64,000 nucleotides of DNA from Clostridia bacterium. Its GTDB lineage: Bacteria > Bacillota > Clostridia > Peptostreptococcales > Anaerovoracaceae. The notes below the pieces were generated by a model. That model ran no database searches. It was not told where the DNA came from and saw only the letters and a list, made by a program, of their open reading frames with translations. Positions 1 to 64,000 of the stretch are shown piece after piece (positions within the stretch are counted from its first letter, which is position 1; every line of letters starts with the position of its first letter). The translations under genes were made by a program, and so were the position numbers. Where the stretch lies: assembly GCA_902363595.1 (NCBI GenBank), contig CABJAP010000001.1, forward strand, positions 521,928-585,927. Reading direction: 5' to 3'.

Positions 1-122
1 ATCGCCGGCAGAGCCAGTTTGAAGAGGAGCCGGCCCACAGGCTGGCTTCCCAGCGCGGTTTCTTCTTTTGATTTTATATTCTGCAAGGATTTTCCCTTTT
101 TGACTCTTTCTTTGTCTTTCAT
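1..122 (-). CDS. MATE family efflux transporter, N-terminal fragment (cut by window edge)
   Basis: Only the first 40 codons are inside the window. The protein starts with a basic, charged tail (MKDKERVKKGKSL) and then reads ...GSQPVGRLLFKLALPA, which is the usual opening of a MATE Na+/H+-coupled drug exporter just before the first membrane helix. The ATG at 120-122 follows AGGAGTG with correct spacing, so the start is secure. Two other complete MATE genes occur in this window (31620 and 46857). The family call rests on a short stretch and on the position of the PVGRLL motif; the rest of the gene lies to the left. Confidence 0.7.
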   Translation of the reverse strand, partial: MKDKERVKKGKSLQNIKSKEETALGSQPVGRLLFKLALPA

Positions 123-320
123 GCTTGTCACTCCTGTTCCTTGATTATATTCCTCGACAGAATAGTCTATCACGAAACAAAGGCCGGGGCAACCCTGATG
201 CGTCTTTCAATCGCCTCATGCCTATGTATTTTTGAGGTATTTTTTGAATCTGTCCCAAACCCTTTTTGCCCGGACGAGAACGTTGTATAATAAGAAAAAA
301 CCATTATGGAGGCAAGTGTT

Positions 321-869
321 ATGAGCAAGCATATACTGATCCTTACAGGCAGCCCTCGCCAGGGGGGAAACAGCGATTTGATGGCGGATGCATTTATACG
401 GGGTGCGGAAAGCGCCGGCCACCAGGTCACGAAAATCCAGACCGCCCAGCTGAAGATAAACGGCTGTACTGCATGCGAATGCTGCTACAGCAGCGGCGGA
501 AAGGCTTGTGTACAGAATGATGATTTTAATCAAGTCGCCCAGGCAATGGAACAGGCGGATGCAATTGTGTTCTCCACGCCCATCTACTGGTTTACCTTCC
601 CTACATATTTAAAAGCCGTCATCGACAAATTTTATTCTTTCCTCATGGGGGAAAAGCAGCTACCCATCCGCGAGTCCATGCTGCTGGTCTGCGGCGAAAT
701 GGAGGAAAGCTCCATCTTTGACGGCATCATCAATTCCTATTCCCAGTCCATCTCCTATATGAACTGGCAGGACCGGGGCTGTTTTTATGTGACCGGAGTC
801 TGTAAAAAAGGCGACATTCTGGCTACAGGGAGTCTGGCCCAGATCGAAGAAATCGGCAGGAACTTCTAA
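321..869 (+). CDS. Flavodoxin-fold NAD(P)H-dependent FMN reductase / iron-sulfur flavoprotein-like
   Basis: Soluble 182-residue flavodoxin-fold oxidoreductase. The start MSKHILILTGSPRQGGNS is the FMN phosphate-binding loop (GSPRQGGNS, about residues 10-18), followed by a CTACECC cysteine cluster near residue 50 as in the NADPH-dependent FMN reductase / iron-sulfur flavoprotein family, and by the STPIYWFTFP flavin-contact segment near residue 90. An upstream in-frame ATG at 306 is rejected because it overlaps the Shine-Dalgarno GGAGG at 308-312; the ATG at 321 is correctly spaced. It stands alone, convergent with and overlapping by four bases the ATPase gene on the other strand. The physiological electron acceptor is unknown. 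A paralogue sits at 19831. Confidence 0.85.
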   Translation: MSKHILILTGSPRQGGNSDLMADAFIRGAESAGHQVTKIQTAQLKINGCTACECCYSSGGKACVQNDDFNQVAQAMEQADAIVFSTPIYWFTFPTYLKAVIDKFYSFLMGEKQLPIRESMLLVCGEMEESSIFDGIINSYSQSISYMNWQDRGCFYVTGVCKKGDILATGSLAQIEEIGRNF

Positions 870-2113
870 ATGTACCAGATTGGAAGCTGCAGGATATTTT
901 CTCTCAATGCTCCCGGCTGAGGACACAAACAGATAATCGCACCCATCCCACGTTTCTTATCTGGAATCTGATCTAAAATTGTAAAGGCGCTGGTCTGATC
1001 TGCGGATACCGAAGCGCCTTTTTTTATCTCAATGGGATAAAGGATGCCGTTGGCTTCAATGATGAGGTCGATTTCCCTTTCTGCCCGGCTATCTCCTTTT
1101 ATCTTCTTATCCCTTCCCCGATAATAGGATACACAATATCGATAGTCAATGCCTCTGTTTGAATAAGACTTGAGAATTTCCGAAATCACAAAGGTTTCAA
1201 AAAATGCTCCGCTCATGGCTCCATTGGCAAGGGTTTCGGGTGTCAGCCATCTCGTGAGATAGGCGGCCAGCCCGGTATCTCTGAAATACACTTTAGGTGT
1301 TTTTATTGCCCGTTTTAATACGGATGAAGTAAAGGGTTCTAAAAGATATATAATGCCGGAAGCTTCTAATACGGACATCCATCTTTTGATCGTAGTCTGA
1401 TCCTTTCCCACTTCATCGGCTATATTGGCATAGTTGACCATCTGGCCGGTTCTGGCAGCAACGGCAATCATGAATTGTCTGAAATCATCCAGATTCTGCA
1501 CCGCGGATAGCTCGCGCACGTCTCTCTCCAGATAAGTCTTTATATAGCTGGAAAAGAAAGCGGACCACTCCACCTGCGGATCCTGAAGTTCCGGATAACT
1601 CCCCCTGTGTATGATTTCCCATATATGATCAAAGGGCTTTACAGTCTTACTTCTCTCCTGCACATATTCCATAGTAGGGACAAAAGGCTCGTGAAACGCA
1701 TCCCCTTGTATTTCTCTCATGGATAAGCCTGAAAGCTCTATGATGCTCACCCAGCCGGATAAAGACTCCGACGCGTCTTCCATCAGCTCTAAAGGCTGTG
1801 AACCGGATAAGCAAAACAGCCCCCGCTCCTGGCTCTGGTCACATTTAATTTTGATATATCGGAAGAGCTCCGGAGTTCTTTGCACTTCGTCATAAATGAC
1901 AGGAGGAGGGTTCAGCATCATAAACATATTAGGCTGCTCTTTGGCCTGCTCTTCAACAAAAGGATCATCCATCGGCACATATTTCTTTTCTGGGAAAAGT
2001 TCTTTGAGCATGGTGGATTTTCCCGTCTGCCTTGCCCCTGTCACCAAGATGCTTTTAAAGGTCTTTTCAGACTGTAAAACGATATCTTCAATACTTCGCT
2101 TTATATATTTCAT
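866..2113 (-). CDS. AAA-type ATPase with DUF4143 C-terminal domain
   Basis: 415-residue P-loop ATPase of the AAA_14/DUF4143 family, cytoplasmic, function unknown (family members are often called archaeal-type or toxin-like ATPases). Walker A is GARQTGKST at about residues 26-34; the Walker B segment PPVIYDEVQ follows near 72. A DUF4143 region follows, including REIDLIIE and PIEIKKG, which resemble the acidic and lysine residues of a PD-(D/E)XK fold; whether it is a nuclease is inference. An ORF reading upstream to 2194 exists, but AAAGGAG at 2121-2127 places the start at the ATG at 2111-2113 (or 2117-2119). Single-gene unit with its own strong promoter and a perfect hairpin at the 5' end of the transcript. 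Confidence 0.88.
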   Translation of the reverse strand: MKYIKRSIEDIVLQSEKTFKSILVTGARQTGKSTMLKELFPEKKYVPMDDPFVEEQAKEQPNMFMMLNPPPVIYDEVQRTPELFRYIKIKCDQSQERGLFCLSGSQPLELMEDASESLSGWVSIIELSGLSMREIQGDAFHEPFVPTMEYVQERSKTVKPFDHIWEIIHRGSYPELQDPQVEWSAFFSSYIKTYLERDVRELSAVQNLDDFRQFMIAVAARTGQMVNYANIADEVGKDQTTIKRWMSVLEASGIIYLLEPFTSSVLKRAIKTPKVYFRDTGLAAYLTRWLTPETLANGAMSGAFFETFVISEILKSYSNRGIDYRYCVSYYRGRDKKIKGDSRAEREIDLIIEANGILYPIEIKKGASVSADQTSAFTILDQIPDKKRGMGAIICLCPQPGALRENILQLPIWYI

Positions 2114-2127
2114 ATTCATACTCCTTT

Positions 2128-2160
2128 CGACAAATCCAGCATATGATACTGGATTTGTCG
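2128..2160 (-). promoter_or_regulatory. Perfect 12-bp inverted repeat at the transcript 5' end of the DUF4143 ATPase gene
   Basis: CGACAAATCCAG (2128-2139) and CTGGATTTGTCG (2149-2160) are exact inverted copies separated by nine bases. The repeat begins at the predicted +1 and ends one base before the ribosome-binding site, so it can act as a DNA operator or as an RNA hairpin next to the ribosome-binding site. No U-tract follows, so it is not an intrinsic terminator. Confidence 0.75.
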
Positions 2161-2165
2161 TATAT

Positions 2166-2194
2166 ATCATACTATGAAATGATTGGCTTGTCAA
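2166..2194 (-). promoter_or_regulatory. Sigma-A promoter of the DUF4143 ATPase gene
   Basis: Reading the minus strand: -35 TTGACA (2189-2194), a 17-bp spacer, then -10 TATGAT (2166-2171). The -35 hexamer overlaps the stop codon of the DUF4340 gene. The predicted start of transcription (about 2159) falls on the first base of the inverted repeat. Confidence 0.8.
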
Positions 2195-3096
2195 AATTCC
2201 TCCAAAAGCTTTTCTGTATCCGAAACAAAGACCTTATAAACCATCTTTGACCCCTTCAGCTGGATATAGGCGTAAAGGGTATCGTTTTCCTGAAAAGTCG
2301 ACCCCATGTAAAAGACTTGTGTCTTTTCCTTACCGGAATCATCATAAACAGCGGTCATCTCTTTGCGTTTCTTCTGGTCGAGTCCATAATTGCTCAACTC
2401 CCCGGAGCTGGTTTTATAGTTGACGCAGGTATCCAGGGAAAGCCCTGACAGCTCGCTTCCATATTCGGACAGGTCCTCATCGTCGCCGGAGCAGCTGACC
2501 AGCGTCTTTCCTTTCTGTTTCACAGTAAAAGATTTCAGCGTCTTGCTGTCGATCTCGGGAAAGGTTTCTGTCTGAATCATGGATGCAGTGTCAAAGATCA
2601 GTGAATCGAGAATCGTACTGCTGACGGTGAAAACCGTAGTTCCCCCGTCTGCAGTCAGATAATAGTCAGTGCCTGTACTACTGCCGATGTCCACGCTCGT
2701 TTCCCTTCCTTTGCCATCAGTAAGTACAACGCTGAAGGCCGGTGATGCCAGCCCGTAATCTTCCATTGCATCCACGCCGGAAAGCTTGCGGTTTCCGGTT
2801 ATGGTACAGAAAGCGCTGACGGCTTCCTGCGCCAGGCTCTGTTTGAGAGGCAGCGCTTCATCCTGCGAATAATACCAGGTATTTTCCTTCTTTTCAAAGG
2901 TCACGGTATCGCTGCCATCCGTATAATCAATTTTTTCAATATCCTCCGTATTCAAATCGGTTGCCGCCAACTCTTTGGATGTTTTTTCCGTTTCTGCTTT
3001 ATAGCTCCAGCTGTTGTATGCTTTCAGGCCTGCGTACAATGCAAGCAGCACCGCCGCTGCCAGGAAAAGAACGGTGATCTGTTTTTTCTTTGTCAT
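2191..3096 (-). CDS. DUF4340 domain-containing membrane-anchored protein
   Basis: 301 residues: a short basic start, one N-terminal membrane segment (about residues 8-23, ending in ALYAGLKAYN), and an extracytoplasmic domain of repeated beta units containing WYYSQDEALPLKQ and DYGLASPAF, the pattern of DUF4340. In bacteria this family is found beside Gld-type ABC exporters, and here it is the last gene of such an operon, 16 bases after the GldG-like gene. Likely an accessory extracytoplasmic subunit; substrate unknown. GAGGGGATC precedes the ATG. Confidence 0.85.
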   Translation of the reverse strand: MTKKKQITVLFLAAAVLLALYAGLKAYNSWSYKAETEKTSKELAATDLNTEDIEKIDYTDGSDTVTFEKKENTWYYSQDEALPLKQSLAQEAVSAFCTITGNRKLSGVDAMEDYGLASPAFSVVLTDGKGRETSVDIGSSTGTDYYLTADGGTTVFTVSSTILDSLIFDTASMIQTETFPEIDSKTLKSFTVKQKGKTLVSCSGDDEDLSEYGSELSGLSLDTCVNYKTSSGELSNYGLDQKKRKEMTAVYDDSGKEKTQVFYMGSTFQENDTLYAYIQLKGSKMVYKVFVSDTEKLLEEF

Positions 3097-3112
3097 ATTG
3101 ATCCCCTCTTTC

Positions 3113-4579
3113 CTATGCTTTCCTGCGCTTCATCCACAATACAAAACCGATGATCAGCACGATAATTGGAATGATGAAAATCAGAACCACGCTGATATAG
3201 CCTCCGTACTGTACTGTATTGTACTGGACCTGCATGCTCTTGGCGTCGATGGACAGATTATCCACATCACCAATGGCAGATGTAATCGCATTCATAAATA
3301 AGGTTTTATTTTCCAGGCTTGCAAAGGCTTGCGTGATGGTTTCATCGATGATCGAATTGGATCCAAATACGGTCAAGCTTCCAGTAACGACTTGGTCATC
3401 GTCGTTCTCTGCCTGTGCAGTATAGGCTGCCACGGCTCCGATTTGAAAGGTCCCTTGTGTTTCACGATCCTCGGATACGGCATACCCGTCTTCCGAAGTC
3501 TGGAGGAAGGAGGAAACAGAGATTTCTTCACTATCCTCGCCCAATTCGAAGCCCCGGCTATTGGCCATAAGGACCATTCCCGTACTGAGGCCGCTGATCA
3601 TATCGCCGCTGCCGGTCACATTGGGGAAAATGTAATAATAGTTTCCCTGATAGCACCGCTGCATATCTGCGATATATCCCTCCTCCATGATGATTTTATA
3701 GTCAGCCAGAAGGTTGATCAAATTCCCGGTTTCCGGCCCCTGCTCTGCCATGAGCACCATCACTTTGCCGCCCTTTTTGATATATTGATCCAGCTTGCTG
3801 CTTTCCCCTTCCGTCAAATCCGACGAAGGTCCGTTGAGCAGAAGCAAGTCGCAGTCCTCTGGAATTGAATCGTCCATCAACAGATTGAGCGCTTCTGTCG
3901 TCATACCGGATTTGTTCATCAGATTTGTGATCGCCGAGGAAAGCTCCGCTTCTCCATGGCCGGAAGTAGTATAGATTTTCTTGGTTTCCCGGCCTGTTAC
4001 CTGATTGATGGCCCCGGTCAGCTGACCTTCCCCATCAAAGGATAATAAAGAGCTGTCGCTGCTGCCGGTATAATAATAAGACGTATCTTGCACCAAAATA
4101 TCGGAAAAGCTGATGGCCTCTGAAAGTCCCGTATCTTCACATTCCACGACAATCGTCTGTGCCTGAGTATCATATTGGGTGAGAACCGACGGATGAAGAA
4201 CCGGATCAATGGTAGTCATTTCAATATGTTTGGATAAAGACTTGTATTTCTCCAAAAAGGTTTTGAGCCGGTCATCGATGGAATCCTCTTCGGCGATCAC
4301 GGTGATCTTGATATCGTGATTCAGGTTCTTTAAAAAGGTCTTGCTGGTCTTGGATATTTCATAAATCCTGTTGGTGCTGATATCCAGATTGCGGACGGAA
4401 GAAGGCAGCTGACCTGCCATGAGATTGATGATGATGGCGATTACCAGGACCAGGATGATTGCAGCCACACTGTAGGCTCCGTGTCTGGATGTTAAGGTAG
4501 AGAACGAAGCTTTTACAGCATCTTTGCTCAAAAGATGTTTCTTTGGCTTTAATTTTTTTATGATCTTCATATGTTTCAT
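3113..4579 (-). CDS. GldG-like ABC transporter auxiliary protein
   Basis: 488 residues with an N-terminal membrane helix (about residues 37-57, ILVLVIAIIINLMAG), a large extracytoplasmic domain and a C-terminal helix ending LWMKRRKA, the layout of the GldG / ABC_transp_aux family. The stretch KTSKTFLKNLNHDIKITVIAE and the later MVLMAEQGPETGNLINLL are typical of this family. A GTG at 4588 is in frame, but AGGGGG lies eight bases before the ATG at 4577-4579, which is used here. Third gene of the Gld-type ABC operon, directly after the permease. In Bacteroidota the homologue serves gliding motility; in Firmicutes the substrate is unknown. Confidence 0.85.
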   Translation of the reverse strand: MKHMKIIKKLKPKKHLLSKDAVKASFSTLTSRHGAYSVAAIILVLVIAIIINLMAGQLPSSVRNLDISTNRIYEISKTSKTFLKNLNHDIKITVIAEEDSIDDRLKTFLEKYKSLSKHIEMTTIDPVLHPSVLTQYDTQAQTIVVECEDTGLSEAISFSDILVQDTSYYYTGSSDSSLLSFDGEGQLTGAINQVTGRETKKIYTTSGHGEAELSSAITNLMNKSGMTTEALNLLMDDSIPEDCDLLLLNGPSSDLTEGESSKLDQYIKKGGKVMVLMAEQGPETGNLINLLADYKIIMEEGYIADMQRCYQGNYYYIFPNVTGSGDMISGLSTGMVLMANSRGFELGEDSEEISVSSFLQTSEDGYAVSEDRETQGTFQIGAVAAYTAQAENDDDQVVTGSLTVFGSNSIIDETITQAFASLENKTLFMNAITSAIGDVDNLSIDAKSMQVQYNTVQYGGYISVVLIFIIPIIVLIIGFVLWMKRRKA

Positions 4580-4591
4580 TTGCTGCACCCC

Positions 4592-5458
4592 CTAACTCCA
4601 ACGCCTTTTTTCAATGCTCTGTACCGTCAGGAACCCGAATACAAAGATGACAGTTAGCTGCAAAATCACGCCAGTAACATCAAAAATTTGATTAAAAGCC
4701 GCATTGTTAAAACCCTGGGCCAGGTTCAGGCTGCCCAGCAGGTTCTTAATCAAGCCCTCAAAGAGTGATGAGTTGAAAATGCAAGTGATTATGGCTGCTG
4801 CAGCAATAAGAAATGCAATGGCAGAGCCGAGAAAGCGGTTTTTCGTCACGTGAACGATGACAGCCGCAAGTCCGAGGCCGATGGCCAGCACAAAGATAAA
4901 GTTGGCCGCTGCTCCGTCGGGCAAATAATCAGTCAGGTATTCCCAGATATAGAGGATGAGCGTCGCCGCAAAGGTACTGACCGCAGCGATGATCGGGCTT
5001 TCGGTCAAGCTGGAGAAGAACATGCCAATGGAAATAAAGGAGCATCCCAGCAGGAAAAATTGCAGAATGGAACAATAGTCCGCCAGCAGATAGGCATTTC
5101 CCTGCGCCTTGATAATCAATGGAAATAAGCAGAAAATCAGATTAGGAATCAGGTATACGGTACACATAGCTAAATATTTGCCGGCTACCACCTGGCGGAT
5201 TTTCACAGGTGAGGTAAGCAGCAGCTGATCGGTCCTGCTCTTTCTCTCCTCTGCAAAGGAGCGCATCGTCAGCACTGGAATCAACACCAGCAGTACCAGC
5301 ATGATCGCCGATAAGGTATAAGAAAAGTAGGGATAGCCCTGGTTGAGGTTATAGAGCATAAAATAAACCCCTGTAAAAGTGACAAGGAACGCGATCAGTG
5401 CATATCCGGTCATGGAACGAAAAAAAGAACTAAGCTCTTTTTTGTATACGGCTTTCAA
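4592..5458 (-). CDS. ABC-2 type permease (GldF-like)
   Basis: 288 residues, six predicted membrane helices, opening MKAVYKKELSSFFRSMTGY, which is the conserved amphipathic start of GldF/ABC-2 permeases, and the loop MRSFAEERKSRTDQLLLTSPV near residue 65 that faces the ATPase. Start codon is TTG at 5456-5458, preceded by GGGGGCGGAG, and it overlaps the ATPase gene by 29 bases, so translation is probably coupled. Forms the membrane channel of the exporter with the ATPase encoded upstream. Confidence 0.9.
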   Translation of the reverse strand: MKAVYKKELSSFFRSMTGYALIAFLVTFTGVYFMLYNLNQGYPYFSYTLSAIMLVLLVLIPVLTMRSFAEERKSRTDQLLLTSPVKIRQVVAGKYLAMCTVYLIPNLIFCLFPLIIKAQGNAYLLADYCSILQFFLLGCSFISIGMFFSSLTESPIIAAVSTFAATLILYIWEYLTDYLPDGAAANFIFVLAIGLGLAAVIVHVTKNRFLGSAIAFLIAAAAIITCIFNSSLFEGLIKNLLGSLNLAQGFNNAAFNQIFDVTGVILQLTVIFVFGFLTVQSIEKRRWS

Positions 5459-6398
5459 TTGCTCCGCCCCCTTCCTGTGTCAGCTTGAGATAGACATCTT
5501 CCAATGTGCCTTTTTCCTCATAAAGGGAAAGGAGCGGGTAACCTTCCCCGGCAAAAGCAAAGAATAAGGCTTCCCGGATGTCAGCTCCCTTTTGTGCAGT
5601 TACAGCCGCCTGATAAAGCTGCTCGTCTTTTTTCGTAAGCGTATAGTCTTTGACAAACCGTACCCGGGACAGAATCTCTTTAATTTTTTCCACCGATCCC
5701 CTGGCTTCCAGCTTAATGAGGCCGGTACCTAAGAACAGTCGTTCCAGATTTTCCGGCGTATCCTGGGCCACCAGCTTTCCCTTTGCGATGATAAGGATAT
5801 AGTCGCATAGCTCCTGGACTTCCGCTAGAATGTGGGAGCTGAGAATAACCGTATGATTTTTGGCCAGGCTGCGGATCAGCTGGCGAATCTCAATAATCTG
5901 CTGGGGATCCAGCCCTACCATGGGTTCATCCAAAATAATAGTTTCCGGAAATCCCAACATGGCCTGGGCCAGCCCTACTCTCTGCCTATAGCCTTTGGAT
6001 AAATTGGCAATCAGCCGGTCCGCGGTCTGGTTCAGTTTGATCCTGCCCATGATGACCTCGGTCTGTATCTTGCGCTCTTCTTTGGAAAGGCCCTTTAATT
6101 CCGCTGCAAAGTTCAGATATTCCCTCACGGTCATATCCATATAAACAGGCGGCATCTCCGGCAGATATCCCACGGATTTTTTGAATGCCTCCGGGTTTTT
6201 GAGTATATCAAAGCCGTTGATCGTCACCTCCCCTTCTGTGGCTGCCAGATAACCGGTCATAATATTCATGGTTGTACTCTTACCTGCTCCATTGGGACCT
6301 AAAAAGCCGTAAATCCTGCCCTTATCAATCGAAAAGTTCAGGTTGTCTACGGCTATGTGGCTGCCATACTTTTTTACAAGGTTTTTCACTACTATCAC
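5430..6398 (-). CDS. ABC transporter ATP-binding protein (GldA-like)
   Basis: 322-residue ABC ATPase and first gene of the operon. Walker A GPNGAGKST near residue 36, signature LSKGYRQRVGLAQAM near 135, Walker B TIILDEPMVGLDP near 155 and the H-loop SSH follow in order; a C-terminal extension of about 100 residues matches drug/Gld-type export ATPases. The GTG at 6396-6398 (then IVVKNLVKKYG) is chosen because AAGGAAGGAG lies upstream; an ATG at 6428 would add ten residues without a clear ribosome-binding site. Drives the permease encoded next. Confidence 0.92.
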   Translation of the reverse strand: MIVVKNLVKKYGSHIAVDNLNFSIDKGRIYGFLGPNGAGKSTTMNIMTGYLAATEGEVTINGFDILKNPEAFKKSVGYLPEMPPVYMDMTVREYLNFAAELKGLSKEERKIQTEVIMGRIKLNQTADRLIANLSKGYRQRVGLAQAMLGFPETIILDEPMVGLDPQQIIEIRQLIRSLAKNHTVILSSHILAEVQELCDYILIIAKGKLVAQDTPENLERLFLGTGLIKLEARGSVEKIKEILSRVRFVKDYTLTKKDEQLYQAAVTAQKGADIREALFFAFAGEGYPLLSLYEEKGTLEDVYLKLTQEGGGAIESRIQKRA

Positions 6399-6664
6399 GT
6401 TTTCATATTCTCCTTCCTTAGATTGCATCTGCCTAAGGATAGCGCTTTTATGTAAACTCCTGATAAAGATGATCCGTTGATTTGTTGTTGTTTTTGTGAA
6501 TGGATCTCCTTATTCACTCGGTGGAAAAAGTCCCATTTTGATGTACTTGCGCATCAAAACCAGTCTTTGCATCAGACATTGCAGTCTAAACCTGTAAAGG
6601 ATCGGCATCAGGGCTTTTTTATGCGAATCACGATATGAACTGTTAAAAGGAGATGACTTTATTT

Positions 6665-8338
6665 ATGGATCGAAAAAACATCTTAAACAATCGGGAAGAA
6701 TTTTCACTTAACCGCAGCGTTTATAAGGCTATGGGGTACAGCGACGAGGATTTGCAGCGTCCGGTTATCGGCATCGCCAATGCCTGGAGCACGCTGGTTC
6801 CAGGACACTTTAACCTGCGGCAAGTCTCTGACTATGTGAAGCAGGGAATCTATCGGGGCGGCGGGACTGCTGTTGAGTTTGGAACCATTGGCTGCTGCGA
6901 CGCGTTGGGGCAAGGACATGAAGGCATGCATTACATTCTGCCCTCCCGGGAGCTGATCGCCGGCAGCATCGAAGTAATGGCTCAGGCTCATAATTTGGCC
7001 GGGCTGGTCCTCCTCGGTTCCTGCGACAAAATAGTTCCGGGCATGTTAATGGCGGCAGCTCGCCTGGATATTCCCTGCATCCATCTTCCTGGCGGGCCGA
7101 TGCTGGGCGGCGAAGTAACCTTTCACGGCCGCAAATCCGATATGACTGCCATTGATGAGGGGCTGGGCGCTCTGCGCGCAGGAAAAATCAGCCGGGAAAC
7201 CTTTGAAAAACTGGAAGAAGGCTATTGTTCTTCCTGCGGTTCCTGTTCTTTTTACGGAACAGCCAATACCATGTGTACGTTGAGCGAGGCCCTTGGCATG
7301 GCCCTGCCCGGCGGCGCTATGACGCCGGCTGTGCATCCCGACCGTCTGAGGCTGGCGCAGAAAACGGGCGAGGCGATTTGTAATCTGGTGATAAACGAGA
7401 TCACAGCGAGAAACATCATTACCCGCGATGCCGTTGAAAATGCAGTCCGGATTTGCCTAGCTACCAGCGGATCAACCAATGCAGTCATGCATTTATCCGC
7501 CATCGCCTATGAAGCAGAGCTTGACATGAATGTCCTTAAAACCTTTGAAGCCTACAATAAGGAAACACCCGTTATTGCCCGCGTATATCCGGCCTGTAAT
7601 GCGGATATGAACGATTTGTTTCTTGCCGGCGGCGTTCCGCGAATTCAGCAAAATCTCCTGCCTCTGCTCCATGGCCAAGCAATGACCGTAACCGGCAGGC
7701 CGCTGTCAGAAAATCTGAATGCTTATGTTTACCGCTATGAAAAAAATCCTGACTGCATCACGGCCTTGGATGCTCCCTTTGAAAAACAAGGCGGCCTGCA
7801 GATTATGCGCGGAAATCTGGCGCCAATGACCGCGGTCACAAAACCAGGGGCCATCGATCCGTCCGCCCGCAGATTCACAGGTACGGCCCTATGCTTTGAT
7901 TGTGAAGAGGATGCCAATCGAGCAATCCTCAGCGGCTTCATTAAAGAAGGCACGGTTATCGTAATCCGCTACGAAGGCCCGAAAGGCGGTCCGGGGATGC
8001 GGGAAATGTATAAGTCTATGAAATATCTCAATGGGATGGGGCTGGCTAAAACCGCCGCTCTCATAACCGACGGTCGTTTTTCCGGAACCAACAACGGCTG
8101 TTTTGTCGGACATATTTCACCGGAGGCCGCCAGCGGCGGACCCCTGGCTATCGTACAGGACGGAGATATCATTGAAATCGACTGTATCAGTGGAAAGCTG
8201 GAACTGAAGGTCAGTGAAGAGGAAATCAAGCAACGCCTGAAGACCTGGGTTCCAAAAAAGCCCAAATTCAAGAAAGGATATCTGTCCACCTATGCCCGCA
8301 TGGTTTCTTCCGCTGCAGAAGGCGCGATTATTGGGTAG
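6665..8338 (+). CDS. ilvD: IlvD/Edd family dehydratase (dihydroxy-acid or sugar-acid dehydratase)
   Basis: 557-residue Fe-S dehydratase. Family signatures in order: the GTIGCCDALGQGHEGM region near residue 77, GSCDKIVPGMLMAA (about 117), GYCSSCGSCSFYGTANTMC (about 185), EGPKGGPGMREM (about 440) and TDGRFSG (about 470). The conserved cysteines that hold the cluster are present. No ilvC, ilvB/N or leu genes are nearby, so whether it acts on 2,3-dihydroxy-acids in valine/isoleucine synthesis or on sugar acids such as gluconate or xylonate is open. ATG at 6665 is used; the earlier ATG at 6653 touches the AAAAGGAG Shine-Dalgarno. Single gene, divergent from the ABC operon and closed by a strong terminator. 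Confidence 0.85.
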   Translation: MDRKNILNNREEFSLNRSVYKAMGYSDEDLQRPVIGIANAWSTLVPGHFNLRQVSDYVKQGIYRGGGTAVEFGTIGCCDALGQGHEGMHYILPSRELIAGSIEVMAQAHNLAGLVLLGSCDKIVPGMLMAAARLDIPCIHLPGGPMLGGEVTFHGRKSDMTAIDEGLGALRAGKISRETFEKLEEGYCSSCGSCSFYGTANTMCTLSEALGMALPGGAMTPAVHPDRLRLAQKTGEAICNLVINEITARNIITRDAVENAVRICLATSGSTNAVMHLSAIAYEAELDMNVLKTFEAYNKETPVIARVYPACNADMNDLFLAGGVPRIQQNLLPLLHGQAMTVTGRPLSENLNAYVYRYEKNPDCITALDAPFEKQGGLQIMRGNLAPMTAVTKPGAIDPSARRFTGTALCFDCEEDANRAILSGFIKEGTVIVIRYEGPKGGPGMREMYKSMKYLNGMGLAKTAALITDGRFSGTNNGCFVGHISPEAASGGPLAIVQDGDIIEIDCISGKLELKVSEEEIKQRLKTWVPKKPKFKKGYLSTYARMVSSAAEGAIIG

Positions 8339-8364
8339 TTTACGGCGCAGGTTTGATTGACAGC

Positions 8365-8405
8365 AAAAGACGGGGATGCCGTATGAATGCGGTGCCCCGT
8401 CTTTT
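8365..8405. terminator. Bidirectional intrinsic terminator between ilvD and the Mef-like gene
   Basis: AAAAGACGGGG (8365-8375) pairs perfectly with CCCCGTCTTTT (8395-8405); the A/T flanks give a U-run on both strands. It serves ilvD (+) and the convergent MFS gene (-). Confidence 0.9.
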
Positions 8406-8421
8406 CTTTGCTTCTTGTTGT

Positions 8422-9630
8422 TCATTTTCTGTCATAGAGTGCCATCACTGCCGTCACTGCCACGATCGCAACCCCAGAGACTAGAAACCAAAAGGCGACG
8501 CCCAGCTTTTCCGCGCAGGGCCCGGCGATGAGAAGCCCAAGGGGCATGGCCAGCGACATGACGCTTCCCAGTAGAGAAAAGGCCCGCCCCAGAGATTTGG
8601 GGTCTATAGTTTCCTGCATATAGGTCATGACCGGAAGGCCATAGACATTTCCACAGGCGCCCATGATCAGGCAAAGTCCCGCGAAAATCCAAAAGAAGCC
8701 GTAGCTTGCCGGCAGAATGCCGCAAAGCAGGGTTACTGCTCCCAGCCAGAAAATCCCCATTCTCGCCAGCCGCAGCCGATTGGTCTTTTGGAAGAACTGT
8801 CCAATGACCAGTGCCGATACCATCATCCCCGCCGCATAGAGGAATTCCACAATTCCCGCATGAAATGCATTTACCTTGAAATAACTGCTGCTCATAAGCG
8901 GATAAAGAGATGAAAGCGGCATAAAGAAGATCATACTGATCGCTGCATTGATCAACAGATGAAGCAGTTTTGCGTCTGCTCGAAAAACCGCGATTCCTTC
9001 CTGAAATTCCCGTTTGAAGTTGGGATATTCCGAGCTGTTTGATTTTGGTTCGGTGATTTTAATCACGGCTACAGTTGTACATGCCACCACTGCCCCCAAA
9101 AGGTCGGTCAGCAGGATCACCGGCATGGAAAATGCTCCGAAGAGAAATGCTCCGAATACCGGCCCCAGCATGAATGCTCCCGACTGCATGAACTGGCTCC
9201 AGCCGTTGGCCTTCATCAGCTCTTGCGAAGGTACCAGCATGGGGATCAGCGCCTGAATGGCCGGAGTATGGAAAACGCCGCCCACCGCCCTGATACCCAG
9301 CACCAGGCAAACCGACCATATTGGCGGACTGCCGATGAAAAATACGATTGCAAATGCTGCAGCTACCAGTCCCACAAAGAGATCGGCGGCAATTACGACT
9401 GTTTTTCGTTTGCGCCGGTCAATCCAGACACCTGCAAAGGGTCCCAAAATCAGCTGGGGCAAAAATGCCACCAGGCCTGCCAATGACATCATCAACGGCG
9501 AGTCCGTTTCAATCGCCATCCACCAGATCATGGCAAACTGCACAGCAGAGCTGCCAATCAGTGAAACAGTCTGTCCAATGGCGATCGTAAAAAATTTCTT
9601 CTTCCATTTTATTGGTTGTATTTCGTTCAT
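8422..9630 (-). CDS. Mef-like MFS macrolide/drug efflux transporter
   Basis: 402 residues, 12 predicted helices, MFS_3 family. It shares Mef(A)-type landmarks: the opening ...FFTIAIGQTVSLIGSSAVQFA, the A-loop GVWIDRRKRKT, IRAVGGVFHTPAIQAL near residue 115, and SLGRAFSLLGSVMSLAMPLG near 345. Mef proteins export 14- and 15-membered macrolides by proton antiport; substrate here is inference, strengthened by the macrolide-type attenuation leader upstream. AGGAGG stands five bases before the ATG. The 270-base 5' leader carries a leader peptide, alternative stems and a terminator, so expression is probably off until a ribosome-targeting drug is present. Confidence 0.85.
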   Translation of the reverse strand: MNEIQPIKWKKKFFTIAIGQTVSLIGSSAVQFAMIWWMAIETDSPLMMSLAGLVAFLPQLILGPFAGVWIDRRKRKTVVIAADLFVGLVAAAFAIVFFIGSPPIWSVCLVLGIRAVGGVFHTPAIQALIPMLVPSQELMKANGWSQFMQSGAFMLGPVFGAFLFGAFSMPVILLTDLLGAVVACTTVAVIKITEPKSNSSEYPNFKREFQEGIAVFRADAKLLHLLINAAISMIFFMPLSSLYPLMSSSYFKVNAFHAGIVEFLYAAGMMVSALVIGQFFQKTNRLRLARMGIFWLGAVTLLCGILPASYGFFWIFAGLCLIMGACGNVYGLPVMTYMQETIDPKSLGRAFSLLGSVMSLAMPLGLLIAGPCAEKLGVAFWFLVSGVAIVAVTAVMALYDRK

Positions 9631-9678
9631 ATATCCTCCTGTCTGTTTCTTGTATTGCTTTTAAAAAGCGGCTGGGCA

Positions 9679-9718
9679 AGAAAAAATGCAGACAGTTCCC
9701 ACCGGGACTTTGTCTGCA
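9679..9718 (-). terminator. Leader attenuator (intrinsic terminator) upstream of the Mef-like gene
   Basis: On the minus strand TGCAGACA (9718-9711) pairs with TGTCTGCA (9694-9687), extended inward by CCC/GGG with a bulge, and the stem is followed at once by TTTTTTCTT. It lies in the untranslated leader, about 50 bases before the gene, where it would stop transcription before the coding region. Confidence 0.82.
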
Positions 9719-9775
9719 CAAGAATAGACGATATGAACCCATAGATGCACATTTATGGGCAAAAGAATCGCATTG

Positions 9776-9865
9776 ATATCGTTCCATTCGAAAATAAGTA
9801 CAGCAAATCAGCTCACCGGCGTGAGTCTCTCATTTTTTATTGCTTCTTATTTAATACGAATGGAA
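9776..9865 (-). promoter_or_regulatory. Alternative pairing elements of the attenuation leader
   Basis: A perfect 9-bp inverted repeat links the leader-peptide codons (9857-9865) with 9782-9790. The downstream segment also contains ACGATAT (minus strand, 9776-9782), which can pair with ATATCGT (9728-9734) next to the terminator stem. These mutually exclusive pairings are what a ribosome-stalling switch needs; the exact fold is inference. Confidence 0.55.
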
Positions 9866-9873
9866 TAAATCAT
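9847..9873 (-). CDS. Leader peptide MIYSIRIK controlling the Mef-like exporter
   Basis: Eight-codon ORF with a near-perfect Shine-Dalgarno (GGGAGGTG, 9879-9886) five bases upstream, starting about 25 bases after the predicted transcription start. The end Ser-Ile-Arg-Ile-Lys parallels Ser-Met-Arg-Leu-Arg/Lys of the known macrolide-arrest leaders (MTASMRLR of mef/mel elements), that is the basic-X-basic motif at which drug-bound ribosomes stall. Codons 3-6 lie in a sequence that can pair with a segment 75 bases downstream, so a stalled ribosome would change the leader fold. Very small, but RBS, position and motif agree. Confidence 0.75.
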   Translation of the reverse strand: MIYSIRIK

Positions 9874-9904
9874 CAATACACCTCCCTTTGTTTTAGCTTA
9901 GAAA

Positions 9905-9933
9905 ACTATACTATTGTCATGTCCATTTGTCAA
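9905..9933 (-). promoter_or_regulatory. Sigma-A promoter of the Mef-like leader
   Basis: Minus strand: TTGACA (9928-9933), 17-bp spacer, TATAGT (9905-9910). Transcription should begin near 9898, giving a leader of about 270 bases before the transporter start. Confidence 0.85.
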
Positions 9934-9941
9934 GCATAATT

Positions 9942-10937
9942 TTAGGAGCTGGCGCTGCTGGCGGACGCCGCTGCCGTTACGGTGACGATGCAGCATATGC
10001 ACATAGTCTGAAGGGCCACCAGATAATCCACCACCATGGATTGAAGTGCAGTGCCGCTGATGCGGCTTTCTTCGCCGTCTCCCAGTTCATTTGTAATATA
10101 GATGCCCGCAGCCATCATGGTCCGCTGACATTTTTCCATAGACAGAGAGCCGAAACCCTTCTTCGTCTTTAAATAATCAGAAGCTTCCACGATCTCATCG
10201 GCCAGGAGATCGGCAGGCTGCCTGGACACGGAAAGCAGCGCCAGCAGAGCCGTCATATCGTGGGATTTGAAGTTGTATCCCTTTTCCCGAAAGGCCTGAT
10301 GAATATTGATTGCCCGTTCGCACAAAGAAATATCATCCACATTAAAAAGCAGGATAATATTGGCAATGGATTGAAGCTGGTTTCCCCTGGCGATCCAATT
10401 GCGGAGTAGTTCTTCGATTCTGCTGATCCGCTGCTGGAATTCGGGCACTGAAATCCCGGAAGCCGCCAGCATAGCCGCCGTCACATAATCGTCTTGACCA
10501 GTGGCAAAGGGATGGATTTGTTTCATCGCCCGATACAGCATTTTCATTTTTGCCGCGGCAGCCGGAAAATCATCCGTTATCCTCGCCATATGCAGAGCCG
10601 CCGCCACTAAATGATTGCACGCAGAAAATCCCGCTTCACGAAGCGTATGGTAGCATTCCTGCATGTTGGCGAAAAAGGCTTCCGGCTCCTCCTCGGCAGC
10701 CATCTGCCATGCGACCACAGGCAGCATTTCTCCTTTAATGGTCGATAAAAAACCTGCATTTTCCTTGATATAAGTTCTGCATGCCTTGTACCTTTCCGTA
10801 TCCGCCTGTCTGCCGCTGCAGACGCACTGGAGCGCGCACAGCTTATCCATCATGGTGCTGTCCCACTTGGTAACCGATTTGTAGATTTTGCTGTATTCGG
10901 CAAATTGGTCGATGGATGTTTTCAGTTCCGTTCTCAT
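9942..10937 (-). CDS. DUF4003 family protein
   Basis: 331-residue soluble, mostly helical protein of the DUF4003 family, whose function is unknown. Recognised from the overall pattern, including AALHMARITDDFPAAAAKMKMLYRAMKQ and YVTAAMLAASGI, which recur in this family of Firmicute proteins. The C-terminus is a low-complexity Ala/Ser-rich tail (TVTAAASASSASS). The ATG at 10935-10937 is chosen because AAAGGAG lies six bases upstream; an ATG 24 bases further up is less well placed. Ends just upstream of the Mef-like promoter, same strand. Confidence 0.8.
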   Translation of the reverse strand: MRTELKTSIDQFAEYSKIYKSVTKWDSTMMDKLCALQCVCSGRQADTERYKACRTYIKENAGFLSTIKGEMLPVVAWQMAAEEEPEAFFANMQECYHTLREAGFSACNHLVAAALHMARITDDFPAAAAKMKMLYRAMKQIHPFATGQDDYVTAAMLAASGISVPEFQQRISRIEELLRNWIARGNQLQSIANIILLFNVDDISLCERAINIHQAFREKGYNFKSHDMTALLALLSVSRQPADLLADEIVEASDYLKTKKGFGSLSMEKCQRTMMAAGIYITNELGDGEESRISGTALQSMVVDYLVALQTMCICCIVTVTAAASASSASS

Positions 10938-10978
10938 TGTTTTCTCCTTTGTTCGTTTCATAATCCGATTTCCCAGAC

Positions 10979-11557
10979 CTATCGCCTTCCCAAATAACGA
11001 AATACTTTTTGTTTGTATTCCATATATGGGATGCCAAAGGCACCCTCAAGAAATCGTTCTTCCTGTAAAATCTGCAAATGCAGCATAATCGCTGCAAATA
11101 TGGTAAAAACCAGCAACACTGGATTAAAAAACATTAGCAAAATTCCGGTATACATAAAGTCGAACCCTAAAAAAGCCGGGTTGCGGCTGTATTGATAAAC
11201 GCCTTCGGTAATCAGTTCGGTTTTATCCTTTTCTGGAATGCCGGCTCTCCAGCTGTCTTTCATCGACCAAACCGTTACGGCAAAGAGCAGAACCCCCAGC
11301 ATTGCCAACAAAAATCCTGTAAACCTGGCGTTCCGCGGCAGCCAGCTATAATCGAAGGCAATGGAAAGCAGCTGCACGAACAAAATGCCGTAAGTCGCAA
11401 TCCCCATGATTCGTTCTATTCGGTATTGTTTTTTTTCCTTTTTTCCTTTAGCGATCTGATTCGTTTTAATGCCCTGTTTTTTCTGTGCAAACAGCTTTCC
11501 AAAATAAACTCCATAAAAGGAAAGCAATGCGAAAACCGCCAGTAATTGTTCCATCAT
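10979..11557 (-). CDS. Isoprenylcysteine carboxyl methyltransferase (ICMT/PEMT-like) membrane protein
   Basis: 192 residues, about five membrane helices. The C-terminal half carries VYQYSRNPAFLG and EERFLEGAFGIPYMEYKQKVFRYL, the SAM-binding signature of the ICMT/phospholipid methyltransferase (PEMT) superfamily. Bacterial members are SAM-dependent methyltransferases of unknown substrate, or NnrU-like. AAGGCGG precedes the ATG. It ends 41 bases before the start of DUF4003 on the same strand, so the two may be co-transcribed. Confidence 0.82.
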   Translation of the reverse strand: MMEQLLAVFALLSFYGVYFGKLFAQKKQGIKTNQIAKGKKEKKQYRIERIMGIATYGILFVQLLSIAFDYSWLPRNARFTGFLLAMLGVLLFAVTVWSMKDSWRAGIPEKDKTELITEGVYQYSRNPAFLGFDFMYTGILLMFFNPVLLVFTIFAAIMLHLQILQEERFLEGAFGIPYMEYKQKVFRYLGRR

Positions 11558-11591
11558 AGATTTTTATCCGCCTTTCCTCCGCGTCTTGCTC

Positions 11592-12497
11592 TCACCTCGC
11601 CGAATGTTTCTTAATATCAATGCGCCCTTCTGAAATCAGCAGTCCTGCCAGGGTCAGAAGAATTCCCAGTATCATTAATCCCGTTATCTTTTCATGGAGC
11701 ACCACCACAGAGGTAACCACCGTGATAACCGGACAGATATAAATGTAAATGCTGGTTTTGACAGCTCCCACAGTCTTGACCGCAAAGTTCCAGGTTACGA
11801 AACAGACTGCTGAAGCGCCCAGCCCCAGAAAGAGAATATTGAACAGGTATACCGGGCTTGCAAGCCGGGACAGTTCTCCATGAAAATCAAAGAGCAACAG
11901 GGCCGGCACCATAAATAACAGTCCGTAGATAAAGGTTCTTCTGGTGGTCTGAACGGTGGGATACCCGTAGCTGCTGATTTTCTTGGTCAGCAGGGAGTAA
12001 AACGCCCACACCAGCGCCGCGGTCACGGCCAGCAAATCTCCCATTGGATTGAGCTTAAGCGCGCTTCCATTAAAGCTGATGAGGCAGATTCCGGCCATCG
12101 CCGCCGCAAAGCCAATAAAAAAGCTGGTTTTCAGCTTTTCCTCTCCTTTCATGAAGAGGTGGGTTAATATCCCTGTGAAGAAGGGAGCCACGGACAATAT
12201 GACACCTACGTTGGAGGCCATCGTATAGGTCAGCGCAATATTCTCCAGCAGATAATACAGGCAGACGCCGCATAGTCCGGCAAGGGCAAAGGTAACTTCC
12301 TGTTTGCGTTCTGTCAGTCGAAGTCTGCGTGGATACACCAGGATCAACGCGGCCAGTCCCAGAAGAAAACGGAAGAACAAGATTTCGATGGGCGTAAAAT
12401 CCGTTAAAAGTATCTTTGTCGAGATAAAGGTCGTTCCCCATACAAGGATTGTAAACAAAGCTGCTCCATGGCCTTTCATCGCTGGATCAACTGTCAT
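11592..12497 (-). CDS. EamA/DMT family transporter
   Basis: 301 residues, ten predicted helices arranged as two EamA repeats (about residues 10-140 and 150-290). TILVWGTTFISTKILL near residue 16 and the second-repeat ...VWAFYSLLTKKI are typical. Drug/metabolite exporters of this kind move amino acids, nucleosides or amines; the substrate cannot be read from sequence. The ATG overlaps the TGA of the AraC gene (ATGA), with AGGAGG in the AraC coding end, so the two genes are translationally coupled and the regulator probably controls this exporter. Confidence 0.9.
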   Translation of the reverse strand: MTVDPAMKGHGAALFTILVWGTTFISTKILLTDFTPIEILFFRFLLGLAALILVYPRRLRLTERKQEVTFALAGLCGVCLYYLLENIALTYTMASNVGVILSVAPFFTGILTHLFMKGEEKLKTSFFIGFAAAMAGICLISFNGSALKLNPMGDLLAVTAALVWAFYSLLTKKISSYGYPTVQTTRRTFIYGLLFMVPALLLFDFHGELSRLASPVYLFNILFLGLGASAVCFVTWNFAVKTVGAVKTSIYIYICPVITVVTSVVVLHEKITGLMILGILLTLAGLLISEGRIDIKKHSAR

Positions 12498-13339
12498 CGC
12501 TTGCCTCCTGCTTGCCTGTTTTCGGTGAATATATTTTGATATTGTTTGGGTGTCAGCCCGATGAAGCCTTTAAAGGCGTTGGTAAAATGGCTTTGATCTG
12601 AAAATCCGGCAAGTCCGGCTGCCTCAATCGGTGATGTGCCTCTTTCCAACATCCTCTTCGCCTCCTGAATACGGATCGATTGCAAATATCGGTATGGCGA
12701 TACACCGGCTTGCCGGGTAAAGGACCGCACCAGATAGGACTTGCTGATTTTGGCCACATCCGCCAATTCATCCAGGGTAATGGCGGTGCTGTAATTTTTC
12801 TCCATATAATCACATAGCTTTTGAATTTCTTCACTTGGGCCTTCCGGTATTCTGTCCGCCTGACAGGAAAGAAAGTCTTTTAACATCTGCTCGATCAAGA
12901 GATAAAACAGTTCTTCCTTTTCCATTTTCGGCAGGTCGTCCACAATGGCCTGGTAAAGGGCGTCAACCTGTCCGCTCAATTCGCATTGAACGACTGCGGT
13001 TGGTTCAAAACGCGGCGTCAGATTCCGGCCGGTAATGTCCATTGCAGCCTGCCTCATCCGTTCTTCCGGGATATTAAGCGCTCGGTATTCCAGGCATTCC
13101 TCGTTAATCGGCGCGCAGTGGTGGCTGTCCTTTGGATTGAACAAAACCAGATCACCGGCCGCCAGCAAGTATTCGTTTCCCTTGCACCACAGTTTCCTCC
13201 GGCCTCCCTCGATAAATCCGATTACATAATAATCGTGAAAATGGTTGGGGAATTTTTGAACGATGCCGCTGAGCCTGTATGCTTCTATCTTCAAATCTTT
13301 ATCGTAATATACAAAACGTTGTTCCTGATGACATAGCAT
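12494..13339 (-). CDS. AraC family transcriptional regulator
   Basis: 281 residues: an N-terminal cupin sensor (NHFHDYYVIGFIEGG near residue 32, AGDLVLFNPKDSHHC near 62) and a C-terminal double helix-turn-helix (LDELADVAKISKSYLVRSF; PIEAAGLAGFSDQSHFTNAFKGFIGLTPKQYQ), the complete AraC layout. Start at ATG 13337-13339 with GAGGAGGT seven bases upstream; a longer frame to 13378 lacks a ribosome-binding site. Cotranscribed with the EamA exporter. An inverted repeat ATATGCT...AGCATAT (13403-13427) just upstream could be its own operator. Confidence 0.92.
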   Translation of the reverse strand: MLCHQEQRFVYYDKDLKIEAYRLSGIVQKFPNHFHDYYVIGFIEGGRRKLWCKGNEYLLAAGDLVLFNPKDSHHCAPINEECLEYRALNIPEERMRQAAMDITGRNLTPRFEPTAVVQCELSGQVDALYQAIVDDLPKMEKEELFYLLIEQMLKDFLSCQADRIPEGPSEEIQKLCDYMEKNYSTAITLDELADVAKISKSYLVRSFTRQAGVSPYRYLQSIRIQEAKRMLERGTSPIEAAGLAGFSDQSHFTNAFKGFIGLTPKQYQNIFTENRQAGGKR

Positions 13340-13734
13340 GCCGTTACCTCCTCTTTTTAGATAACCGGATTGTATCATGGAGACACAGCAAATTCTTGTA
13401 AAATATGCTCCTTTTGCCGAAGCATATAGGATAGTATATCATTTCTTGCAGTGTATTTTCATTTTTTTTTCAATTTCTATTCGAAATTGGGCCTTATCGG
13501 CATGTTTGTCTAAAACGCAGCAATCCGGTTCCAAAACTGCTGGAACCGGATTGCGGAAAATTTTAAAATCATATTGATTTTTTACGCAAAGTTGTGGGTT
13601 AGCGGGGTCTCAAATTGAAAAAATGGAGAGCTTCCTGCTCCGAGACTGATTCAATGAGGTTCAATCGTTGAAAAATGCGTAAATTCCGCATATATTTTTT
13701 GTTTTTTACGCATAAACTTACCCGCTGATCAGAA
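13340..13734. other. Intergenic region upstream of araC-type gene
   Basis: No gene is supported here. It contains an inverted repeat ATATGCT/AGCATAT (13403-13409, 13421-13427), an extended -10 on the minus strand (TGATATACT) suitable for the AraC gene, the hairpin at 13520-13554, and a second inverted repeat ATGCGTAAA (13675-13683)/TTTACGCAT (13705-13713). The rest is AT-rich and unremarkable. Confidence 0.6.
13520..13554. terminator. Perfect 14-bp hairpin, probable terminator of the former flavodoxin operon
   Basis: GCAATCCGGTTCCA (13520-13533) and TGGAACCGGATTGC (13541-13554) pair perfectly around a 7-base loop. On the minus strand TGCGTTTTA follows, a weak U-tract. It lies 180 bases beyond the displaced 3' end of the flavodoxin gene and would also end the MFS transcript. 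Confidence 0.6.
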
Positions 13735-13809
13735 TTATATAGCCTCAATCCACGCCTTCAAGTCTTCCTCTCCCACCCTTCCATTGAGAAGCCGGCCTTC
13801 TTTGATAAC
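13735..13809 (-). pseudogene. 3' end fragment of a flavodoxin gene (second copy)
   Basis: Reads VIKEGRLLNGRVGEEDLK then AWIEAI and stop, nearly identical to the C-terminus of the intact flavodoxin at 17854 (VIKEGRLLNGRVREEDLK...). Nothing upstream continues the frame, so this is only the last 24 codons. The 65-bp block 13745-13809 matches 17870-17934 with about four differences, in direct orientation. Confidence 0.85.
13745..13809 (-). repeat. Direct repeat copy 1 (flavodoxin 3' end)
   Basis: Matches 17870-17934 at about 61 of 65 positions. The two copies bound the 4-kb LuxR/NTF2/hydrolase/MFS module. Confidence 0.85.
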
Positions 13810-13857
13810 CTGCACATTATATACTCTGAAATCCTTTCTGTCTTACTTTATTCCATC

Positions 13858-15102
13858 TCAAACATTTTCAATCTGTTTCCGTTGAGATTCAAATTTTCGG
13901 AAAATACGTTTTTCAAATTTGATGTAAGCCAGGGATGCTGCCGCGCCTATCATATTCACAAGCATGCTTACGATGAATACGGTATTTACAACTGCGCTGC
14001 CTGCCAAAGTCGGGCCAATCAATGCTGAAATAATCATGGCTATTCCAAATATCCCCAGATTTGTACCATAATGCTTTACCCCAAAGACATTCATAACGAC
14101 GGATGCCTGAACGGTTGCGTATCCCCCCTGCCCAACTCCCAGAACCAACGTTACGGCCGCGAACATACTGTATACGCCTTGCGCCATTACCAGATACACG
14201 ATCAGTACCAATGCCGATACTGCGCTTATTGCCAGCAGTGTCGATCCGCCTCCAATTTTATCCACGAGAATTCCGGATATCAGACCGCCAATCCCAGTTC
14301 CGATAAAGATCAACATGCTAAAGAAAGCTCCCTGCGTATCAGAAACCCCCAATGCTGATTGCGCCATCAGAGACACATTGCCGGTCATGCTGTACCCTCC
14401 AACTTGCAGACCAAGCAATGCTACAAATAACATATAAAATGCAGGCGTCTTTATCATTTCGATCCAGTTGTATTCCGGACCCGCCAAAAGGGATTCCACA
14501 GGGTTTCCTTCTTCCTCCCATTTCTCCGGGATATATCCTTTCGGTGGGTCTTTCGTAAAAAAGGACACGCCTACTATTACAATGCCAAAGATAATTCCCA
14601 TTCCTATGATCGTCGTCGTTACAGACGTCAAATTAATACACTTTGCAACCGGTATCATCAGAAAGGAAAACAATGCGATTCCCGGTCCAAAATACAGGCC
14701 CATTGCAAGTCCTCTTTTATCTGGGAAATACTTTCCGATCGAGGATAACTGCGCCATCATCAGCCCCATCATTCCGAACCCCGCAAAAACACCGCCAAAG
14801 GCGATGAATGCCGCAGCGCTTTTTACAAAAGCGCTGACGACAATAGAGCCCGCATATAATGTGCCGACGGCCATCAGGAGTTTTCTTTCTCCAATTTTTT
14901 CGCTGATTTTGCTGCAAATAATCATGGCGGGCGAATAGCACCAGATCGCAACGGTAAAAACAAGCATCAACGTTACAACAGGCCAGTTCCTCGTTTCATT
15001 CAGAGGTCCCGCGAGTACAGAAATAAAATATGGGAACTGAATTGCCTGCAATATTATGATATGCAGCAGTAAAACGATCCACCTTTTTTTATCGATAGAC
15101 AT
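13858..15102 (-). CDS. MFS transporter, oxalate/formate antiporter-like (OFA family)
   Basis: 414 residues, 12 predicted helices. The opening KKRWIVLLLHIIILQAIQFPYFISVLAGPLNE and RGLAMGLYFGPGIALFSFLMIP follow the OFA/monocarboxylate branch of MFS. These exporters or antiporters carry small carboxylates; the true substrate is unknown. ATG at 15100-15102 is chosen over a GTG twelve bases upstream that touches AAGGAG. Last gene of a minus-strand unit NTF2-like, hydrolase, MFS, so the hydrolase product or substrate may be its cargo. Confidence 0.85.
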   Translation of the reverse strand: MSIDKKRWIVLLLHIIILQAIQFPYFISVLAGPLNETRNWPVVTLMLVFTVAIWCYSPAMIICSKISEKIGERKLLMAVGTLYAGSIVVSAFVKSAAAFIAFGGVFAGFGMMGLMMAQLSSIGKYFPDKRGLAMGLYFGPGIALFSFLMIPVAKCINLTSVTTTIIGMGIIFGIVIVGVSFFTKDPPKGYIPEKWEEEGNPVESLLAGPEYNWIEMIKTPAFYMLFVALLGLQVGGYSMTGNVSLMAQSALGVSDTQGAFFSMLIFIGTGIGGLISGILVDKIGGGSTLLAISAVSALVLIVYLVMAQGVYSMFAAVTLVLGVGQGGYATVQASVVMNVFGVKHYGTNLGIFGIAMIISALIGPTLAGSAVVNTVFIVSMLVNMIGAAASLAYIKFEKRIFRKFESQRKQIENV

Positions 15103-15126
15103 TTTGAGATTCACACTCCTTTCGGC

Positions 15127-16254
15127 TCACTTACTGATTGTATATGTATGTGCTCCTATTGTTTCAGTGGCAGCATCAATATCGCCTCTGATGAAATCTG
15201 ACGCGTCTGCATTTCTCTTCAAAACTCGATCCATATGTGCGAGAATCAGACCTCGCCACACTTCTTTTGCAGTGTTTCCGTCAACCAGCTGGCCCGGTCT
15301 GCAGCATCTTTCCGCCATCAATTTCAGATTCATTTCAGGGTCAGGGAAAATGTTTGCAAGTCTTACAAGGAAATCCTTCAACCAGACTTGTCCGACATCA
15401 TCAATGTCATCAACAAAATGATTATGATCAGCTCTGAACATGATAACCATCCTATATTCATTCTCCAAACGCTTTAGATTTTCCAGCTGTACCTGTAATG
15501 GAATAATGCAGTCTCTGTCAGCACAAAGAATCAAGGTCTTTGTATCTTCGGAATACTTACTAAAATCGATCTCCGGCATTACGTTCAGCGGGCCGGACTC
15601 ATACTTAAAATCACTGCGAATGCCCGGACACATTGGTACGGATGCGATTACTCTTTGATCAATGGATGGCGCCATAAAGGATGTCCATCCCCCATAGCTT
15701 GCGCCTGTTATGCCAATACCGGCTTCTATATCTATATTCCTTTCCTTTTCAATAACCGTATCGATTAAGAAAGGAATATCCCTGAATCTGCTTTCGCCAA
15801 TTGCAGTTACATGTTTTTCAAGCGCGTTATAATCATGAATGGTTTCCTGCTTAGTAAAGAATGCATCCACTTCACCAAATGTACCTACAGGAAAATCCGC
15901 GGAGATAACAACATATCCATAGCTTGCCAAGTGTGTTCCGATAAAGGTGGACTCTCTTCTGTGGCCAGCCCATCCGTGGGCCAGAATAACGAGTGGATAC
16001 TTGCCCTGCGCTGCGTCCGCATCACGAACCGCATCTTGCGAAGCTGTTGATTCTTCGTCCATCCCTTCCACAAGCCATACTTCCTGATAAACGTCCTTCG
16101 TCTTTGGATCAAGATCCATGCCCGCGTATTTTTCTGCCGCGGGGTACCAGATTTCAACGTTCAGCACAACGCCCCTTGTTTCATCTGTATAACAATCTGA
16201 CTTTACTCCTACCGGATAGCTTCCCCTTACAAATGGATTATACTTCTTTAACAT
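15127..16254 (-). CDS. Alpha/beta hydrolase of the dienelactone hydrolase / PAF-acetylhydrolase type
   Basis: 375 residues, no signal peptide. Conserved hydrolase features: oxyanion segment LVILAHGWAGHRRESTF near residue 110, nucleophile elbow GASYGG (Ser near residue 194), an acid in LILCADRDCIIP, and the His in ADHNHFVDD near 300. The N-terminal part VRGSYPVGV...WYPA matches the long esterase group related to platelet-activating-factor acetylhydrolases. GAGGTG precedes the ATG. It lies 24 bases upstream of the MFS gene in the same operon; substrate unknown. Confidence 0.82.
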   Translation of the reverse strand: MLKKYNPFVRGSYPVGVKSDCYTDETRGVVLNVEIWYPAAEKYAGMDLDPKTKDVYQEVWLVEGMDEESTASQDAVRDADAAQGKYPLVILAHGWAGHRRESTFIGTHLASYGYVVISADFPVGTFGEVDAFFTKQETIHDYNALEKHVTAIGESRFRDIPFLIDTVIEKERNIDIEAGIGITGASYGGWTSFMAPSIDQRVIASVPMCPGIRSDFKYESGPLNVMPEIDFSKYSEDTKTLILCADRDCIIPLQVQLENLKRLENEYRMVIMFRADHNHFVDDIDDVGQVWLKDFLVRLANIFPDPEMNLKLMAERCCRPGQLVDGNTAKEVWRGLILAHMDRVLKRNADASDFIRGDIDAATETIGAHTYTISK

Positions 16255-16300
16255 TTTTTCACCTCTTCATTTTTATAAATTGACTTTTAATAAATCATTT

Positions 16301-16711
16301 CTACAGCATATCGCTGGCAACGGAGATAATTTTCCATCGATCCTCTTTTTTTACTAGAAGAAAAATATCCATTGCATGTGTTTTTCTTCCATTGGAGAAA
16401 TTCATGATAAAGTGTTGTCTCACCCAGGCGATGTCGCCGATGACTTCAATATCGTTGGAAACCGGGCTTTCTGAATAGCCTTCTTCCTGCAAATGATTGC
16501 CCATCTGCGCCTTTGTATATTCCACCAATGTCAACAGCGAAATCTCTTTGTCCTGCGGAAACACGCGCAGCGACAGCTGTGCGGATTCATAGAACAAACT
16601 CATAAACACATCCCATTTGGGCATGCCTCCCGGAGGAAAAGCCAACACATCATACGCTTTTTCGACAACATCATTGATGATCTGTTTCTCCTTTTCGATT
16701 GCCCTGTTCAT
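16301..16711 (-). CDS. NTF2-like / SnoaL-type small protein
   Basis: 136 residues with the pattern of the NTF2-like fold: a helical first half, then beta strands ending AWVRQHFIMNFSNGRKTHAMDIFLLVKKEDRWKIISV, the characteristic final sheet of SnoaL/DUF4440-type domains. Members are small-molecule isomerases, dehydratases or binding proteins. First gene of the hydrolase-MFS unit, 46 bases upstream of the hydrolase, with AAAGGAG before its ATG. The specific role is unknown. Confidence 0.75.
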   Translation of the reverse strand: MNRAIEKEKQIINDVVEKAYDVLAFPPGGMPKWDVFMSLFYESAQLSLRVFPQDKEISLLTLVEYTKAQMGNHLQEEGYSESPVSNDIEVIGDIAWVRQHFIMNFSNGRKTHAMDIFLLVKKEDRWKIISVASDML

Positions 16712-16880
16712 TTCTTCTCCTTTCCAAAATTTATCATTACCGATATCCTCTCTTTCGTGTTTATTTTATTGTTAAACTGCATGCTAAACAAGAAACCACA
16801 GTCTATATATCTTTATGCTGCAGTATCTTTATTTCAAAGGTATAACACTCTGGTATTATCTTGCCGTTTTCAGCAATAAC

Positions 16881-16936
16881 AAAAAGAGCCATCGCACCAG
16901 ACCGGCCTGTTTCTCCGATCATTGGTGCGACGGCTC
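16881..16936 (-). terminator. Intrinsic terminator of the LuxR gene
   Basis: Stem GAGCCATCGCACCA (16886-16899) / TGGTGCGACGGCTC (16923-16936), 14 bp with one G-U pair, followed on the minus strand by TTTTTG. Separates the regulator from the NTF2-hydrolase-MFS operon. Confidence 0.85.
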
Positions 16937-16958
16937 CCCAAATTCTTTTTATAACTGT

Positions 16959-17747
16959 TTATTCTTCATCAATCATCTTTTCATCAATCATAAGCTTTAA
17001 AAGCTGATATTTGTTTTTTGTGTCTGTTTTACTTAATATGCTATTGAAATGTCGCTTTACTGTATTTTCAGATACGTGCAAAATCTGCGCAATTTCTTTA
17101 TTTTCTTTCCCTTCCTTCACATGATCCAGTAAGATCATTTCACGTTCTGTAAAATCATATTTTGTTTTGAAGCGCTCTTGTCGTTTTGTGGCAAAATAAT
17201 GAGCCTCCTCCACATATGATTTCAGCAGCATGCTCCCCATATGCGGCTGAAACACCTTTATCATCCGTACTTCCTCTTCGGAAAATGCGGTCGCTGCTCC
17301 TGTTCTAAGCAATGAGATAATCCCCAAACACATTTCATTACCGCATATAGAAAAATTATATGCTTCCGTAACATCATATTTCTTCATTACGTTGCTATAA
17401 TATGTGTTGGTCGTTTTTATAGCCGTACTAAGCATCTCTTTTTCATCTATACAGCAGGGCTCCTTTTCATAGGCCATCCAGCTGAGATAGTCCGATCTTC
17501 CTTGTGCATTGATAATATCCAGCATGCGAGAAGCTTTTTCACGTGAAAAGTCTGATTCTATCACTCGGTTTACAAAACACTTTTCACCATCCTTTTGGTG
17601 GCAAACCAATGTAAAGACTCCAATATCATAAGGAATCACACTTCTGATTAATCGCAGGATCGTCTTTCGATCCCCTTCAGAAGCGGAAAGCTTTGAAATT
17701 TGTACCGATATTTCATTTAGTTTCATCCAGATATGATCAGGAATCAT
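16959..17747 (-). CDS. LuxR family transcriptional regulator (GAF-like sensor + HTH)
   Basis: 262 residues. The C-terminal helix-turn-helix is clear: DFTEREMILLDHVKEGKENKEIAQILHVSENTVKRHFNSI (about residues 196-240). The N-terminal 180 residues resemble a GAF-type sensor with no receiver aspartate, so it is not a response regulator. A related protein with the same layout is encoded at 44047. It stands just upstream of the NTF2-hydrolase-MFS operon on the same strand and is the likely regulator of it. AGGAGG precedes the ATG. Inducer unknown. Confidence 0.88.
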   Translation of the reverse strand: MIPDHIWMKLNEISVQISKLSASEGDRKTILRLIRSVIPYDIGVFTLVCHQKDGEKCFVNRVIESDFSREKASRMLDIINAQGRSDYLSWMAYEKEPCCIDEKEMLSTAIKTTNTYYSNVMKKYDVTEAYNFSICGNEMCLGIISLLRTGAATAFSEEEVRMIKVFQPHMGSMLLKSYVEEAHYFATKRQERFKTKYDFTEREMILLDHVKEGKENKEIAQILHVSENTVKRHFNSILSKTDTKNKYQLLKLMIDEKMIDEE

Positions 17748-17816
17748 GACTTGCCCTCCTAATATAGAAGTTTAAGATTCAAGCACCCAGCTGAGGCTTA
17801 TCCGTCTTATCATTTG

Positions 17817-17825
17817 ATTATATCA
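17817..17825 (-). promoter_or_regulatory. Extended -10 promoter element of the LuxR gene
   Basis: Minus strand TGATATAAT (TG-n-TATAAT), 70 bases before the start codon. No good -35 hexamer is visible, which fits an extended -10 or activator-dependent promoter. Confidence 0.5.
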
Positions 17826-17853
17826 TGAGTTCCTGACCTTATGGAGTTTTTTC

Positions 17854-18336
17854 TTATAAGTTTAGTCCGTCAATCCACGCCTTCAAGTCTTCCTCCCGCA
17901 CCCTTCCATTGAGAAGCCGGCCTTCCTTGATCACGGTATCTTTTGACACGCTGTCTTTTAGCTTTTGCATAGTCTTTCCAAAGCCGCTGCCGCCTGATGT
18001 GGCGAACAAAACAATCGTTTTGCCTGAAAAATCGTAGGTTTCGAGAAAGGTATTAATGATCTTGGGAGCCACGTACCACCAGATGGGAAATCCCAGGAAA
18101 ACAACATCGTAGGCATCCATGTTCTCTACCCGGTTTGATATTTCCGGGCGTGATGCCGGTTCTTTCATTTCCATGGTGCTGCGGCTTTTCTTATCCATCC
18201 AGTCCAAATCGGCCTGGGTATATGGAACTGTTGGCTTGATTTCATGCAGATCCGCGCCTGCTGCCGCAGCCAAGGTCTCTGCGGCCTTTGCGGTCACACC
18301 GCTTGCAGAAAAATATGCAACTAAAACGTTTTTCAT
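17854..18336 (-). CDS. Flavodoxin
   Basis: 160-residue flavodoxin-family protein. VLVAYFSASGVTAKAAETLA at the N-terminus is the FMN phosphate loop with the usual T/SxT replaced by SASGVT; GFPIWWYVAPKIINTFLE near residue 88 and ATSGGSGFGKT near 115 give the other two FMN loops. An electron carrier or NADPH-dependent reductase partner. ATG at 18334-18336 follows GGAGGA; a longer frame lacks support. Last gene of the MerR-controlled operon. Its 3' end is duplicated at 13735. Confidence 0.92.
   Translation of the reverse strand: MKNVLVAYFSASGVTAKAAETLAAAAGADLHEIKPTVPYTQADLDWMDKKSRSTMEMKEPASRPEISNRVENMDAYDVVFLGFPIWWYVAPKIINTFLETYDFSGKTIVLFATSGGSGFGKTMQKLKDSVSKDTVIKEGRLLNGRVREEDLKAWIDGLNL
17870..17934 (-). 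repeat. Direct repeat copy 2 (within the intact flavodoxin 3' end)
   Basis: Pairs with 13745-13809. Marks the right boundary of the inserted 4-kb module. Confidence 0.85.
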
Positions 18337-18340
18337 TTTC

Positions 18341-18826
18341 TTATTCCTCCAATTTCCTGTAATATTCATCTGTTACTGGTTCCAGCCACTCATTTGAAGT
18401 CTCTTCTCCGGGACATTCCACTGCCAAATGGCTGAACCAGCTATCAGCTTTAGCTCCATGCCAGTGTTTCACTCCCGCCGGTATGGTCACAACGTCACCC
18501 GGCTTTAAGCTCTGCGCCGCTTTGCCTTCCTCCTGGTACCAGCCTTCGCCGTCCACACAGATGAGCAGCTGCCCGCCGCCTGCTTTGGCATGATGGATAT
18601 GCCAATTGTTCCGGCAGCTCGGCTCAAAAGTCACATTGGCGACAAAAACCGTCTCCTTGGGATCGGTCAAGGGTTTCAGATAGCTGTTTCCGATAAAGTA
18701 CTGGGCGAATGCCGTATTGGGTTCCCCCTGGCCGAAGAAACCGCCGTGTTCCTCTGTACCTGAGACTTCAGCATGCACGCCTTTACCCGCGCGAAAGGCA
18801 TCGCTGCCTGCTGTCTGTTTTTCCAT
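18341..18826 (-). CDS. Cupin domain-containing protein
   Basis: 161 residues with both cupin motifs: WHIHHAKAGGGQLLICVDGEGWYQEEG (about residues 78-104) and PGDVVTIPAGVKHWHGA (about 115-131), giving the His/Glu metal ligands of a single-domain cupin. Often annotated as a quercetin-type or carboxymuconolactone-linked cupin; function unknown. The second ATG is used because GGGGGG directly abuts the first. Lies four bases upstream of the flavodoxin start, inside the MerR operon. Confidence 0.85.
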   Translation of the reverse strand: MEKQTAGSDAFRAGKGVHAEVSGTEEHGGFFGQGEPNTAFAQYFIGNSYLKPLTDPKETVFVANVTFEPSCRNNWHIHHAKAGGGQLLICVDGEGWYQEEGKAAQSLKPGDVVTIPAGVKHWHGAKADSWFSHLAVECPGEETSNEWLEPVTDEYYRKLEE

Positions 18827-18840
18827 TTTCTTCATCCCCC

Positions 18841-19815
18841 CTATTTCAAGTTTTCCCGAAAGAATTCCGCCAGCTTATCAAAAGGTATGATATCGACCTG
18901 ATCATATAAATCCGTATGAACTGCACCCGGAATGATCAACAATTCTTTATTATCACCCTTTAATTGCTCAAAGACATCCTTACTAAAGTAGCAGGAATGG
19001 GCTTTTTCTCCGTGAACCAGCAATACGGCGCTGCGAATCTCACTGCTATACTGGAGGATCGGCATGTTTAAAAAGGACAAGGCTGAGGTTGTGTTCCACC
19101 CGTCATTGGAATTCAGCGACCGCTGGTGATAACCCCGGCTGGTCTTGTAATAGGCGTGGTAGTCTTTGACAAAGAACGGCGCATCTTCCGGTAATGGATC
19201 TACAACGCCGCCTGCCCGCTCATAGCCGCCCTTCTTATAATCGAGAGTTCTCTGTGCGTTCAGGGCTTTTCGTTTTTCGTGCCGTTCTTCCTCACTGTCT
19301 TCCGAATCAAAGTAACCCTTTGCGTTTACCCGGCTCATATCGTACATGGTGGAAGCAACCGTCGCTTTGATTCTGGTATCAATGGCTGCGGCGTTTAACG
19401 CCATGCCTCCCCATCCGCAGATACCGATGATGCCGATTTTTTCAGGATCCACATTGTCCTGCACGGACAGAAAATCCACCGCCGCCTGAAAATCCTCCGT
19501 GTTGATATCCGGCGAAGCCACATATCTTGGACTTCCGCCGCTCTCCCCGGTAAAGGACGGATCAAACGCAATCGTTATAAATCCTCTTTCTGCCATCGTC
19601 TGCGCGTAGAGTCCGGAGGCCTGCTCTTTTACTGCTCCAAAGGGCCCGCTTACTGCGATTGCAGGCAGCTTTCCTTCGGCCCCGGCCGGCTCATAGAAAT
19701 CAGCCGCCAAAGTAATGCCATAACGGTTATGAAAGGTGACTTTTCGGTGGTTCACCTTGTCGCTTTTTGTAAATGTCTTATCCCAAACTTCTACTAAATT
19801 TAATTTTTCTTCCAT
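18841..19815 (-). CDS. Alpha/beta hydrolase with a cysteine in the nucleophile elbow (YcjY-like)
   Basis: 324 residues. The nucleophile elbow reads GICGWGG near residue 132, with Cys where most esterases have Ser, as in dienelactone hydrolases. PAIAVSGPFGAVKEQ supplies the oxyanion region and PGAVHTDLYD near residue 300 the catalytic His. The opening HRKVTFHNRYGITLAADFYEP is typical of the YcjY/DltE-related group. It follows the FMN reductase by 15 bases in the MerR-controlled operon with cupin and flavodoxin genes, which suggests detoxification of a reactive aromatic or lactone; that is inference. Confidence 0.87.
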   Translation of the reverse strand: MEEKLNLVEVWDKTFTKSDKVNHRKVTFHNRYGITLAADFYEPAGAEGKLPAIAVSGPFGAVKEQASGLYAQTMAERGFITIAFDPSFTGESGGSPRYVASPDINTEDFQAAVDFLSVQDNVDPEKIGIIGICGWGGMALNAAAIDTRIKATVASTMYDMSRVNAKGYFDSEDSEEERHEKRKALNAQRTLDYKKGGYERAGGVVDPLPEDAPFFVKDYHAYYKTSRGYHQRSLNSNDGWNTTSALSFLNMPILQYSSEIRSAVLLVHGEKAHSCYFSKDVFEQLKGDNKELLIIPGAVHTDLYDQVDIIPFDKLAEFFRENLK

Positions 19816-19830
19816 TTTTTAAATCCTCCT

Positions 19831-20373
19831 CTATTTGATCGATTTGCCCATAACATAAGCTTTTCTCAGTGACGAATGTCCTTCTATTGAACCGGCATCA
19901 TCCACGCCTCCAGCGAACACCGTACCCGCCAGATTAGCCTTTTCATAGCATGCAATCCAGCCCTCCAGTCCGTGGATCGCTCTCTCATCTACCCCCTCTT
20001 CCTCTTCGGCTGCGGAAGAAAGGAGGTAAATGTCGCGGAAAGCATAGTCCGATGGATAGAGCGAGTTGGCTCGATCGAGCAGCGTCTTCATCTGCCCGCT
20101 CATTTCATAATAGTAAATCGGTGTCGCGTAGACGATCACATCCGCCCGCTTCATTTTCTCCGCAATTTCAATGGCATCGTCCTCAATCACGCACTTGCCC
20201 TGCTCCTGGCAGGCCAGGCAGCCTTTGCAGAAACCGATGTTTTTATCCTTCAGTGATATTTTTTCTACAGCATGGCCAGCTTCCTTCGCACCTTCTATAA
20301 AGGAATCCGCCAGCAGTTCCGAATTGCTTTGATTCCTCAGGCTGGTGCTGATAACGAGAATGTTCTTGATCAT
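19831..20373 (-). CDS. NADPH-dependent FMN reductase / flavodoxin-fold oxidoreductase
   Basis: 180 residues. ILVISTSLRNQSNSELLA is the FMN phosphate loop, CKGCLACQEQGKCVIEDD (about residues 49-66) the cysteine cluster of iron-sulfur flavoproteins, and YATPIYYYEMSGQMKTLLDR the flavin-ring segment. Paralogue of the protein at 321. First gene of the operon facing MerR; AAGGAGG before the ATG. Likely two-electron reduction of quinones or nitro-compounds, by family. Confidence 0.9.
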   Translation of the reverse strand: MIKNILVISTSLRNQSNSELLADSFIEGAKEAGHAVEKISLKDKNIGFCKGCLACQEQGKCVIEDDAIEIAEKMKRADVIVYATPIYYYEMSGQMKTLLDRANSLYPSDYAFRDIYLLSSAAEEEEGVDERAIHGLEGWIACYEKANLAGTVFAGGVDDAGSIEGHSSLRKAYVMGKSIK

Positions 20374-20434
20374 AGAAAAACCTCCTTACAATCAGATTGA
20401 TCTTTTTATGGTAATGTGTTATGCTTATGGTAAT

Positions 20435-20457
20435 ACCTAAACCTGACTTTAGGTCAA
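20435..20457 (-). promoter_or_regulatory. MerR operator and promoter of the flavodoxin/hydrolase operon
   Basis: Arms ACCTAAA (20435-20441) and TTTAGGT (20448-20454) form a perfect dyad that overlaps the -35 hexamer TTGACC (minus strand, 20452-20457). A 19-bp spacer leads to TACCAT as a possible -10. A dyad inside an over-long spacer is the hallmark of MerR-activated promoters, and merR is transcribed away from it. Confidence 0.82.
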
Positions 20458-20497
20458 GATGTTTTTTGAACTTTTTTTGAAAGGAAGGAAATTTTTT

Positions 20498-20938
20498 ATG
20501 TATTCCATTGGCAAAGTGTCCGAAATGTTTCAGCTGCCAATCTCCACCCTGCGCTATTATGACAAAGAAGGGCTGTTTCCCCAAATGAAAAGAGCTTCCG
20601 GTATCCGCCAATTTGATGAACGGGAAATCGAAGCTCTTCGGGTCATCGAATGTTTGAAAAAATCCGGGATGGAAATCAAGGATATTAAGCAGTTTATGGA
20701 GTGGTGTTCGGAGGGAAGTAGCACCTATGCCCAGAGGCGCGATCTTTTTCTGAAACAAAAAGAGGCTGTGGAGCAGGAGATCCACCGAATGGAAAAGGTG
20801 TTGGATATGATTCGTTTTAAGTGCTGGTATTATGAAGAGGCCATTAAGGACGGCAATGAAGACCGCCTCCATGAAATGACACCGGAGCAGATGCCGGAGG
20901 AAATACGGGATGCCTATTATCATGCCCATGAGGAGTGA
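20498..20938 (+). CDS. MerR family transcriptional regulator
   Basis: 146 residues. MYSIGKVSEMFQLPISTLRYYDKEGLFPQ is the winged helix-turn-helix of the MerR family (residues 1-30), followed by FDEREIEALRVIECLKKSGMEIKDIKQFM and a dimerisation coiled coil (residues 80-115). No cysteine pattern for metal binding, so it probably senses an organic or electrophilic compound. GGAAGGA precedes the ATG at 20498. Divergent from the FMN reductase operon, with the operator between them. Confidence 0.93.
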   Translation: MYSIGKVSEMFQLPISTLRYYDKEGLFPQMKRASGIRQFDEREIEALRVIECLKKSGMEIKDIKQFMEWCSEGSSTYAQRRDLFLKQKEAVEQEIHRMEKVLDMIRFKCWYYEEAIKDGNEDRLHEMTPEQMPEEIRDAYYHAHEE

Positions 20939-21067
20939 TGCGGCTGCCCAGCGTCACGCAGCCATAAAAGTTATGAACTCAACTTCGATCATAGGCCATC
21001 CAAATCGTAAAATCGTATCGAACGCTGGCACCATTGGGTTTCTTTCACACCGTCCCTTATATGAAAA

Positions 21068-21328
21068 TCATTTCCCTGCCCAGCGCTTGCATTGCTGGAT
21101 GCGCTTGCCATCGTCACCTTGCTTTTCGTCATAGGCAAACTGATTCAGCAAAGCGCAGGGGAACTCGCCGCACTGCCCGCAGTGATGGTAATCCCTGGCC
21201 TCGCAGCAGCCTTTGACAGGACACTTGTCGCCCCAGAACGGTTTGTCGATATGTACGCAGCCTTCACATCCCATCTGCTCTTTATAACTACACTCACTGC
21301 ACAGGATGCCGCATCTTGATTCAACCAT
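21068..21328 (-). CDS. DUF3795 domain-containing cysteine-rich protein
   Basis: 86 residues, twelve cysteines. ESRCGILCSECSYKEQMGCEGC and then KCPVKGCCEARDYHHCGQCGEFPC are the DUF3795 pattern; the family is thought to bind metal or Fe-S, function unknown. ATG at 21326-21328 after GGAGGAT; the longer frame has no ribosome-binding site. Stands alone, downstream of catA on the same strand with a large inverted repeat between them. Confidence 0.85.
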   Translation of the reverse strand: MVESRCGILCSECSYKEQMGCEGCVHIDKPFWGDKCPVKGCCEARDYHHCGQCGEFPCALLNQFAYDEKQGDDGKRIQQCKRWAGK

Positions 21329-21361
21329 AAATATAATCCTCCGTTTTTGTCTCAATCATAG

Positions 21362-21399
21362 TATAAGGAACACGACAACTGTGTGTCATGTTCCTTATA
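21362..21399. repeat. 11-bp perfect inverted repeat upstream of the DUF3795 gene
   Basis: TATAAGGAACA (21362-21372) and TGTTCCTTATA (21389-21399) pair perfectly; inside, GACA/TGTC extends the stem. No U-tract on either side, so an operator or RNA hairpin is as likely as a terminator. Confidence 0.65.
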
Positions 21400-21467
21400 A
21401 CTAATGCGACGCCCGGGTGTTTTTTTCTGGTGCGAATGATACAGCATAAATGCTCTTTGCCTCATTA

Positions 21468-22109
21468 TTAGTTTAAAGAATCGATCAGTTCCTGCACTTC
21501 GATAAAAAATCGAGACAAATGAAAACCGTCTGCAACCGCGTGATGAATATTCATAGTGACCGGCATCATATAGCTGCCGTGTTCTATTTCATATTTACCC
21601 CAGGTTATTACTGGCGCAAGAAATTTGCCTTCGTCAAAAACATGGACATCGAAATGTCTGTATTTTACCCATGGCAGACAGGATACGTCGAAAAAGTTTA
21701 AAGGCTGATTTTCTACAAAAGAACGCTGGTGTTTATGCTGCTCCATATCGGCCATGCATTGTGAATGAAATTCAAATAAATCATCCGAAAACTCCGTAAT
21801 AAATTTTGTGAAATTCTCATCTTCTTTGTGAAAATCAACGTAGGATGGAGAAATAGATTCCCACTTGATCAAATCACCGTCCCTGTCCCAGCCATACTTA
21901 AATTCATCATGCCCGTTGACAATTTTTGAAACGACCCAAATCATTGAGGGGTAGAACTTCAAGCTGTTTTTCTTCGAAAATCCGATTAAATTGGATACAT
22001 CGATATCAACCGTTAAGCTCATGACAATACGCATATGATCAATATAGCTTTTAAACAGGCTCCCCCTGCTCCATTCATTCAAATCAACTTTTGTATATTC
22101 ACTTTCCAT
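21468..22109 (-). CDS. catA: Type A chloramphenicol O-acetyltransferase
   Basis: 213 residues, the usual size of a CatA trimer subunit. The active-site motif HHAVADG lies near residue 188; other family landmarks are LKFYPSMIWVVSKIVNGHDEFKYG, SPSYVDFHKEDENFTKF, and NFFDVSCLPWVKYRHFDV. It transfers acetyl from acetyl-CoA to the 3-hydroxyl of chloramphenicol, though divergent chromosomal members may prefer other acceptors. ATG at 22107-22109 with AGGAGG six bases upstream; the ATG six bases earlier touches the RBS. In a run with ydeI and GNAT genes on the same strand. Confidence 0.88.
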   Translation of the reverse strand: MESEYTKVDLNEWSRGSLFKSYIDHMRIVMSLTVDIDVSNLIGFSKKNSLKFYPSMIWVVSKIVNGHDEFKYGWDRDGDLIKWESISPSYVDFHKEDENFTKFITEFSDDLFEFHSQCMADMEQHKHQRSFVENQPLNFFDVSCLPWVKYRHFDVHVFDEGKFLAPVITWGKYEIEHGSYMMPVTMNIHHAVADGFHLSRFFIEVQELIDSLN

Positions 22110-22124
22110 ACCCATCCTCCTGAT

Positions 22125-22685
22125 TTACATTGGCTTTAAATTCTTGATCAGCCGGTCCACCATCCAGGCAAGACGCTTTTCGCGCCCCGCATCTGTCTTT
22201 GCATCAAAATATGCCCGCGTATAGGTTTTCTTTACCGACAAGGACATGGACAGGAAATTGGTATAAGCGGGATCATATTGTTTCAGCAGCACAGCTACAG
22301 AATCGATCATATCTTCGGTCACTTCCTGCTTTTGGGGAGCATCCCACTGGCCGTTTTTCTTAGCTTCTTCTATCTTAGCCCGTCCATAATCCGTCATAAT
22401 CCCTTGTTGCTCCAACTTTTCAACCAGAGCTTTGTTTTTCTCCGACCATTTACTGTTTTTTCTGCGCATAGAAAAATACTTTTTGTAAGTTTTCTCGTCA
22501 ATGCGCTGCATCTGCCCGTCGATCCAGCCAAAGCAGAGTGCTTCTTCCAGCGCTTCGCCCGCCTTGATCGTTTTCGGCCCGCCCGCCTTGCCGAAAAGCA
22601 GCCAGACACCGGACTTGGACAGACAGTTCTCAACCAGCCACTCCCGAAACTCCTCTCTTGTGGAAAACTCCATTATCTCATTCAT
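22125..22685 (-). CDS. YdeI/OmpD-associated family protein
   Basis: 186 residues. WLLFGKAGGPKTIKAGEALEEALCFGWIDGQMQRID (about residues 27-62) is the core YdeI motif, followed by SKWSEKNKALVEKLEQQGIMTDYGRAKI. Bacteriocin-protection/YdeI family; function unclear, in some species linked to antimicrobial peptide resistance. Start at the ATG preceded by AGGAG. Fifteen bases upstream of catA, so probably co-transcribed. Distantly related to the gene at 33422. Confidence 0.88.
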   Translation of the reverse strand: MNEIMEFSTREEFREWLVENCLSKSGVWLLFGKAGGPKTIKAGEALEEALCFGWIDGQMQRIDEKTYKKYFSMRRKNSKWSEKNKALVEKLEQQGIMTDYGRAKIEEAKKNGQWDAPQKQEVTEDMIDSVAVLLKQYDPAYTNFLSMSLSVKKTYTRAYFDAKTDAGREKRLAWMVDRLIKNLKPM

Positions 22686-22872
22686 CTTACTTCTCCTGAC
22701 TCTGTTCATCTTGCCGGTCCACCATATCCGTCCAATGAACCTTCCCTAAGATCCTACTTCGTGAAACCACATTTACCGTTTCCCAATCACACATTCACCA
22801 TTTGAATAACCGGACCGTGTATGGCTGATTTGAAAATCCTGCTTCTTCATACAATCGATGAGCGTGTGCATA

Positions 22873-23421
22873 TCAAATTCTCGGTGGCAGTCCATGATTC
22901 ATATAAGAATAATTTAGCTTTCCAAATCGTTTCCCATTTATCGTCAGTGCGTCGTTTTCAAGGCTTGTCTGAACCATACCCACTTTCTCCATTGCCCGTG
23001 TTGAACCAATATTGTTTTCTGCACACCAGGCTGTGACCGTGGATATTCCCTCATCTTCTGTCAAATAAGCAAGGACCCGTCGTAACGCCTCAGTTGCAAA
23101 TCCTTTGCCCCAGCGGCTGCAGACGATGCTCATACCAATTTCAATGCTATTTTCTTTCTGATCATAGTCATAAGCGCCGATTGTTCCGACCAGCCGGCCT
23201 TCATATTCGATCGCCCATCCATAAAAATATGCATTGCTGTAACCATCTAAAAAATGCTGTATTGTTTCCTGGGCCGTTTCTTCTGTCGCATATGGGTTCC
23301 AACCGGAATATTCATACATTTTTTCGTCACTGCCAAAACACCGATACAGCATCTGCGCATCCTCAAACACATGCTTCCGCAATATTAGCCTTTCCGTTTC
23401 CAACTTAACTGTACCTTGCAT
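22873..23421 (-). CDS. GNAT family N-acetyltransferase (RimJ/RimL type)
   Basis: 182 residues. KLETERLILRKHVFEDAQMLYRCFGSDEKMYEYSGW opens the RimJ/RimL-like GNAT fold; IGMSIVCSRWGKGFATEALRRVLAY near residue 100 contains the acetyl-CoA pyrophosphate loop (R-W-G-K-G-F-A). Acetylates an amino group; substrate unknown, ribosomal-protein N-termini and small amines are both possible. AAGGAG precedes the ATG. Same strand as its neighbours, 187 bases before ydeI; the gap holds no gene I can support. Confidence 0.88.
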   Translation of the reverse strand: MQGTVKLETERLILRKHVFEDAQMLYRCFGSDEKMYEYSGWNPYATEETAQETIQHFLDGYSNAYFYGWAIEYEGRLVGTIGAYDYDQKENSIEIGMSIVCSRWGKGFATEALRRVLAYLTEDEGISTVTAWCAENNIGSTRAMEKVGMVQTSLENDALTINGKRFGKLNYSYMNHGLPPRI

Positions 23422-23470
23422 ATCAAATTCTCCTTAGCAAGCCGGGATTTACATAATCGTAATATGAAAT

Positions 23471-23998
23471 CTACATCTTATATCTGCAGTATCTTCCTGT
23501 CGTAATGATATCTCCCCCATTACATTCATAAGGTATTTCTTTTACAAATCGAAACCCTAGTTTTTGAAGAACACGGCCAGAAGCCTGATTTTCTACAGCA
23601 TACGCCGTACTGATCTCTTTTATTTTCATTACTTCAGCCGCATATTTAATTACTGCACGCATAGCTTCAGTCACATACCCATTTCCCCAAAAGTTCTTGC
23701 CAAGATTATAAGAAATATCCCAATGTCTTTCGTCATCATTGAAAAAAATTAAGCAAGTTCCGATTATTTCCTCTGTGCTTTTCAAAACAATAATCCATCT
23801 GTTCCACTCATCATTTTCTAAATTTTCGAGCTCAAATTCTACAAACTTTTTTGCTTCGTTTATATCATCGCTGGCTTTCCAGCACATGTATTTTGACACA
23901 TTTTCATCTTTCATCCAGCAATTAAAAATTGTCTTCATATCTTCTGAATGAATTTCTCTTAGAAGCAATCTATCTGTTTCCAACTTAGGTGTTATCAT
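23471..23998 (-). CDS. GNAT family N-acetyltransferase
   Basis: 175 residues. MITPKLETDRLLLREIHSEDMKTIFN is the usual RimJ-like start, and ISYNLGKNFWGNGYVTEAMRAVIKYA near residue 98 is the acetyl-CoA loop; QASGRVLQKLGFRFVKE marks the C-terminal strand. A longer frame to 24100 exists, but MITPK aligns with the family start. The ribosome-binding site is poor (TAGAAAT), so the start is less sure. Locally more AT-rich than its neighbours. Substrate unknown. Confidence 0.82.
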   Translation of the reverse strand: MITPKLETDRLLLREIHSEDMKTIFNCWMKDENVSKYMCWKASDDINEAKKFVEFELENLENDEWNRWIIVLKSTEEIIGTCLIFFNDDERHWDISYNLGKNFWGNGYVTEAMRAVIKYAAEVMKIKEISTAYAVENQASGRVLQKLGFRFVKEIPYECNGGDIITTGRYCRYKM

Positions 23999-24065
23999 AT
24001 TTCTACCAATAAATTTTCCTATTTGTCTAATGTTCTTACAGATTGGGATTTCCGTAAAAATCCGA

Positions 24066-26012
24066 TTATATTTTATCATCCTCAGCCCGATATCTGCCAA
24101 ACTTCCCTTTCGTACTTTTCTTTACCTTATACATCGCTTTGTCTGCCAGCTTTAACAGTTCCTGACTGGTGCCGGTATGCTCGGGATAATACAAATATCC
24201 GCCGGAGAGACTCACTGCCACATGCTCTCCATCAGGCATCACAAGATCTGACTTTTTCATATGGCTGTATAGGCAGTCCAGGCAGTCCTCTATCTCCTGC
24301 TAGGATTTGGCGCCGTAGATTACCAGCACAAACTCATCCCCGCTTAATCTGGCCGCCAATTTATGGGGGCAATCGCAGCCCTGGAGCAGATCCGCAGCGG
24401 CCTTCAGCATCTTGTCGCCGTAATCATGCCCCCAATGATCGTTGGTATATTTTAAGTTATCCAAATCCGCCATCAAAACCATTGCTGTTTTCAGTTCTTC
24501 CGGTTCCTGCAGCAATGCGTCAAACTTGCTGAAGAAAGCCCTGCGGGTATACAACCCGGTGAGCAAATCCACATCCCGTTCTCGCTCGATCTTCCGTTTT
24601 TCTATGATTTCTGCTGTCATATCCACAACGATTCCCAGCGTTTTTCTTTCCTCTTGGTAAAACTTTATTTTTACATAATGTTTGCGCCCTTCGTCCTGGT
24701 CAATGAGATAAACATCTTTCTCCAGTTCATAGGGATGGGTGCAGATCTCGGCAATTTTTTCAGCAAAGCGTTTCCTGCTGGACAGGATTTGGCGAAGCTC
24801 CTCTTCTGGCATCAGCAGGATCTCCCCGATTTTGCTCGTGGCCAAAACCCGTTCCATGTCCTGATTATATTCGTAGACAGCAACCGGAATATCGACACTC
24901 TGGAATACCAAAGAAAGCTTGCTGGTAGTCTCAAGAAGGCTCTCGACCATATGGTTTAAATTACTGCTTAACATGGCAAATTCAGGAGAATGATCGATCT
25001 CCACCCGGTAATCCAAATCTCCGGCCGCGATTTTTTTCGTTCCGGCAATGATACCGTAGATTCCGTTAATAATCATATTATCCAATATCCTAAGGAGCAA
25101 AAAAATCACCACGATGGCAAGGAGAGCCAGGCTGAAAATAATCAGCGCCATATTGGACGGGACATTTTCATAGATTTTTTCATGCGTGCCGCTTACACAA
25201 ACTAAGACGTTGTCCGTTGCTTCCATGACACAGTAATTATCCTTTCCGCCAAAGGTGACCTTCCCGCTCTGCCGCTCTTTTCCCAATTCAGGAGCGCTCA
25301 CATCCAGGCCGAGGTCTGCTGCCTTTTTATTCAGCAGCTGCTTATCAGTAGAACCTGAAATTTTGCCTGTATCTAAATCCACAGCAAAAATCGTGATGCC
25401 GTCCTCTGTTGTCATCAAATCAAAGATATGGGATAATTCATTCTTTTTCATGGCCTCCAGAAGGCGGATCGGTTCCATTCCAATCTGAACGATCCCTTTC
25501 TGGTCCTCACGCCATACGGCGATATACTGCATCAGTTTGTTTTCAGCAGTATTGGGCGTCACTTCCTGGCAAAGCTGCATGGATTTATCTTTCAGCATGG
25601 GGAGAAAGAATTTCATTTGCTCCCCGGATTCAAAGGTATAGTTATAATACTTGGGAACTGAGCCGGAAAACAGCTTTCCCTTTGTATCAAAAAGATGCAG
25701 TTCATCCACCTGCAACAAAGATGCGATTTTTCTAAGCTCCTTTAGATCATCGATTACTTCCGGCTGATTCTGTATGATATAGGCCGCAGCTTTTGCCCGA
25801 ACAAAATAATCCTCTTCTAAATTTTGCTTCAATTTCTCAATCTCCGCACTGTTCTTCTCCAAAATCTCCTTAACCTGGTTGATCCTGAGTTCCGCGTTGG
25901 TTTCCATCGCTTCTCTTGCAGATTTGATTTGGATATAATAGCTTAAAACCGCCGTCGCGGCCATGCTGACCACGATAACGATGCATAGTCGAAGAGTAAT
26001 GGCTTTTTTCAT
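24066..26012 (-). pseudogene. Membrane diguanylate cyclase (sensor-HAMP-PAS-GGDEF) interrupted by an in-frame TAG
   Basis: Full frame of 649 codons: membrane helix (6-25), extracytoplasmic sensor (30-285), second helix (288-310), HAMP (to about 362), PAS (370-480) and a GGDEF domain from about 490 with LLTGLYTRRAFF, DLDNLKYTNDHWGHDYGD and the signature RLSGDEF. Codon 571 is TAG (24300-24302); the same frame then continues without further stop for 78 codons, including VAVSLSGGYLYYPEH and ADKAMYKVKKSTKGKFGRY, the expected GGDEF end. The stop removes part of the catalytic fold, so cyclic-di-GMP synthesis is probably lost unless the codon is read through. GGGGAGG before the ATG. Downstream of the kinase/lipoprotein operon. 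Confidence 0.85.
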
Positions 26013-26091
26013 GGTGAGCCTCCCCAGAGCAATATAAGTTTATTGTATCATGGACCTTAGCCTATGGCTATAGAATATGACGAAAGAGCAC

Positions 26092-26121
26092 AAGAAGAAA
26101 GCTGCCGCATGCAGCGACAGC
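26092..26121 (-). terminator. Intrinsic terminator after the solute-binding lipoprotein gene
   Basis: Minus strand GCTGTCGC/GCGGCAGC stem (one G-U) around TGCAT, followed by TTTCTTCTT. It partly separates the kinase/lipoprotein operon from the GGDEF gene, which has its own extended -10 (TGATACAAT). Confidence 0.75.
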
Positions 26122-26144
26122 CTCATAGGTCGAGCTTCCCCTTC

Positions 26145-28022
26145 TCAAGATTTTAACCAAATTCGATTTTTATCTGGAGAAACTTTCTTTTTTGTTACGA
26201 TATAATTCCTCAAAGCGTCTGTCATCGTAACACCGCTTTCTTTCCCATCAAATTTTCCTTCTGGGAATGTTCCCTTGATATAGGAGATGGTATACAGGGC
26301 GTCCGACTGCAATTTGCTGCCGTCCTCCATGGTCACATCAGCAACCCTGCCCCCCTCCTCATTATCCAAATGATAAGTAACCTTCAGGCCAGATACGGCA
26401 AAGGGATGAAACCGGCTGACTTGGCCATCCTGCTGTTCTTTTTCCGACGTTGCTCCATATTCCAGCAGCGACAAAAGTTCGTTCCCTGTCACCGAAATGC
26501 TCATACCCTTTAGCGGTGTATCCGTCCGAGGTTTGGCGACACGGGTTATGTCATCTTCCGTGACAGCTCCTTTGTATAGCTTTGTGCCCGTCCCCCCTAC
26601 CGGGTCATAACCGTTCACCTCCGATACACCGATCAGGGCAACATCCGCATCTGTGGCAGTACGCAAAGCATCTGCTTTCAAACAGCCGGTCTGCAAGACA
26701 GAAAAATCCGCCTCCGCCTCGCCTAATGCCGGAACGGACGGGGCTCCCTGCTCTAAAATCGAACTGCATTTATCCAAAATTTCTTTGCTGTCCACCTCTC
26801 CTCGGATGAAGGCCCCAATATCGTTTTCCAATACAGACGAAAACATATCATAGGTGGGCCGCATGATATAGCGTCCGCTTTCGATCTGCGTGCGTATCTG
26901 CTCAAATACCGGATCGTCAGGGATCTCACCGTTAATGGTGGCGGGCATCATACCCAGCCCATCCTCGACTAGGAGCTTCTGTCCCTCCTCAGAGGCGATA
27001 AAATCCATAATTTTCATCACAGCCTTGAATTTTTTTTCGTTTCCCGGCTGCTTCAGTTCTTTGTTCGCTCCAAAATAGAAACCCAAGTTCAGAAGCCAGC
27101 CCTGGCCATCCGTCATGCTGAAATGGGGCATAAAGCAGAATTCATCCTTGCTGCTTTCATTGAGTATCTTTATGTGGTCGATCTCCCCGCTGCCGATGGC
27201 CACCTGCCGGCGGACCAGCGCCTCCAGATTGGCGCTGAACGGAACCTCTATGTCCTCCGCCCGGACGGCCCCAATATCCATCATACGCTGCATATCCTCA
27301 AAAGCAGTTTCCATTGGCGCCAGCGAAACTTTTTCCCCCGCCATGAGCTGATTATGCCATATTTGCCCGCTTACCTGCGTCAGGGTATCCAGTGCGGAAA
27401 ATACACAGTATTGGTAAAGCGTGTAGCTCTGCGAAGCAGAATCAAAATAACTGTTTCGAAATCCCCGAATCCCGGTCTTATCGATCTTCCTGCTTAAAGC
27501 TAACAGCTCTTCATAGTTTGTGGGGACTTCCCAGTTGTTCTTTTCAAACAGCGTCTTGTTATATATATTGCAATTAAAGCTTAGCGGCCCCGGAATCAGG
27601 TATATATGGCCGTCTTCATCCGCTTGGAAGGCATTGCTGTTAATTTTAATAGGGAATTTCTGAGTGGACAAATCGATCAACTGATCGGACATATCAATTT
27701 TGGGAATATGGCCTGCTTTCACCATTACGATGTCTCCAAAATCATTATTCTCCATGCGGGCAATATGTTCGCTGATCCGATACTGTCCCGTATAACAGTC
27801 CTGTACCAGCCTGATATCATCAAACCGCTCCTCCACGGACGCTGCAAAATGGTCCAGCTTGGAATTGCATGTTATGGTTATGGTCAGCTTATCTTCATCG
27901 GACTTTGAGAGCCCCAGCAAAGCTTCATCCGCCCCAGCCTCCTGGGACGAACATCCCACCAGTATTCCCAGTATGGCCGCCAGGCACGAAACTACGGCAA
28001 GCCCTTTTTTAAACTTCTTCAT
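26145..28022 (-). CDS. Solute-binding lipoprotein fused to a 5'-nucleotidase C-terminal-like domain
   Basis: 625 residues, well over the usual 400-450 of family 1 solute-binding proteins. Signal peptide with lipobox LVGC (Cys near residue 24). Residues 45-425 are a binding-protein domain (FGDIVMVKAGHIPKI, NIYNKTLFEKNNWEVPTNYEELLAL, MDFIASEEGQKLL). Residues 435-620 match the 5'-nucleotidase C-terminal domain: LKADALRTATDADVALIGVSEVNG, VTEDDITRVAKP, LKGMSISVTGNELLSLLEYGA, and DALYTISYIKGTFPEG. No catalytic metallophosphatase half is present. The gene overlaps the hybrid kinase gene by 14 bases, so it probably serves as its extracytoplasmic ligand sensor. Ligand unknown; a nucleoside is only a guess from the domain. 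Confidence 0.85.
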   Translation of the reverse strand: MKKFKKGLAVVSCLAAILGILVGCSSQEAGADEALLGLSKSDEDKLTITITCNSKLDHFAASVEERFDDIRLVQDCYTGQYRISEHIARMENNDFGDIVMVKAGHIPKIDMSDQLIDLSTQKFPIKINSNAFQADEDGHIYLIPGPLSFNCNIYNKTLFEKNNWEVPTNYEELLALSRKIDKTGIRGFRNSYFDSASQSYTLYQYCVFSALDTLTQVSGQIWHNQLMAGEKVSLAPMETAFEDMQRMMDIGAVRAEDIEVPFSANLEALVRRQVAIGSGEIDHIKILNESSKDEFCFMPHFSMTDGQGWLLNLGFYFGANKELKQPGNEKKFKAVMKIMDFIASEEGQKLLVEDGLGMMPATINGEIPDDPVFEQIRTQIESGRYIMRPTYDMFSSVLENDIGAFIRGEVDSKEILDKCSSILEQGAPSVPALGEAEADFSVLQTGCLKADALRTATDADVALIGVSEVNGYDPVGGTGTKLYKGAVTEDDITRVAKPRTDTPLKGMSISVTGNELLSLLEYGATSEKEQQDGQVSRFHPFAVSGLKVTYHLDNEEGGRVADVTMEDGSKLQSDALYTISYIKGTFPEGKFDGKESGVTMTDALRNYIVTKKKVSPDKNRIWLKS

Positions 28023-30549
28023 TCTGCCTCACCTCGTTTTCTGAGACCAATTTCCGGATCTCTTTCATCATAACGGTTAAATCCAATGGTTTGGCAAAAT
28101 GGGCGTTCATTCCCACCTTTTTCGCCAGCGCGATATCATCAGAGAATGCATCGGCTGTCATTGCGAAAATCAGCACTTGGCCTGCATCTGCCCGTTCCAT
28201 CTGCCGGATGGATTTTGTTGCCTCATACCCGTTCATGACAGGCATTTGTATGTCCATGAAAATCATATCATAAAAACCGAACGGCGAATGTTCAAAGCGC
28301 TCCACAGCTTCCTGTCCGTCATGGGCCGCATCCACCGCCGCGCCTGCGCTTGACAAAATCTCCTGGGCAATCTCTAGGTTTATATCATTATCATCGACCA
28401 GCAACAGTTTTTTACCCGATAAAACCTCCTGATCCAGGATTTGCATCGGCTGCTCCCAGTCGCAATGGAGGTAATATTTTTGGATATTATGGTAGAGCGT
28501 TGATTTAAAGAAGGGTTTTTGGATAAACCCGTTAATTCCCGTTTCACCAGCCTCCACTTCTATGCCGGACCAGTCATAGGCGCTGATAATCAGAATTGGG
28601 ACCTCTTCTCCCACAATCTCCCGAATTGCCTTTGCCGTATTGGTTCCTTCCAGATCCGGCATACGCCAATCCAAAAAAATCATTTGATAATCGTTTCCGT
28701 TCTCAGCAGCCTCCGCAGTCATGTTGACTGCATCCCTGCCCCCATAAGCAATATCCGCCTTCGCTCCCAGCTCCTCCAGATAGCCGGCCGCGGAGCGGCA
28801 GGTTTCCGGATCATCATCGGCCACCAATACGCGGATAGCCGGCAGCTTCATCTCCTCCGGCGCACCGTCAATGGGAATATCCACCTCCACAGTAAATACG
28901 CTCCCCTTGCCCGGTTCACTATGGACGGTAATAAAACCGCCCATCATGGTCACGATCATCTTTGTAATGGCAAGCCCCAGGCCGCTGCCCTCGATTTTAT
29001 CGACCCTGCTGTCCCGTTCTCTGGTAAATAGCGTGAACAGATTCTTCTGGAATTCGCCGGACATTCCGATTCCTGTATCCGCCACTTTAAAAATAAAGTG
29101 GGCAAAGGTTTCATCCTTTGCAGGCTCTTCTATCACATCCAGACTGATGCTGCCTCCCTCCGGTGTGAATTTTACGGCGTTTCCCAATAAATTGATCATC
29201 ACCTGGTTCATGCGCAGAGAATCGAAAATCAAATTCTCATGGCGGATACTATGTAATCGGATATTAAATACCTGCTTTTTACGGTGAACGGTCGGCTGAG
29301 TAATGCTTACCAGATTCTGCATCAGATCCACCAGCGAGGCCGTATCGTTATTGAGAACCATTTTGCCGCTCTCAATCTTGGACATGTCCAGAATATCATT
29401 GATCAGCCCCACCAGCAGGCGGCCGGACAAATCTATCTTTTTCAGGCAGTCCTCCACTTTATCCGATTCCCCGATATGGTCCTGCGCGATCTTTGTCATC
29501 CCGATGATGGCATTCATCGGTGTCCGTATGTCATGGGACATATTGGAAAGGAACTGGCTTTTGGATCGATTGGCGCTTTCGGCGGCCTTGCGCGCAGCCT
29601 CTTCTGCTCTCAGCACTTTTCTGGCCGAATCCGAATACAGCAGGATAAAGGCGACCACAATCAGGGCGCCGATCAGAAACATACACAGAAAAGTAATCAT
29701 CGAAGAGTGCATCAAACGTCCGCTGACCACATCGACAGGCACCATGGTAACCAGCTGCCAGTCGTCCACGCCCACCGGCGTATGGTTTATGTAATATTCC
29801 GTATCTCTTAAATCAACCGTCATCAGTTCCTGCTCGCCGCTCCGTATATGACTTCGGAGATCATCAAGGGAGCCGCGCTTGAATTCAGCCTCTTCCAGGC
29901 TGTTTATCATATTATAGCCGGGGATGACTTCTTCCTGGCCGGAGCGGAAAAGGGCGACACCATCCTGGTGGATGATGTACATCATGACTTCTCCGTTATA
30001 AGCCTGGATATTGAGCATATCGAAGAGGTTTTTGCTGTTGTAGGACACGCCCAATGCGCAAATGTTTTTGCCGTTAATGTTTTGTTTATCGATCGGTATA
30101 AAAAATATCAAACTGCCTTCTGTAGAAAGCATGTTGTCAAGGATAATTGGCTGCCTGTCCGTAAGCAGTTTTGCAGTAACTTCTTTGCTTGATAGCAGCG
30201 AAAAGGATTGTTTCCTGTCGTAATACATTGCGTTCTCATCCACCAGGCATAAGGAATCAAATCCAAAATCCTCTTTCTTTTCCTGAATATAGCTGCCCAA
30301 GGCCGTCCAATTATCGCCGGGCGAGTCCAAAAAATACCGGTAAAACATATCGAGCATATTCCAGTGGTCGCGAGACTGCTTTTCGATGGATGAAGCAATC
30401 TGCCCCGACAATTCATCCAAATACTGAGAACCTTCCTCATATGTCGTCTGGCGAATCAGCATAGAATTAAAGATAAGCGTGACGGCTACAATTAAGCCGA
30501 AACCTATCACAAGTATTTTTTTCCAAAACTTTATTAAATAGTTTTTCAT
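28009..30549 (-). CDS. Hybrid sensor histidine kinase with two receiver domains
   Basis: 846 residues: membrane helix (7-27), extracytoplasmic dCache-like sensor (30-275), second helix (275-297), HisKA with SNMSHDIRTPMNAIIGM (His near 335), HATPase with GNAVKFTPEGG and GSGLGLAI, then two receivers: one with DDDPETCRS and FLDWRMPD, the second with VDDNDINLEIA and FMDIQMPVMNGYEAT. Phosphorelay kinase with no output domain. Start ATG at 30547-30549; another at 30562-30564 is possible, neither with a strong RBS. First gene of the operon with the binding lipoprotein. The kinase at 51742 has the same back half. Confidence 0.92.
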   Translation of the reverse strand: MKNYLIKFWKKILVIGFGLIVAVTLIFNSMLIRQTTYEEGSQYLDELSGQIASSIEKQSRDHWNMLDMFYRYFLDSPGDNWTALGSYIQEKKEDFGFDSLCLVDENAMYYDRKQSFSLLSSKEVTAKLLTDRQPIILDNMLSTEGSLIFFIPIDKQNINGKNICALGVSYNSKNLFDMLNIQAYNGEVMMYIIHQDGVALFRSGQEEVIPGYNMINSLEEAEFKRGSLDDLRSHIRSGEQELMTVDLRDTEYYINHTPVGVDDWQLVTMVPVDVVSGRLMHSSMITFLCMFLIGALIVVAFILLYSDSARKVLRAEEAARKAAESANRSKSQFLSNMSHDIRTPMNAIIGMTKIAQDHIGESDKVEDCLKKIDLSGRLLVGLINDILDMSKIESGKMVLNNDTASLVDLMQNLVSITQPTVHRKKQVFNIRLHSIRHENLIFDSLRMNQVMINLLGNAVKFTPEGGSISLDVIEEPAKDETFAHFIFKVADTGIGMSGEFQKNLFTLFTRERDSRVDKIEGSGLGLAITKMIVTMMGGFITVHSEPGKGSVFTVEVDIPIDGAPEEMKLPAIRVLVADDDPETCRSAAGYLEELGAKADIAYGGRDAVNMTAEAAENGNDYQMIFLDWRMPDLEGTNTAKAIREIVGEEVPILIISAYDWSGIEVEAGETGINGFIQKPFFKSTLYHNIQKYYLHCDWEQPMQILDQEVLSGKKLLLVDDNDINLEIAQEILSSAGAAVDAAHDGQEAVERFEHSPFGFYDMIFMDIQMPVMNGYEATKSIRQMERADAGQVLIFAMTADAFSDDIALAKKVGMNAHFAKPLDLTVMMKEIRKLVSENEVRQNEEV

Positions 30550-30617
30550 TGATCCGTGTCCCATCTTTTATACGATCTTCTTTTGATCTTTTGCAGCCTT
30601 GGTACCCATACAGAACT

Positions 30618-30646
30618 ATTGTACTGGATCAGAACCGGAAAATCAA
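30618..30646 (-). promoter_or_regulatory. Promoter of the hybrid kinase / lipoprotein operon
   Basis: Minus strand TTGATT (30641-30646), 17-bp spacer, TACAAT (30618-30623), 70 bases before the kinase start. Confidence 0.7.
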
Positions 30647-30745
30647 CTGCAATTTCCTATTGGGACGCTGCCCTTTTCTCTTTTGATCGCAAGCAAAATG
30701 AGCCTGCCGTTTTTATCCGGCGGACCCTCTTGCAGCATATTTTAA

Positions 30746-30922
30746 CTAAATCAAATCCTTGCGTTCCGCGCGGTATACGGACAGTGCTGCAAACCCAAAG
30801 GGAAAACGGCTGGGAATATCAAGCTGTTTACCATTGTGAAATCGCCCACATTGGCTTGTTAAAAAATTTTTCAGTATGGTGCTGATTTCCATGTCGTCTC
30901 CTACCAATAAAATCTTATTCAT
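30746..30922 (-). pseudogene. Truncated response-regulator receiver remnant
   Basis: MNKILLVGDDMEISTILKNFLTSQ is the first strand and helix of a receiver domain (acidic pair DD near residue 10), after which the frame loses any receiver pattern and stops at residue 58. Its ATG overlaps the end of the PadR gene, as in an operon. Either a decayed response regulator or a chance frame; the match is limited to about 24 residues. Confidence 0.45.
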
Positions 30923-31496
30923 TTGCAAAGCTTTCCTTTTTTGTTAAAACGTCCGTCTTTCGGCTCTGACCCGGCTGTTCGATTTTCAATGTGTCAATCC
31001 ACGTTTCAATCGCCTGTGCCAGGGTATATTGCTGATGCAAAACGGCCATGCCGGTCGCTGGAATTTCCGGATCGTTTTCTTTTGCGGCAAGGTTTTCTTC
31101 CAGATATCCTTTTAACACTTTGATGTTGCTTCCGATCTCTTGCAGACATTCCGCCTGTTTTTCTTTTGGCAGACTTTCCAAGTTGACAATCACGGCATTG
31201 AAATCCAGAAACAAATGGATAGGCTTGCAGGAAATTTCCTTCATCAGCCGTTGAAATTGCTCATTCCCTTTTTCGGTCAACGAATAAATGGATTTCTCCG
31301 GCATCCGCCCTTCCTTTTCTATGCGGCTTTTGATGTACCCGTTTTCCTCCAGTTGTATGACTTTTTTATAAATGGAAGGCGTGCTGATCTTGACCCATTT
31401 TGAAATATTGCGATATTCCACTTGCTTCTGAAGGTCATAAGCGCTTAACGCTTCTTTCTTTAACATTCCTAATACAATTAAATCAATGGTCGCCAT
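30915..31496 (-). CDS. PadR family transcriptional regulator
   Basis: 193 residues. MATIDLIVLGMLKKEALSAYDLQKQVEYRNISKWVKISTPSIYKKVIQLEENGYIKSRIEKEGRMPEKSIYSLTEKG is a complete PadR winged helix (residues 1-78), followed by a helical C-terminal dimerisation domain. Start at ATG 31494-31496 with AAGGAGG upstream; a longer frame begins before the promoter and is rejected. Divergent from a MATE pump, with two palindromes between them, so it very probably represses both itself and the pump and is released by a substrate of the pump. Confidence 0.93.
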   Translation of the reverse strand: MATIDLIVLGMLKKEALSAYDLQKQVEYRNISKWVKISTPSIYKKVIQLEENGYIKSRIEKEGRMPEKSIYSLTEKGNEQFQRLMKEISCKPIHLFLDFNAVIVNLESLPKEKQAECLQEIGSNIKVLKGYLEENLAAKENDPEIPATGMAVLHQQYTLAQAIETWIDTLKIEQPGQSRKTDVLTKKESFANE

Positions 31497-31517
31497 AAAA
31501 TTTTCCTCCTTGCGCTC

Positions 31518-31546
31518 TTGACAACTACTATAAATTATAGTAGTAT
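31518..31546 (+). promoter_or_regulatory. Promoter of the MATE gene
   Basis: TTGACA (31518-31523), 17-bp spacer, TAGTAT (31541-31546). The spacer is almost exactly the PadR palindrome. Confidence 0.8.
31524..31544. promoter_or_regulatory. PadR operator 1
   Basis: Perfect palindrome, arms ACTACTATA and TATAGTAGT around AAT. Fills the spacer of the MATE promoter and covers the padR -10. Confidence 0.78.
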
Positions 31547-31562
31547 TCTGTTTGCATTTCAA
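31534..31562 (-). promoter_or_regulatory. Promoter of the padR gene
   Basis: Minus strand TTGAAA (31557-31562), 17-bp spacer, TATAAT (31534-31539); the -10 lies inside operator 1, and the -35 touches operator 2. Confidence 0.78.
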
Positions 31563-31582
31563 CTAGTATAATTTATAGTAGT
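31562..31582. promoter_or_regulatory. PadR operator 2
   Basis: Arms ACTAGTATA and TATAGTAGT around ATT, one mismatch from operator 1, 38 bp centre to centre. Lies just downstream of the MATE start point. Confidence 0.72.
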
Positions 31583-31619
31583 TGAAATTATACTTTTGTT
31601 TTGTGAAAGGAGACACATT

Positions 31620-32966
31620 ATGAATGGTCAAAACAAAAAAATGGAGCTCTTGGGGACTGCTCCGATTCCCAAAGCGCTCCTGGCTATGGGGATCCCTACC
31701 ATGATCGGTATGCTGGTCAACGCCCTCTATAATCTTGTAGATGCTTATTTTGTCAGCGGCCTGGGGGAAAGTCAGATGGGGGCTATTTCTGTCGTATATC
31801 CTCTGGGGCAGGTGATCGTAGGATTGGGGCTGCTGTTCGGAAACGGAGCTGCCTCTTATATTTCCAGGCTTTTGGGGTCGGGAAACTTAGAAAAAGCCAA
31901 TAAAATTGCAAGCACCGCATTATACAGCAGTCTTTTCGCAGGAGCATTGGTCATCGCCTTGTCCGTTGTTTTCCTGCATCCGATTTTAAAACTGCTGGGC
32001 GCGACCCCGGGCATCCTGCCCTATGCGGCGACCTATGCCGGTATTTATCTCATTTCCTGCATCTTCAATGTATTCAACGTGACGATGAACAATATCGTCA
32101 CCAGTGAAGGCGCTGCGAAAATCACCATGTGCGCTTTATTATTGGGCGCGGTCCTCAACATCGGATTGGATCCCCTGTTTATTTACACGTTGGACCTGGG
32201 CATTGCCGGAGCGGCAATTGCTACCGCAATCTCCCAAATCCTGTCTACATCGGTGTACCTGCTGTACATGTTCAGAAAGAAAAGCGTTTTTCTATTCAAA
32301 ATCAAGGATTGTACTTATTCAAAAGAAATCATGTCCCAAATCTTTAAGATCGGAATGCCTACTCTCGTTTTCCAAGTATTGACGAGCCTTTCCATCTCTT
32401 TCATCAACAACGCCGCGGGGAATTACAGCGACGCTGTGATCGCGGCAATGGGCGTGGTGACCCGCCTTGTGTCCATAGGCAGCCTGACGGTCTTTGGCTT
32501 TATCAAAGGGTTTCAGCCGATCGCCGGCTACAGCTACGGGGCAAGAAAGTTTGACCGCCTGCATAAATCGATCCGCACTTCCATACTGTGGTCAACGATT
32601 TTCTGTGTTGTTTTGGGCTTGGTCTTAATACTGTTTTCTACCTCAATTCTCTCCCAATTCTCAACTGGTAATGTCGAAATGGTTGCTGTAGGGGCTAAGG
32701 CCCTGCGGGCAAATGGGATCACATTTATGCTTTTCGGGTTTTATACGGTGTATTCTTCTCTCTTCCTGGCCTTAGGCAAGGGAAAGGAAGGCTTTATCCT
32801 CGGCGCCTGCAGGCAGGGGCTCTGCTTCATTCCGGTTGTCCTCATCCTGCCGCTTTTTTGGGGCATCAACGGAATTTTATATGCCCAGCCCATTGCAGAT
32901 GTCTTATCAGCTGTGATTGCTGTGTTTATGGCGGTTCATCTGCACAGACGGCTGGAGGTGTGTTGA
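31620..32966 (+). CDS. MATE family efflux transporter
   Basis: 448 residues, 12 predicted helices, beginning MNGQNKKMELLGTAPIPKALLAMGIPTMIGMLVNALYNLVDAYFVSGLGE, which is the classic MATE (MepA-like) opening. Exports cationic drugs by Na+ or H+ antiport. GAAAGGAG before the ATG at 31620. Transcribed from a promoter whose spacer is a PadR operator, so inducible expression is expected. Confidence 0.93.
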   Translation: MNGQNKKMELLGTAPIPKALLAMGIPTMIGMLVNALYNLVDAYFVSGLGESQMGAISVVYPLGQVIVGLGLLFGNGAASYISRLLGSGNLEKANKIASTALYSSLFAGALVIALSVVFLHPILKLLGATPGILPYAATYAGIYLISCIFNVFNVTMNNIVTSEGAAKITMCALLLGAVLNIGLDPLFIYTLDLGIAGAAIATAISQILSTSVYLLYMFRKKSVFLFKIKDCTYSKEIMSQIFKIGMPTLVFQVLTSLSISFINNAAGNYSDAVIAAMGVVTRLVSIGSLTVFGFIKGFQPIAGYSYGARKFDRLHKSIRTSILWSTIFCVVLGLVLILFSTSILSQFSTGNVEMVAVGAKALRANGITFMLFGFYTVYSSLFLALGKGKEGFILGACRQGLCFIPVVLILPLFWGINGILYAQPIADVLSAVIAVFMAVHLHRRLEVC

Positions 32967-33382
32967 CGTGGATTGTGATTTTTTGTCCGGATTGGTTTCG
33001 GGAAAAAAGCCTTAGATTTTTTGGAAATTTACCTTTTTTTCAACGGTTGCGCCCCCTTAATCTGATTTGAATCCGCTTTTTACATGCCTGGCACTCATTT
33101 TTCCAAGACGAGGCCTCGCAGCCCCGCATCTTTGCGTAAAAAATCTCGGATTTTTTTGAAGTTTACCGGATTTCGGCTGTTGCTGAAAGTCTGCGCCGCA
33201 CTGCGCCACACCACGTCAGACATGGCAGACCGCTCCCGCAGCTTTGATAGATGGAAAACACGGTTTCTTTCAAAGAAGCCATGGCAAAACTCGGCATCTC
33301 CGAGACGGATCTTAACGAAGCGGAGGACGTGGAAGCAGGCGTTATTCCGGTGGAATCAAATTATCCTTAATTGCATCCAGAA
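32967..33382. other. Non-coding stretch after the MATE gene
   Basis: No convincing gene. Two imperfect repeats of a GATTTTTT-GAA-TTTACC motif occur near 33017 and 33147, and a CTTTGCGTAAAAAATC string near 33128 recurs inverted near 13575. A 39-codon frame (33251-33370) has no ribosome-binding site and is probably chance or a remnant. Confidence 0.5.
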
Positions 33383-33415
33383 TTTTTAACCCCCTCGAAT
33401 TCGAAGGGGTTAAAA
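33383..33415. terminator. Bidirectional intrinsic terminator
   Basis: TTTTAACCCC pairs with GGGGTTAAAA (33406-33415) around CGAATTCG; A/T flanks on both sides serve the MATE side (+) and the convergent YdeI gene (-). Confidence 0.85.
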
Positions 33416-33421
33416 CCCGGA

Positions 33422-33994
33422 TTATTCTAGCAGCCTTCCATTATCATTCCACTCTCCATACATGATTCCTTTTCTAGTATTTTCAATCAATTTTTTTAAT
33501 CTACTCTGAAACAGCTCCGGCTGTTTCTTTTTGATTTGGATTGTATCGATTCGTACTCGTTGATATAACTGCGGAAATTTATTGAAGTTTTCCCAAACTA
33601 CAGAATCACTTTTCAAAGCTTGCAAAAGCTCTTCATCAATCACAAACCCATTTGGTGACATGTCAGGCAATACCGCTCTACCTGCATCTGTCATTTTTCC
33701 TTTGCGTTCCAATCTTCTGCATCGTTCTTTATTCAGCTCTGACCATATGCTGCCCTTTCTTCGTGGGGCCAGTCTCTGTACAGTTATTCCGCTATCCATC
33801 TTTTTTGTTGTGCTATCGATCCAGCCAAAACACATGGCTTCCTCAACTGCGTCTATATACCAGAAAGTGCCATTATCAACCGGCCTTCCACGTTTCACTG
33901 CCACCCAGCATTCTTTTTCCTTGTCATGATTATCTTTTAGCCACTCTCGCAATTCATCGCGATTTTTAGCTGTAAGCAAATTCTTCAATTCCAT
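33422..33994 (-). CDS. YdeI/OmpD-associated family protein
   Basis: 190 residues. The core CWVAVKRGRPVDNGTFWYIDAVEEAMCFGWIDSTTKKMD (about residues 28-67), RRKGSIWSELNKERCRRLERKGKMTDAGRAVLPDM and the end LIENTRKGIMYGEWND match the YdeI group. Function unknown; distantly related to the protein at 22125. Its 3' end (33434-33506) is repeated upstream of the SIMPL gene at 34728-34799. Confidence 0.88.
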   Translation of the reverse strand: MELKNLLTAKNRDELREWLKDNHDKEKECWVAVKRGRPVDNGTFWYIDAVEEAMCFGWIDSTTKKMDSGITVQRLAPRRKGSIWSELNKERCRRLERKGKMTDAGRAVLPDMSPNGFVIDEELLQALKSDSVVWENFNKFPQLYQRVRIDTIQIKKKQPELFQSRLKKLIENTRKGIMYGEWNDNGRLLE

Positions 33995-34057
33995 ACCAGT
34001 TCTCCAAATTCTTATTTGTCCAAATTGCTCTGAAGTTTAACTCAAAACTTCATATGC

Positions 34058-34720
34058 TCACTCAATCTCCCATACGAAGGTGGCCGTGTCACTCACATGA
34101 ATGTCATCTGGCTCAATCTCGATTGAATTTTCCATCACAGGTGCTGCATCATACAAATACTCTTCTGCCAAACTATATCTGGTATTGGAGTAGATGTTCA
34201 GCTCACTCCAGTTATAATCAATCGAAAGGAGCTGCCCCAGTTTTACGCCGGATGCTTCACAGAGCAGTTCTGCCTTTCGCTTTGCATTGGAAGCCGCCTC
34301 ACGCAGGAGATTCTCCTTTACTGCCGTAGCATCCTTTACGGTAAAGGAAATACTCAACTCTGGGTGTGCCAGACATTTTGCGATAGTTGCCAATGCCCGT
34401 GACAATTTCTTCATATCAAAATCAAACGAGAGCTTCAACTGGTGGCTGCATACGAAGCCGTTAAATACTTTTTGGTAGTTTCCCTGCTTATCTTTGTAAC
34501 TGTCGTAATCTGTATCCACATGAAAATTCGTAGTCTTCACAGCATCTTTCTCCAAACCAATGGAAACAAGACTATCATTTAGCTGTATTAACTGCTCTGC
34601 TGCCTTATCCATTGCTTTATCGTATTCCTCATCCTTGGCTTTCAGTTTCATGGAAAGTACTACAAAGTCAGGTTTTGTTAATATTTTACCGACTCCTTTT
34701 ACTGTAATTGTTCTTAACAT
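34058..34720 (-). CDS. SIMPL (DUF541) domain-containing protein
   Basis: 220 residues, single SIMPL/DUF541 domain: MLRTITVKGVGKILTKPDFVVLSMKLKAKDEEYDKAM at the start, TTNFHVDTDYDSY near residue 66 and REAASNAKRKAELLCEASGVKLGQLLSIDY near 145 are diagnostic. Usually periplasmic or surface in other bacteria (BP26-like), but no signal peptide is seen, so it is cytoplasmic here. The start follows GGAAGGAG, part of the old YdeI 3' end, so this gene appears to use a ribosome-binding site from the remnant. Function unknown. Confidence 0.87.
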   Translation of the reverse strand: MLRTITVKGVGKILTKPDFVVLSMKLKAKDEEYDKAMDKAAEQLIQLNDSLVSIGLEKDAVKTTNFHVDTDYDSYKDKQGNYQKVFNGFVCSHQLKLSFDFDMKKLSRALATIAKCLAHPELSISFTVKDATAVKENLLREAASNAKRKAELLCEASGVKLGQLLSIDYNWSELNIYSNTRYSLAEEYLYDAAPVMENSIEIEPDDIHVSDTATFVWEIE

Positions 34721-34727
34721 ATTCGCT

Positions 34728-34799
34728 CCTTCCATTATCTTTCCACTCTCTATACATGATTCCTTCTCTAGTATTTTCAATCAAATTTTTCAATCTACT
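34728..34799 (-). pseudogene. 3' end remnant of a second YdeI gene
   Basis: Translates as RLKNLIENTREGIMYREWKD then NGR, against RLKKLIENTRKGIMYGEWND in the intact gene at 33422. No upstream frame continues it. Direct repeat of 33434-33506. Confidence 0.8.
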
Positions 34800-34808
34800 T
34801 TATCATAG

Positions 34809-34964
34809 TTATCGTTCGATAACGAACCTCACCGTTTCCTTCAATTGCTCACTAAATTCTTCAAGTTCCTCATAGGTGATCGCACCTTCATTTATGAGCG
34901 AAACAATGTTATAAACCAGCTTCGAACTATTAGTATAGGTCCACCAAATCCACTGAGCCTGCAT
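34809..34964 (-). CDS. Small ORF of 51 codons, possible C-terminal remnant
   Basis: Frame beginning MQAQWIWWTYTNSSKLVYN and ending in an acidic helix (EELEEFSEQLKETV). It looks like a genuine protein C-terminus, but no Shine-Dalgarno precedes the ATG and no longer frame continues upstream, so it may be the last piece of a lost gene. A palindrome GTTATCG-TT-CGATAAC (34808-34823) covers its stop codon. Confidence 0.4.
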   Translation of the reverse strand: MQAQWIWWTYTNSSKLVYNIVSLINEGAITYEELEEFSEQLKETVRFVIER

Positions 34965-34992
34965 GAGCTCAAATCACAAGCCGACTGTATGA

Positions 34993-35466
34993 TCACAAAC
35001 GACAAAGCATGATATATTCTTCCTCATTTTCATCTACAATTTCAAATCCTATTTTTCGATACATGTTTACCGCATAATTTGCTTTCTGTACGGCAAGTGA
35101 CGCTTGTTTGTACCCTCTGTCTTTCAAAATACGGAGCATTTCTTGCATCAAAGCAGCTCCAATGCCCAATCCTCGATATTCTTTATATAGGGAAATCGCA
35201 AAGGAAGGTGTCGCATCATCAATATGCCCATAATCATCCATAATACGGACCCAAACAGCACCTACCATTTTGGGGCCAACCTCCGCAACCAAACCTATAT
35301 CGTCTTTTTTCTTCCCAAAGTCGGCTACATAAACCTGCAATTCCGGATGATTGATAATTGATTTGGGCGGTGCGGGCACTCCCTCCGGCACAAAGATAGC
35401 TTCGTACAAAAAAATTTCAAGCAAACAATATTCTTCTTTTAAGATTTCTCTGATTATGTACTCCAT
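34993..35466 (-). CDS. GNAT family N-acetyltransferase
   Basis: 157 residues. IREILKEEYCLLEIFLYEAIF opens the fold; SLYKEYRGLGIGAALMQEMLRILKDRGY (about residues 92-120) is the acetyl-CoA binding motif A, and NYAVNMYRKIGFEIVDENEEEYIM motif B. Small-molecule or peptide acetyltransferase of unknown substrate. GGGGGA precedes the ATG. Five bases after the broken GNAT gene upstream, so the two were an acetyltransferase pair. Confidence 0.88.
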   Translation of the reverse strand: MEYIIREILKEEYCLLEIFLYEAIFVPEGVPAPPKSIINHPELQVYVADFGKKKDDIGLVAEVGPKMVGAVWVRIMDDYGHIDDATPSFAISLYKEYRGLGIGAALMQEMLRILKDRGYKQASLAVQKANYAVNMYRKIGFEIVDENEEEYIMLCRL

Positions 35467-35471
35467 AATTA

Positions 35472-35963
35472 CTATCCCCCATAAATATATCGGATTTCGC
35501 GCAAATCTTTTCCGCCGATGTTATCGTTCAAATCGTCATCGGTTGCTGAAAACCCTTCTTTTTCGTAAAAATGTCTTGCCCCCAGGTTTTCTTCCAGAAC
35601 CCACAAAAAAACATCTTTGTAGCCCTGTTTTTTCAATTCAGCAAGAGCAGATTCCAAAAGAGCCTTCCCGAAACCTTTTCCCATATAATCCGGCAATAAA
35701 TAAATGGAAATGATTTCTCCCTGTCCATCAAACTGGTTAAAACGGGATTTACAAAAACTGCTTGTCCCCACGATTCTTCCATGATCGATACAAACCAGTG
35801 TGTTCCAATCCGGGTTTTCTAAAACCGTTGCCCAGCTTCCCTCCGGGATTGAATCAAGATAATCCTGCGGTATTATGCCTTAATACGCATGTTTCCAGCT
35901 TTCTTCATATACCCTGCTGATTGCCATTCTGTCATCTGCAGGCGTAATGTATCGAATTTCCAC
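35472..35963 (-). pseudogene. GNAT acetyltransferase gene with an in-frame TAA
   Basis: Frame begins at GTG (35961-35963) after GGAGGTG and reads VEIRYITPADDRMAISRVYE, ending ESWKHAY before TAA at 35880-35882 (codon 28), then continues in the same frame as GIIPQDYLDSIPEGSWATVL and on through ISIYLLPDYMGKGFGKALLESAL (acetyl-CoA loop) to a normal end. Family members have a lysine or arginine at the stop position. One base change therefore truncates an otherwise intact 163-residue acetyltransferase. Confidence 0.85.
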
Positions 35964-36385
35964 TATGCTCCCACCTCCGTAAATTGCCATTCAGATAGTT
36001 CTTTGCAACTGATTTTTCCTGACCATTTGCGGAAACGGACAGCGCGGTCATTGTTGACTTTAAAGCCGACAGCAATAATCATCTGAAGGCTGTAATGGAT
36101 AACTTCACGATTTACCTGCCTTGAACCTTCGGTTTGAACTATCCGGAATTTCCGGATAGTTGCCTCTTCAGTAAGTTCACCATCCGAATATATTTTTTTG
36201 ATATGTTCATTGATAGTCCTCACATTTACATCATACAGCACGGCCATCATCTTCTGCGTCAGCCATATATTTTCATCTTCGTAGCGCATTTCCCTACGTC
36301 AGCACGATCTCCAACTGCCGCAGCATAAGTCAGATATTCAGCCGCCGAGCTGTGTATCGTTATTTCATCTTTCTTCATTGACATG
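35963..36385 (-). pseudogene. RhuM family (virulence RhuM-like) gene, frameshifted and truncated
   Basis: The start MSMKKDEITIHSSAAEYLTY (ATG 36383-36385 after GGAGGATT) is the RhuM N-terminus; the frame is lost near 36295 and resumes in another as MRYEDENIWLTQKMMAVLYDVNVRTINEHIKKIY, the conserved RhuM core with its DNA-binding-like segment, then AVGFKVNNDRAVRFRKW and a stop after about 105 residues. Full RhuM proteins run to about 330 residues. Both a frameshift and loss of the C-terminal two thirds are visible. Its end overlaps the GNAT pseudogene start. Confidence 0.82.
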
Positions 36386-36597
36386 GTAATCCTCCAGTCT
36401 ATAAACGTTTCTTAATATTAGCAGATGCTCTTTTAGCAGGAACTATGATAAAATGGCACCATTTTTCACTCCAATCTGTCAATAATATACCATCTTATCG
36501 AAATAAGATCAATTCGATCGGATGGCCCTGCCTGATCCCACAAAGAAACGACTTTAAAGCCCTGGCCTTCGAGATTAAGAAAATGTCTCAAAATGTA
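36386..36597. other. Intergenic region before the APC permease promoter
   Basis: AT-rich, no supported gene. Holds the divergent upstream regions of the RhuM remnant and of the permease; the next element is the promoter at 36598. Confidence 0.5.
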
Positions 36598-36626
36598 TTG
36601 ACACAGGCCCAAATAGATTCTATTAT
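36598..36626 (+). promoter_or_regulatory. Sigma-A promoter of the APC permease gene
   Basis: TTGACA (36598-36603), 17-bp spacer, TATTAT (36621-36626); the leader is about 90 bases long and carries a four-codon ORF (36678-36692, M-N-W-S) behind AAAGGAGGG. Confidence 0.8.
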
Positions 36627-36721
36627 CGATATTAATAAACTATAGCGAAAAGTTTGAAAACACTTTGAAAGGAGGGCATGAACTGGTCATAAGAAAAAAC
36701 TAATTTTAAGGAGGAATTATC

Positions 36722-38380
36722 ATGAAAGTTAAGTATGAAGGAGGTCAGGTGCTGACCGACGCTATGCCTGATCTGAAAAAAACGAAATTCTCGCTCGCAG
36801 GTATTGTCTTCTTTATTTTCTGCGCAGTAAGCGGCGGAGCTTTCGGTATCGAATCGATCATTCCGGCTTCCGGTCCCGGGCTGACGCTTGTTCTGTTAAT
36901 CGTGATCCCGCTTATGTGGGCGCTGCCCATGGGACTTTACGTATCGGAACTGACAAATCTGGCGCCGGTGGATTCCGGTCCGTATGTATGGATGAAAATG
37001 GCCTTTGGTGAGTTCTGGGGCTTTGTTTTCGGTCTGTGGATGGCCGTTGCCTGGTATCTGACGGGGGCGTCATACATCGTTCTGGCGACGGATTACATAG
37101 GTATGTATGTGGACATGAGTCCTACGGTGGCGCTGATAGTAAAATTCGCAATTATTCTCGTATTTACAGTTGTCAATCTGCTGGGCCTTGAGGAAGTGAA
37201 TGTTGTAAACACGATCTTCACCTTTATTATTCTGGCCGCCTTCCTGGCAGTAGGCATCGTGGGCTTGGCCAACTGGGAAAACAATCCGTTCGACCCGTTC
37301 ATGAACGTTGAATCGGGCGCGTTCTCCAGCCTTGGCGTGGGTATTGCCATCGGCGTATGGATGTTCTGCGGATACACTGCTATCGCCAATCTGGGCGGTG
37401 AGATCGAAAATCCCCGGATCATTCCTAAGGGTATGAAGCTGTGTATTCTAGTTATGGTAATCAGCTATATCCTGCCGACATTGGGCGGAATCGTATCCAC
37501 AGGCCCTTGGTCTGAATGGGGCACCACCATCGACTATTCAACCGTGCTTCTTACCCATGTAGGAAAGTGGGCCGGAGTGGCATTTATGATTGTAGCCGTC
37601 ATTTCACAGCTGGCCCTTGTTAACGCCACAACGGCGACTGCGGCCAGATCCTTTATGATCCTCGGTAAAGATCATCTGTGTCCCAAGTTCCTGTCGACGG
37701 TTTCCAAGAACCGTAAGGTTCCTATCTGGCCCATCATTATCCTTGCTGTTCTTAACGCGGTACTGGTAAATCTGGATTTTGAAATTCTGGTAATCATACT
37801 GTCACCGCTGCTTTTCGTATGCTATACAGGCTTCGCTGTGGCGTTCCTCAAGCTGAGGAAGCTGTATCCAGTGGAAAAAAGAGGCGACCTGTACTATGTT
37901 AAAGGCAAGCTTTCGCCCTATTATATTGTGATTGCGATGTTGATCATCGGCATCGTAGGTATCCTGATGAACGGAACGGAATACTTCCTGCTGGGATATG
38001 TTCTTATCCTGTTCGCTCTGCTGATGTATATCATCTGCAAGAAGGTATATGGAGGGCTTTCCGTGGAAAATCCTCTGCAGTACCCACTGAATCCGAAGAC
38101 CGGCCTTGGCAAGGGCGATACCGTAAGAGTCGGAAGATTCTTCCTGATCTTCGGGGTTTTGGCTCTCGGCGGTTCCTTCTTCCTGAGATGGTATGAAGGA
38201 GACTGGGGTCACGATTATTACCTGGATCTGTACGGATCGGGCCTGATCAGCAACTGGGAGCTGATGATGACCATATTGACATGGCTGGGTGTTATCATGC
38301 TGGCCTTGAGTATTGTTCTTCACCTCGTCGGCAAGAAGGCTGACCCGATCCCGGATGATGAAGAATGCCGAGTAGCATAG
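36722..38380 (+). CDS. APC superfamily amino acid / polyamine permease
   Basis: 552 residues, 12-14 predicted helices. KTKFSLAGIVFFIFCAVSGGAFGIESII (about residues 20-47) is the broken first helix of APC transporters with its G-S-G-like substrate loop; PVDSGPYVWMKMAFGEFWGFVFG near residue 83 and NLGGEIENPRIIPKGM near 223 are further family landmarks. AAGGAGG precedes the ATG. Followed after a strong terminator by the iron-sulfur flavoprotein gene, so it may import that enzyme's substrate. Specific substrate unknown. Confidence 0.9.
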   Translation: MKVKYEGGQVLTDAMPDLKKTKFSLAGIVFFIFCAVSGGAFGIESIIPASGPGLTLVLLIVIPLMWALPMGLYVSELTNLAPVDSGPYVWMKMAFGEFWGFVFGLWMAVAWYLTGASYIVLATDYIGMYVDMSPTVALIVKFAIILVFTVVNLLGLEEVNVVNTIFTFIILAAFLAVGIVGLANWENNPFDPFMNVESGAFSSLGVGIAIGVWMFCGYTAIANLGGEIENPRIIPKGMKLCILVMVISYILPTLGGIVSTGPWSEWGTTIDYSTVLLTHVGKWAGVAFMIVAVISQLALVNATTATAARSFMILGKDHLCPKFLSTVSKNRKVPIWPIIILAVLNAVLVNLDFEILVIILSPLLFVCYTGFAVAFLKLRKLYPVEKRGDLYYVKGKLSPYYIVIAMLIIGIVGILMNGTEYFLLGYVLILFALLMYIICKKVYGGLSVENPLQYPLNPKTGLGKGDTVRVGRFFLIFGVLALGGSFFLRWYEGDWGHDYYLDLYGSGLISNWELMMTILTWLGVIMLALSIVLHLVGKKADPIPDDEECRVA

Positions 38381-38398
38381 TCTGATCCTTTCGGGATT

Positions 38399-38469
38399 GT
38401 TCCATAATGAGTACCGCCAGATAGTGTTTATCTGCTCGGTCTTGTTGGTTCTCATTATGGAACTTTTTT
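38399..38469 (+). terminator. Intrinsic terminator after the APC permease
   Basis: GTTCCATAATGAG (38399-38411) pairs perfectly with CTCATTATGGAAC (38451-38463), then TTTTTT. A smaller AGATA/TATCT stem sits in the loop. Confidence 0.9.
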
Positions 38470-38611
38470 CTTTTATACCATTTTATATCGCTGCGAAAAG
38501 TAACAAACTACTTTCTGAATCCGAATAAATTTGATAGAATATATCATATAAGCAGCAGGTCTATGTTAATATTGACTAGTCGTTGTAACGTCCTATTAAA
38601 GGAGGGCAATC

Positions 38612-40663
38612 ATGAAAAAGGACTATGAAGCTTTATTTACCCCGTGGCGCATCGGCGATTGTGAAATAAAAAACAGAATCGTCCAATGCTCCATGGGCGG
38701 AACTTCCATCTTCGGATGGATGGAGCCCAATCATTTTGATAAAGAAGCAGCCAATTTTCTGCTGGAGCGGGCCAAAGGCGACGCGGGCCTCATTCTGCCG
38801 GGAATCGCGCCGATTCGCGATACTTTCTTTGGCAAATGGCTCTACCAGGGAAAAGGGAAATTCAAGGAGTTAAAAGCGTTTATGGATGAGTTCCATAAAA
38901 CCGGCTGCAAACTCTTTGTGCAGCTGACAGCCGGTTTTGGACGCTCCATGGCTGTAAACGAATTGATGGAAACGATCTATTGCAATAAGTTTCTAAGAAC
39001 AATCGGAAAACCGATTATGAACGTTGAATATCTTTGTGCCAGCGCTTCCCCGAACCCGAACAGATGGAGCGATAAGGTTCCGTCAAGAGCGCTTACGGTG
39101 GAAGAGATTCATGAAATGGTCGAGGCTTTCGCCAAAACAGCCAAGCTCTGTAAAGAAGCCGGCGTGGATGGCATCGAAGTCCACGCGGTACATGAAGGCT
39201 ACCTGCTGGACCAGTTTACGATGAAGTATTCCAACCAGAGAACAGACCAATATGGAGGTTCCTTTGAAAACCGATATCGTTTCCCTGTGGAGATCGTAAA
39301 AGCCATCAAAGCCGAATGCGGCAGCGATTTTCCAGTGTCGCTTAGATATTCTGTGGTTTCGAAAACAAAAGGTTTTCGGAAAGGGGCCCTTCCCGGTGAA
39401 GAATATGATGAGGTTGGGCGCGATATGGAAGAGTCGGAGCGGGCGGCAAAGTATCTGCAGGATGCGGGTTATGATATGCTCAACTGTGACAACGGTACAT
39501 ATGATGCCTGGTACTGGGCGCATCCGCCAGGTTACATGCCGGAAAACTGCAACCTGGAATATGTCAAGCACATCAAAGAGTTCGTCGATATTCCTGTCGT
39601 ATGCGCCGGAAAAATGACACCCGAGGCCGCTGCCAAAGCCATCGAAGAAGGCAGTATCGACGGTATGGGGGTTGCGCGCCAGTTCCTCGTTGATCCTAAC
39701 TGGATCACAAAGCTGAAGGAAGATCGGGAAGATGATATCAAACCTTGTATCAACTGCCATAACGCGTGCTTTACCATGGCCTCCTATGAAGGAGCGCCGA
39801 ACGTTCAGGATATGGACGATACGCGGGGAATGGCGCGCTGCGCCTTGAATCCAAGGACCATGCAGTCGAAAAAGTACAAGATTGAAAAAACATCCCACCC
39901 GAAGAACATCGCCATTATCGGCGGCGGGATCGGCGGCATGGAATCGGCGCTCGTGTTAAAGGCCAGAGGCCATCATGTTACGATTTACGAAAAGAGCGGT
40001 GAACTGGGCGGCATCTTTATCCAGGCGGCAGCGCCATCGTTCAAGGAAAAGGACCGCGCCTTAATTGAATGGTATAAACGAGCGGTCGCAAAAGAAAGCA
40101 TAGAAGTGAAATTTCACACCGAAGTGAACGATGTCAGCGGTTTGAACGCGGATGAAATAATCATTGCAACCGGCTCCACCGCCAAGGTGCCGCCGATCCA
40201 GGGCATCGAAAAGGCGATCAAAGCAACGGATTATCTTTCGGGAGCTAATGTGGGCGAAAACGTGGTGATCATCGGCGGCGGGCTGACCGGCTGCGAAATC
40301 GCCTACGACCTGATCTTAAAAGGCAAAAAACCGTGTATCATTGAGAGCCTCAATGACCTGATCTGCGCAAAAGGCGTATGCCTTGCAAATTCGTCGTTTT
40401 TGAGAGAAATGATCGCTTACAAAAAAGCCCCTGTGCATCTCAACTCGACGGTCTGCGAAATCAAGGAGCATTCCGTCATCATCGAAAACAGCGATGGAAA
40501 GCTGAGCGAAATCCAGGCGGATTCCGTGATTTATTCCGTTGGGTACACCCCAACGCCGCTCCATGAAAAAGCGAAAAACATTCACCTGGTTGGAGACTGC
40601 GACAATGTGGGCAACCTGAGGACCGTAATATGGAGAGCCTGGGATATTGGGATGAAATTATAG
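38612..40663 (+). CDS. Old-yellow-enzyme-type Fe-S flavoprotein (NADH:flavin oxidoreductase / 2,4-dienoyl-CoA reductase-like)
   Basis: 683 residues in the three-part layout of 2,4-dienoyl-CoA reductase, trimethylamine dehydrogenase and BaiCD/BaiH. Residues 1-365 are a TIM-barrel FMN domain (ALFTPWRIGDCEIKNRIVQCSMGG; active-site HAVHEGYLLDQF). A 4Fe-4S ligand set C-x2-C-x3-C in CINCHNACF plus a later Cys in MARCALNP follows near 380. Residues 430-683 hold two dinucleotide-binding folds (IAIIGGGIGGMESAL for FAD; VVIIGGGLTGCEIAY for NAD(P)H). It should reduce an activated C=C bond in an anaerobic pathway, substrate unknown. AAAGGAGGG before the ATG. Confidence 0.9.
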   Translation: MKKDYEALFTPWRIGDCEIKNRIVQCSMGGTSIFGWMEPNHFDKEAANFLLERAKGDAGLILPGIAPIRDTFFGKWLYQGKGKFKELKAFMDEFHKTGCKLFVQLTAGFGRSMAVNELMETIYCNKFLRTIGKPIMNVEYLCASASPNPNRWSDKVPSRALTVEEIHEMVEAFAKTAKLCKEAGVDGIEVHAVHEGYLLDQFTMKYSNQRTDQYGGSFENRYRFPVEIVKAIKAECGSDFPVSLRYSVVSKTKGFRKGALPGEEYDEVGRDMEESERAAKYLQDAGYDMLNCDNGTYDAWYWAHPPGYMPENCNLEYVKHIKEFVDIPVVCAGKMTPEAAAKAIEEGSIDGMGVARQFLVDPNWITKLKEDREDDIKPCINCHNACFTMASYEGAPNVQDMDDTRGMARCALNPRTMQSKKYKIEKTSHPKNIAIIGGGIGGMESALVLKARGHHVTIYEKSGELGGIFIQAAAPSFKEKDRALIEWYKRAVAKESIEVKFHTEVNDVSGLNADEIIIATGSTAKVPPIQGIEKAIKATDYLSGANVGENVVIIGGGLTGCEIAYDLILKGKKPCIIESLNDLICAKGVCLANSSFLREMIAYKKAPVHLNSTVCEIKEHSVIIENSDGKLSEIQADSVIYSVGYTPTPLHEKAKNIHLVGDCDNVGNLRTVIWRAWDIGMKL

Positions 40664-40794
40664 TCAGACTGGGCAGGTTGTGAGCACTCCTGGCGAAACC
40701 GCCTGCGGTGCGGGCAATGTGGGCGTTATTGGCAGGAGCCTAGAGCTGGCTAATTAAGGCGGGGCGAAAAGGCTCGTCAAAGTAGGAATGTGGT
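40664..40794 (+). ncRNA. Structured GC-rich segment, possible group II intron-like or other RNA fragment
   Basis: Between the flavoprotein gene and its terminator is a stretch unlike the flanking DNA. Perfect helices are visible: ACCGC/GCGGT (40698-40709) and GAGCCT/AGGCTC (40736-40741 with 40770-40775), with a GUGAG-like start at 40679. The text resembles domain I of bacterial group II introns, but no intron ORF or domain V is present, so if intron-derived it is a fragment. Call is tentative. Confidence 0.3.
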
Positions 40795-40838
40795 AAAAGG
40801 ATATAAAAATTGGTTTTGCGATTTTTTATATCCTTTTT
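40795..40838 (+). terminator. Intrinsic terminator downstream of the Fe-S flavoprotein
   Basis: AAAAGGATATAAAAA pairs with TTTTTATATCCTTTT, 15 perfect base pairs, ending in a T-run. Confidence 0.82.
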
Positions 40839-40918
40839 CAGTGGTTGGAGGCAGTACATTGGAGGTCGTTCTCAATTTCAAAGCAAATCTTATAAACAAT
40901 GCGAGGTATTTTTATTTC

Positions 40919-41764
40919 TTAAAATATATCTTTAGCAAATTCGATTTTCTTAAATTCCAAATAGTTACTAATGTAATCGATTTTCATTAAATCTTTTATA
41001 CGGATTCTTTCTGGTCGTGTTATTATCTTACTCAATTGTCTTCTTAATAATAAATAGTCATTTATTATATTTGCTACATATATAATTGCTGTCTCTACAG
41101 ATATAATACTCAACATTAAAGAATCAATATAACTCGAGAAAACTATAGATTTTTTAACAGAATTATTGCTTAATCCAATGTAAAAGCTATGTGTACTATT
41201 TGACAATATATTAAAAATAGCTGATTCTAAGTCTTGACTAAAAATTCCAACTCTTTTCCTGTTATAAAACTGTTTCCCCGAAAGAATCATACTCTTTTCT
41301 TTATTGCTAGCCGTTGAATATATACTACTTTTTTTGATTTCTTCTATTACAAAACTCATATCCATAAGTCTCATTCTATAACTATCCATTGGAATATTTA
41401 TTTTTTTATAATTGTCTTTAATATTTTTATTATAATTAAGGAGTTGTAGGTTGTATCTGAAGTTAACCTCTTCATCAGAAATACCTCTTTCTGAGATATA
41501 AAAGTATACATTAGCAGCATCCATTATATTTCGGGTCGCTGAAGCAATTAAAGCAATATCTAATTCTGAATACTCATTTTGACCAATATTAAATAATTTG
41601 ATAATACTATTACAATGCAACAATACCTTTTCTACTACCTTTTCAGCTTGTGCAGATTTTATAGTTGTTGCCCTTTTACTTCCGGAAACTAAACTTACTT
41701 TTTTTCCGATATCGTAAAGTTCATTTAATTCCTTTAGTCTTATTCCGTATTGATTTTTCTCCAT
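40919..41764 (-). CDS. Hypothetical helical protein, AT-rich gene of foreign type
   Basis: 281 residues, no signal or certain membrane helix, mostly helical. I do not recognise the family with confidence; the segment ALIASATRNIMDAANVYFYISERGISDEEVNFRYNLQLL resembles proteins annotated DUF5677, which appear in defence and mobile contexts. The gene is far more AT-rich than its neighbours and uses Ile/Asn/Lys codons heavily, a sign of recent transfer. The ATG at 41762-41764 is preferred (GGAGAG upstream); a start at 41842 would add 26 residues. It sits between a decayed RNA-like stretch and rlmD. Confidence 0.65.
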   Translation of the reverse strand: MEKNQYGIRLKELNELYDIGKKVSLVSGSKRATTIKSAQAEKVVEKVLLHCNSIIKLFNIGQNEYSELDIALIASATRNIMDAANVYFYISERGISDEEVNFRYNLQLLNYNKNIKDNYKKINIPMDSYRMRLMDMSFVIEEIKKSSIYSTASNKEKSMILSGKQFYNRKRVGIFSQDLESAIFNILSNSTHSFYIGLSNNSVKKSIVFSSYIDSLMLSIISVETAIIYVANIINDYLLLRRQLSKIITRPERIRIKDLMKIDYISNYLEFKKIEFAKDIF

Positions 41765-41842
41765 ATTATTTTTCTCTCCATCTATTAGTATCAGTGATTG
41801 AGATATGACTTGACCATCGAAAAAAGTTCGGTTTTGCTCCAT

Positions 41843-41905
41843 AGTTTCTTTTCACGAGATAAAACTGCTTCCCTATACTCACCCGGCGTCATCCCCGGCC
41901 CCACC
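41843..41905 (-). pseudogene. Possible C-terminal scrap of an AraC-family regulator
   Basis: Minus-strand frame reads VGPGMTPGEYREAVLSREKK, which matches the end of AraC helix-turn-helix domains (GMTPxEYR). Only about 20 codons remain. Weak alone, but it lies at the edge of the AT-rich insertion. Confidence 0.35.
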
Positions 41906-41950
41906 CATATGGAAACTTATCCATTTCTATTCCTCTAGACATCCGTAAAA

Positions 41951-43108
41951 TCAACCTCCCCGCACCACCAACGCCACACATTCTGTATGCCGCGTCCCAG
42001 CAAAATTATCAAACGGCTTCAAACTCTTAACCTCATACCCATAATACTGTAAATAATAAAGATTCTCCACCAGCGTCTTCGGATTGCAGGAAACATAAAC
42101 CAGCTGCTCAACCCCATAGCTGATAATCTTATCCAGCGCTTTGGGCGAAATCCCCATACGCGGCGGATCCACCACGATCACATCGGGCTTCTCCGTCACC
42201 GTTTCCAGCACCTCAAAAACATCGCCCGCGATAAACTGGCAGTTGTCCAGCCCATTGAGAGCGGCATTGCTTTTAGCCGCCGCCACCGCTTCCTCCACCA
42301 GTTCCACGCCCACAGCCTTCCTGGCCTTTTTCGCCAAGGTCTGGGTAATGGTTCCCGTGCCGCAGAACAGGTCAAAAGCGACTTTACCGCTGAAGTCATC
42401 GATCAAATTGATGGCATAGGAATAGAGATTCTCCACCGCTTCCACGTTGGTCTGGAAAAAGGAAAAGGCGCTGACTCTAAAATCCAGGTCCATGATCCGC
42501 TCCATATAATAATCCCGGCCCCACAACGTTTTCAGCTCATCGCACTTAACCGCATCGGCCAGGCTATCGTTAAAGGTCCGCAGAATTCCCACTAAAGTAT
42601 GCTCCAGCGGAAGCTGCTGCAAAGCTTTCACATACCCTTCCTCGTCAAAGCCAGGCTCCGTAGAAGTGACCAGGTTGACCAGCAGCTCGCCGGTATGCAC
42701 GCCCCTGCGCACAATCAGATGGCGCAGCAGGCCCTTGTGGGATTTTTTATGGTAAAATGAATAGCCTTTCTCCTGGCAAAAGTCCAAGGTGGCCCGCAAA
42801 ACCCGATTAAAATCTTCGTGAACCAGCTGACACTGATCCACAGTAACGATGGACATAAAATGCTTTTTGCGATGCATGCCCAGGGTCATATCGCCGCCTT
42901 TCTCCATATCGCCGAAGGTATATTCCATCTTATTGCGATAGCGGTACTGGCTGGGCGCAGGCTCGATGGGAAGGATTTCCCCGCAGGCAATGCCCTTTTT
43001 TTCAAGAAGGTTGAGGACCTCCTGTTCCTTGATTTTCAACTGTTCCGCATAAGGCGTCCCCTGATAAATGCATCCGCCGCAGAACTCATCGTGTTTACAT
43101 ACTTCCAT
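41951..43108 (-). CDS. rlmD: 23S rRNA (uracil-5)-methyltransferase RlmD/RumA family
   Basis: 385 residues. N-terminal cysteines CKHDEFCGGC (Fe-S cluster), SAM-binding DLFCGTGTITQTLA near residue 240, catalytic-loop VDPPRMGI near 315 and YVSCNPKTL with the nucleophile cysteine near 340: the full RumA/TrmA-type pattern. Methylates U1939 (or a neighbouring uridine) of 23S rRNA with SAM. The N-terminal TRAM domain of E. coli RumA is absent, as in many Firmicute homologues. AAGGAGAGG precedes the ATG. Directly downstream of the decayed tgt copy. Confidence 0.88.
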   Translation of the reverse strand: MEVCKHDEFCGGCIYQGTPYAEQLKIKEQEVLNLLEKKGIACGEILPIEPAPSQYRYRNKMEYTFGDMEKGGDMTLGMHRKKHFMSIVTVDQCQLVHEDFNRVLRATLDFCQEKGYSFYHKKSHKGLLRHLIVRRGVHTGELLVNLVTSTEPGFDEEGYVKALQQLPLEHTLVGILRTFNDSLADAVKCDELKTLWGRDYYMERIMDLDFRVSAFSFFQTNVEAVENLYSYAINLIDDFSGKVAFDLFCGTGTITQTLAKKARKAVGVELVEEAVAAAKSNAALNGLDNCQFIAGDVFEVLETVTEKPDVIVVDPPRMGISPKALDKIISYGVEQLVYVSCNPKTLVENLYYLQYYGYEVKSLKPFDNFAGTRHTECVALVVRGG

Positions 43109-43127
43109 AAAATACCTCTCCTTAGTT

Positions 43128-43857
<730 letters not shown>

Positions 43858-44046
43858 GTCCGCAGTAAAATACACAAAGGGAAACTGAGTCGCCGCCAAA
43901 ATGGACGAGCTGGAATTACACCTGCCCATCTTCATCGACACTTTAGTGACCTGCACCGCTTCCATGGTATATGTAGGCCGCATTCCATGAAGATACATGT
44001 TTACATGGTGAAATATCTCTAATACAATCGTTCTTTGCATTTTGGA

Positions 44047-44817
44047 TCAGAAGAATTTACACGAATGCAGAAGCTTATAAAGTTCCCATTTACCGGAAAT
44101 ATGCAGCTTTTTATACAGATTGCTTTTATGCTTTTTTAAAGTATGCAAACTGATACACAGTTTCTCTATGATTTCTTCCGTCGGCACTTCCGCCAGAAGA
44201 AGTTTTAAAATTTCATTCTCCCGATGAGTCAACCCATATTCTGCCGCAAGCATTTCCACAGAAGCAGCCATGCCTTCCCCGTAATTTTTTTCTATCTCCT
44301 TATACAGCCTAAAAGACAGGTGGTTTTTTAATTGATCCAGCATGTACATTTCTTTGTCCGAAAAATCAGGGGTTCCTTTCATTCTGTAAATGGACACCAC
44401 TCCTAAAAATTCTTCTCTATGAGCAAGACTTATCTGTGCGGAGTAATGAATATTCGCACCGCTGTAAACCTCTTTAAAAAATTTTGTATTGGTTCGGGTT
44501 TCTTCTGAAAGCAGATCCGTCTCACGATATGTCATACTTTCCTTTGCAAAGAAAATCCACCGGCTGTAATCATCATGCTTAAACCGTTCCAGATAATTAG
44601 ATAGTATCTCCACATCTCCGCCGTTTACGGTAACCGGACGTTCTAATTTATACTCCCCCGTATTTGAAGAAAGAACAAAGGTTGCGATTCCATATGGAAT
44701 CAGAACTTGCAGCAGCTTTAAAAAAGCCAATCGCATTTCATCTAAATCCTCCATCGTATGGATCATATAGATAATCCGACTGATGATTCCCAATTCATTT
44801 TTTTCGATGTATTCCAT
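44047..44817 (-). CDS. LuxR family transcriptional regulator (GAF-like sensor + HTH)
   Basis: 256 residues with the same layout as the regulator at 16959. N-terminal sensor of about 180 residues (RRIIY...HDDYSRWIFFAKESMTYRETDLLS), C-terminal HTH: YGLTHRENEILKLLLAEVPTEEIIEKLCISLHTLKKHKSNLYKKL. No phosphoacceptor Asp site. ATG at 44815-44817 with GAGGG before it is chosen; a TTG at 44871 would add 18 residues and run into a hairpin. Divergent from the amidohydrolase-MATE operon and likely its regulator; the four-hairpin array lies in between. Confidence 0.85.
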   Translation of the reverse strand: MEYIEKNELGIISRIIYMIHTMEDLDEMRLAFLKLLQVLIPYGIATFVLSSNTGEYKLERPVTVNGGDVEILSNYLERFKHDDYSRWIFFAKESMTYRETDLLSEETRTNTKFFKEVYSGANIHYSAQISLAHREEFLGVVSIYRMKGTPDFSDKEMYMLDQLKNHLSFRLYKEIEKNYGEGMAASVEMLAAEYGLTHRENEILKLLLAEVPTEEIIEKLCISLHTLKKHKSNLYKKLHISGKWELYKLLHSCKFF

Positions 44818-44860
44818 AAGCGCCCTCACATGGGTTCCATTTAACGGAAGCTTCCTATCA

Positions 44861-45009
44861 TTTTTTCGCAACGACGAAAAAATTTCACGATATTCAACTT
44901 TGCGGCAACGCCGTACTCAATGGAGAATATCGTATAACTTGCGAGCCGTGTCGAGTAAGTTTCAGTATTTTTTACCCTGCAGCAACGCCGTACACATGGT
45001 AAAAATACT
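44861..45009. repeat. Array of four abutting hairpins with a shared core
   Basis: Plus-strand coordinates: H4 44861-44882 (TTTTTTCG/CGAAAAAA), H3 44887-44933 (ACGATATTC/GAATATCGT), H2 44936-44961 (AACTT/AAGTT), H1 44964-45009 (arms of 12-13 with one bulge). Gaps are 2-4 bases. Loops carry versions of TGCRGCAACGCCGTAC in H3 and H1, and related shorter GC-rich forms in H2 and H4. Stems differ in sequence yet all pair. Confidence 0.7.
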
Positions 45010-45231
45010 ATCCCTATTTTATCACAGAAGAGTGGAGTACGAAAGGAAATCTAAAGGTATCAGGTGGAATAAAAATACTGCCTGGTAGTAGTTCTTCTGG
45101 GAATAGGGTAAAAAAATAACCCCTGCCGCTAATTGAATCTCAAGTTTTCGAAAGGTATATTTAGGTTAGATAATTATCAGAAAATTAAATAAATGTTCCG
45201 GAATATCTCAAAAAAGGAGATGAGAGACTCA

Positions 45232-46857
45232 ATGAAAACAGTTGACTTAATCATTAAAAGTAAGGCAGTATATACAGGTACGGCGGCAACACCGCAAGAG
45301 GCCTGTATTGTAATCAGGGATGGCATCATTATCGACGTCTGCACTATATCAGAGGGCGACCAATACCAATGTTCTCCCGACCACGTATTTGTTTTTAACG
45401 AAGGGATGGTGCTTCCAGGTTTTATCGATGCTCATACCCATATACTGGCAACGGCCGCTTCAGAGGGGGTTATGCGGGTAGATCTATCTAACGCAACCTC
45501 TGAGCAAAACTGTATCCAACTGATCCAAGAGCATCTACAAAAAAACCCAGGGCTTTCCTGTGTCGTAGGTGGCGGTTGGTTTGTCAGCGGCTGGGATATC
45601 GAAGCCCTGCCGGATCGAAAAATGCTGGATTTGTATTTCCCTGATATTCCCGTTTATCTTTCTTCCTCGGACGGCCACACCAGTTGGCTCAACGGAAAAG
45701 CTTTGGAACTATGCGGGATTACAAGGAATACTACAGTAAAATTCGGCGAAGTACAAAAGGATGAAAATGGCGAGCCCACCGGTATTTTATGCGATATTGC
45801 GGCGATTTCACTGATTTCAAAAGAAACGGCCAGACCTTCACCTGACGCAATTCAAAGAAACTTACAATATTTTTCAAGCAAAGGCGTCACTTCCATAGCA
45901 GATGTTTCTGCAAATCCGATCCTTGAAGAAGAACCTGTGGAATACGCGCCTTTGCTGCAGCTGAAGAAAGAATCCAAGCTGACAGCCCGCCTTCATTTAT
46001 ATCCAAGTTTGGGAGACGACGGTGACTTTTCCATAGCGAAGCAGCTTTTGAAAAAATACTGCTACGATGACCTACAAATCTCAGGGCTGAAGCAGTTTAT
46101 CGATGGTACCACCAGCGCATATTCGGCTGCATTAACGGAGGAATATACAGATAAACCAGGCGAATTCGGCTGTGTGAATTATCCCCCGCAGTTCTACAAG
46201 GAACTGGTACGGGCGGCAAACCAACAGGGCTTTGGTGTAAAGCTCCATGCCATCGGTGACCGCGCCGTTGGCATCGCTTTGGACGCTTACCAATACGCAA
46301 GGGAGGCAAGCAGCCCCCCTGCTATACGAAATTGCATCGAGCACATCGAAAACGCGCTTCCGTCTGATCTGTGTCGCTTTTCGAAAAATGGCGTGATCGC
46401 CTCTATGCAGCCCTTCCATTTATCTCTGGATCGTATGGAAAAGCTGGTGCGGCTGGGCGTTGAACGCGCAAAAACAGTATGGCCATTCCGGAAACTGCTC
46501 GATTATGGGACAGTTCTTGCGTTTGGCTCCGACTTTCCTGTGGCAGACTGTAATCCGCTTGAGGGCATCTATGCAGCCGTAACCCGCGCCCTTCCCGATG
46601 GTGCCCCTGCAACCACGTGTCCGGAAGAAAGAATAACGCTTAAAGAAGCAATCGACAGTTTTACGAAAGGGGGCGCTTATTCCTTGGGCAGAGAGCAGGA
46701 GCTTGGAACCATCGAATCTGGAAAACTGGCCGACATCGTTGTTTTAGATAAAAATCTGTTTTCTATAAATACTGCACAGATATTAGATACTTCCCCGCTC
46801 ATGACAATTATGAATGGGCGAATCGTCTATCATGTAAATCAAAAGGAGGTCGAATAA
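45232..46857 (+). CDS. YtcJ-like amidohydrolase (amidohydrolase_3 family)
   Basis: 541 residues, cytoplasmic, metal-dependent hydrolase fold. DAHTHILATAASEGVMRVDLSN near residue 68 gives the HxH metal ligands; LHAIGDRAVGIALDAY near 335 and IASMQPFH contain the later His ligands; FGSDFPVADCNPLEGIYAAV near 430 the Asp. YtcJ-type enzymes cleave N-formyl or N-acyl amide bonds; actual substrate unknown. ATG at 45232 is chosen because AAGGAG lies 12 bases upstream; an ATG at 45220 touches it. Stop overlaps the MATE start (TAATG), so the enzyme and exporter form one operon. Confidence 0.88.
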   Translation: MKTVDLIIKSKAVYTGTAATPQEACIVIRDGIIIDVCTISEGDQYQCSPDHVFVFNEGMVLPGFIDAHTHILATAASEGVMRVDLSNATSEQNCIQLIQEHLQKNPGLSCVVGGGWFVSGWDIEALPDRKMLDLYFPDIPVYLSSSDGHTSWLNGKALELCGITRNTTVKFGEVQKDENGEPTGILCDIAAISLISKETARPSPDAIQRNLQYFSSKGVTSIADVSANPILEEEPVEYAPLLQLKKESKLTARLHLYPSLGDDGDFSIAKQLLKKYCYDDLQISGLKQFIDGTTSAYSAALTEEYTDKPGEFGCVNYPPQFYKELVRAANQQGFGVKLHAIGDRAVGIALDAYQYAREASSPPAIRNCIEHIENALPSDLCRFSKNGVIASMQPFHLSLDRMEKLVRLGVERAKTVWPFRKLLDYGTVLAFGSDFPVADCNPLEGIYAAVTRALPDGAPATTCPEERITLKEAIDSFTKGGAYSLGREQELGTIESGKLADIVVLDKNLFSINTAQILDTSPLMTIMNGRIVYHVNQKEVE

Positions 46858-48206
46858 TGAACCCTATTATTGAAAACGAATTTGGCACAAAAAAAATCAC
46901 CCCTTTATTCTGGAAATACTCTCTTCTGGCCTTAGCCGGTCAACTTTTTCAATCCTGTTCATTGATTGCAGACGGAATTTTTATCGGCAATGGCATTGGC
47001 GGGATAGGGCTTGCCGCATTTGGCATTATTGCTCCCTTCCTGACCTTCTTTGCCGCAATGTCGGGGCTGTTTACAACCGGTGCCGCCACAATGGCCGCCA
47101 CACAGCTTGGCTCAGGCGATAAAGAAGGCGCCCGTCAGGTTTACGGAACAACGGTTGCGGCTGTCATTCTCTTCTCTGTACTTTTCTCCGTAATGGCAAT
47201 TATTTTTAGAGAGCCATTGCTCACTGCATTTGGCGCGACAGAAAGCATATTGCCTTTCGCAAAAGAATATCTGCTGATCTGGCTGATTGGATTCCCCTTC
47301 TGTATGCTGGGCGGCCTGGCGTACGCGTTTACCCGTATTGAAGAAAAGCCGGGAATCGCCGCACTGGGATATATGCTTCCAATTATACTGACGATTCCAT
47401 TGGAATTCTTTCTGATTTTTAAGTTAAAAATTGGAATGGCCGGAGCGGCGCTCCCGTGGATTATTTCTGTAGGGTTCTCCTCCGTCTTACTTCTTTATCT
47501 TCAGGCAAAAGGAAAGGTATTCCGAATCAAAGCGTCTGATTTCAAGCTGGACTTTAAGCTGCTTGGAAAAAGCTTAAAAATAGGCTTTGCCACCTTTGTA
47601 ATCCAGATCTGTACAACAATTGCTACCATTATTATCAATAACCAGATCGTTGCATTCGGCGGTGGCGAATTGGAAATAGGCGCTTTCGGCATTATCAATG
47701 GATATATTGCCTTTTTAGTTATGCTGGTATGCAACTCCTTTGTCTCCGGTCTGCAGCCTATCGTAAGCTTTAACAGGGGCGCAGGCTACATGCAGCGTGT
47801 AGCAAAAACAATTAAAACCGCCATATTGCAGGGCGGTCTTGCGATCGTGACAGTGGTAGCTTTGGTGCTGTTGTTTATTGAGCCTATCTCCGGTATCTTT
47901 GCAGGAACTGACCAAGAGTTGGCCCGCACCTGCATGGATATTTCCAAAATCTTCTTGCTTATGTACGCCTTTGGAACCATGTCCATGCTTGTATCTGGAT
48001 ATTACGTAGCTGTTGAAAAAGTAGGCCTGTCTATTCTGACTGCTGTTTCAAGGATCATTCTATTTGCAGTGCCGCTTCTCTTCATTTTGCCGCACTTTTG
48101 GGGGATCCAAGGGATTTGGATAGCACAGCCAAGTGCAGATATTCTCGCATTTGCACTGTCGACTATGCTGATCCTAAGAGAATATCACCTCTTGAAACAG
48201 CAGTAG
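46857..48206 (+). CDS. MATE family efflux transporter
   Basis: 449 residues, 12 helices. KKITPLFWKYSLLALAGQLFQSCSLIADGIFIGNGIGGIG and EYLLIWLIGFPFCMLGGLAYAFTRIE follow the MATE (NorM/MepA) pattern. Overlaps the amidohydrolase stop, with AAAGGAGG inside the end of that gene. Probably exports the hydrolase product or its parent compound. Belongs to a different subgroup from the PadR-controlled MATE at 31620. Confidence 0.9.
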   Translation: MNPIIENEFGTKKITPLFWKYSLLALAGQLFQSCSLIADGIFIGNGIGGIGLAAFGIIAPFLTFFAAMSGLFTTGAATMAATQLGSGDKEGARQVYGTTVAAVILFSVLFSVMAIIFREPLLTAFGATESILPFAKEYLLIWLIGFPFCMLGGLAYAFTRIEEKPGIAALGYMLPIILTIPLEFFLIFKLKIGMAGAALPWIISVGFSSVLLLYLQAKGKVFRIKASDFKLDFKLLGKSLKIGFATFVIQICTTIATIIINNQIVAFGGGELEIGAFGIINGYIAFLVMLVCNSFVSGLQPIVSFNRGAGYMQRVAKTIKTAILQGGLAIVTVVALVLLFIEPISGIFAGTDQELARTCMDISKIFLLMYAFGTMSMLVSGYYVAVEKVGLSILTAVSRIILFAVPLLFILPHFWGIQGIWIAQPSADILAFALSTMLILREYHLLKQQ

Positions 48207-48323
48207 ATGTTCTTCGAAAAATGCGACCTGATGCAGCGCAAAAAAATACCTGCGGTTAGACACTGTTAAATGTTCCCGTATCGCATTCTATCCTTCAAAT
48301 TCCATATGTTATTATGGCAATAT

Positions 48324-48372
48324 AATGGGGCCTGGCTAATTATTTAAAACTACGCCAAGCCTCATTATTTTT
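48324..48372 (+). terminator. Intrinsic terminator of the amidohydrolase-MATE operon
   Basis: AATGGGGCCTGGC (48324-48336) pairs with GCCAAGCCTCATT (48354-48366), 13 bp with one wobble and one mismatch, then ATTTTTC. Confidence 0.72.
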
Positions 48373-48429
48373 CAGATAAATTTCTTCTTTAAGATCTCCA
48401 TCAAATACCTCTCCTTTAACTAAAATTAA

Positions 48430-49566
<1,137 letters not shown>

Positions 49567-49613
49567 TCATGTTTTTCTCTGCTTTATCAGCCATATTATC
49601 ATACCACACCCAA

Positions 49614-49642
49614 TTTACTTTTTAAACCGCCAGGTATATAAT
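49614..49642 (+). promoter_or_regulatory. Promoter of the alpha/beta hydrolase gene
   Basis: TTTACT (49614-49619), 17-bp spacer, TATAAT (49637-49642); gene starts at 49690. Confidence 0.65.
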
Positions 49643-49689
49643 TATTGGAAAGAGCTGCTGCAAATGATACCCAAAAAGGAGGAATGAGA

Positions 49690-50517
49690 ATGGCTTATTT
49701 TACCACGAGCGATCAGTGCAAACTGTACTATGAAGAACATGGAAGCGGCGAACCTTTGATTTTTATCCATGGCTGGTCCTGCAACCACAAATTTTTCAAA
49801 TATCAAGTGGATGAATTCGCAAAAAACTACCGGGTCATCTTGTATGATCTTCGAGGCCATGGTCAGTCCGATCGTTCCCAGATTACAGAGCGGGGTATGA
49901 ATCTCAACCGTTTCGCTTCCGATCTTCACGAGCTGATCGAACATCTGGGCCTGGATCAAGTGTCTGTCGTCGGCTGGTCTATGGGAACCAGTACCTTGCT
50001 GGCCTATGCGAGAGAATTCAAGTGTCAGTACATAAAAAAGATGTGCTTTATCGACATGACACCAAAACTTTTGAATGACCCCCAATGGAAGCTGGGTCAG
50101 AGCTGCACCTTTGACATTGTGCAAAATCTCCAATTCATGGCCGCCATTGCGGTCAGCTGGGAATTCGCTGCAAAGCTGTTCATTCCCAATGTTTTCGCAA
50201 AAGACTATGACCAGGAATCGGAAGAGTTCCAGTGGGTCTTTAAAGAAGCGCTGGACAATACGCCCCACTGCATGATGAACATGTGGATCGCCATGGCGAT
50301 TGAGGATTTCCGCCCGGTCCTGCCGACCATCAAAGTGCCGGTGCTTTTAGCTTACAGCGGAGACGGTCTGATTTACGGCCCGTCCCATGGCGAATATATG
50401 AAAGCGCATCTGGGCACAGACAGCAAACTGGTCATCTTCCCCGGCTGCGGACACGGTCTTTTCCTCGAGGATCCGCAAAAATTCAACAGTGAACTGAAGG
50501 ACTTCCTGGAAGACTGA
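49690..50517 (+). CDS. Alpha/beta fold hydrolase
   Basis: 275 residues, cytoplasmic. LIFIHGWSCNHKFFKYQ near residue 20 (oxyanion), VILYDLRGHGQSDRS near 46, nucleophile elbow VVGWSMGTST (Ser near 98), acid in LLAYSGDGLIYG, catalytic His in PGCGHGLFLEDP near 258: a full haloperoxidase/esterase-type hydrolase. ATG at 49690 with AAGGAGG upstream; the longer frame begins before the promoter. Single gene, closed by a large terminator. Substrate unknown. Confidence 0.9.
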   Translation: MAYFTTSDQCKLYYEEHGSGEPLIFIHGWSCNHKFFKYQVDEFAKNYRVILYDLRGHGQSDRSQITERGMNLNRFASDLHELIEHLGLDQVSVVGWSMGTSTLLAYAREFKCQYIKKMCFIDMTPKLLNDPQWKLGQSCTFDIVQNLQFMAAIAVSWEFAAKLFIPNVFAKDYDQESEEFQWVFKEALDNTPHCMMNMWIAMAIEDFRPVLPTIKVPVLLAYSGDGLIYGPSHGEYMKAHLGTDSKLVIFPGCGHGLFLEDPQKFNSELKDFLED

Positions 50518-50551
50518 TTTGATAAGTTTCGCCCATAAAAAAACGAACACA

Positions 50552-50623
50552 GAAAAAGTGTCGCCCCGGCAGTATCCGCATTGGAAAGCGGATGCACATT
50601 TATAGCCGCAGTGACACTTTTTC
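50552..50623. terminator. Large nested bidirectional terminator
   Basis: GAAAAAGTGTC (50552-50562) pairs with GACACTTTTTC (50613-50623); a second stem ATCCGC/GCGGAT (50574-50579, 50588-50593) sits inside. Serves the hydrolase (+) and the convergent YARHG gene (-). Confidence 0.82.
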
Positions 50624-50630
50624 ATTGGTT

Positions 50631-51602
50631 TTATTCTTTACTTTTAATCAGCTCCACGTTTTTGATCTCTGTGTCGCTCAGATATCCGCCTTGATCAAAG
50701 GTCTGAGGATCCACTGTTCCCTCATACCAGTCTTTACCTTCAAAATAAGCCGCCAGCTGAGAGTCATTGAAAATCCGTCCATGCCTTGCCATGATTTCAT
50801 TTCTCGCGATCCGCAGCTCCTCGGATGTCAGCCCCTGCAGATCTTCTTCTGTCAAAAGCTCTTCTGAGCTATTGGGAATTATGTAATCTTCATTGGCCTG
50901 CTTGGTGGTTTCTTCCGTGGCCTGGGTCGATTCTTCAGTAGCCAGCGTTTCCTCGTCTGTGATGCTGTTTTTCACCTTGACCACTTCATAATGGCGGGTT
51001 TCTGCCTCATTTATGATACTCTTCCACTCAATATCCCTGCCTTTGAAAGTGAGTACCCCGTTTCCGCTGTTGCCGGCTCCATCGTTGGAAAAGGTATAAT
51101 AGGCTTCCCCGTCTTTTATAGTTGCGCCGATATCTTTGACTACGATGCTGTTGTAAGCGGCTCCTCCGTCATAAAAGCTCAGGGAAATCCGCATCGTTCC
51201 TCCATTGACGTCAGTAATTTCCAGTCGAACGCCGCCAGAGCTTTCAATATCGTCGGTCCCACGCTCCTGCCAGACACCAATATAATCATTATACTTAATG
51301 GAATCCGGATCTTGAAAGACCGAACTCTGTAGGAGTACAACGACAACTACGATTACCAATACTACTGCAAAGCCGATTTTGAGATACTTGGTCGGAATGG
51401 GGAATTCCTTTTCCCGCTCCGACCTCAGCTTAAAATCATATTCTTTTTCCTGAGGCGTCGGTGCTGGCGGCGGCCCCTGCATGGGCGGCTCTTCCTTCAC
51501 GGCTTCTTCTTTTACCAGCTTTTTCTGTTTGACCGGAGCGCCGCAATATTTACAGAAATGACTGCGATTACTAATCTTCTTAAAACAATTTTTACAAAAC
51601 AT
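50631..51602 (-). CDS. Zinc-ribbon membrane protein with C-terminal YARHG domain
   Basis: 323 residues: N-terminal zinc ribbon (Cys 3, 6, 17, 20 in FCKNCFKK...FCKYCG), an acidic/proline linker (PPPAPTPQEKE), one membrane helix (about 75-93, IGFAVVLVIVVVVVLLQ), an extracytoplasmic beta domain, a Thr/Glu-rich linker (TQATEETTKQ), and a YARHG domain at the end (LRIARNEIMARHGRIFNDSQ). YARHG modules occur in surface proteins and are thought to bind wall components; the role here is unknown. AGGAGT before the ATG. Confidence 0.85.
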   Translation of the reverse strand: MFCKNCFKKISNRSHFCKYCGAPVKQKKLVKEEAVKEEPPMQGPPPAPTPQEKEYDFKLRSEREKEFPIPTKYLKIGFAVVLVIVVVVVLLQSSVFQDPDSIKYNDYIGVWQERGTDDIESSGGVRLEITDVNGGTMRISLSFYDGGAAYNSIVVKDIGATIKDGEAYYTFSNDGAGNSGNGVLTFKGRDIEWKSIINEAETRHYEVVKVKNSITDEETLATEESTQATEETTKQANEDYIIPNSSEELLTEEDLQGLTSEELRIARNEIMARHGRIFNDSQLAAYFEGKDWYEGTVDPQTFDQGGYLSDTEIKNVELIKSKE

Positions 51603-51628
51603 GACTTACTCCTGGTTTATATAAAGAC

Positions 51629-51654
51629 TGCATCGCTGCAAAAGCTGCGATGCA
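51629..51654 (-). terminator. Probable terminator of the second kinase operon
   Basis: TGCATCGC/GCGATGCA perfect stem around AGCTTTTGCA (minus strand), with GTCTTTATAT after it; weak U-tract. Confidence 0.5.
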
Positions 51655-51741
51655 TGAAAATTTCTACGGTTCGATTATACATGAACAGAAAGGGGAAGTC
51701 AATTTTTCAGAATTGAATATCACAAAATCAACATCATCCAT

Positions 51742-54700
51742 TTACAGCAGCCATTTCTGCAAGGTACGATTCAAAACCTCAATATCGATCGGCTTGGCAA
51801 TATGATCATTCATTCCCGCCCGCAGCGCTTCCTGTACATCTTCTGCGAAAGCATTGGCTGTCATTGCTACAATCGGGATATCCTGCGCATCGGACCGCTT
51901 TAGTCCCCGAATATAGCTGGCAGCCTGATATCCATCCATAACCGGCATCTGAATATCCATTAAAATGAGATCATAATACCCTTCCGAAGAATCCTCGAAT
52001 TTGTTTACAGCCTCATCGCCGTTAAAAGCTTCTTCGATTTGGATATCTGCTTCCTTGAGCAGTTCACTGGCAATTTCCATATTGAGCATATTATCTTCCA
52101 CCAGTAGAATCCGTTTATTGCTGTATTGATCCGCCCAATCGATAACCGGCCCTTCTTCTCCCCGATCATTCAACTCATTGAGCAGATAGCAGAAATTCGA
52201 ACGATAAAATGGCTTGGAAAGGAATCCGGTTACACCTTTTTCCTTTACATCTTCTTCAATCTCTGACCAGTCATATGCAGTGAGGAATATAATTGGAACT
52301 TCCGACCCAACAATTTTGCGAATTTGCACAGCCGTTTCCGCTCCATCCATTTCCGGCATCTTCCAGTCCAGCAGGATCACCTTATAAGCTTGATCGTCTT
52401 CCTGGGCCCTGCGGATCATCTCCAGAGCGGTCTTGCCGCTATCTGTACAGTGCGCTTCAATACCCATATCACGAAGGATTTCGATCGCTGCGCTGCAAGC
52501 CTGCCTATCGTCATCAATGATCAGGGCTCTGGCGCCGATCCAAAATTCGGGTACCATTTCCTGCCTTGCTTCCTCTAATTTAAGCGACAGGGTTACCGTG
52601 AAGACGGATCCCTTGCCGGTCTGGCTTTTGACATCAATATGACCGTTCATCATATCAATAATATTCTTTGTAATTGCCATGCCCAGGCCAGTCCCCGCAA
52701 TCCATCTGGTCGAAGAATCCTGTACCCGTTCAAACGGCAGGAACAATTTTTCTTGAAACTCTTTAGACATTCCGATACCGGTATCCGTGCAGCGAATTTG
52801 ATACATTCCATATCCTTTGCGCGTGCTGGAAAGCTGCTCTGCCTCTATGAGGATTCTGCCGCCGGCAAGAGTATATTTAACCGCATTGCTGAAAATATTG
52901 AGACATATCTGCCGAAGCCGCAGCGGATCGCCGATGATTTGTTCATTTCTCAGAGGCGCCAGCCGGACGTCAATCTCCAGATCATGAGATTTTGCCTGCG
53001 GGCGAACCAAATTTACCGTCTCGATCAGTAGCTCCGCCAAATTAAAAGGTTCTTCCCTCATAATCAGTTTGCCGCTTTCTATTTTTGACATATCCAGGAC
53101 ATCATTAATCAAATTGAGCAGATGGGTACTGGAAAGATCAATCTTATCCAGGCAATCTTTGATTCGTTCTCTATCATCCAGATGCGCCTTGGCGATTGTC
53201 GTCATCCCTACAATTGCGTTCATCGGCGTTCGAATATCATGGCTCATATTGGAAAGGAACCGGCTCTTTGCTTCATTTGCCGCATTGGCGTTTTCCAGCG
53301 CGCTCTGCATCATTTTGCGGTTTTGCTCTTCTTCATATTTTTGCTCATCCACGCGTCTGGACAACAGAATCGCCATCTGTTCCTCGGAATAAGGATTATC
53401 CACATGGATGATCTGCGCTGAAATCCAATGCAGTTTCCCGTCCGTCAAAAGTGCCCTTGCTTCTATAAATACTTCTTTTTTCTTTTTACCTAAAATTTCT
53501 TTCAAACGATCGATGGAAAACCGCTTTTCATATTCCTCTTTGGCATCTGATTCCAAAATCCGGCCGAAGGCATCGTATAAGGCCGTGTAGGACCTGGGAT
53601 TGCCCATATCGATTTTCAGCTCTTGTTCAAAATACAAAACATCGATTTGGTCCGCAGAAAGATTAATGCTGATAATCACCGGATAGGCGTTGGAAATGGC
53701 GCTGAGCAGGGTTCTGCGTTCCAAAAGCTTTTCCTTTTCCTCTTCCTCCTCAGCCAGCTTTTCTTTGGTTACATCGTGGAAGGTAGCCACCAGCACCGGC
53801 TTACCATTTTCATCCATGGTTTTCTCAACAATCCCCGACGACCAAAAATAAGAGCCGTCCGTTCTGAATATCCGATTCAGGAATGTTTGCTTTGTTCCTC
53901 TTTCAACGGCATTCTTAAAAATTCGCTCTGTTTCCTCCATGTCATCCGGATGAATGATGGTTGAGAGCAGCATTCCTTTTGTGTCAACGTCATCTTGACG
54001 ATAATGAACCATTCGCAGCCCTTCTTTATTGAGTTGAATAAACTGATGGGGTGCATCGATTGTCACCACGGCAATTCCCTCTGGAATGGAATTATATAGA
54101 TGGCTGATATAATTGGCCTGGCTTTTCAATTTGCGGTTAGCCTTGCGGCCATGCCATAGATAAAACAGAACCAGCGCCGCAATACCCAGGATGACTGCAA
54201 TCATCAGAACCATGGTCCTGGCAAGAATTTTGTTGCTCTGTTCACTGATGATATCTTCGGGAATGATGGAAATCAGATACCAATCCGTAGCGTGCTTCAG
54301 AGGAACATAGCAGAAAACAGTCGCTTCTTGATTATAGTTGAATAAAGCCCATCCGTTTTCCTTTTTCTGAAGGGATTTCTGGAATTGGTTTATAGTTTGC
54401 AGATCGTTTTCATCCTCAGGCAGCATATCAAATAAATTCTTTACCGTCTTGTTACTATTAGGGTGAGAAGAACGGATTAGAATCTCACCATCATGATCGG
54501 CAATATAAGAAAATCCTTCATTATTATAAAAAGAAAGGGAAAAACGATCAGCAATATTTCGTACTTCATATTCTTTAATTAGATACCCGTTTCGACCGTC
54601 GGAAAAGGTCACTTTTCTGTAGAGATCAATCACGTTAACGCCGGAAGTGCTGCTGATATGCGGCTCCACGACGCCTTCTGTGTTCTGGTTTTTTTCCAGA

Positions 54701-55053
54701 CTGTCAGCTGCCTGGGCATCGGCAAGACCGCTGGGAATCCATTGACCGTTTGAAAGGTAAAGGCGGATTCCGCCTTCGGTCTGCGTCCTCAAAAGGTTGT
54801 TCAGCGTTTTCGAATCATTAGAAGTGATTTTACTGAGATAGGAGCTTATCGTTTCCAAGGACTGAAAATCTTTGCTCAGCAAAAGACCCAATCCATTGGT
54901 CCCCTGCTTCGTACTCTCAGTAATCGTATTGATTGATTCCTGCCACAACTGATTCTTTACGTCTTTGATATAAAGAACCGTGACCGAGCACAGCAAAGAT
55001 GCAATGAGCACCGCCGCCAATGCCGTTTTTTTCCATATATTAGAAATCATCAT
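51742..55053 (-). CDS. Hybrid sensor histidine kinase with sensor, PAS and two receiver domains
   Basis: 1103 residues: membrane helix (8-28), extracytoplasmic dCache-like sensor (30-270), helix (277-300), PAS (about 315-430, RMVHYRQDDVDTKGMLLSTIIHPDD), second PAS-like (440-560), HisKA with SNMSHDIRTPMNAIVGM (His near 605), HATPase (SNAVKYTLAGG, GTGLGMAI), receiver 1 (IDDDRQACS, LDWKMPEMDGAE) and receiver 2 (VEDNMLNMEIA, MDIQMPVMDGYQA). No DNA-binding output, so the phosphate passes to another protein. ATG overlaps the TGA of the solute-binding gene (ATGA). Same back half as the kinase at 28009. Confidence 0.94.
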   Translation of the reverse strand: MMISNIWKKTALAAVLIASLLCSVTVLYIKDVKNQLWQESINTITESTKQGTNGLGLLLSKDFQSLETISSYLSKITSNDSKTLNNLLRTQTEGGIRLYLSNGQWIPSGLADAQAADSLEKNQNTEGVVEPHISSTSGVNVIDLYRKVTFSDGRNGYLIKEYEVRNIADRFSLSFYNNEGFSYIADHDGEILIRSSHPNSNKTVKNLFDMLPEDENDLQTINQFQKSLQKKENGWALFNYNQEATVFCYVPLKHATDWYLISIIPEDIISEQSNKILARTMVLMIAVILGIAALVLFYLWHGRKANRKLKSQANYISHLYNSIPEGIAVVTIDAPHQFIQLNKEGLRMVHYRQDDVDTKGMLLSTIIHPDDMEETERIFKNAVERGTKQTFLNRIFRTDGSYFWSSGIVEKTMDENGKPVLVATFHDVTKEKLAEEEEEKEKLLERRTLLSAISNAYPVIISINLSADQIDVLYFEQELKIDMGNPRSYTALYDAFGRILESDAKEEYEKRFSIDRLKEILGKKKKEVFIEARALLTDGKLHWISAQIIHVDNPYSEEQMAILLSRRVDEQKYEEEQNRKMMQSALENANAANEAKSRFLSNMSHDIRTPMNAIVGMTTIAKAHLDDRERIKDCLDKIDLSSTHLLNLINDVLDMSKIESGKLIMREEPFNLAELLIETVNLVRPQAKSHDLEIDVRLAPLRNEQIIGDPLRLRQICLNIFSNAVKYTLAGGRILIEAEQLSSTRKGYGMYQIRCTDTGIGMSKEFQEKLFLPFERVQDSSTRWIAGTGLGMAITKNIIDMMNGHIDVKSQTGKGSVFTVTLSLKLEEARQEMVPEFWIGARALIIDDDRQACSAAIEILRDMGIEAHCTDSGKTALEMIRRAQEDDQAYKVILLDWKMPEMDGAETAVQIRKIVGSEVPIIFLTAYDWSEIEEDVKEKGVTGFLSKPFYRSNFCYLLNELNDRGEEGPVIDWADQYSNKRILLVEDNMLNMEIASELLKEADIQIEEAFNGDEAVNKFEDSSEGYYDLILMDIQMPVMDGYQAASYIRGLKRSDAQDIPIVAMTANAFAEDVQEALRAGMNDHIAKPIDIEVLNRTLQKWLL

Positions 55054-56312
55054 TTCATCCTCTGCTGTTCATCCATCCACGTCATAATTGTATCAACGGT
55101 TTCTCCGGAGAGCAGTTTTTGCGCTGCTTCAGCGGTTATTTCCCAAATGGGAAGTTCTAAAAGGCTGTCTGATCCAATCACAGTCCGTCCCGACTGATAA
55201 CATTCAACCAGCGGCTGAATTTCTTCGGTTGAGGATGGCTGGCCTTGTTTCAAAGGACTGAACGATGACTGATTATCGGCAAACTTCTGTATGGAATCTT
55301 CCCTTGTAAAATATTCAACAAATTTCAGGGCTTGTTCTTTATTGGCGCTGCCTTCGTTGACGCTCAACCGGGTATCGGCATTGACCACCAGGACCGAACC
55401 ATCCTTCCTTGCCGGATACGGTACAACGGTAAAGTTCAATTTCGAATTCATGTTTTTGACCCGGCCGGCAGCCCAGCCTCCGGTCAGCATAAATGGGGAT
55501 TCTCCTTTTACGAATTCTTCCAGATCATCAGAAGTCTTTTCGGTTTTTAGCGCTTTCTCAGCATCAACATATCCCCGGTCGATAAAACGCTTTGCCAGAA
55601 GAAAACCCGGTCTCAGGTAAGTACTGAGCAGTTCTTCATTCTTGTTAATCTTTGCGAACAGCTCTTTCTGTCTGTCTTCATGATAAACCAAATCAAACCC
55701 TACGGCAATAGCCAGGGTTTTTATGGAAATGTCGTTATTGGCGATGATCGGTGTGATTCCCTGCTCCTTAAAAAATTGACAGACCTGTTCCCATTCTGCT
55801 AAATTGTCCGGAATTTCTTGTCCATATTCCTTGAGCAGTTCTTCATTGCAGTATAATCCAAAGGCGGAAACCGTAGTCGGAACCCACAGGATTTTTCCAT
55901 TTTCCTCCATCTGGCTGATCATGCTGTCTGAGTAGGAGGAAATACAATTTAATTGGGACAGATCCGCCAGCTGTCCGTTCTCTCCCAGCGATAAAGCGGT
56001 ATCGTGATTGACCATAAAAATATCGTCGCCTTTCCCCGCCGCCATTCGCTTTTCCAGGGCTTCAAAATAATCCGTTCCTTTCAGGCTTTCATAAGACAAA
56101 CGGGTATCAGGGTTTTCATCCATGAAGCCGGTTATAATCTCTTCAATAACTGTAACGTTCTCCGGTTCGTTCTTATTGCCAAAAAAGGTCAGATTAAACT
56201 TTACCTGATTTTCATCCTGATTGCTGACTACTACGTTTTTGCTGCCGCATCCAGCCAAAAGGCCGGCCAACAGAACCATGCAAAAAAATGCCAATAACAC
56301 TCTTTTTTTCAT
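55050..56312 (-). CDS. Extracellular solute-binding lipoprotein (family 1)
   Basis: 420 residues. Signal peptide with lipobox LAGC near residue 22 (LLAGLLAGCGSK), then a sugar-type binding domain: FFGNKNEPENVTVIEEIITGFMDENPDTRLSYES, NGQLADLSQL, PTTVSAFGLYCNEELLKEYGQEIPDNLAEWEQVCQFFKEQGITP. No ABC permease genes nearby; instead it is followed by, and coupled with, the hybrid kinase gene, so it probably acts as a ligand-binding co-sensor. ATG at 56310-56312, CGGAG upstream. Confidence 0.88.
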   Translation of the reverse strand: MKKRVLLAFFCMVLLAGLLAGCGSKNVVVSNQDENQVKFNLTFFGNKNEPENVTVIEEIITGFMDENPDTRLSYESLKGTDYFEALEKRMAAGKGDDIFMVNHDTALSLGENGQLADLSQLNCISSYSDSMISQMEENGKILWVPTTVSAFGLYCNEELLKEYGQEIPDNLAEWEQVCQFFKEQGITPIIANNDISIKTLAIAVGFDLVYHEDRQKELFAKINKNEELLSTYLRPGFLLAKRFIDRGYVDAEKALKTEKTSDDLEEFVKGESPFMLTGGWAAGRVKNMNSKLNFTVVPYPARKDGSVLVVNADTRLSVNEGSANKEQALKFVEYFTREDSIQKFADNQSSFSPLKQGQPSSTEEIQPLVECYQSGRTVIGSDSLLELPIWEITAEAAQKLLSGETVDTIMTWMDEQQRMK

Positions 56313-56374
56313 ATCTAAATCTCCGTTTGTCACTTGTGTTCACGTTGAAGTTTAGTTTTCTCGCGATGTTTTGT

Positions 56375-57576
56375 CTATCTTCTTCCTCGTTTTGCGCAGT
56401 GACACGCATAAGGAATCTGTCGTAATCTCCACCTGTTTCCCGCTGAAAGCAACTCCGTACTTAAAGATTGTTTTAACACCCTTGGAAGCATATCGGTATC
56501 GTACTTACGATCCTCAATCTGTGCCAAAGCTGTCTCCGAGAGCTGTTTTAGTTTGTCTCCGGAAAGCTTCCTGGCCGCCTTCAGCTCAATCAGAATACCC
56601 GGCATATTCGCCGACTTGGGCGATAACTGGATATCATATCGGCCTTCCCCGGGCTCTCCATTCGAACTAATGTAGTAGCGGTTGTCCATCATAGCGCAAA
56701 GCCCCAAAACAAAACCGTGGTAAAAGTTTTCCCCGGCCATATCCGTAGCAGCTTGCCGATTGGAGAAGCAGCTTGTGCATCTCTTTTTGCATCATTGGAA
56801 TACAATGCCTCCTGTATCGAGATCGCGGCAGCCTGGGGAATGATATCGGTCAATTTTTGCAGGATTTCCTTGTTATATACAAACGCGATCTCCTGATTGG
56901 GCAGCGCCACCTCGCACATATAATCCCCGCTAAAAGATGGATCCATTCTCACAACCTTCAGATATCCGGCAACCAGCAGAAAACTGTATACGGAAGAAGG
57001 GTTGTTTCGAATCTGCTTTAAATGACGCCAATAGAATCCCATAATGCTCATCCAGCATTTGTGAAAGCCTCTGCAGGGACATCATCATGTCCGTGTCGTC
57101 CGCCTTCTCTTCCACCACAGTTTTAAAATATGCTTTCTCATAAATGTTACAATGCTCACTTTCCAAAAGTTCACTGTGGCGTTCAAATTCCTGCCTTAAA
57201 ATGCTTAAAATTTGATCATAGGTCTCCTCCCAGGTATCACGTTTTACATCCTTAAAGGTGATGAAAATCACCGGGTATTTCCCCTGATAGTCCCGATATT
57301 TTTTACCGCAGGACCAAATCTTTTTGTCTCTGAAATAAACAGAAGTATCTTCATCCGTCTTTTCAAAAGCGGCAAATCCAGCTGAATTTCACTTTTTCTA
57401 TATGCGCCGGTTTTCACGCGGCTGTCCGCAGGTTTTTTTGCGTCCACGGGAATCCTCCAGCTGCGTCCTTTTTTATGAACCCCCTCTATTCTTCCCTCTG
57501 CGCAAAGAACCGTTACTCTGCGTTCCGTTATGCCCCACCGTTTAGCCGCTTCCTTTACAGTCATTGTCTCTGCCAT
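56375..57576 (-). pseudogene. Decayed HTH-AAA-ATPase-like / PD-(D/E)XK nuclease gene
   Basis: Start MAETMTVKEAAKRWGITERRVTVLCAEGRIEGVHKKGRSWRIP (ATG about 57576) is an excisionase-like HTH. After about 75 codons the frame shifts, and AAA-ATPase-like text appears (YFRDKKIWSCGKKYRDYQGKYPVIFITFKDVKRDTWEE), with the Walker A part missing. Two more frame changes lead to the nuclease end TAGENFYHGFVLGL, GEGRYDIQLSP...GILIELKAA (about 56570-56700). Family members are single ORFs of 500-600 codons; here at least two frameshifts and one internal loss are present. Confidence 0.85.
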
Positions 57577-57715
57577 ATCTGGCACCCCCAATTTTATAAA
57601 GATATTGTACCTTGTTTTCGGAATAAAGCCAATACATTTCACTTTGTTCTTTTGAATGTTCTGCAAAAGGTCACCGATCTTTAACGGAATGTTGCTGCCA
57701 ACATTCTATTGGGTT

Positions 57716-58753
57716 TCATACAATCAACATCGCATCTCCATAACTGAAAAACCGATACCGCTCTTTTACCGCAACTTCATAAGCGCTGAGGATTTTCTCT
57801 CTGTCGTAGAGAGCGGAAATCAGCATCAGCAGCGTGGATTTTGGCAGGTGGAAATTGGTGATCAGCCCATCCACCAGTTTGAATTCGTAGCCCGGATAGA
57901 TGAAAATTCCCGTGCTTCCTGCCCCCGCTTTGAGCCGGTACTGACCGTTTTCAAAAACCGCCGCGCTCTCCAAGGTTCTGGTGGAGGTCGTGCCCACGGA
58001 CAGGATCCGGCCGCCGGCTGCTTTGGTCTCGTTTACCAGCCTGGCGCTTTCCTGGGAAACCTCATATTCTTCAAAATGCATCTCATGCTCTTCGATGGTT
58101 TCGCACTTCACCGGACGGAAGGTACCGATTCCCACATGAAGGGTCACATAAGCGATCTTAACGCCCTTTTCTTCAGCCTTTCTCAACAGTTCTTCCGTAA
58201 AGTGAAGACCGGCCGTAGGCGCTGCCACCGAACCCTCTTCTTTGCAGTAAACCGTTTGATAGCGTTCCTTATCTTCCTGGTCACTGTCCCGTTCGATATA
58301 TGGAGGAAGCGGCATTTTTCCCAGTTCTTCCAGACGTTCCATAAAGATTCCCTGATAATGAAACTCTACGATCCTGGTACCGTCTTTTCCATAATCGAGA
58401 ATTTCCGCCTTAAAGTCGGGAGAAAAAGCCACCGTATCTCCCGGTTTGAGCCGTTTTCCCGGTCTTACCATGGTTTCCCAGCGGTCGCCTTCGATCCGCT
58501 TGGTTAGAAGGAATTCCACCTTGGCGCCGGTCTCTTCTTTGGTTCCGAAAAGCCGGGCCGGGAGCACCTTGGAATTATTCAGCACCAGACAGTCCCCTGG
58601 CAAAAGATACTCCAAAATGTCGTAAAAATGACGATGCTCAATGGTATCGTTCTCTCTGTTGAGAACCATGAGACGGGAGCAGTCCCGTTTATCCGCAGGC
58701 TTTTGCGCAATCAGCTCCTGCGGCAGATGATAATCGAATTCGTTTATATGCAT
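57716..58753 (-). CDS. queA: tRNA preQ1(34) S-adenosylmethionine ribosyltransferase-isomerase
   Basis: 345 residues, full length. [37 protein letters not shown]-equivalent [44 protein letters not shown] near residue 162 and [21 protein letters not shown] near 190 are diagnostic QueA blocks. Transfers the ribosyl part of SAM to preQ1 in tRNA, giving epoxyqueuosine, the step after Tgt. Starts four bases after the ruvB stop; last gene of the ruvCAB-queA run. tgt normally follows but lies 8 kb away. Confidence 0.97.
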
Positions 58754-58757
58754 GTTC

Positions 58758-59789
58758 CTATTCCTTTATCTTTAATTCCACCTGCTGGTCATCGCAGGCA
58801 ATGCCCAAATGCCGGTAAGCTTGCTCCGAAACCACCCTGCCCTTTTGGGTTCTGTGGAGAAAACCGGCTTGTATCAAATAAGGCTCATAGACATCTTCAA
58901 TGGTAACCCGTTCCTCACCGATGGAAGCGGCGATGGTATCGATGCCGACGGGGCCGCCTTTAAAGCGTTCAATGATCATACGCAGGATTTCCCGATCCAG
59001 ACTTTCCAGGCCCATAGGATCCACCCCCAGGGCGGTCATGGCTTCCTGGGTAATGGCCAGGTCGATCTTTCCGGTACCCTTGACCTGGGAAAAATCCCGA
59101 ACTCGCTTTAAAATACGGTTGGCGACCCGAGGCGTTCCCCGGGAACGCTTTGCCATTTCATTGAGGGATTCCTCATCCACCTCCACATTGAGCAGACCCG
59201 CTGTACGGCGGATGATCTTTTTCAGTTCTCCAGTGGTATACATTTCAAATTTGCTGCTGACGCCGAACCGGTCCCGCAGCGGTGCCGAGAGGCTTCCGGC
59301 CCTGGTGGTTGCTCCGATCAGAGTAAAACGGGCAATATCCAAGCGGATGGATCGGGCCGAGGGGCCCTTCCCGATGATGATATCCAGCGCAAAATCCTCC
59401 ATGGCCGAGTAGAGCACTTCTTCTACAGAGCGGTTGAGCCGGTGGATTTCATCGATAAACAGGACGTCATTTTCATTGAGATTAGTCAGAATCGCCGCCA
59501 GATCGCCGGCCCGCTCAATGGCAGGCCCGGAGGTGATCCGAATATCCACCCCCAGCTCATTGGCAATAATCCCGGCCAGAGTCGTCTTTCCCAGGCCCGG
59601 AGGTCCGTAAAAAAGAACGTGATCCAGGGGTTCTCTCCTCAGCTTTGCCGCTTCAATAAAGATCTTCAAATTCTCAGTTGCCTTTTTCTGGCCGATGTAA
59701 TCCTCCAGCGTCTGAGGCCGCAAGGTGAACTCAGAGGCTTCTTCATTTTCGCCTGCGCTTGCCGCAGTTATTCTTTCTTCGTTTTCCAT
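58758..59789 (-). CDS. ruvB: Holliday junction branch migration ATPase RuvB
   Basis: 343 residues. Walker [15 protein letters not shown] near residue 60, Walker [10 protein letters not shown] near 113, sensor [18 protein letters not shown] near 160 and the C-terminal winged helix ([31 protein letters not shown]). Hexameric motor that drives branch migration with RuvA. AAGGGATGAG before the ATG. Between ruvA and queA in one minus-strand operon. Confidence 0.98.
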
Positions 59790-59805
59790 AACTCATCCCT
59801 TATCG

Positions 59806-60411
59806 TTAAAACAGTCTTTTCAGAGCCTGCTTAATGTATTCTTCCACAGTCAAATCCTTTTCTTTCACCGCTGTCAGAGCGTTGACGGCTTCTCCTTTTG
59901 TATAACCCAGCGCCACCAGCGCGCTCACTGCTTCCGTCCTGCTGTCCCCGGCGGCTCCGTCTGCGGAAGCGCTGCTTTCCATGCCTTCCGGAAGAGCTGC
60001 CTGTTCCAGCTGGCCGAACTTATCTTTCAGCTCCAACACGATCCGCTCAGCCGTCTTTTTGCCGATGCCGTTGGCCCTGGTCAAAGATTTGGCATCCTCC
60101 AGCACAATGGCCTGATGGACTTCTGATAGGGGCATGGCTGATAAAATCGCGATGGCCGCTTTCGCCCCTACGCCGCTGACCGTAATCAGCTTGTGAAACG
60201 TATCCAGGGCGGCTTTTTCGCCGAAACCGAACAAACGAATATCATCTTCCCTTACGATCATAGCCGTGAAAACAGTGATGGACTCCCCTTCCTTCGCCAG
60301 ATAAACGCTGGAATTGGCAGGAACGGTTATTTCGTATCCCAGGCCTCCCGCATCGACCACAATGCCGCTCTCTGTTTTTATAGCCAACGTACCTTTTATG
60401 TAATGTAGCAT
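59806..60411 (-). CDS. ruvA: Holliday junction DNA helicase RuvA
   Basis: 201 residues: OB-fold MLHYIKGTLAIKTESGIVVDAGGLGYEI, two helix-hairpin-helix elements (LITVSGVGAKAAIAIL and ANGIGKKTAERIVLELKDKFG), and a C-terminal domain AVSALVALGYTKGEAVNAL that contacts RuvB. Tetramer that holds the four-way junction. AGGAGGT before the ATG; three bases separate it from ruvC. Confidence 0.98.
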   Translation of the reverse strand: MLHYIKGTLAIKTESGIVVDAGGLGYEITVPANSSVYLAKEGESITVFTAMIVREDDIRLFGFGEKAALDTFHKLITVSGVGAKAAIAILSAMPLSEVHQAIVLEDAKSLTRANGIGKKTAERIVLELKDKFGQLEQAALPEGMESSASADGAAGDSRTEAVSALVALGYTKGEAVNALTAVKEKDLTVEEYIKQALKRLF

Positions 60412-60414
60412 TTC

Positions 60415-60927
60415 CTACCTCCTGCTTTTCATGTTCAAGCTTTTCAGCCGGTTTCTGCTGCCTGCCGAATGTCCGTGGCACACGGCTGCCGCCAGAGCAT
60501 CTGCCGTATCATCGGGCTTTGGAACTTCTTTTAGATTCAATATGGTTTTGACCATAGTCTGTACTTGCTTTTTCTCTGCGCGGCCATAGCCCACCAAAGC
60601 CTGTTTGATCTGGAGCGGAGTGTATTCTGCAATCTCCAGCCCTGAGTTCGCGCAAGCCAGCACGGCCACTCCCCGAGCCTGCCCCACCAGAATCGCTGTT
60701 TTGGCATTGGTATTAAAAAATAATTCTTCTACGGAGGCCACCTCCGGTTCATGGCGCATAATGATTTCCATCAAAGAATTATACAAAATCTTCAGCCTGT
60801 CCGGCATCTCCATGCCGGCATCCGTAGTCACGGCGCCATAATCGATCACCTTAAAGCGATTGCCGGTCATTTCGACGACGCCATAGCCCAGGATCGCATA
60901 TCCCGGGTCTATTCCAAGTATTCGCAT
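60415..60927 (-). CDS. ruvC: Crossover junction endodeoxyribonuclease RuvC
   Basis: 170 residues. Metal-binding acids in [17 protein letters not shown] (Asp 7), [24 protein letters not shown] (Glu near 66) and [15 protein letters not shown] (Asp near 138) are all present. Resolves Holliday junctions. GAGGAGG before the ATG. First gene of ruvC-ruvA-ruvB-queA; divergent from argR-recN. Confidence 0.97.
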
Positions 60928-61044
60928 AGAGCCTCCTCAAAACAGCACGGATTTCAATCCGCACATTCAATTCAGTATAGCACACAAACATACGTTCCGC
61001 AATTCTCAATTAAGGTTTTTTTATGTGGTATTTTCCCAAAAGTA

Positions 61045-61053
61045 TGGTATAAT
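61045..61053 (+). promoter_or_regulatory. Extended -10 promoter of argR-recN
   Basis: TGG-TATAAT (TGn-TATAAT), 48 bases before the argR start. AT-rich ATGTATA repeats just downstream may be ARG boxes for autoregulation; not certain. Confidence 0.55.
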
Positions 61054-61100
61054 TATAAATGTATAAAATTAATTTAAAATGTATATTGAAGGAGAATACA

Positions 61101-61550
61101 ATGCGTTATTCAAGACAAAATAAAATTTTAGAGCTGATCGAAGAATATGAGGTGGAAACACAGGATAAGCTGGCTTCCCTCTTGAAAGAATACGGTTATG
61201 ACGTGACGCAGGCTACCATATCCAGGGATATCAAAGAGCTTCATTTAATTAAGACCCTCTCCTCCACTGGAAAATATAAATATGCAGCCGCCATGAATAT
61301 GGAAGGACCGGTTTCCGATCGTTTTGTAAATATATTCAGAGAAACCATTAAATCCGTCGATTCTTCCGGCAATATCGTTGTTGTAAAAACTTTGTCCGGA
61401 TGCGCCAACGCCGCCGGTGAAGCCATTGATTCACTGGGATTTCCCCATGTGATCGGTTCCGTAGCCGGAGACAACACGCTGATGATCGTCATCGACGATG
61501 CGGACAACACACCAAAGTTTTTAAAAGAATTCAATGAAATGCTTGGATAA
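61101..61550 (+). CDS. argR: Arginine repressor
   Basis: 149 residues. N-terminal winged HTH MRYSRQNKILELIEEYEVETQDKLASLLKEYGYDVTQATISRDIKELHLIK and C-terminal oligomerisation/arginine-binding domain (LSGCANAAGEAIDSLGF, VAGDNTLMIVIDD). Hexameric repressor of arginine synthesis, in Firmicutes also activator of its catabolism. ATG at 61101 with AAGGAG; a longer frame to 61059 is rejected. argR-recN order is the usual Firmicute arrangement. Confidence 0.97.
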   Translation: MRYSRQNKILELIEEYEVETQDKLASLLKEYGYDVTQATISRDIKELHLIKTLSSTGKYKYAAAMNMEGPVSDRFVNIFRETIKSVDSSGNIVVVKTLSGCANAAGEAIDSLGFPHVIGSVAGDNTLMIVIDDADNTPKFLKEFNEMLG

Positions 61551-61560
61551 GAGGTAGCAT

Positions 61561-63180
61561 ATGATATCGCATATCAGTATCAGAGATTTTGCCATTATTG
61601 AAAACGTGGAAATTGACTTTCACGAAGGACTCAACATCATCACCGGCGAAACGGGAGCCGGTAAGTCAATTGTAATCGAAGCAGTAAGTCTGGCTCTGGG
61701 CAGCCGGGCGGATACTGCTTTCGTTCGTTCCGGAAAGGAAAAGGCTATCGTTCAGCTGGCCGGAACCCACAAGGGGGAAGAATACGTCATCACCAGGGAG
61801 GTATCGGCCGCAGGAAAGAATCTGTGCAAGATCAACGGCGAGATCGTCACTTTGGGCCATTTGAATCTGCTCTGCAAGAAGCTGGCCGATATCCACGGCC
61901 AATACGACCACCAATCCCTGCTCAATCCGGATTATCACATTAAACTGGTGGATATGTACAGAAAAGATACCATAGGACCGGCCAAACAAAAAGTAGCGTC
62001 TCTTTATTCCCAATACCGGGATATTTCAAACAAACTAAAGCAGCTTCTCGCCGATGCGGCAGAAAATCAGAGAAAGCGGGACTTCATGGCCTTTGAGCTG
62101 GAGGAAATTCACAAGGCCGGTCTGGCGCCAGGTGAAGATGAGGCGCTGGAAGAAGAAATCAGTGTGCTGCAAAACAGTGAAAAAATCTACGAAAATCTTG
62201 CCGGAGCCTATGAGCTGGCCAACGGCGAAGAGTTCCCTGCCCTTGGCAGCATGAAAAAGGCGCTGGACATGATCGGAGAGATCGGAGAATATTCCAAGGA
62301 ACTGATGGACATCCACCAACAGATGTCAGAATCCTACTATATTATGGAAGAACTGTGTTCCCAGATCCGCGAGTGCCGGGACAGGACCGTATTTTCCCCC
62401 GAGGATCTGGATCGATGTATTTCCCGTATGGAAACCTTGAATAGCCTCAAGCGAAAGCATAATGCTTCTCTGGAAGAAATCATCGCTTACGGCGAAGAGC
62501 TGGAAGAAAAGCTGACGCAGGTGGAAAACATCGACAGCTTAAAAACGGAGCTGACCGAACTGAAAGAAAAATGCGAAGCTGATCTGAAAGCCGCTTGTCA
62601 GGAATTATCCGCTCTGCGGAAAGAAGCCGCTGCCGAGCTGGAAGAAAAGATTCTCGCAGAGCTGGGAGAACTGAATTTTAAAGACGCTCAATTATCCATC
62701 GAGTTTCAGGAAAGCACCGAGTTCACAGACAACGGCACAGATGTAGTCGAGTTTATGATCAGCACCAACAAGGGTGAAAAATTAAAGCCCCTTTCCAAGA
62801 TCGCTTCCGGCGGTGAAATGTCCAGAATCATGCTGGCTTTCAAAAAGATCGTCGGCGATTATGACGAAATCCCCACCATGATCTTCGATGAAATCGATGC
62901 AGGCATCAGCGGCATCACTGCCAGCATTGTGGGAAAAAAACTGCAGCAGATCGCAAAAAACCACCAGATTATCTGCATCACCCATTTGCCGCAGATCGCG
63001 GCCTATGGCGCTCACAACTATAAGATCGAGAAAGAATCCGATGACAGCAGCACCTATACCACGGTCATCCACTTGCGCCCTGACGAAAAAGTCCAGGAAA
63101 TCGCCAGGCTTCTGGGCGGAATCAACATTACCGACATCACCCTCCAGTCAGCGAAAGAGCTGATTGAAGCATCCAAATAA
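61561..63180 (+). CDS. recN: DNA repair protein RecN
   Basis: 539 residues, SMC-like. Walker A IITGETGAGKSIVIEA (about residues 28-43), a long central coiled coil (150-360, several KLKQL/ELEE repeats), the ABC signature-like LSKIASGGEMSRIMLAFK near 420 and Walker B IPTMIFDEIDAGISG near 440, then the D-loop/H-loop ICITHLPQIAAYG. Recombination and double-strand-break repair. Ten bases after argR, AAGAGGT before the ATG. Confidence 0.97.
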   Translation: MISHISIRDFAIIENVEIDFHEGLNIITGETGAGKSIVIEAVSLALGSRADTAFVRSGKEKAIVQLAGTHKGEEYVITREVSAAGKNLCKINGEIVTLGHLNLLCKKLADIHGQYDHQSLLNPDYHIKLVDMYRKDTIGPAKQKVASLYSQYRDISNKLKQLLADAAENQRKRDFMAFELEEIHKAGLAPGEDEALEEEISVLQNSEKIYENLAGAYELANGEEFPALGSMKKALDMIGEIGEYSKELMDIHQQMSESYYIMEELCSQIRECRDRTVFSPEDLDRCISRMETLNSLKRKHNASLEEIIAYGEELEEKLTQVENIDSLKTELTELKEKCEADLKAACQELSALRKEAAAELEEKILAELGELNFKDAQLSIEFQESTEFTDNGTDVVEFMISTNKGEKLKPLSKIASGGEMSRIMLAFKKIVGDYDEIPTMIFDEIDAGISGITASIVGKKLQQIAKNHQIICITHLPQIAAYGAHNYKIEKESDDSSTYTTVIHLRPDEKVQEIARLLGGINITDITLQSAKELIEASK

Positions 63181-63187
63181 ACAAAAT

Positions 63188-63234
63188 GAGCTTGCAGTCT
63201 CAGATACACTCTGAAAAAAACCGCAAGCTCTTTT
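63188..63234. terminator. Intrinsic terminator of argR-recN
   Basis: GAGCTTGC (63188-63195) pairs with GCAAGCTC (63223-63230), then TTTT. Confidence 0.78.
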
Positions 63235-63245
63235 ATATCTCATCC

Positions 63246-63875
63246 TTATTTTTGCAAGTAGGTATCCAGTACAGTAACGTTGCCGTTAATATCGGAGGCA
63301 CAGACGAGTCCGGCATGTTCGCCTTCCGTCATGCGCTCCACGTTGACAACCTCTTTCGCCCCGCCTAAATCAGTGATTTTCTCTATTTTGTACTCGTTAA
63401 TGATGGCAGAAGGCAGCAGCGCTTCCACAGACCCATTTTCCATGATGAAAAAGACAGCTCCATACCCGCCGTTTCCATACGGGCAGGCGCATACACGCAG
63501 AACGCCCGACTCCACTTCATGGGTCAGACCGTAGACTTCTCCCAATTCCGCAGTGCAATGTAAAATAGCTCTGCCGTCCGACGTGAGTTCCACAGATTCA
63601 ATCCCGCCAAAGTTGAAAGTTTTAAGCTGATCGGAGTTCATTGGAATCGTATAACCGCGGTTCTTTTTCGCAGACCATGAAAATTCTTCATACGCTTCAG
63701 ATTTGCCCTCTGTCTGTGCTTGGGCAGCGGATGTCGCAAGAGATGTTTCTGCAGGCTCGCTTTTTCCGCTGTCTTTAAAAAAGGTCTGGTAGATCAGACA
63801 GACGCACACGGTCAAAACAAGAACGCCCAGGATGCATATAATTGCAACTTTAAATCCATTCGATTTCTTTTCCAT
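63246..63875 (-). CDS. Membrane-anchored hypothetical protein
   Basis: 209 residues. Short cytoplasmic start MEKKSNGFK, one membrane helix (about 10-33, VAIICILGVLVLTVCVCLIYQ), a Ser/Ala/Glu-rich linker, then an extracytoplasmic domain of repeated beta blocks (GGIESVELTSDGRAILHC, DLGGAKEVVNVERMTEGEHAGLVCASDINGNV) that could be a partial propeller-like repeat. No family recognised. A longer frame to 63980 exists; the ATG at 63873-63875 is chosen because the membrane helix then starts near residue 10. Confidence 0.6.
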   Translation of the reverse strand: MEKKSNGFKVAIICILGVLVLTVCVCLIYQTFFKDSGKSEPAETSLATSAAQAQTEGKSEAYEEFSWSAKKNRGYTIPMNSDQLKTFNFGGIESVELTSDGRAILHCTAELGEVYGLTHEVESGVLRVCACPYGNGGYGAVFFIMENGSVEALLPSAIINEYKIEKITDLGGAKEVVNVERMTEGEHAGLVCASDINGNVTVLDTYLQK

Positions 63876-64000
63876 CTCAACAAGTTCCTTTCCTACTACA
63901 ATATATTTATGGTTAAGATCCCTTACCGCCAGTAAGGAATGATCCATCTTGTTGCTTAAGCTGATATAATGATGGAGCAATTGGTATATCGTTTCCCTTT

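Follow-up and report, generated by a model that had tools for sequence, protein, structure and literature searches.

The stretch of DNA analysed here, 64,000 nucleotides from the chromosome of a Clostridia bacterium (the window), carries on its minus strand a leader region that is very likely a ribosome-mediated transcription attenuator of the mef(A)/mel family, located upstream of a gene for a Mef-like exporter. The locus is a chromosomal homologue of the known mef attenuator, and the family extends beyond what its present description covers. The core reading of the initial annotation, that a Mef-like exporter is preceded by a macrolide-type stalling attenuator, gains support from conservation, from covariation and from the match of an RNA model to the mef(A) leader.

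Organisation of the leader region

All parts named in that annotation (promoter, Shine-Dalgarno sequence, leader peptide, 9-bp pairing, alternative stem, terminator and Mef-like gene) were found in place on the minus strand:

9905..9933, minus strand: sigma-70 type promoter, TTGACA (9933-9928) and TATAGT (9910-9905) with a 17-nt spacer
9881..9886, minus strand: Shine-Dalgarno sequence GGGAGG of the leader ORF, identical in Anaerovorax odorimutans
9847..9873, minus strand: leader ORF MIYSIRIK-stop, with ATG at 9873-9871 and stop codon TAA at 9849-9847
9857..9865, minus strand: 5' arm of helix H1, UUCCAUUCG, leader codons 3-6 (fold and covariation)
9846..9852, minus strand: 5' arm of helix H2, AAAUAAG, comprising codon 8, the stop codon and the next base (fold and covariation analysis)
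9798..9809, minus strand: switch strand, GAUUUGCUGUAC (fold and duplex test)
9792..9798, minus strand: 3' arm of helix H2, CUUAUUU (fold and covariation analysis)
9782..9790, minus strand: 3' arm of helix H1, CGAAUGGAA; H1 has 9 bp in the window (fold and covariation)
9688..9717, minus strand: intrinsic terminator stem-loop, then AUUUUUU; stem and U-tract also in A. odorimutans
9635..9640, minus strand: Shine-Dalgarno sequence AGGAGG of the Mef-like gene (sequence)
8422..9630, minus strand: Mef-like MFS (DHA3) exporter, 402 aa (NCBIfam, Pfam MFS_1)

The promoter agrees with the consensus at 11 of 12 letters, in a region where promoter-like sites are not enriched over chance (2 found, 1.3 +/- 1.2 expected). 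Just 3' of it lies a short leader ORF with its own Shine-Dalgarno sequence, as in attenuators of the mef(A)/mel type, and from the leader stop to the terminator with its U-tract there are 129 nt. A simple terminator scan did not list the terminator at 9717-9688 because its stem is interrupted, though it is visible in the fold. RNA structure prediction, which had been proposed as a check, gave -79.8 kcal/mol for the 268-nt leader RNA, compared to -59.7 +/- 4.3 for 200 shuffled sequences, none of which was as low (z -4.65).

The Mef-like exporter and its genomic setting

The exporter is an MFS/DHA3 protein whose closest curated families are Mef(B) and Mef(A). Since its NCBIfam scores (331 bits for MefB, 322 bits for MefA) are below the curated allele cut-offs of 800 and 675 bits, respectively, we refer to it as Mef-like. 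It is 40.5% identical to Mef(A) of phage phi1207.3 and 41.4% identical to Mef(B), and this level of identity, 40-41%, is the basis for its putative substrate. Closer homologues are P0001 (92% identical), P0003 (84%) and P0004 (81%).

The earlier statement that the region is not on a recognisable mobile element holds: the locus is chromosomal, and positions 1-13407 of the window align with A. odorimutans as three collinear blocks. Two genes of the window are missing there in A. odorimutans, at 866-2170 (AAA/DUF4143) and at 6653-8338; the latter is an IlvD-like gene (dihydroxy-acid dehydratase, branched-chain biosynthesis) which adjoins the exporter gene convergently. Neither a transposase or integrase nor an ABC-F partner was found among the 27 window ORFs, of 52 listed, that were scanned with Pfam (E<=0.001 for one batch and E<=1e-10 for the rest). 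In view of the collinearity and of these scans, a mobile element at this locus is not supported.

Conservation and covariation

The same layout was found in 10 loci besides the window. Across these 11 loci, 7 of 10 pairs of H1 are changed on both sides, which none of 500 shuffles reached, so that the leader codons are paired to the downstream strand with covariation. When H1 and H2 are taken together, 86% of cells are paired, compared to 36-46% in slid controls; none of 500 shuffles matched the paired-cell, both-side or covariation measures, and 13 of 500 matched the pair-type count. A set of 37 sequences, aligned to the model and hence biased toward it, showed covariation at 13 of 16 pairs (0/500 shuffles).

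A strict peptide pattern, SD-ATG-x-Y-S-I-R-[hydrophobic]-[K/R]-TAA, is confined, within a class sample of 391 genomes, to that of A. odorimutans, where it sits at the same gene. A looser pattern matched in 2 of the 250 genomes of another family sample: once at a mef-like gene, in the centre genome itself, and once as a chance string, MYGSIRMN. Such scans are too narrow for a census, and we therefore used the RNA model instead. Half of the attenuators read (28 of 56) sit before a Mef-type gene, and the same RNA is also present 5' of genes for RlmN/Cfr-like and RNHCP-domain proteins. In this count, L085 and L039, which are identical in sequence, were taken as one, and one place (G002:C13) was left out. 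No such leader was found for 48 of the 84 Mef-like rows on the tree. Candidates set aside were L120 (MSSLQSKIHR), a chance match with no mef by tblastn, and other upstream short ORFs with R-x-R/K strings before mef-like genes (e.g. L003, L013, L014), since these occur without the layout.

Conservation also bears on whether control is mainly translational, or of a mixed mode, which we consider improbable. Among chromosomal enterococcal mef-like genes, all 13 loci carry a +X+ (Arg/Lys-X-Arg/Lys) leader at a distance of 83-156 nt 5' of the tblastn match, and inspection of two of them by eye (L027 and L038) showed no terminator, only a possible hairpin near the Shine-Dalgarno sequence of the gene. 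The window, by contrast, has a terminator with a U-tract. In A. odorimutans this terminator is preserved, although the sequence from there to the gene has diverged over much of its length.

Homology to the mef(A) leader and to RF02862

An RNA model, R1, was built from the 11 loci, with no mobile mef(A) among them. It detects the leader of mef(A) from phage phi1207.3 (L106) with 49.7 bits and an E-value of 7.2e-9. R1 had no match to the mef(B) locus or the enterococcal plasmid locus (L107, L108), and weak matches in enterococcal loci L038, L057, L033, L034 and L030 (E 0.016-0.68) were not counted. Moreover, the Rfam model RF02862, "Enterococcus sRNA 1300", matches the window at 9870-9679 over its whole length (41.2 bits, E 3.7e-8). 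At the gathering threshold (48.8 bits) Rfam reports nothing in the window and RF02862 appears only in E-value mode, so that the window is a homologue of RF02862 rather than a formal member. In view of this RNA homology, an independent origin of the leader is not supported and was rejected: the "independent chromosomal case" that had been suggested is indeed chromosomal, but it is a homologue of the attenuator of mef(A)/mel.

Applied to 12 other loci, RF02862 passes its threshold at L106 (254 bits) and L090 (84.1 bits), falls below it at L002 and L091, and leaves eight unmatched, among them L001, L005, L009, L010, L011 and L025. Over 105 Enterococcaceae genomes none scored above the cut-off, with one weak match (27 bits, L105), and 14 control genomes gave zero matches. 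RF02862 is thus rare among species representatives, as expected of an accessory element. Since its model scores 254 bits against the mef(A) leader, RF02862, although classed as an sRNA, seems to be the mef attenuator. Its name suggests a different function, in which the terminated leader RNA would be a free-standing, trans-acting sRNA: Rfam types the family as "Gene; sRNA", and sRNA_1300 of E. faecium has been seen on Northern blots with sizes that agree with the predicted 230 nt (PMC5593968). Just such an RNA is, however, expected from a terminated attenuator. Furthermore, the RF02862 match starts inside the leader ORF and stops at the terminator, both in the window and, judged by position, upstream of mef(A), and half of the attenuators read precede a Mef-type gene; we therefore regard a trans-acting sRNA as very improbable.

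Variation of the leader peptide

The window leader has R-I-K at codons 6-8 and thus an Arg/Lys-X-Arg/Lys motif near its end. This +X+ motif is a known macrolide/ketolide arrest motif employed by resistance leaders and, in the stalled ErmDL complex, its X is in the P site (PMC8298421). By analogy to the RLR motif of ErmDL, the predicted stall on the window leader places Ile7 in the P site, with Lys8 in the A site.

The basic-X-basic ending S-I-R-I-K, emphasised in the initial annotation, is present in the window but is not fixed among relatives. The motif is missing in 16 of the 56 attenuators read, including L001, a MAG with a 73% identical Mef and the closest relative after A. odorimutans among the loci read. 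Its leader, MQTICLK, has Cys for the Arg codon and retains the pairing. A whole leader subtype ends in MSSIR, MSAIR or MSSIC (MSAIR in L165 and L166, MSSIR in L159); elsewhere Ile, Leu, Val or Met surround the motif, and Cys or His replaces Arg in L001 and L158. Free change of the leader among relatives had been named as an observation that would speak against the attenuator. It was seen in part, because +X+ is not fixed in L001 and in the MSSIR/MSAIR/MSSIC subtype, yet the pairing in L001 is kept.

This variability, together with the occurrence of the same RNA family before RlmN/Cfr-like and RNHCP genes, would also fit a stalling attenuator whose signal is not clinical macrolides but a different tunnel-binding drug, a natural peptide or a metabolite. 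In ErmDL, the motif is needed less for arrest by erythromycin than for arrest by telithromycin (PMC8298421), which points in the same direction. Since the window peptide retains +X+, Mef(B)/Mef(A) are the nearest curated families of the gene product and the RNA shows homology to the leader of mef(A), we consider such a signal rather unlikely.

With Ile at three of eight leader codons and the IlvD-like branched-chain gene next to the exporter, a classical amino-acid attenuator sensing Ile could be envisaged. Relatives with the same RNA have Phe, Val, Leu, Met or Tyr for Ile, A. odorimutans keeps the attenuator without an ilvD-like gene at that place, and the regulated gene is an exporter. Ile starvation is therefore an extremely unlikely signal, and we rejected it on the replacements and on the absence of ilvD.

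Proposed mechanism and folding tests

A macrolide-type drug very probably turns on the pump via a stalled ribosome. Without drug, fast translation of the leader would be followed by pairing of the leader codons with 9790-9782 (H1/H2); the switch strand would be held, the terminator at 9717-9688 would form and most transcripts would stop short of the exporter gene. When the exit tunnel is occupied by a macrolide-type drug, the ribosome would stall at R-I-K, where it would cover the H1 5' arm. This would free the switch strand, together with its neighbour, to pair with the terminator, and RNA polymerase would read into the Mef-like gene.

The switch strand pairs partially with AGCAA at 9844-9840 when the leader is free, and is complementary to the 5' arm of the terminator, for which it is available when released. 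In a duplex test of these two strands, the window reached p=0.048 and 7 of the 11 loci p<=0.05 (Fisher 2e-5 for 9 loci without near-duplicates). Folding tests of the switch were mixed overall. When a ribosome is set at the penultimate codon and all RNA as far as that ribosome is barred from pairing, the predicted terminator probability in the window drops from 1.00 to 0.25-0.32, and becomes 0.66 when the RNA is folded through to the start of the gene. The corresponding values are 0.001 in L002, 0.000 in L010, 0.37 in L025, about 0 in L090 and L091 and 0.000-0.002 in the positive control, mef(A), whereas the test fails in L005, L009 and L011. Blocking only the footprint gives 0.78 in the window, and 0.82 with the ribosome one codon further; with the footprint block alone the terminator remains at 0.99-1.0 in L002, L009 and L010. 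Since most ribosome positions abolish the terminator in L010 and L090, the fold test gives no clear codon specificity there.

Wider family and significance

Our results place the mobile mef/mel switch on the chromosome of anaerobic Clostridia, at a syntenic locus, and so suggest that it has a chromosomal reservoir. In addition, the covariance model finds further genes that are probably induced by ribosome-targeting drugs, for some of which we found no report as such, and the results suggest that an orphan Rfam "sRNA", RF02862, be re-described as a cis-acting leader. A joint reading, for and against which we see the chances evenly balanced, would make the mef attenuator one branch of a widespread family of clostridial riboregulators that senses ribosome-tunnel drugs via fast-diversifying leaders (YSIRIK, YSVRLR, HSMRIR, TASMRLR, MSSIR/MSAIR), drives Mef pumps, a mobile-DNA-borne RlmN/Cfr-like 23S rRNA methyltransferase and RNHCP-domain proteins, and includes "sRNA 1300" as this leader. 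If true, the RlmN/Cfr-like and RNHCP-domain genes would be marked as ribosome-drug response genes, and the MSSIR/MSAIR subtype, which ends at Arg, would need arrest at termination.

Comparison with known systems

In the MsrDL attenuator (MYLIFM), macrolide-dependent stalling likewise prevents an intrinsic terminator, but the peptide is different, the stall is at the stop codon and the regulated gene encodes an ABC-F protein (PMC10314930). The ErmDL/ErmK leaders (MTHSMRLR...) share the S-x-R-x-R/K ending and +X+ with the window leader (PMC4335068), a likeness at the peptide level; their regulated gene encodes a methyltransferase. RF02862 (sRNA_1300) matches the window over its whole length, though under the gathering threshold, and its Rfam type is an Enterococcus sRNA, not a leader. 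For mef(A), attenuation has been demonstrated by experiment (PMC4335068), and the mef(A)/mel attenuator has already been reported on mobile elements of Clostridium (Chancey 2015, PMC4335068). Unlike mef(A)/mel, the window locus is chromosomal, has the leader MIYSIRIK instead of MTASMRLR, is without an ABC-F partner among the 27 scanned ORFs and encodes an exporter that is only 40.5% identical. In common with mef(A)/mef(E)-mel(msr(D)) it has an 8-codon +X+ leader, a long-range leader helix, a putative distal antiterminator, an intrinsic terminator and a Mef gene.

Anatomy of the attenuator and its exporter gene

The attenuator in the window lies on the minus strand in front of a Mef-like gene. 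The initial annotation had described a macrolide-type ribosome-stalling attenuator with a promoter-like site, a Shine-Dalgarno sequence, the leader peptide MIYSIRIK, a long-range pairing, a terminator and the Mef-like gene in this order; all parts were located as described, and both anatomy and kind were right.

9933-9905, minus strand: promoter-like site, 11 of 12 letters matching
9889-9772, minus strand: core of about 118 nt with long-distance pairing of the leader codons
9873-9847, minus strand: leader ORF MIYSIRIK, eight codons, with a Shine-Dalgarno sequence ahead
9865-9857, minus strand: 5′ arm of helix H1, UUCCAUUCG, leader codons 3-6
9790-9782, minus strand: 3′ arm of helix H1, CGAAUGGAA
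9717-9688, minus strand: terminator, followed by AUUUUUU
9630-8422, minus strand: Mef-like gene

Promoter-like sites are no more frequent in the window than in shuffled sequences. The proposed 9-bp pairing of the leader codons (H1) is exact and continues in the predicted fold through the adjoining helix H2 (AAAUAAG/CUUAUUU) and then AGCAA/UUGCU. The structure prediction that had been suggested as a check gave −79.8 kcal/mol for the leader RNA, lower than 200 of 200 dinucleotide shuffles (z −4.65).

The Mef-like product has 402 aa. Among curated families it is closest to Mef(B), at 331 bits, and next to Mef(A), at 322, both scores lying below the allele cut-offs; its sequence identity is 40.5% with the Mef(A) protein of phage phi1207.3 and 41.4% with Mef(B) from a plasmid. 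The nearest named homologue, from Anaerovorax odorimutans (Anaerovoracaceae, Clostridia), is 88% identical, and other homologues reach 92%. Positions 1-13407 of the window are collinear with A. odorimutans in three blocks at 74-76% DNA identity; an ilvD-like gene (6653-8338; dihydroxy-acid dehydratase-like), adjacent to that of the exporter, and an AAA/DUF4143 gene (866-2170) are absent from the collinear region. The two genomes are almost identical in the Shine-Dalgarno sequence, the leader, both strands of H1 and H2, the terminator stem and the U-tract; they diverge in the upper loop and in much of the sequence beyond the terminator.

Conservation and covariation

We surveyed 77 loci of Mef-like relatives, a few with little upstream DNA, and found a leader with the macrolide/ketolide arrest motif Arg/Lys-X-Arg/Lys (+X+) in 19. 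Six have the layout of the window: L002 MFYSIRIK, L005 MYFSIRLR, L009 MYLSIRLR, L010 MYYSIRLR, L025 MIYSIRLR and L011 MHYIRIR. The remaining 13 are enterococcal and shorter-spaced. All 13 of these enterococcal loci (L027-L035, L037, L038, L047, L057) carry the motif in a leader 83-156 nt upstream of the match, with peptides of the forms MCASMRL[KR]..., MSASMRLK... and MYSIRLR...; a terminator was not evident in the two inspected (L027, L038), and these leaders perhaps act by translational attenuation. In a family sample, 10 of 296 genomes have a Mef-like gene at E≤1e-80, three of them (L090-L092, protein about 40% identical) with the leader MYSVRLR. Upstream of a mef-like gene of Ignavibacteria (L060) lies a MYSVRLK ORF (2860-2890) without a Shine-Dalgarno sequence. 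In a 73%-identical relative (L001, at 2763-2877) the peptide is MQTICLK, the motif being lost and the helix pairing kept. The literature searched, which included few subscription papers, yielded no report of leaders with YSIRLR, YSVRLR, YSVRLK, YSIRIK or CASMRL; matches to 'ysirik' were chance strings.

In an alignment of 11 cores, 86% of the cells of H1 and H2 are paired, compared with 36-46% when the partners are slid, and both sides change in 7 of 10 H1 pairs. The paired-cell, both-side and covariation measures were reached by none of 500 shuffles, the count of pair types by 13. For example, L091/L092 have G-C for A-U, with Val in place of Ile; L025 has C-G for U-A at a synonymous Ile codon; and in L001 an Arg to Cys codon change is compensated by a base change in the other helix arm. 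Among 37 model-aligned sequences, whose alignment leans to the model, both sides change in 13 of 16 pairs.

Homology to the mef(A) attenuator

From these 11 cores, none of which comes from a mobile mef(A), a covariance model (R1) was built and compared with four loci. Its sole match lies at nt 1159-1283 of L106 from phage phi1207.3 (49.7 bits, E 7e-9), ahead of mef(A), which begins at 1486; mef(B) (L107), an enterococcal plasmid locus (L108) and a weak RF02862 match from Enterococcaceae genomes (L105) gave none. Conversely, Rfam family RF02862 (Enterococcus sRNA 1300) gives a match in the window that spans leader and terminator (41.2 bits, E 3.7e-8); the gathering score is 48.8. Across 12 other loci it scores 254 bits at the mef(A) leader (L106 1178-1424) and 84.1 at L090, falls below gathering at L002 (41.0) and L091 (39.7), and has no match at E≤0.01 in eight, including L001, L005, L009, L010, L011 and L025. 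The element had been considered perhaps an independent chromosomal case; since R1 finds the mef(A) leader and RF02862 matches the window, it is instead homologous to the mef(A)/mel attenuator and chromosomal in location, and its main interest is the wider attenuator family that it opens.

The RF02862 consensus, read by eye, starts inside the MTASMRLR codons (TASMRLR and stop). Because of this start and the matches to the window and the mef(A) leader, RF02862 appears to be the cis-acting mef attenuator, filed as an sRNA. The sRNA_1300 report places it in a 60-kb genomic island, and the words mef, msr, macrolide and leader do not occur in its main text, in the part available (PMC5593968); no link to the mef attenuator was found in the literature searched, itself available in part.

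Leader peptides and downstream genes of the family

R1 matched 12 of 291 genomes in a class sample, 10 of 292 in the family of A. odorimutans and 29 of 299 in that of genome G002, the three samples overlapping. Together with the Mef-based loci, these matches gave 56 places at which leaders were read. The +X+ motif is present in 40 and absent in 16 (MSSIR, MSAIR, MSAIRK, MSFIR, MSSIC, MYLR, MQTICLK, MFSIHLR, MFLFV). Outside model building it occurs at 30 of 45 places, 21 of these 30 being near-identical MLHSMRIR places. The distinct peptides, to which L159, L165 and L166 add none, number 22, and 13 of them have it. The RNA frame is therefore more strictly conserved than the peptide; free change of the leader peptide among relatives, named beforehand as a refuting outcome, was seen in part. 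Leaders without +X+ count against a simple macrolide reading; either they respond to different drugs or stall ribosomes at termination, or some of them are decayed leaders. One subtype ending in MSSIR, MSFIR or MSSIC (L086, L087, L088, L155, L156, L159, L161, L162) has retained the RNA frame and lost +X+; it perhaps responds through arrest at the stop codon or to another signal.

A tree of Mef-like proteins was made by a quick method from 84 rows, without L056. Its rows with a +X+ attenuator are clustered, at 7 changes against a mean of 14 in shuffles, none of 500 being as low. Rows whose attenuator lacks the motif need 4 changes, a value as low as which was reached by 2 of 500 shuffles. The Mef(A) clade lies far from that of the window. 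Either losses after common descent or a transfer of the leader may underlie this distribution.

A Mef-type gene follows at 28 of the 56 places, identified through NCBIfam, through blastp or tblastn searches against the window protein, or from the ORF start (L115-L117). At 22 places (L111, L112, L113, L114, L125, L126, L140-L154, L167) the gene encodes an RlmN/Cfr-like radical SAM protein, 16 being called by blastp to L111 and L112, L113 and L125 by ORF start; the leader is MLHSMRIR, or MLHSIRIRK in L114. The proteins of L111, L114 and L126 score below the NCBIfam cut-offs for RlmN and for Cfr, and a separate RlmN above cut-off is present in all four genomes checked. Of 16 loci compared, 8 encode an RlmN-like protein with 100% identity across the aligned length; in the remaining 8 the identity is about 85%. 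In two genomes the gene lies within a common 3.5-kb block (region L168 9078-12582), 96.5% identical with different flanks. Both genomes have a serine recombinase gene close by, and one has a relaxase gene as well. Titles and abstract starts of the best 10 of 16 search matches gave no evident leader of cfr/RlmN. RNHCP-domain genes follow at four places (L163, L164, L165, L166; three scanned with Pfam, L164 by eye), in tandem pairs in L165 and L166, behind MSAIR or MSAIRK; their products are possible ribosome-drug response proteins, and the literature covered, with few subscription papers, yielded nothing on RNHCP in connection with antibiotics. A GNAT gene follows at one place (L162), and L124 has an apparent Mef start and no intact gene.

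Predicted switching and comparison with known attenuators

The freed strand GAUUUGCUGUAC of the window is complementary to the 5′ arm of the terminator (p 0.048). Seven of the 11 loci reach p≤0.05 for such complementarity (Fisher 5e-8 over all 11; 2e-5 over the nine left without near-duplicates), the others being L005 (0.35), L011 (0.07), L001 (0.13) and L090 (0.57). When a ribosome was placed on the penultimate codon and the whole RNA as far as that ribosome was blocked in the folding, the terminator probability fell from about 1 to 0.25-0.32 in the window, to 0.001 in L002, 0.000 in L010, 0.37 in L025, about 0 in L090/L091 and 0.000 in mef(A), the positive control; it was unmoved at 1.0 in L005, L009 and L011, so that 7 of 10 loci, window and control included, fell below 0.5. 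In the window the value was 0.66 for an RNA that ran on to the start of the gene, 0.82 with the ribosome one codon further and 0.78 with the footprint alone blocked, which left 4 of 8 tested loci below 0.5 (L025, L090, L091, mef(A)). Codon specificity of the effect was absent in L010 and L090. The predicted fold is thus compatible with a switch and does not prove it.

We infer the stall, the drug and the pump substrate. The R-I-K motif of MIYSIRIK would arrest a ribosome that carries the drug, and the case of ErmDL suggests that Ile7 would then occupy the P site (available part of PMC8298421). The arrested ribosome would keep H1 open; the antiterminator would thereby be released and read-through follow. 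Mutations in the leader, the terminator and the antiterminator have been used to test the mef(E)/mel switch (PMC4335068, in the part available), and by analogy the switch of the window most likely works in the same way.
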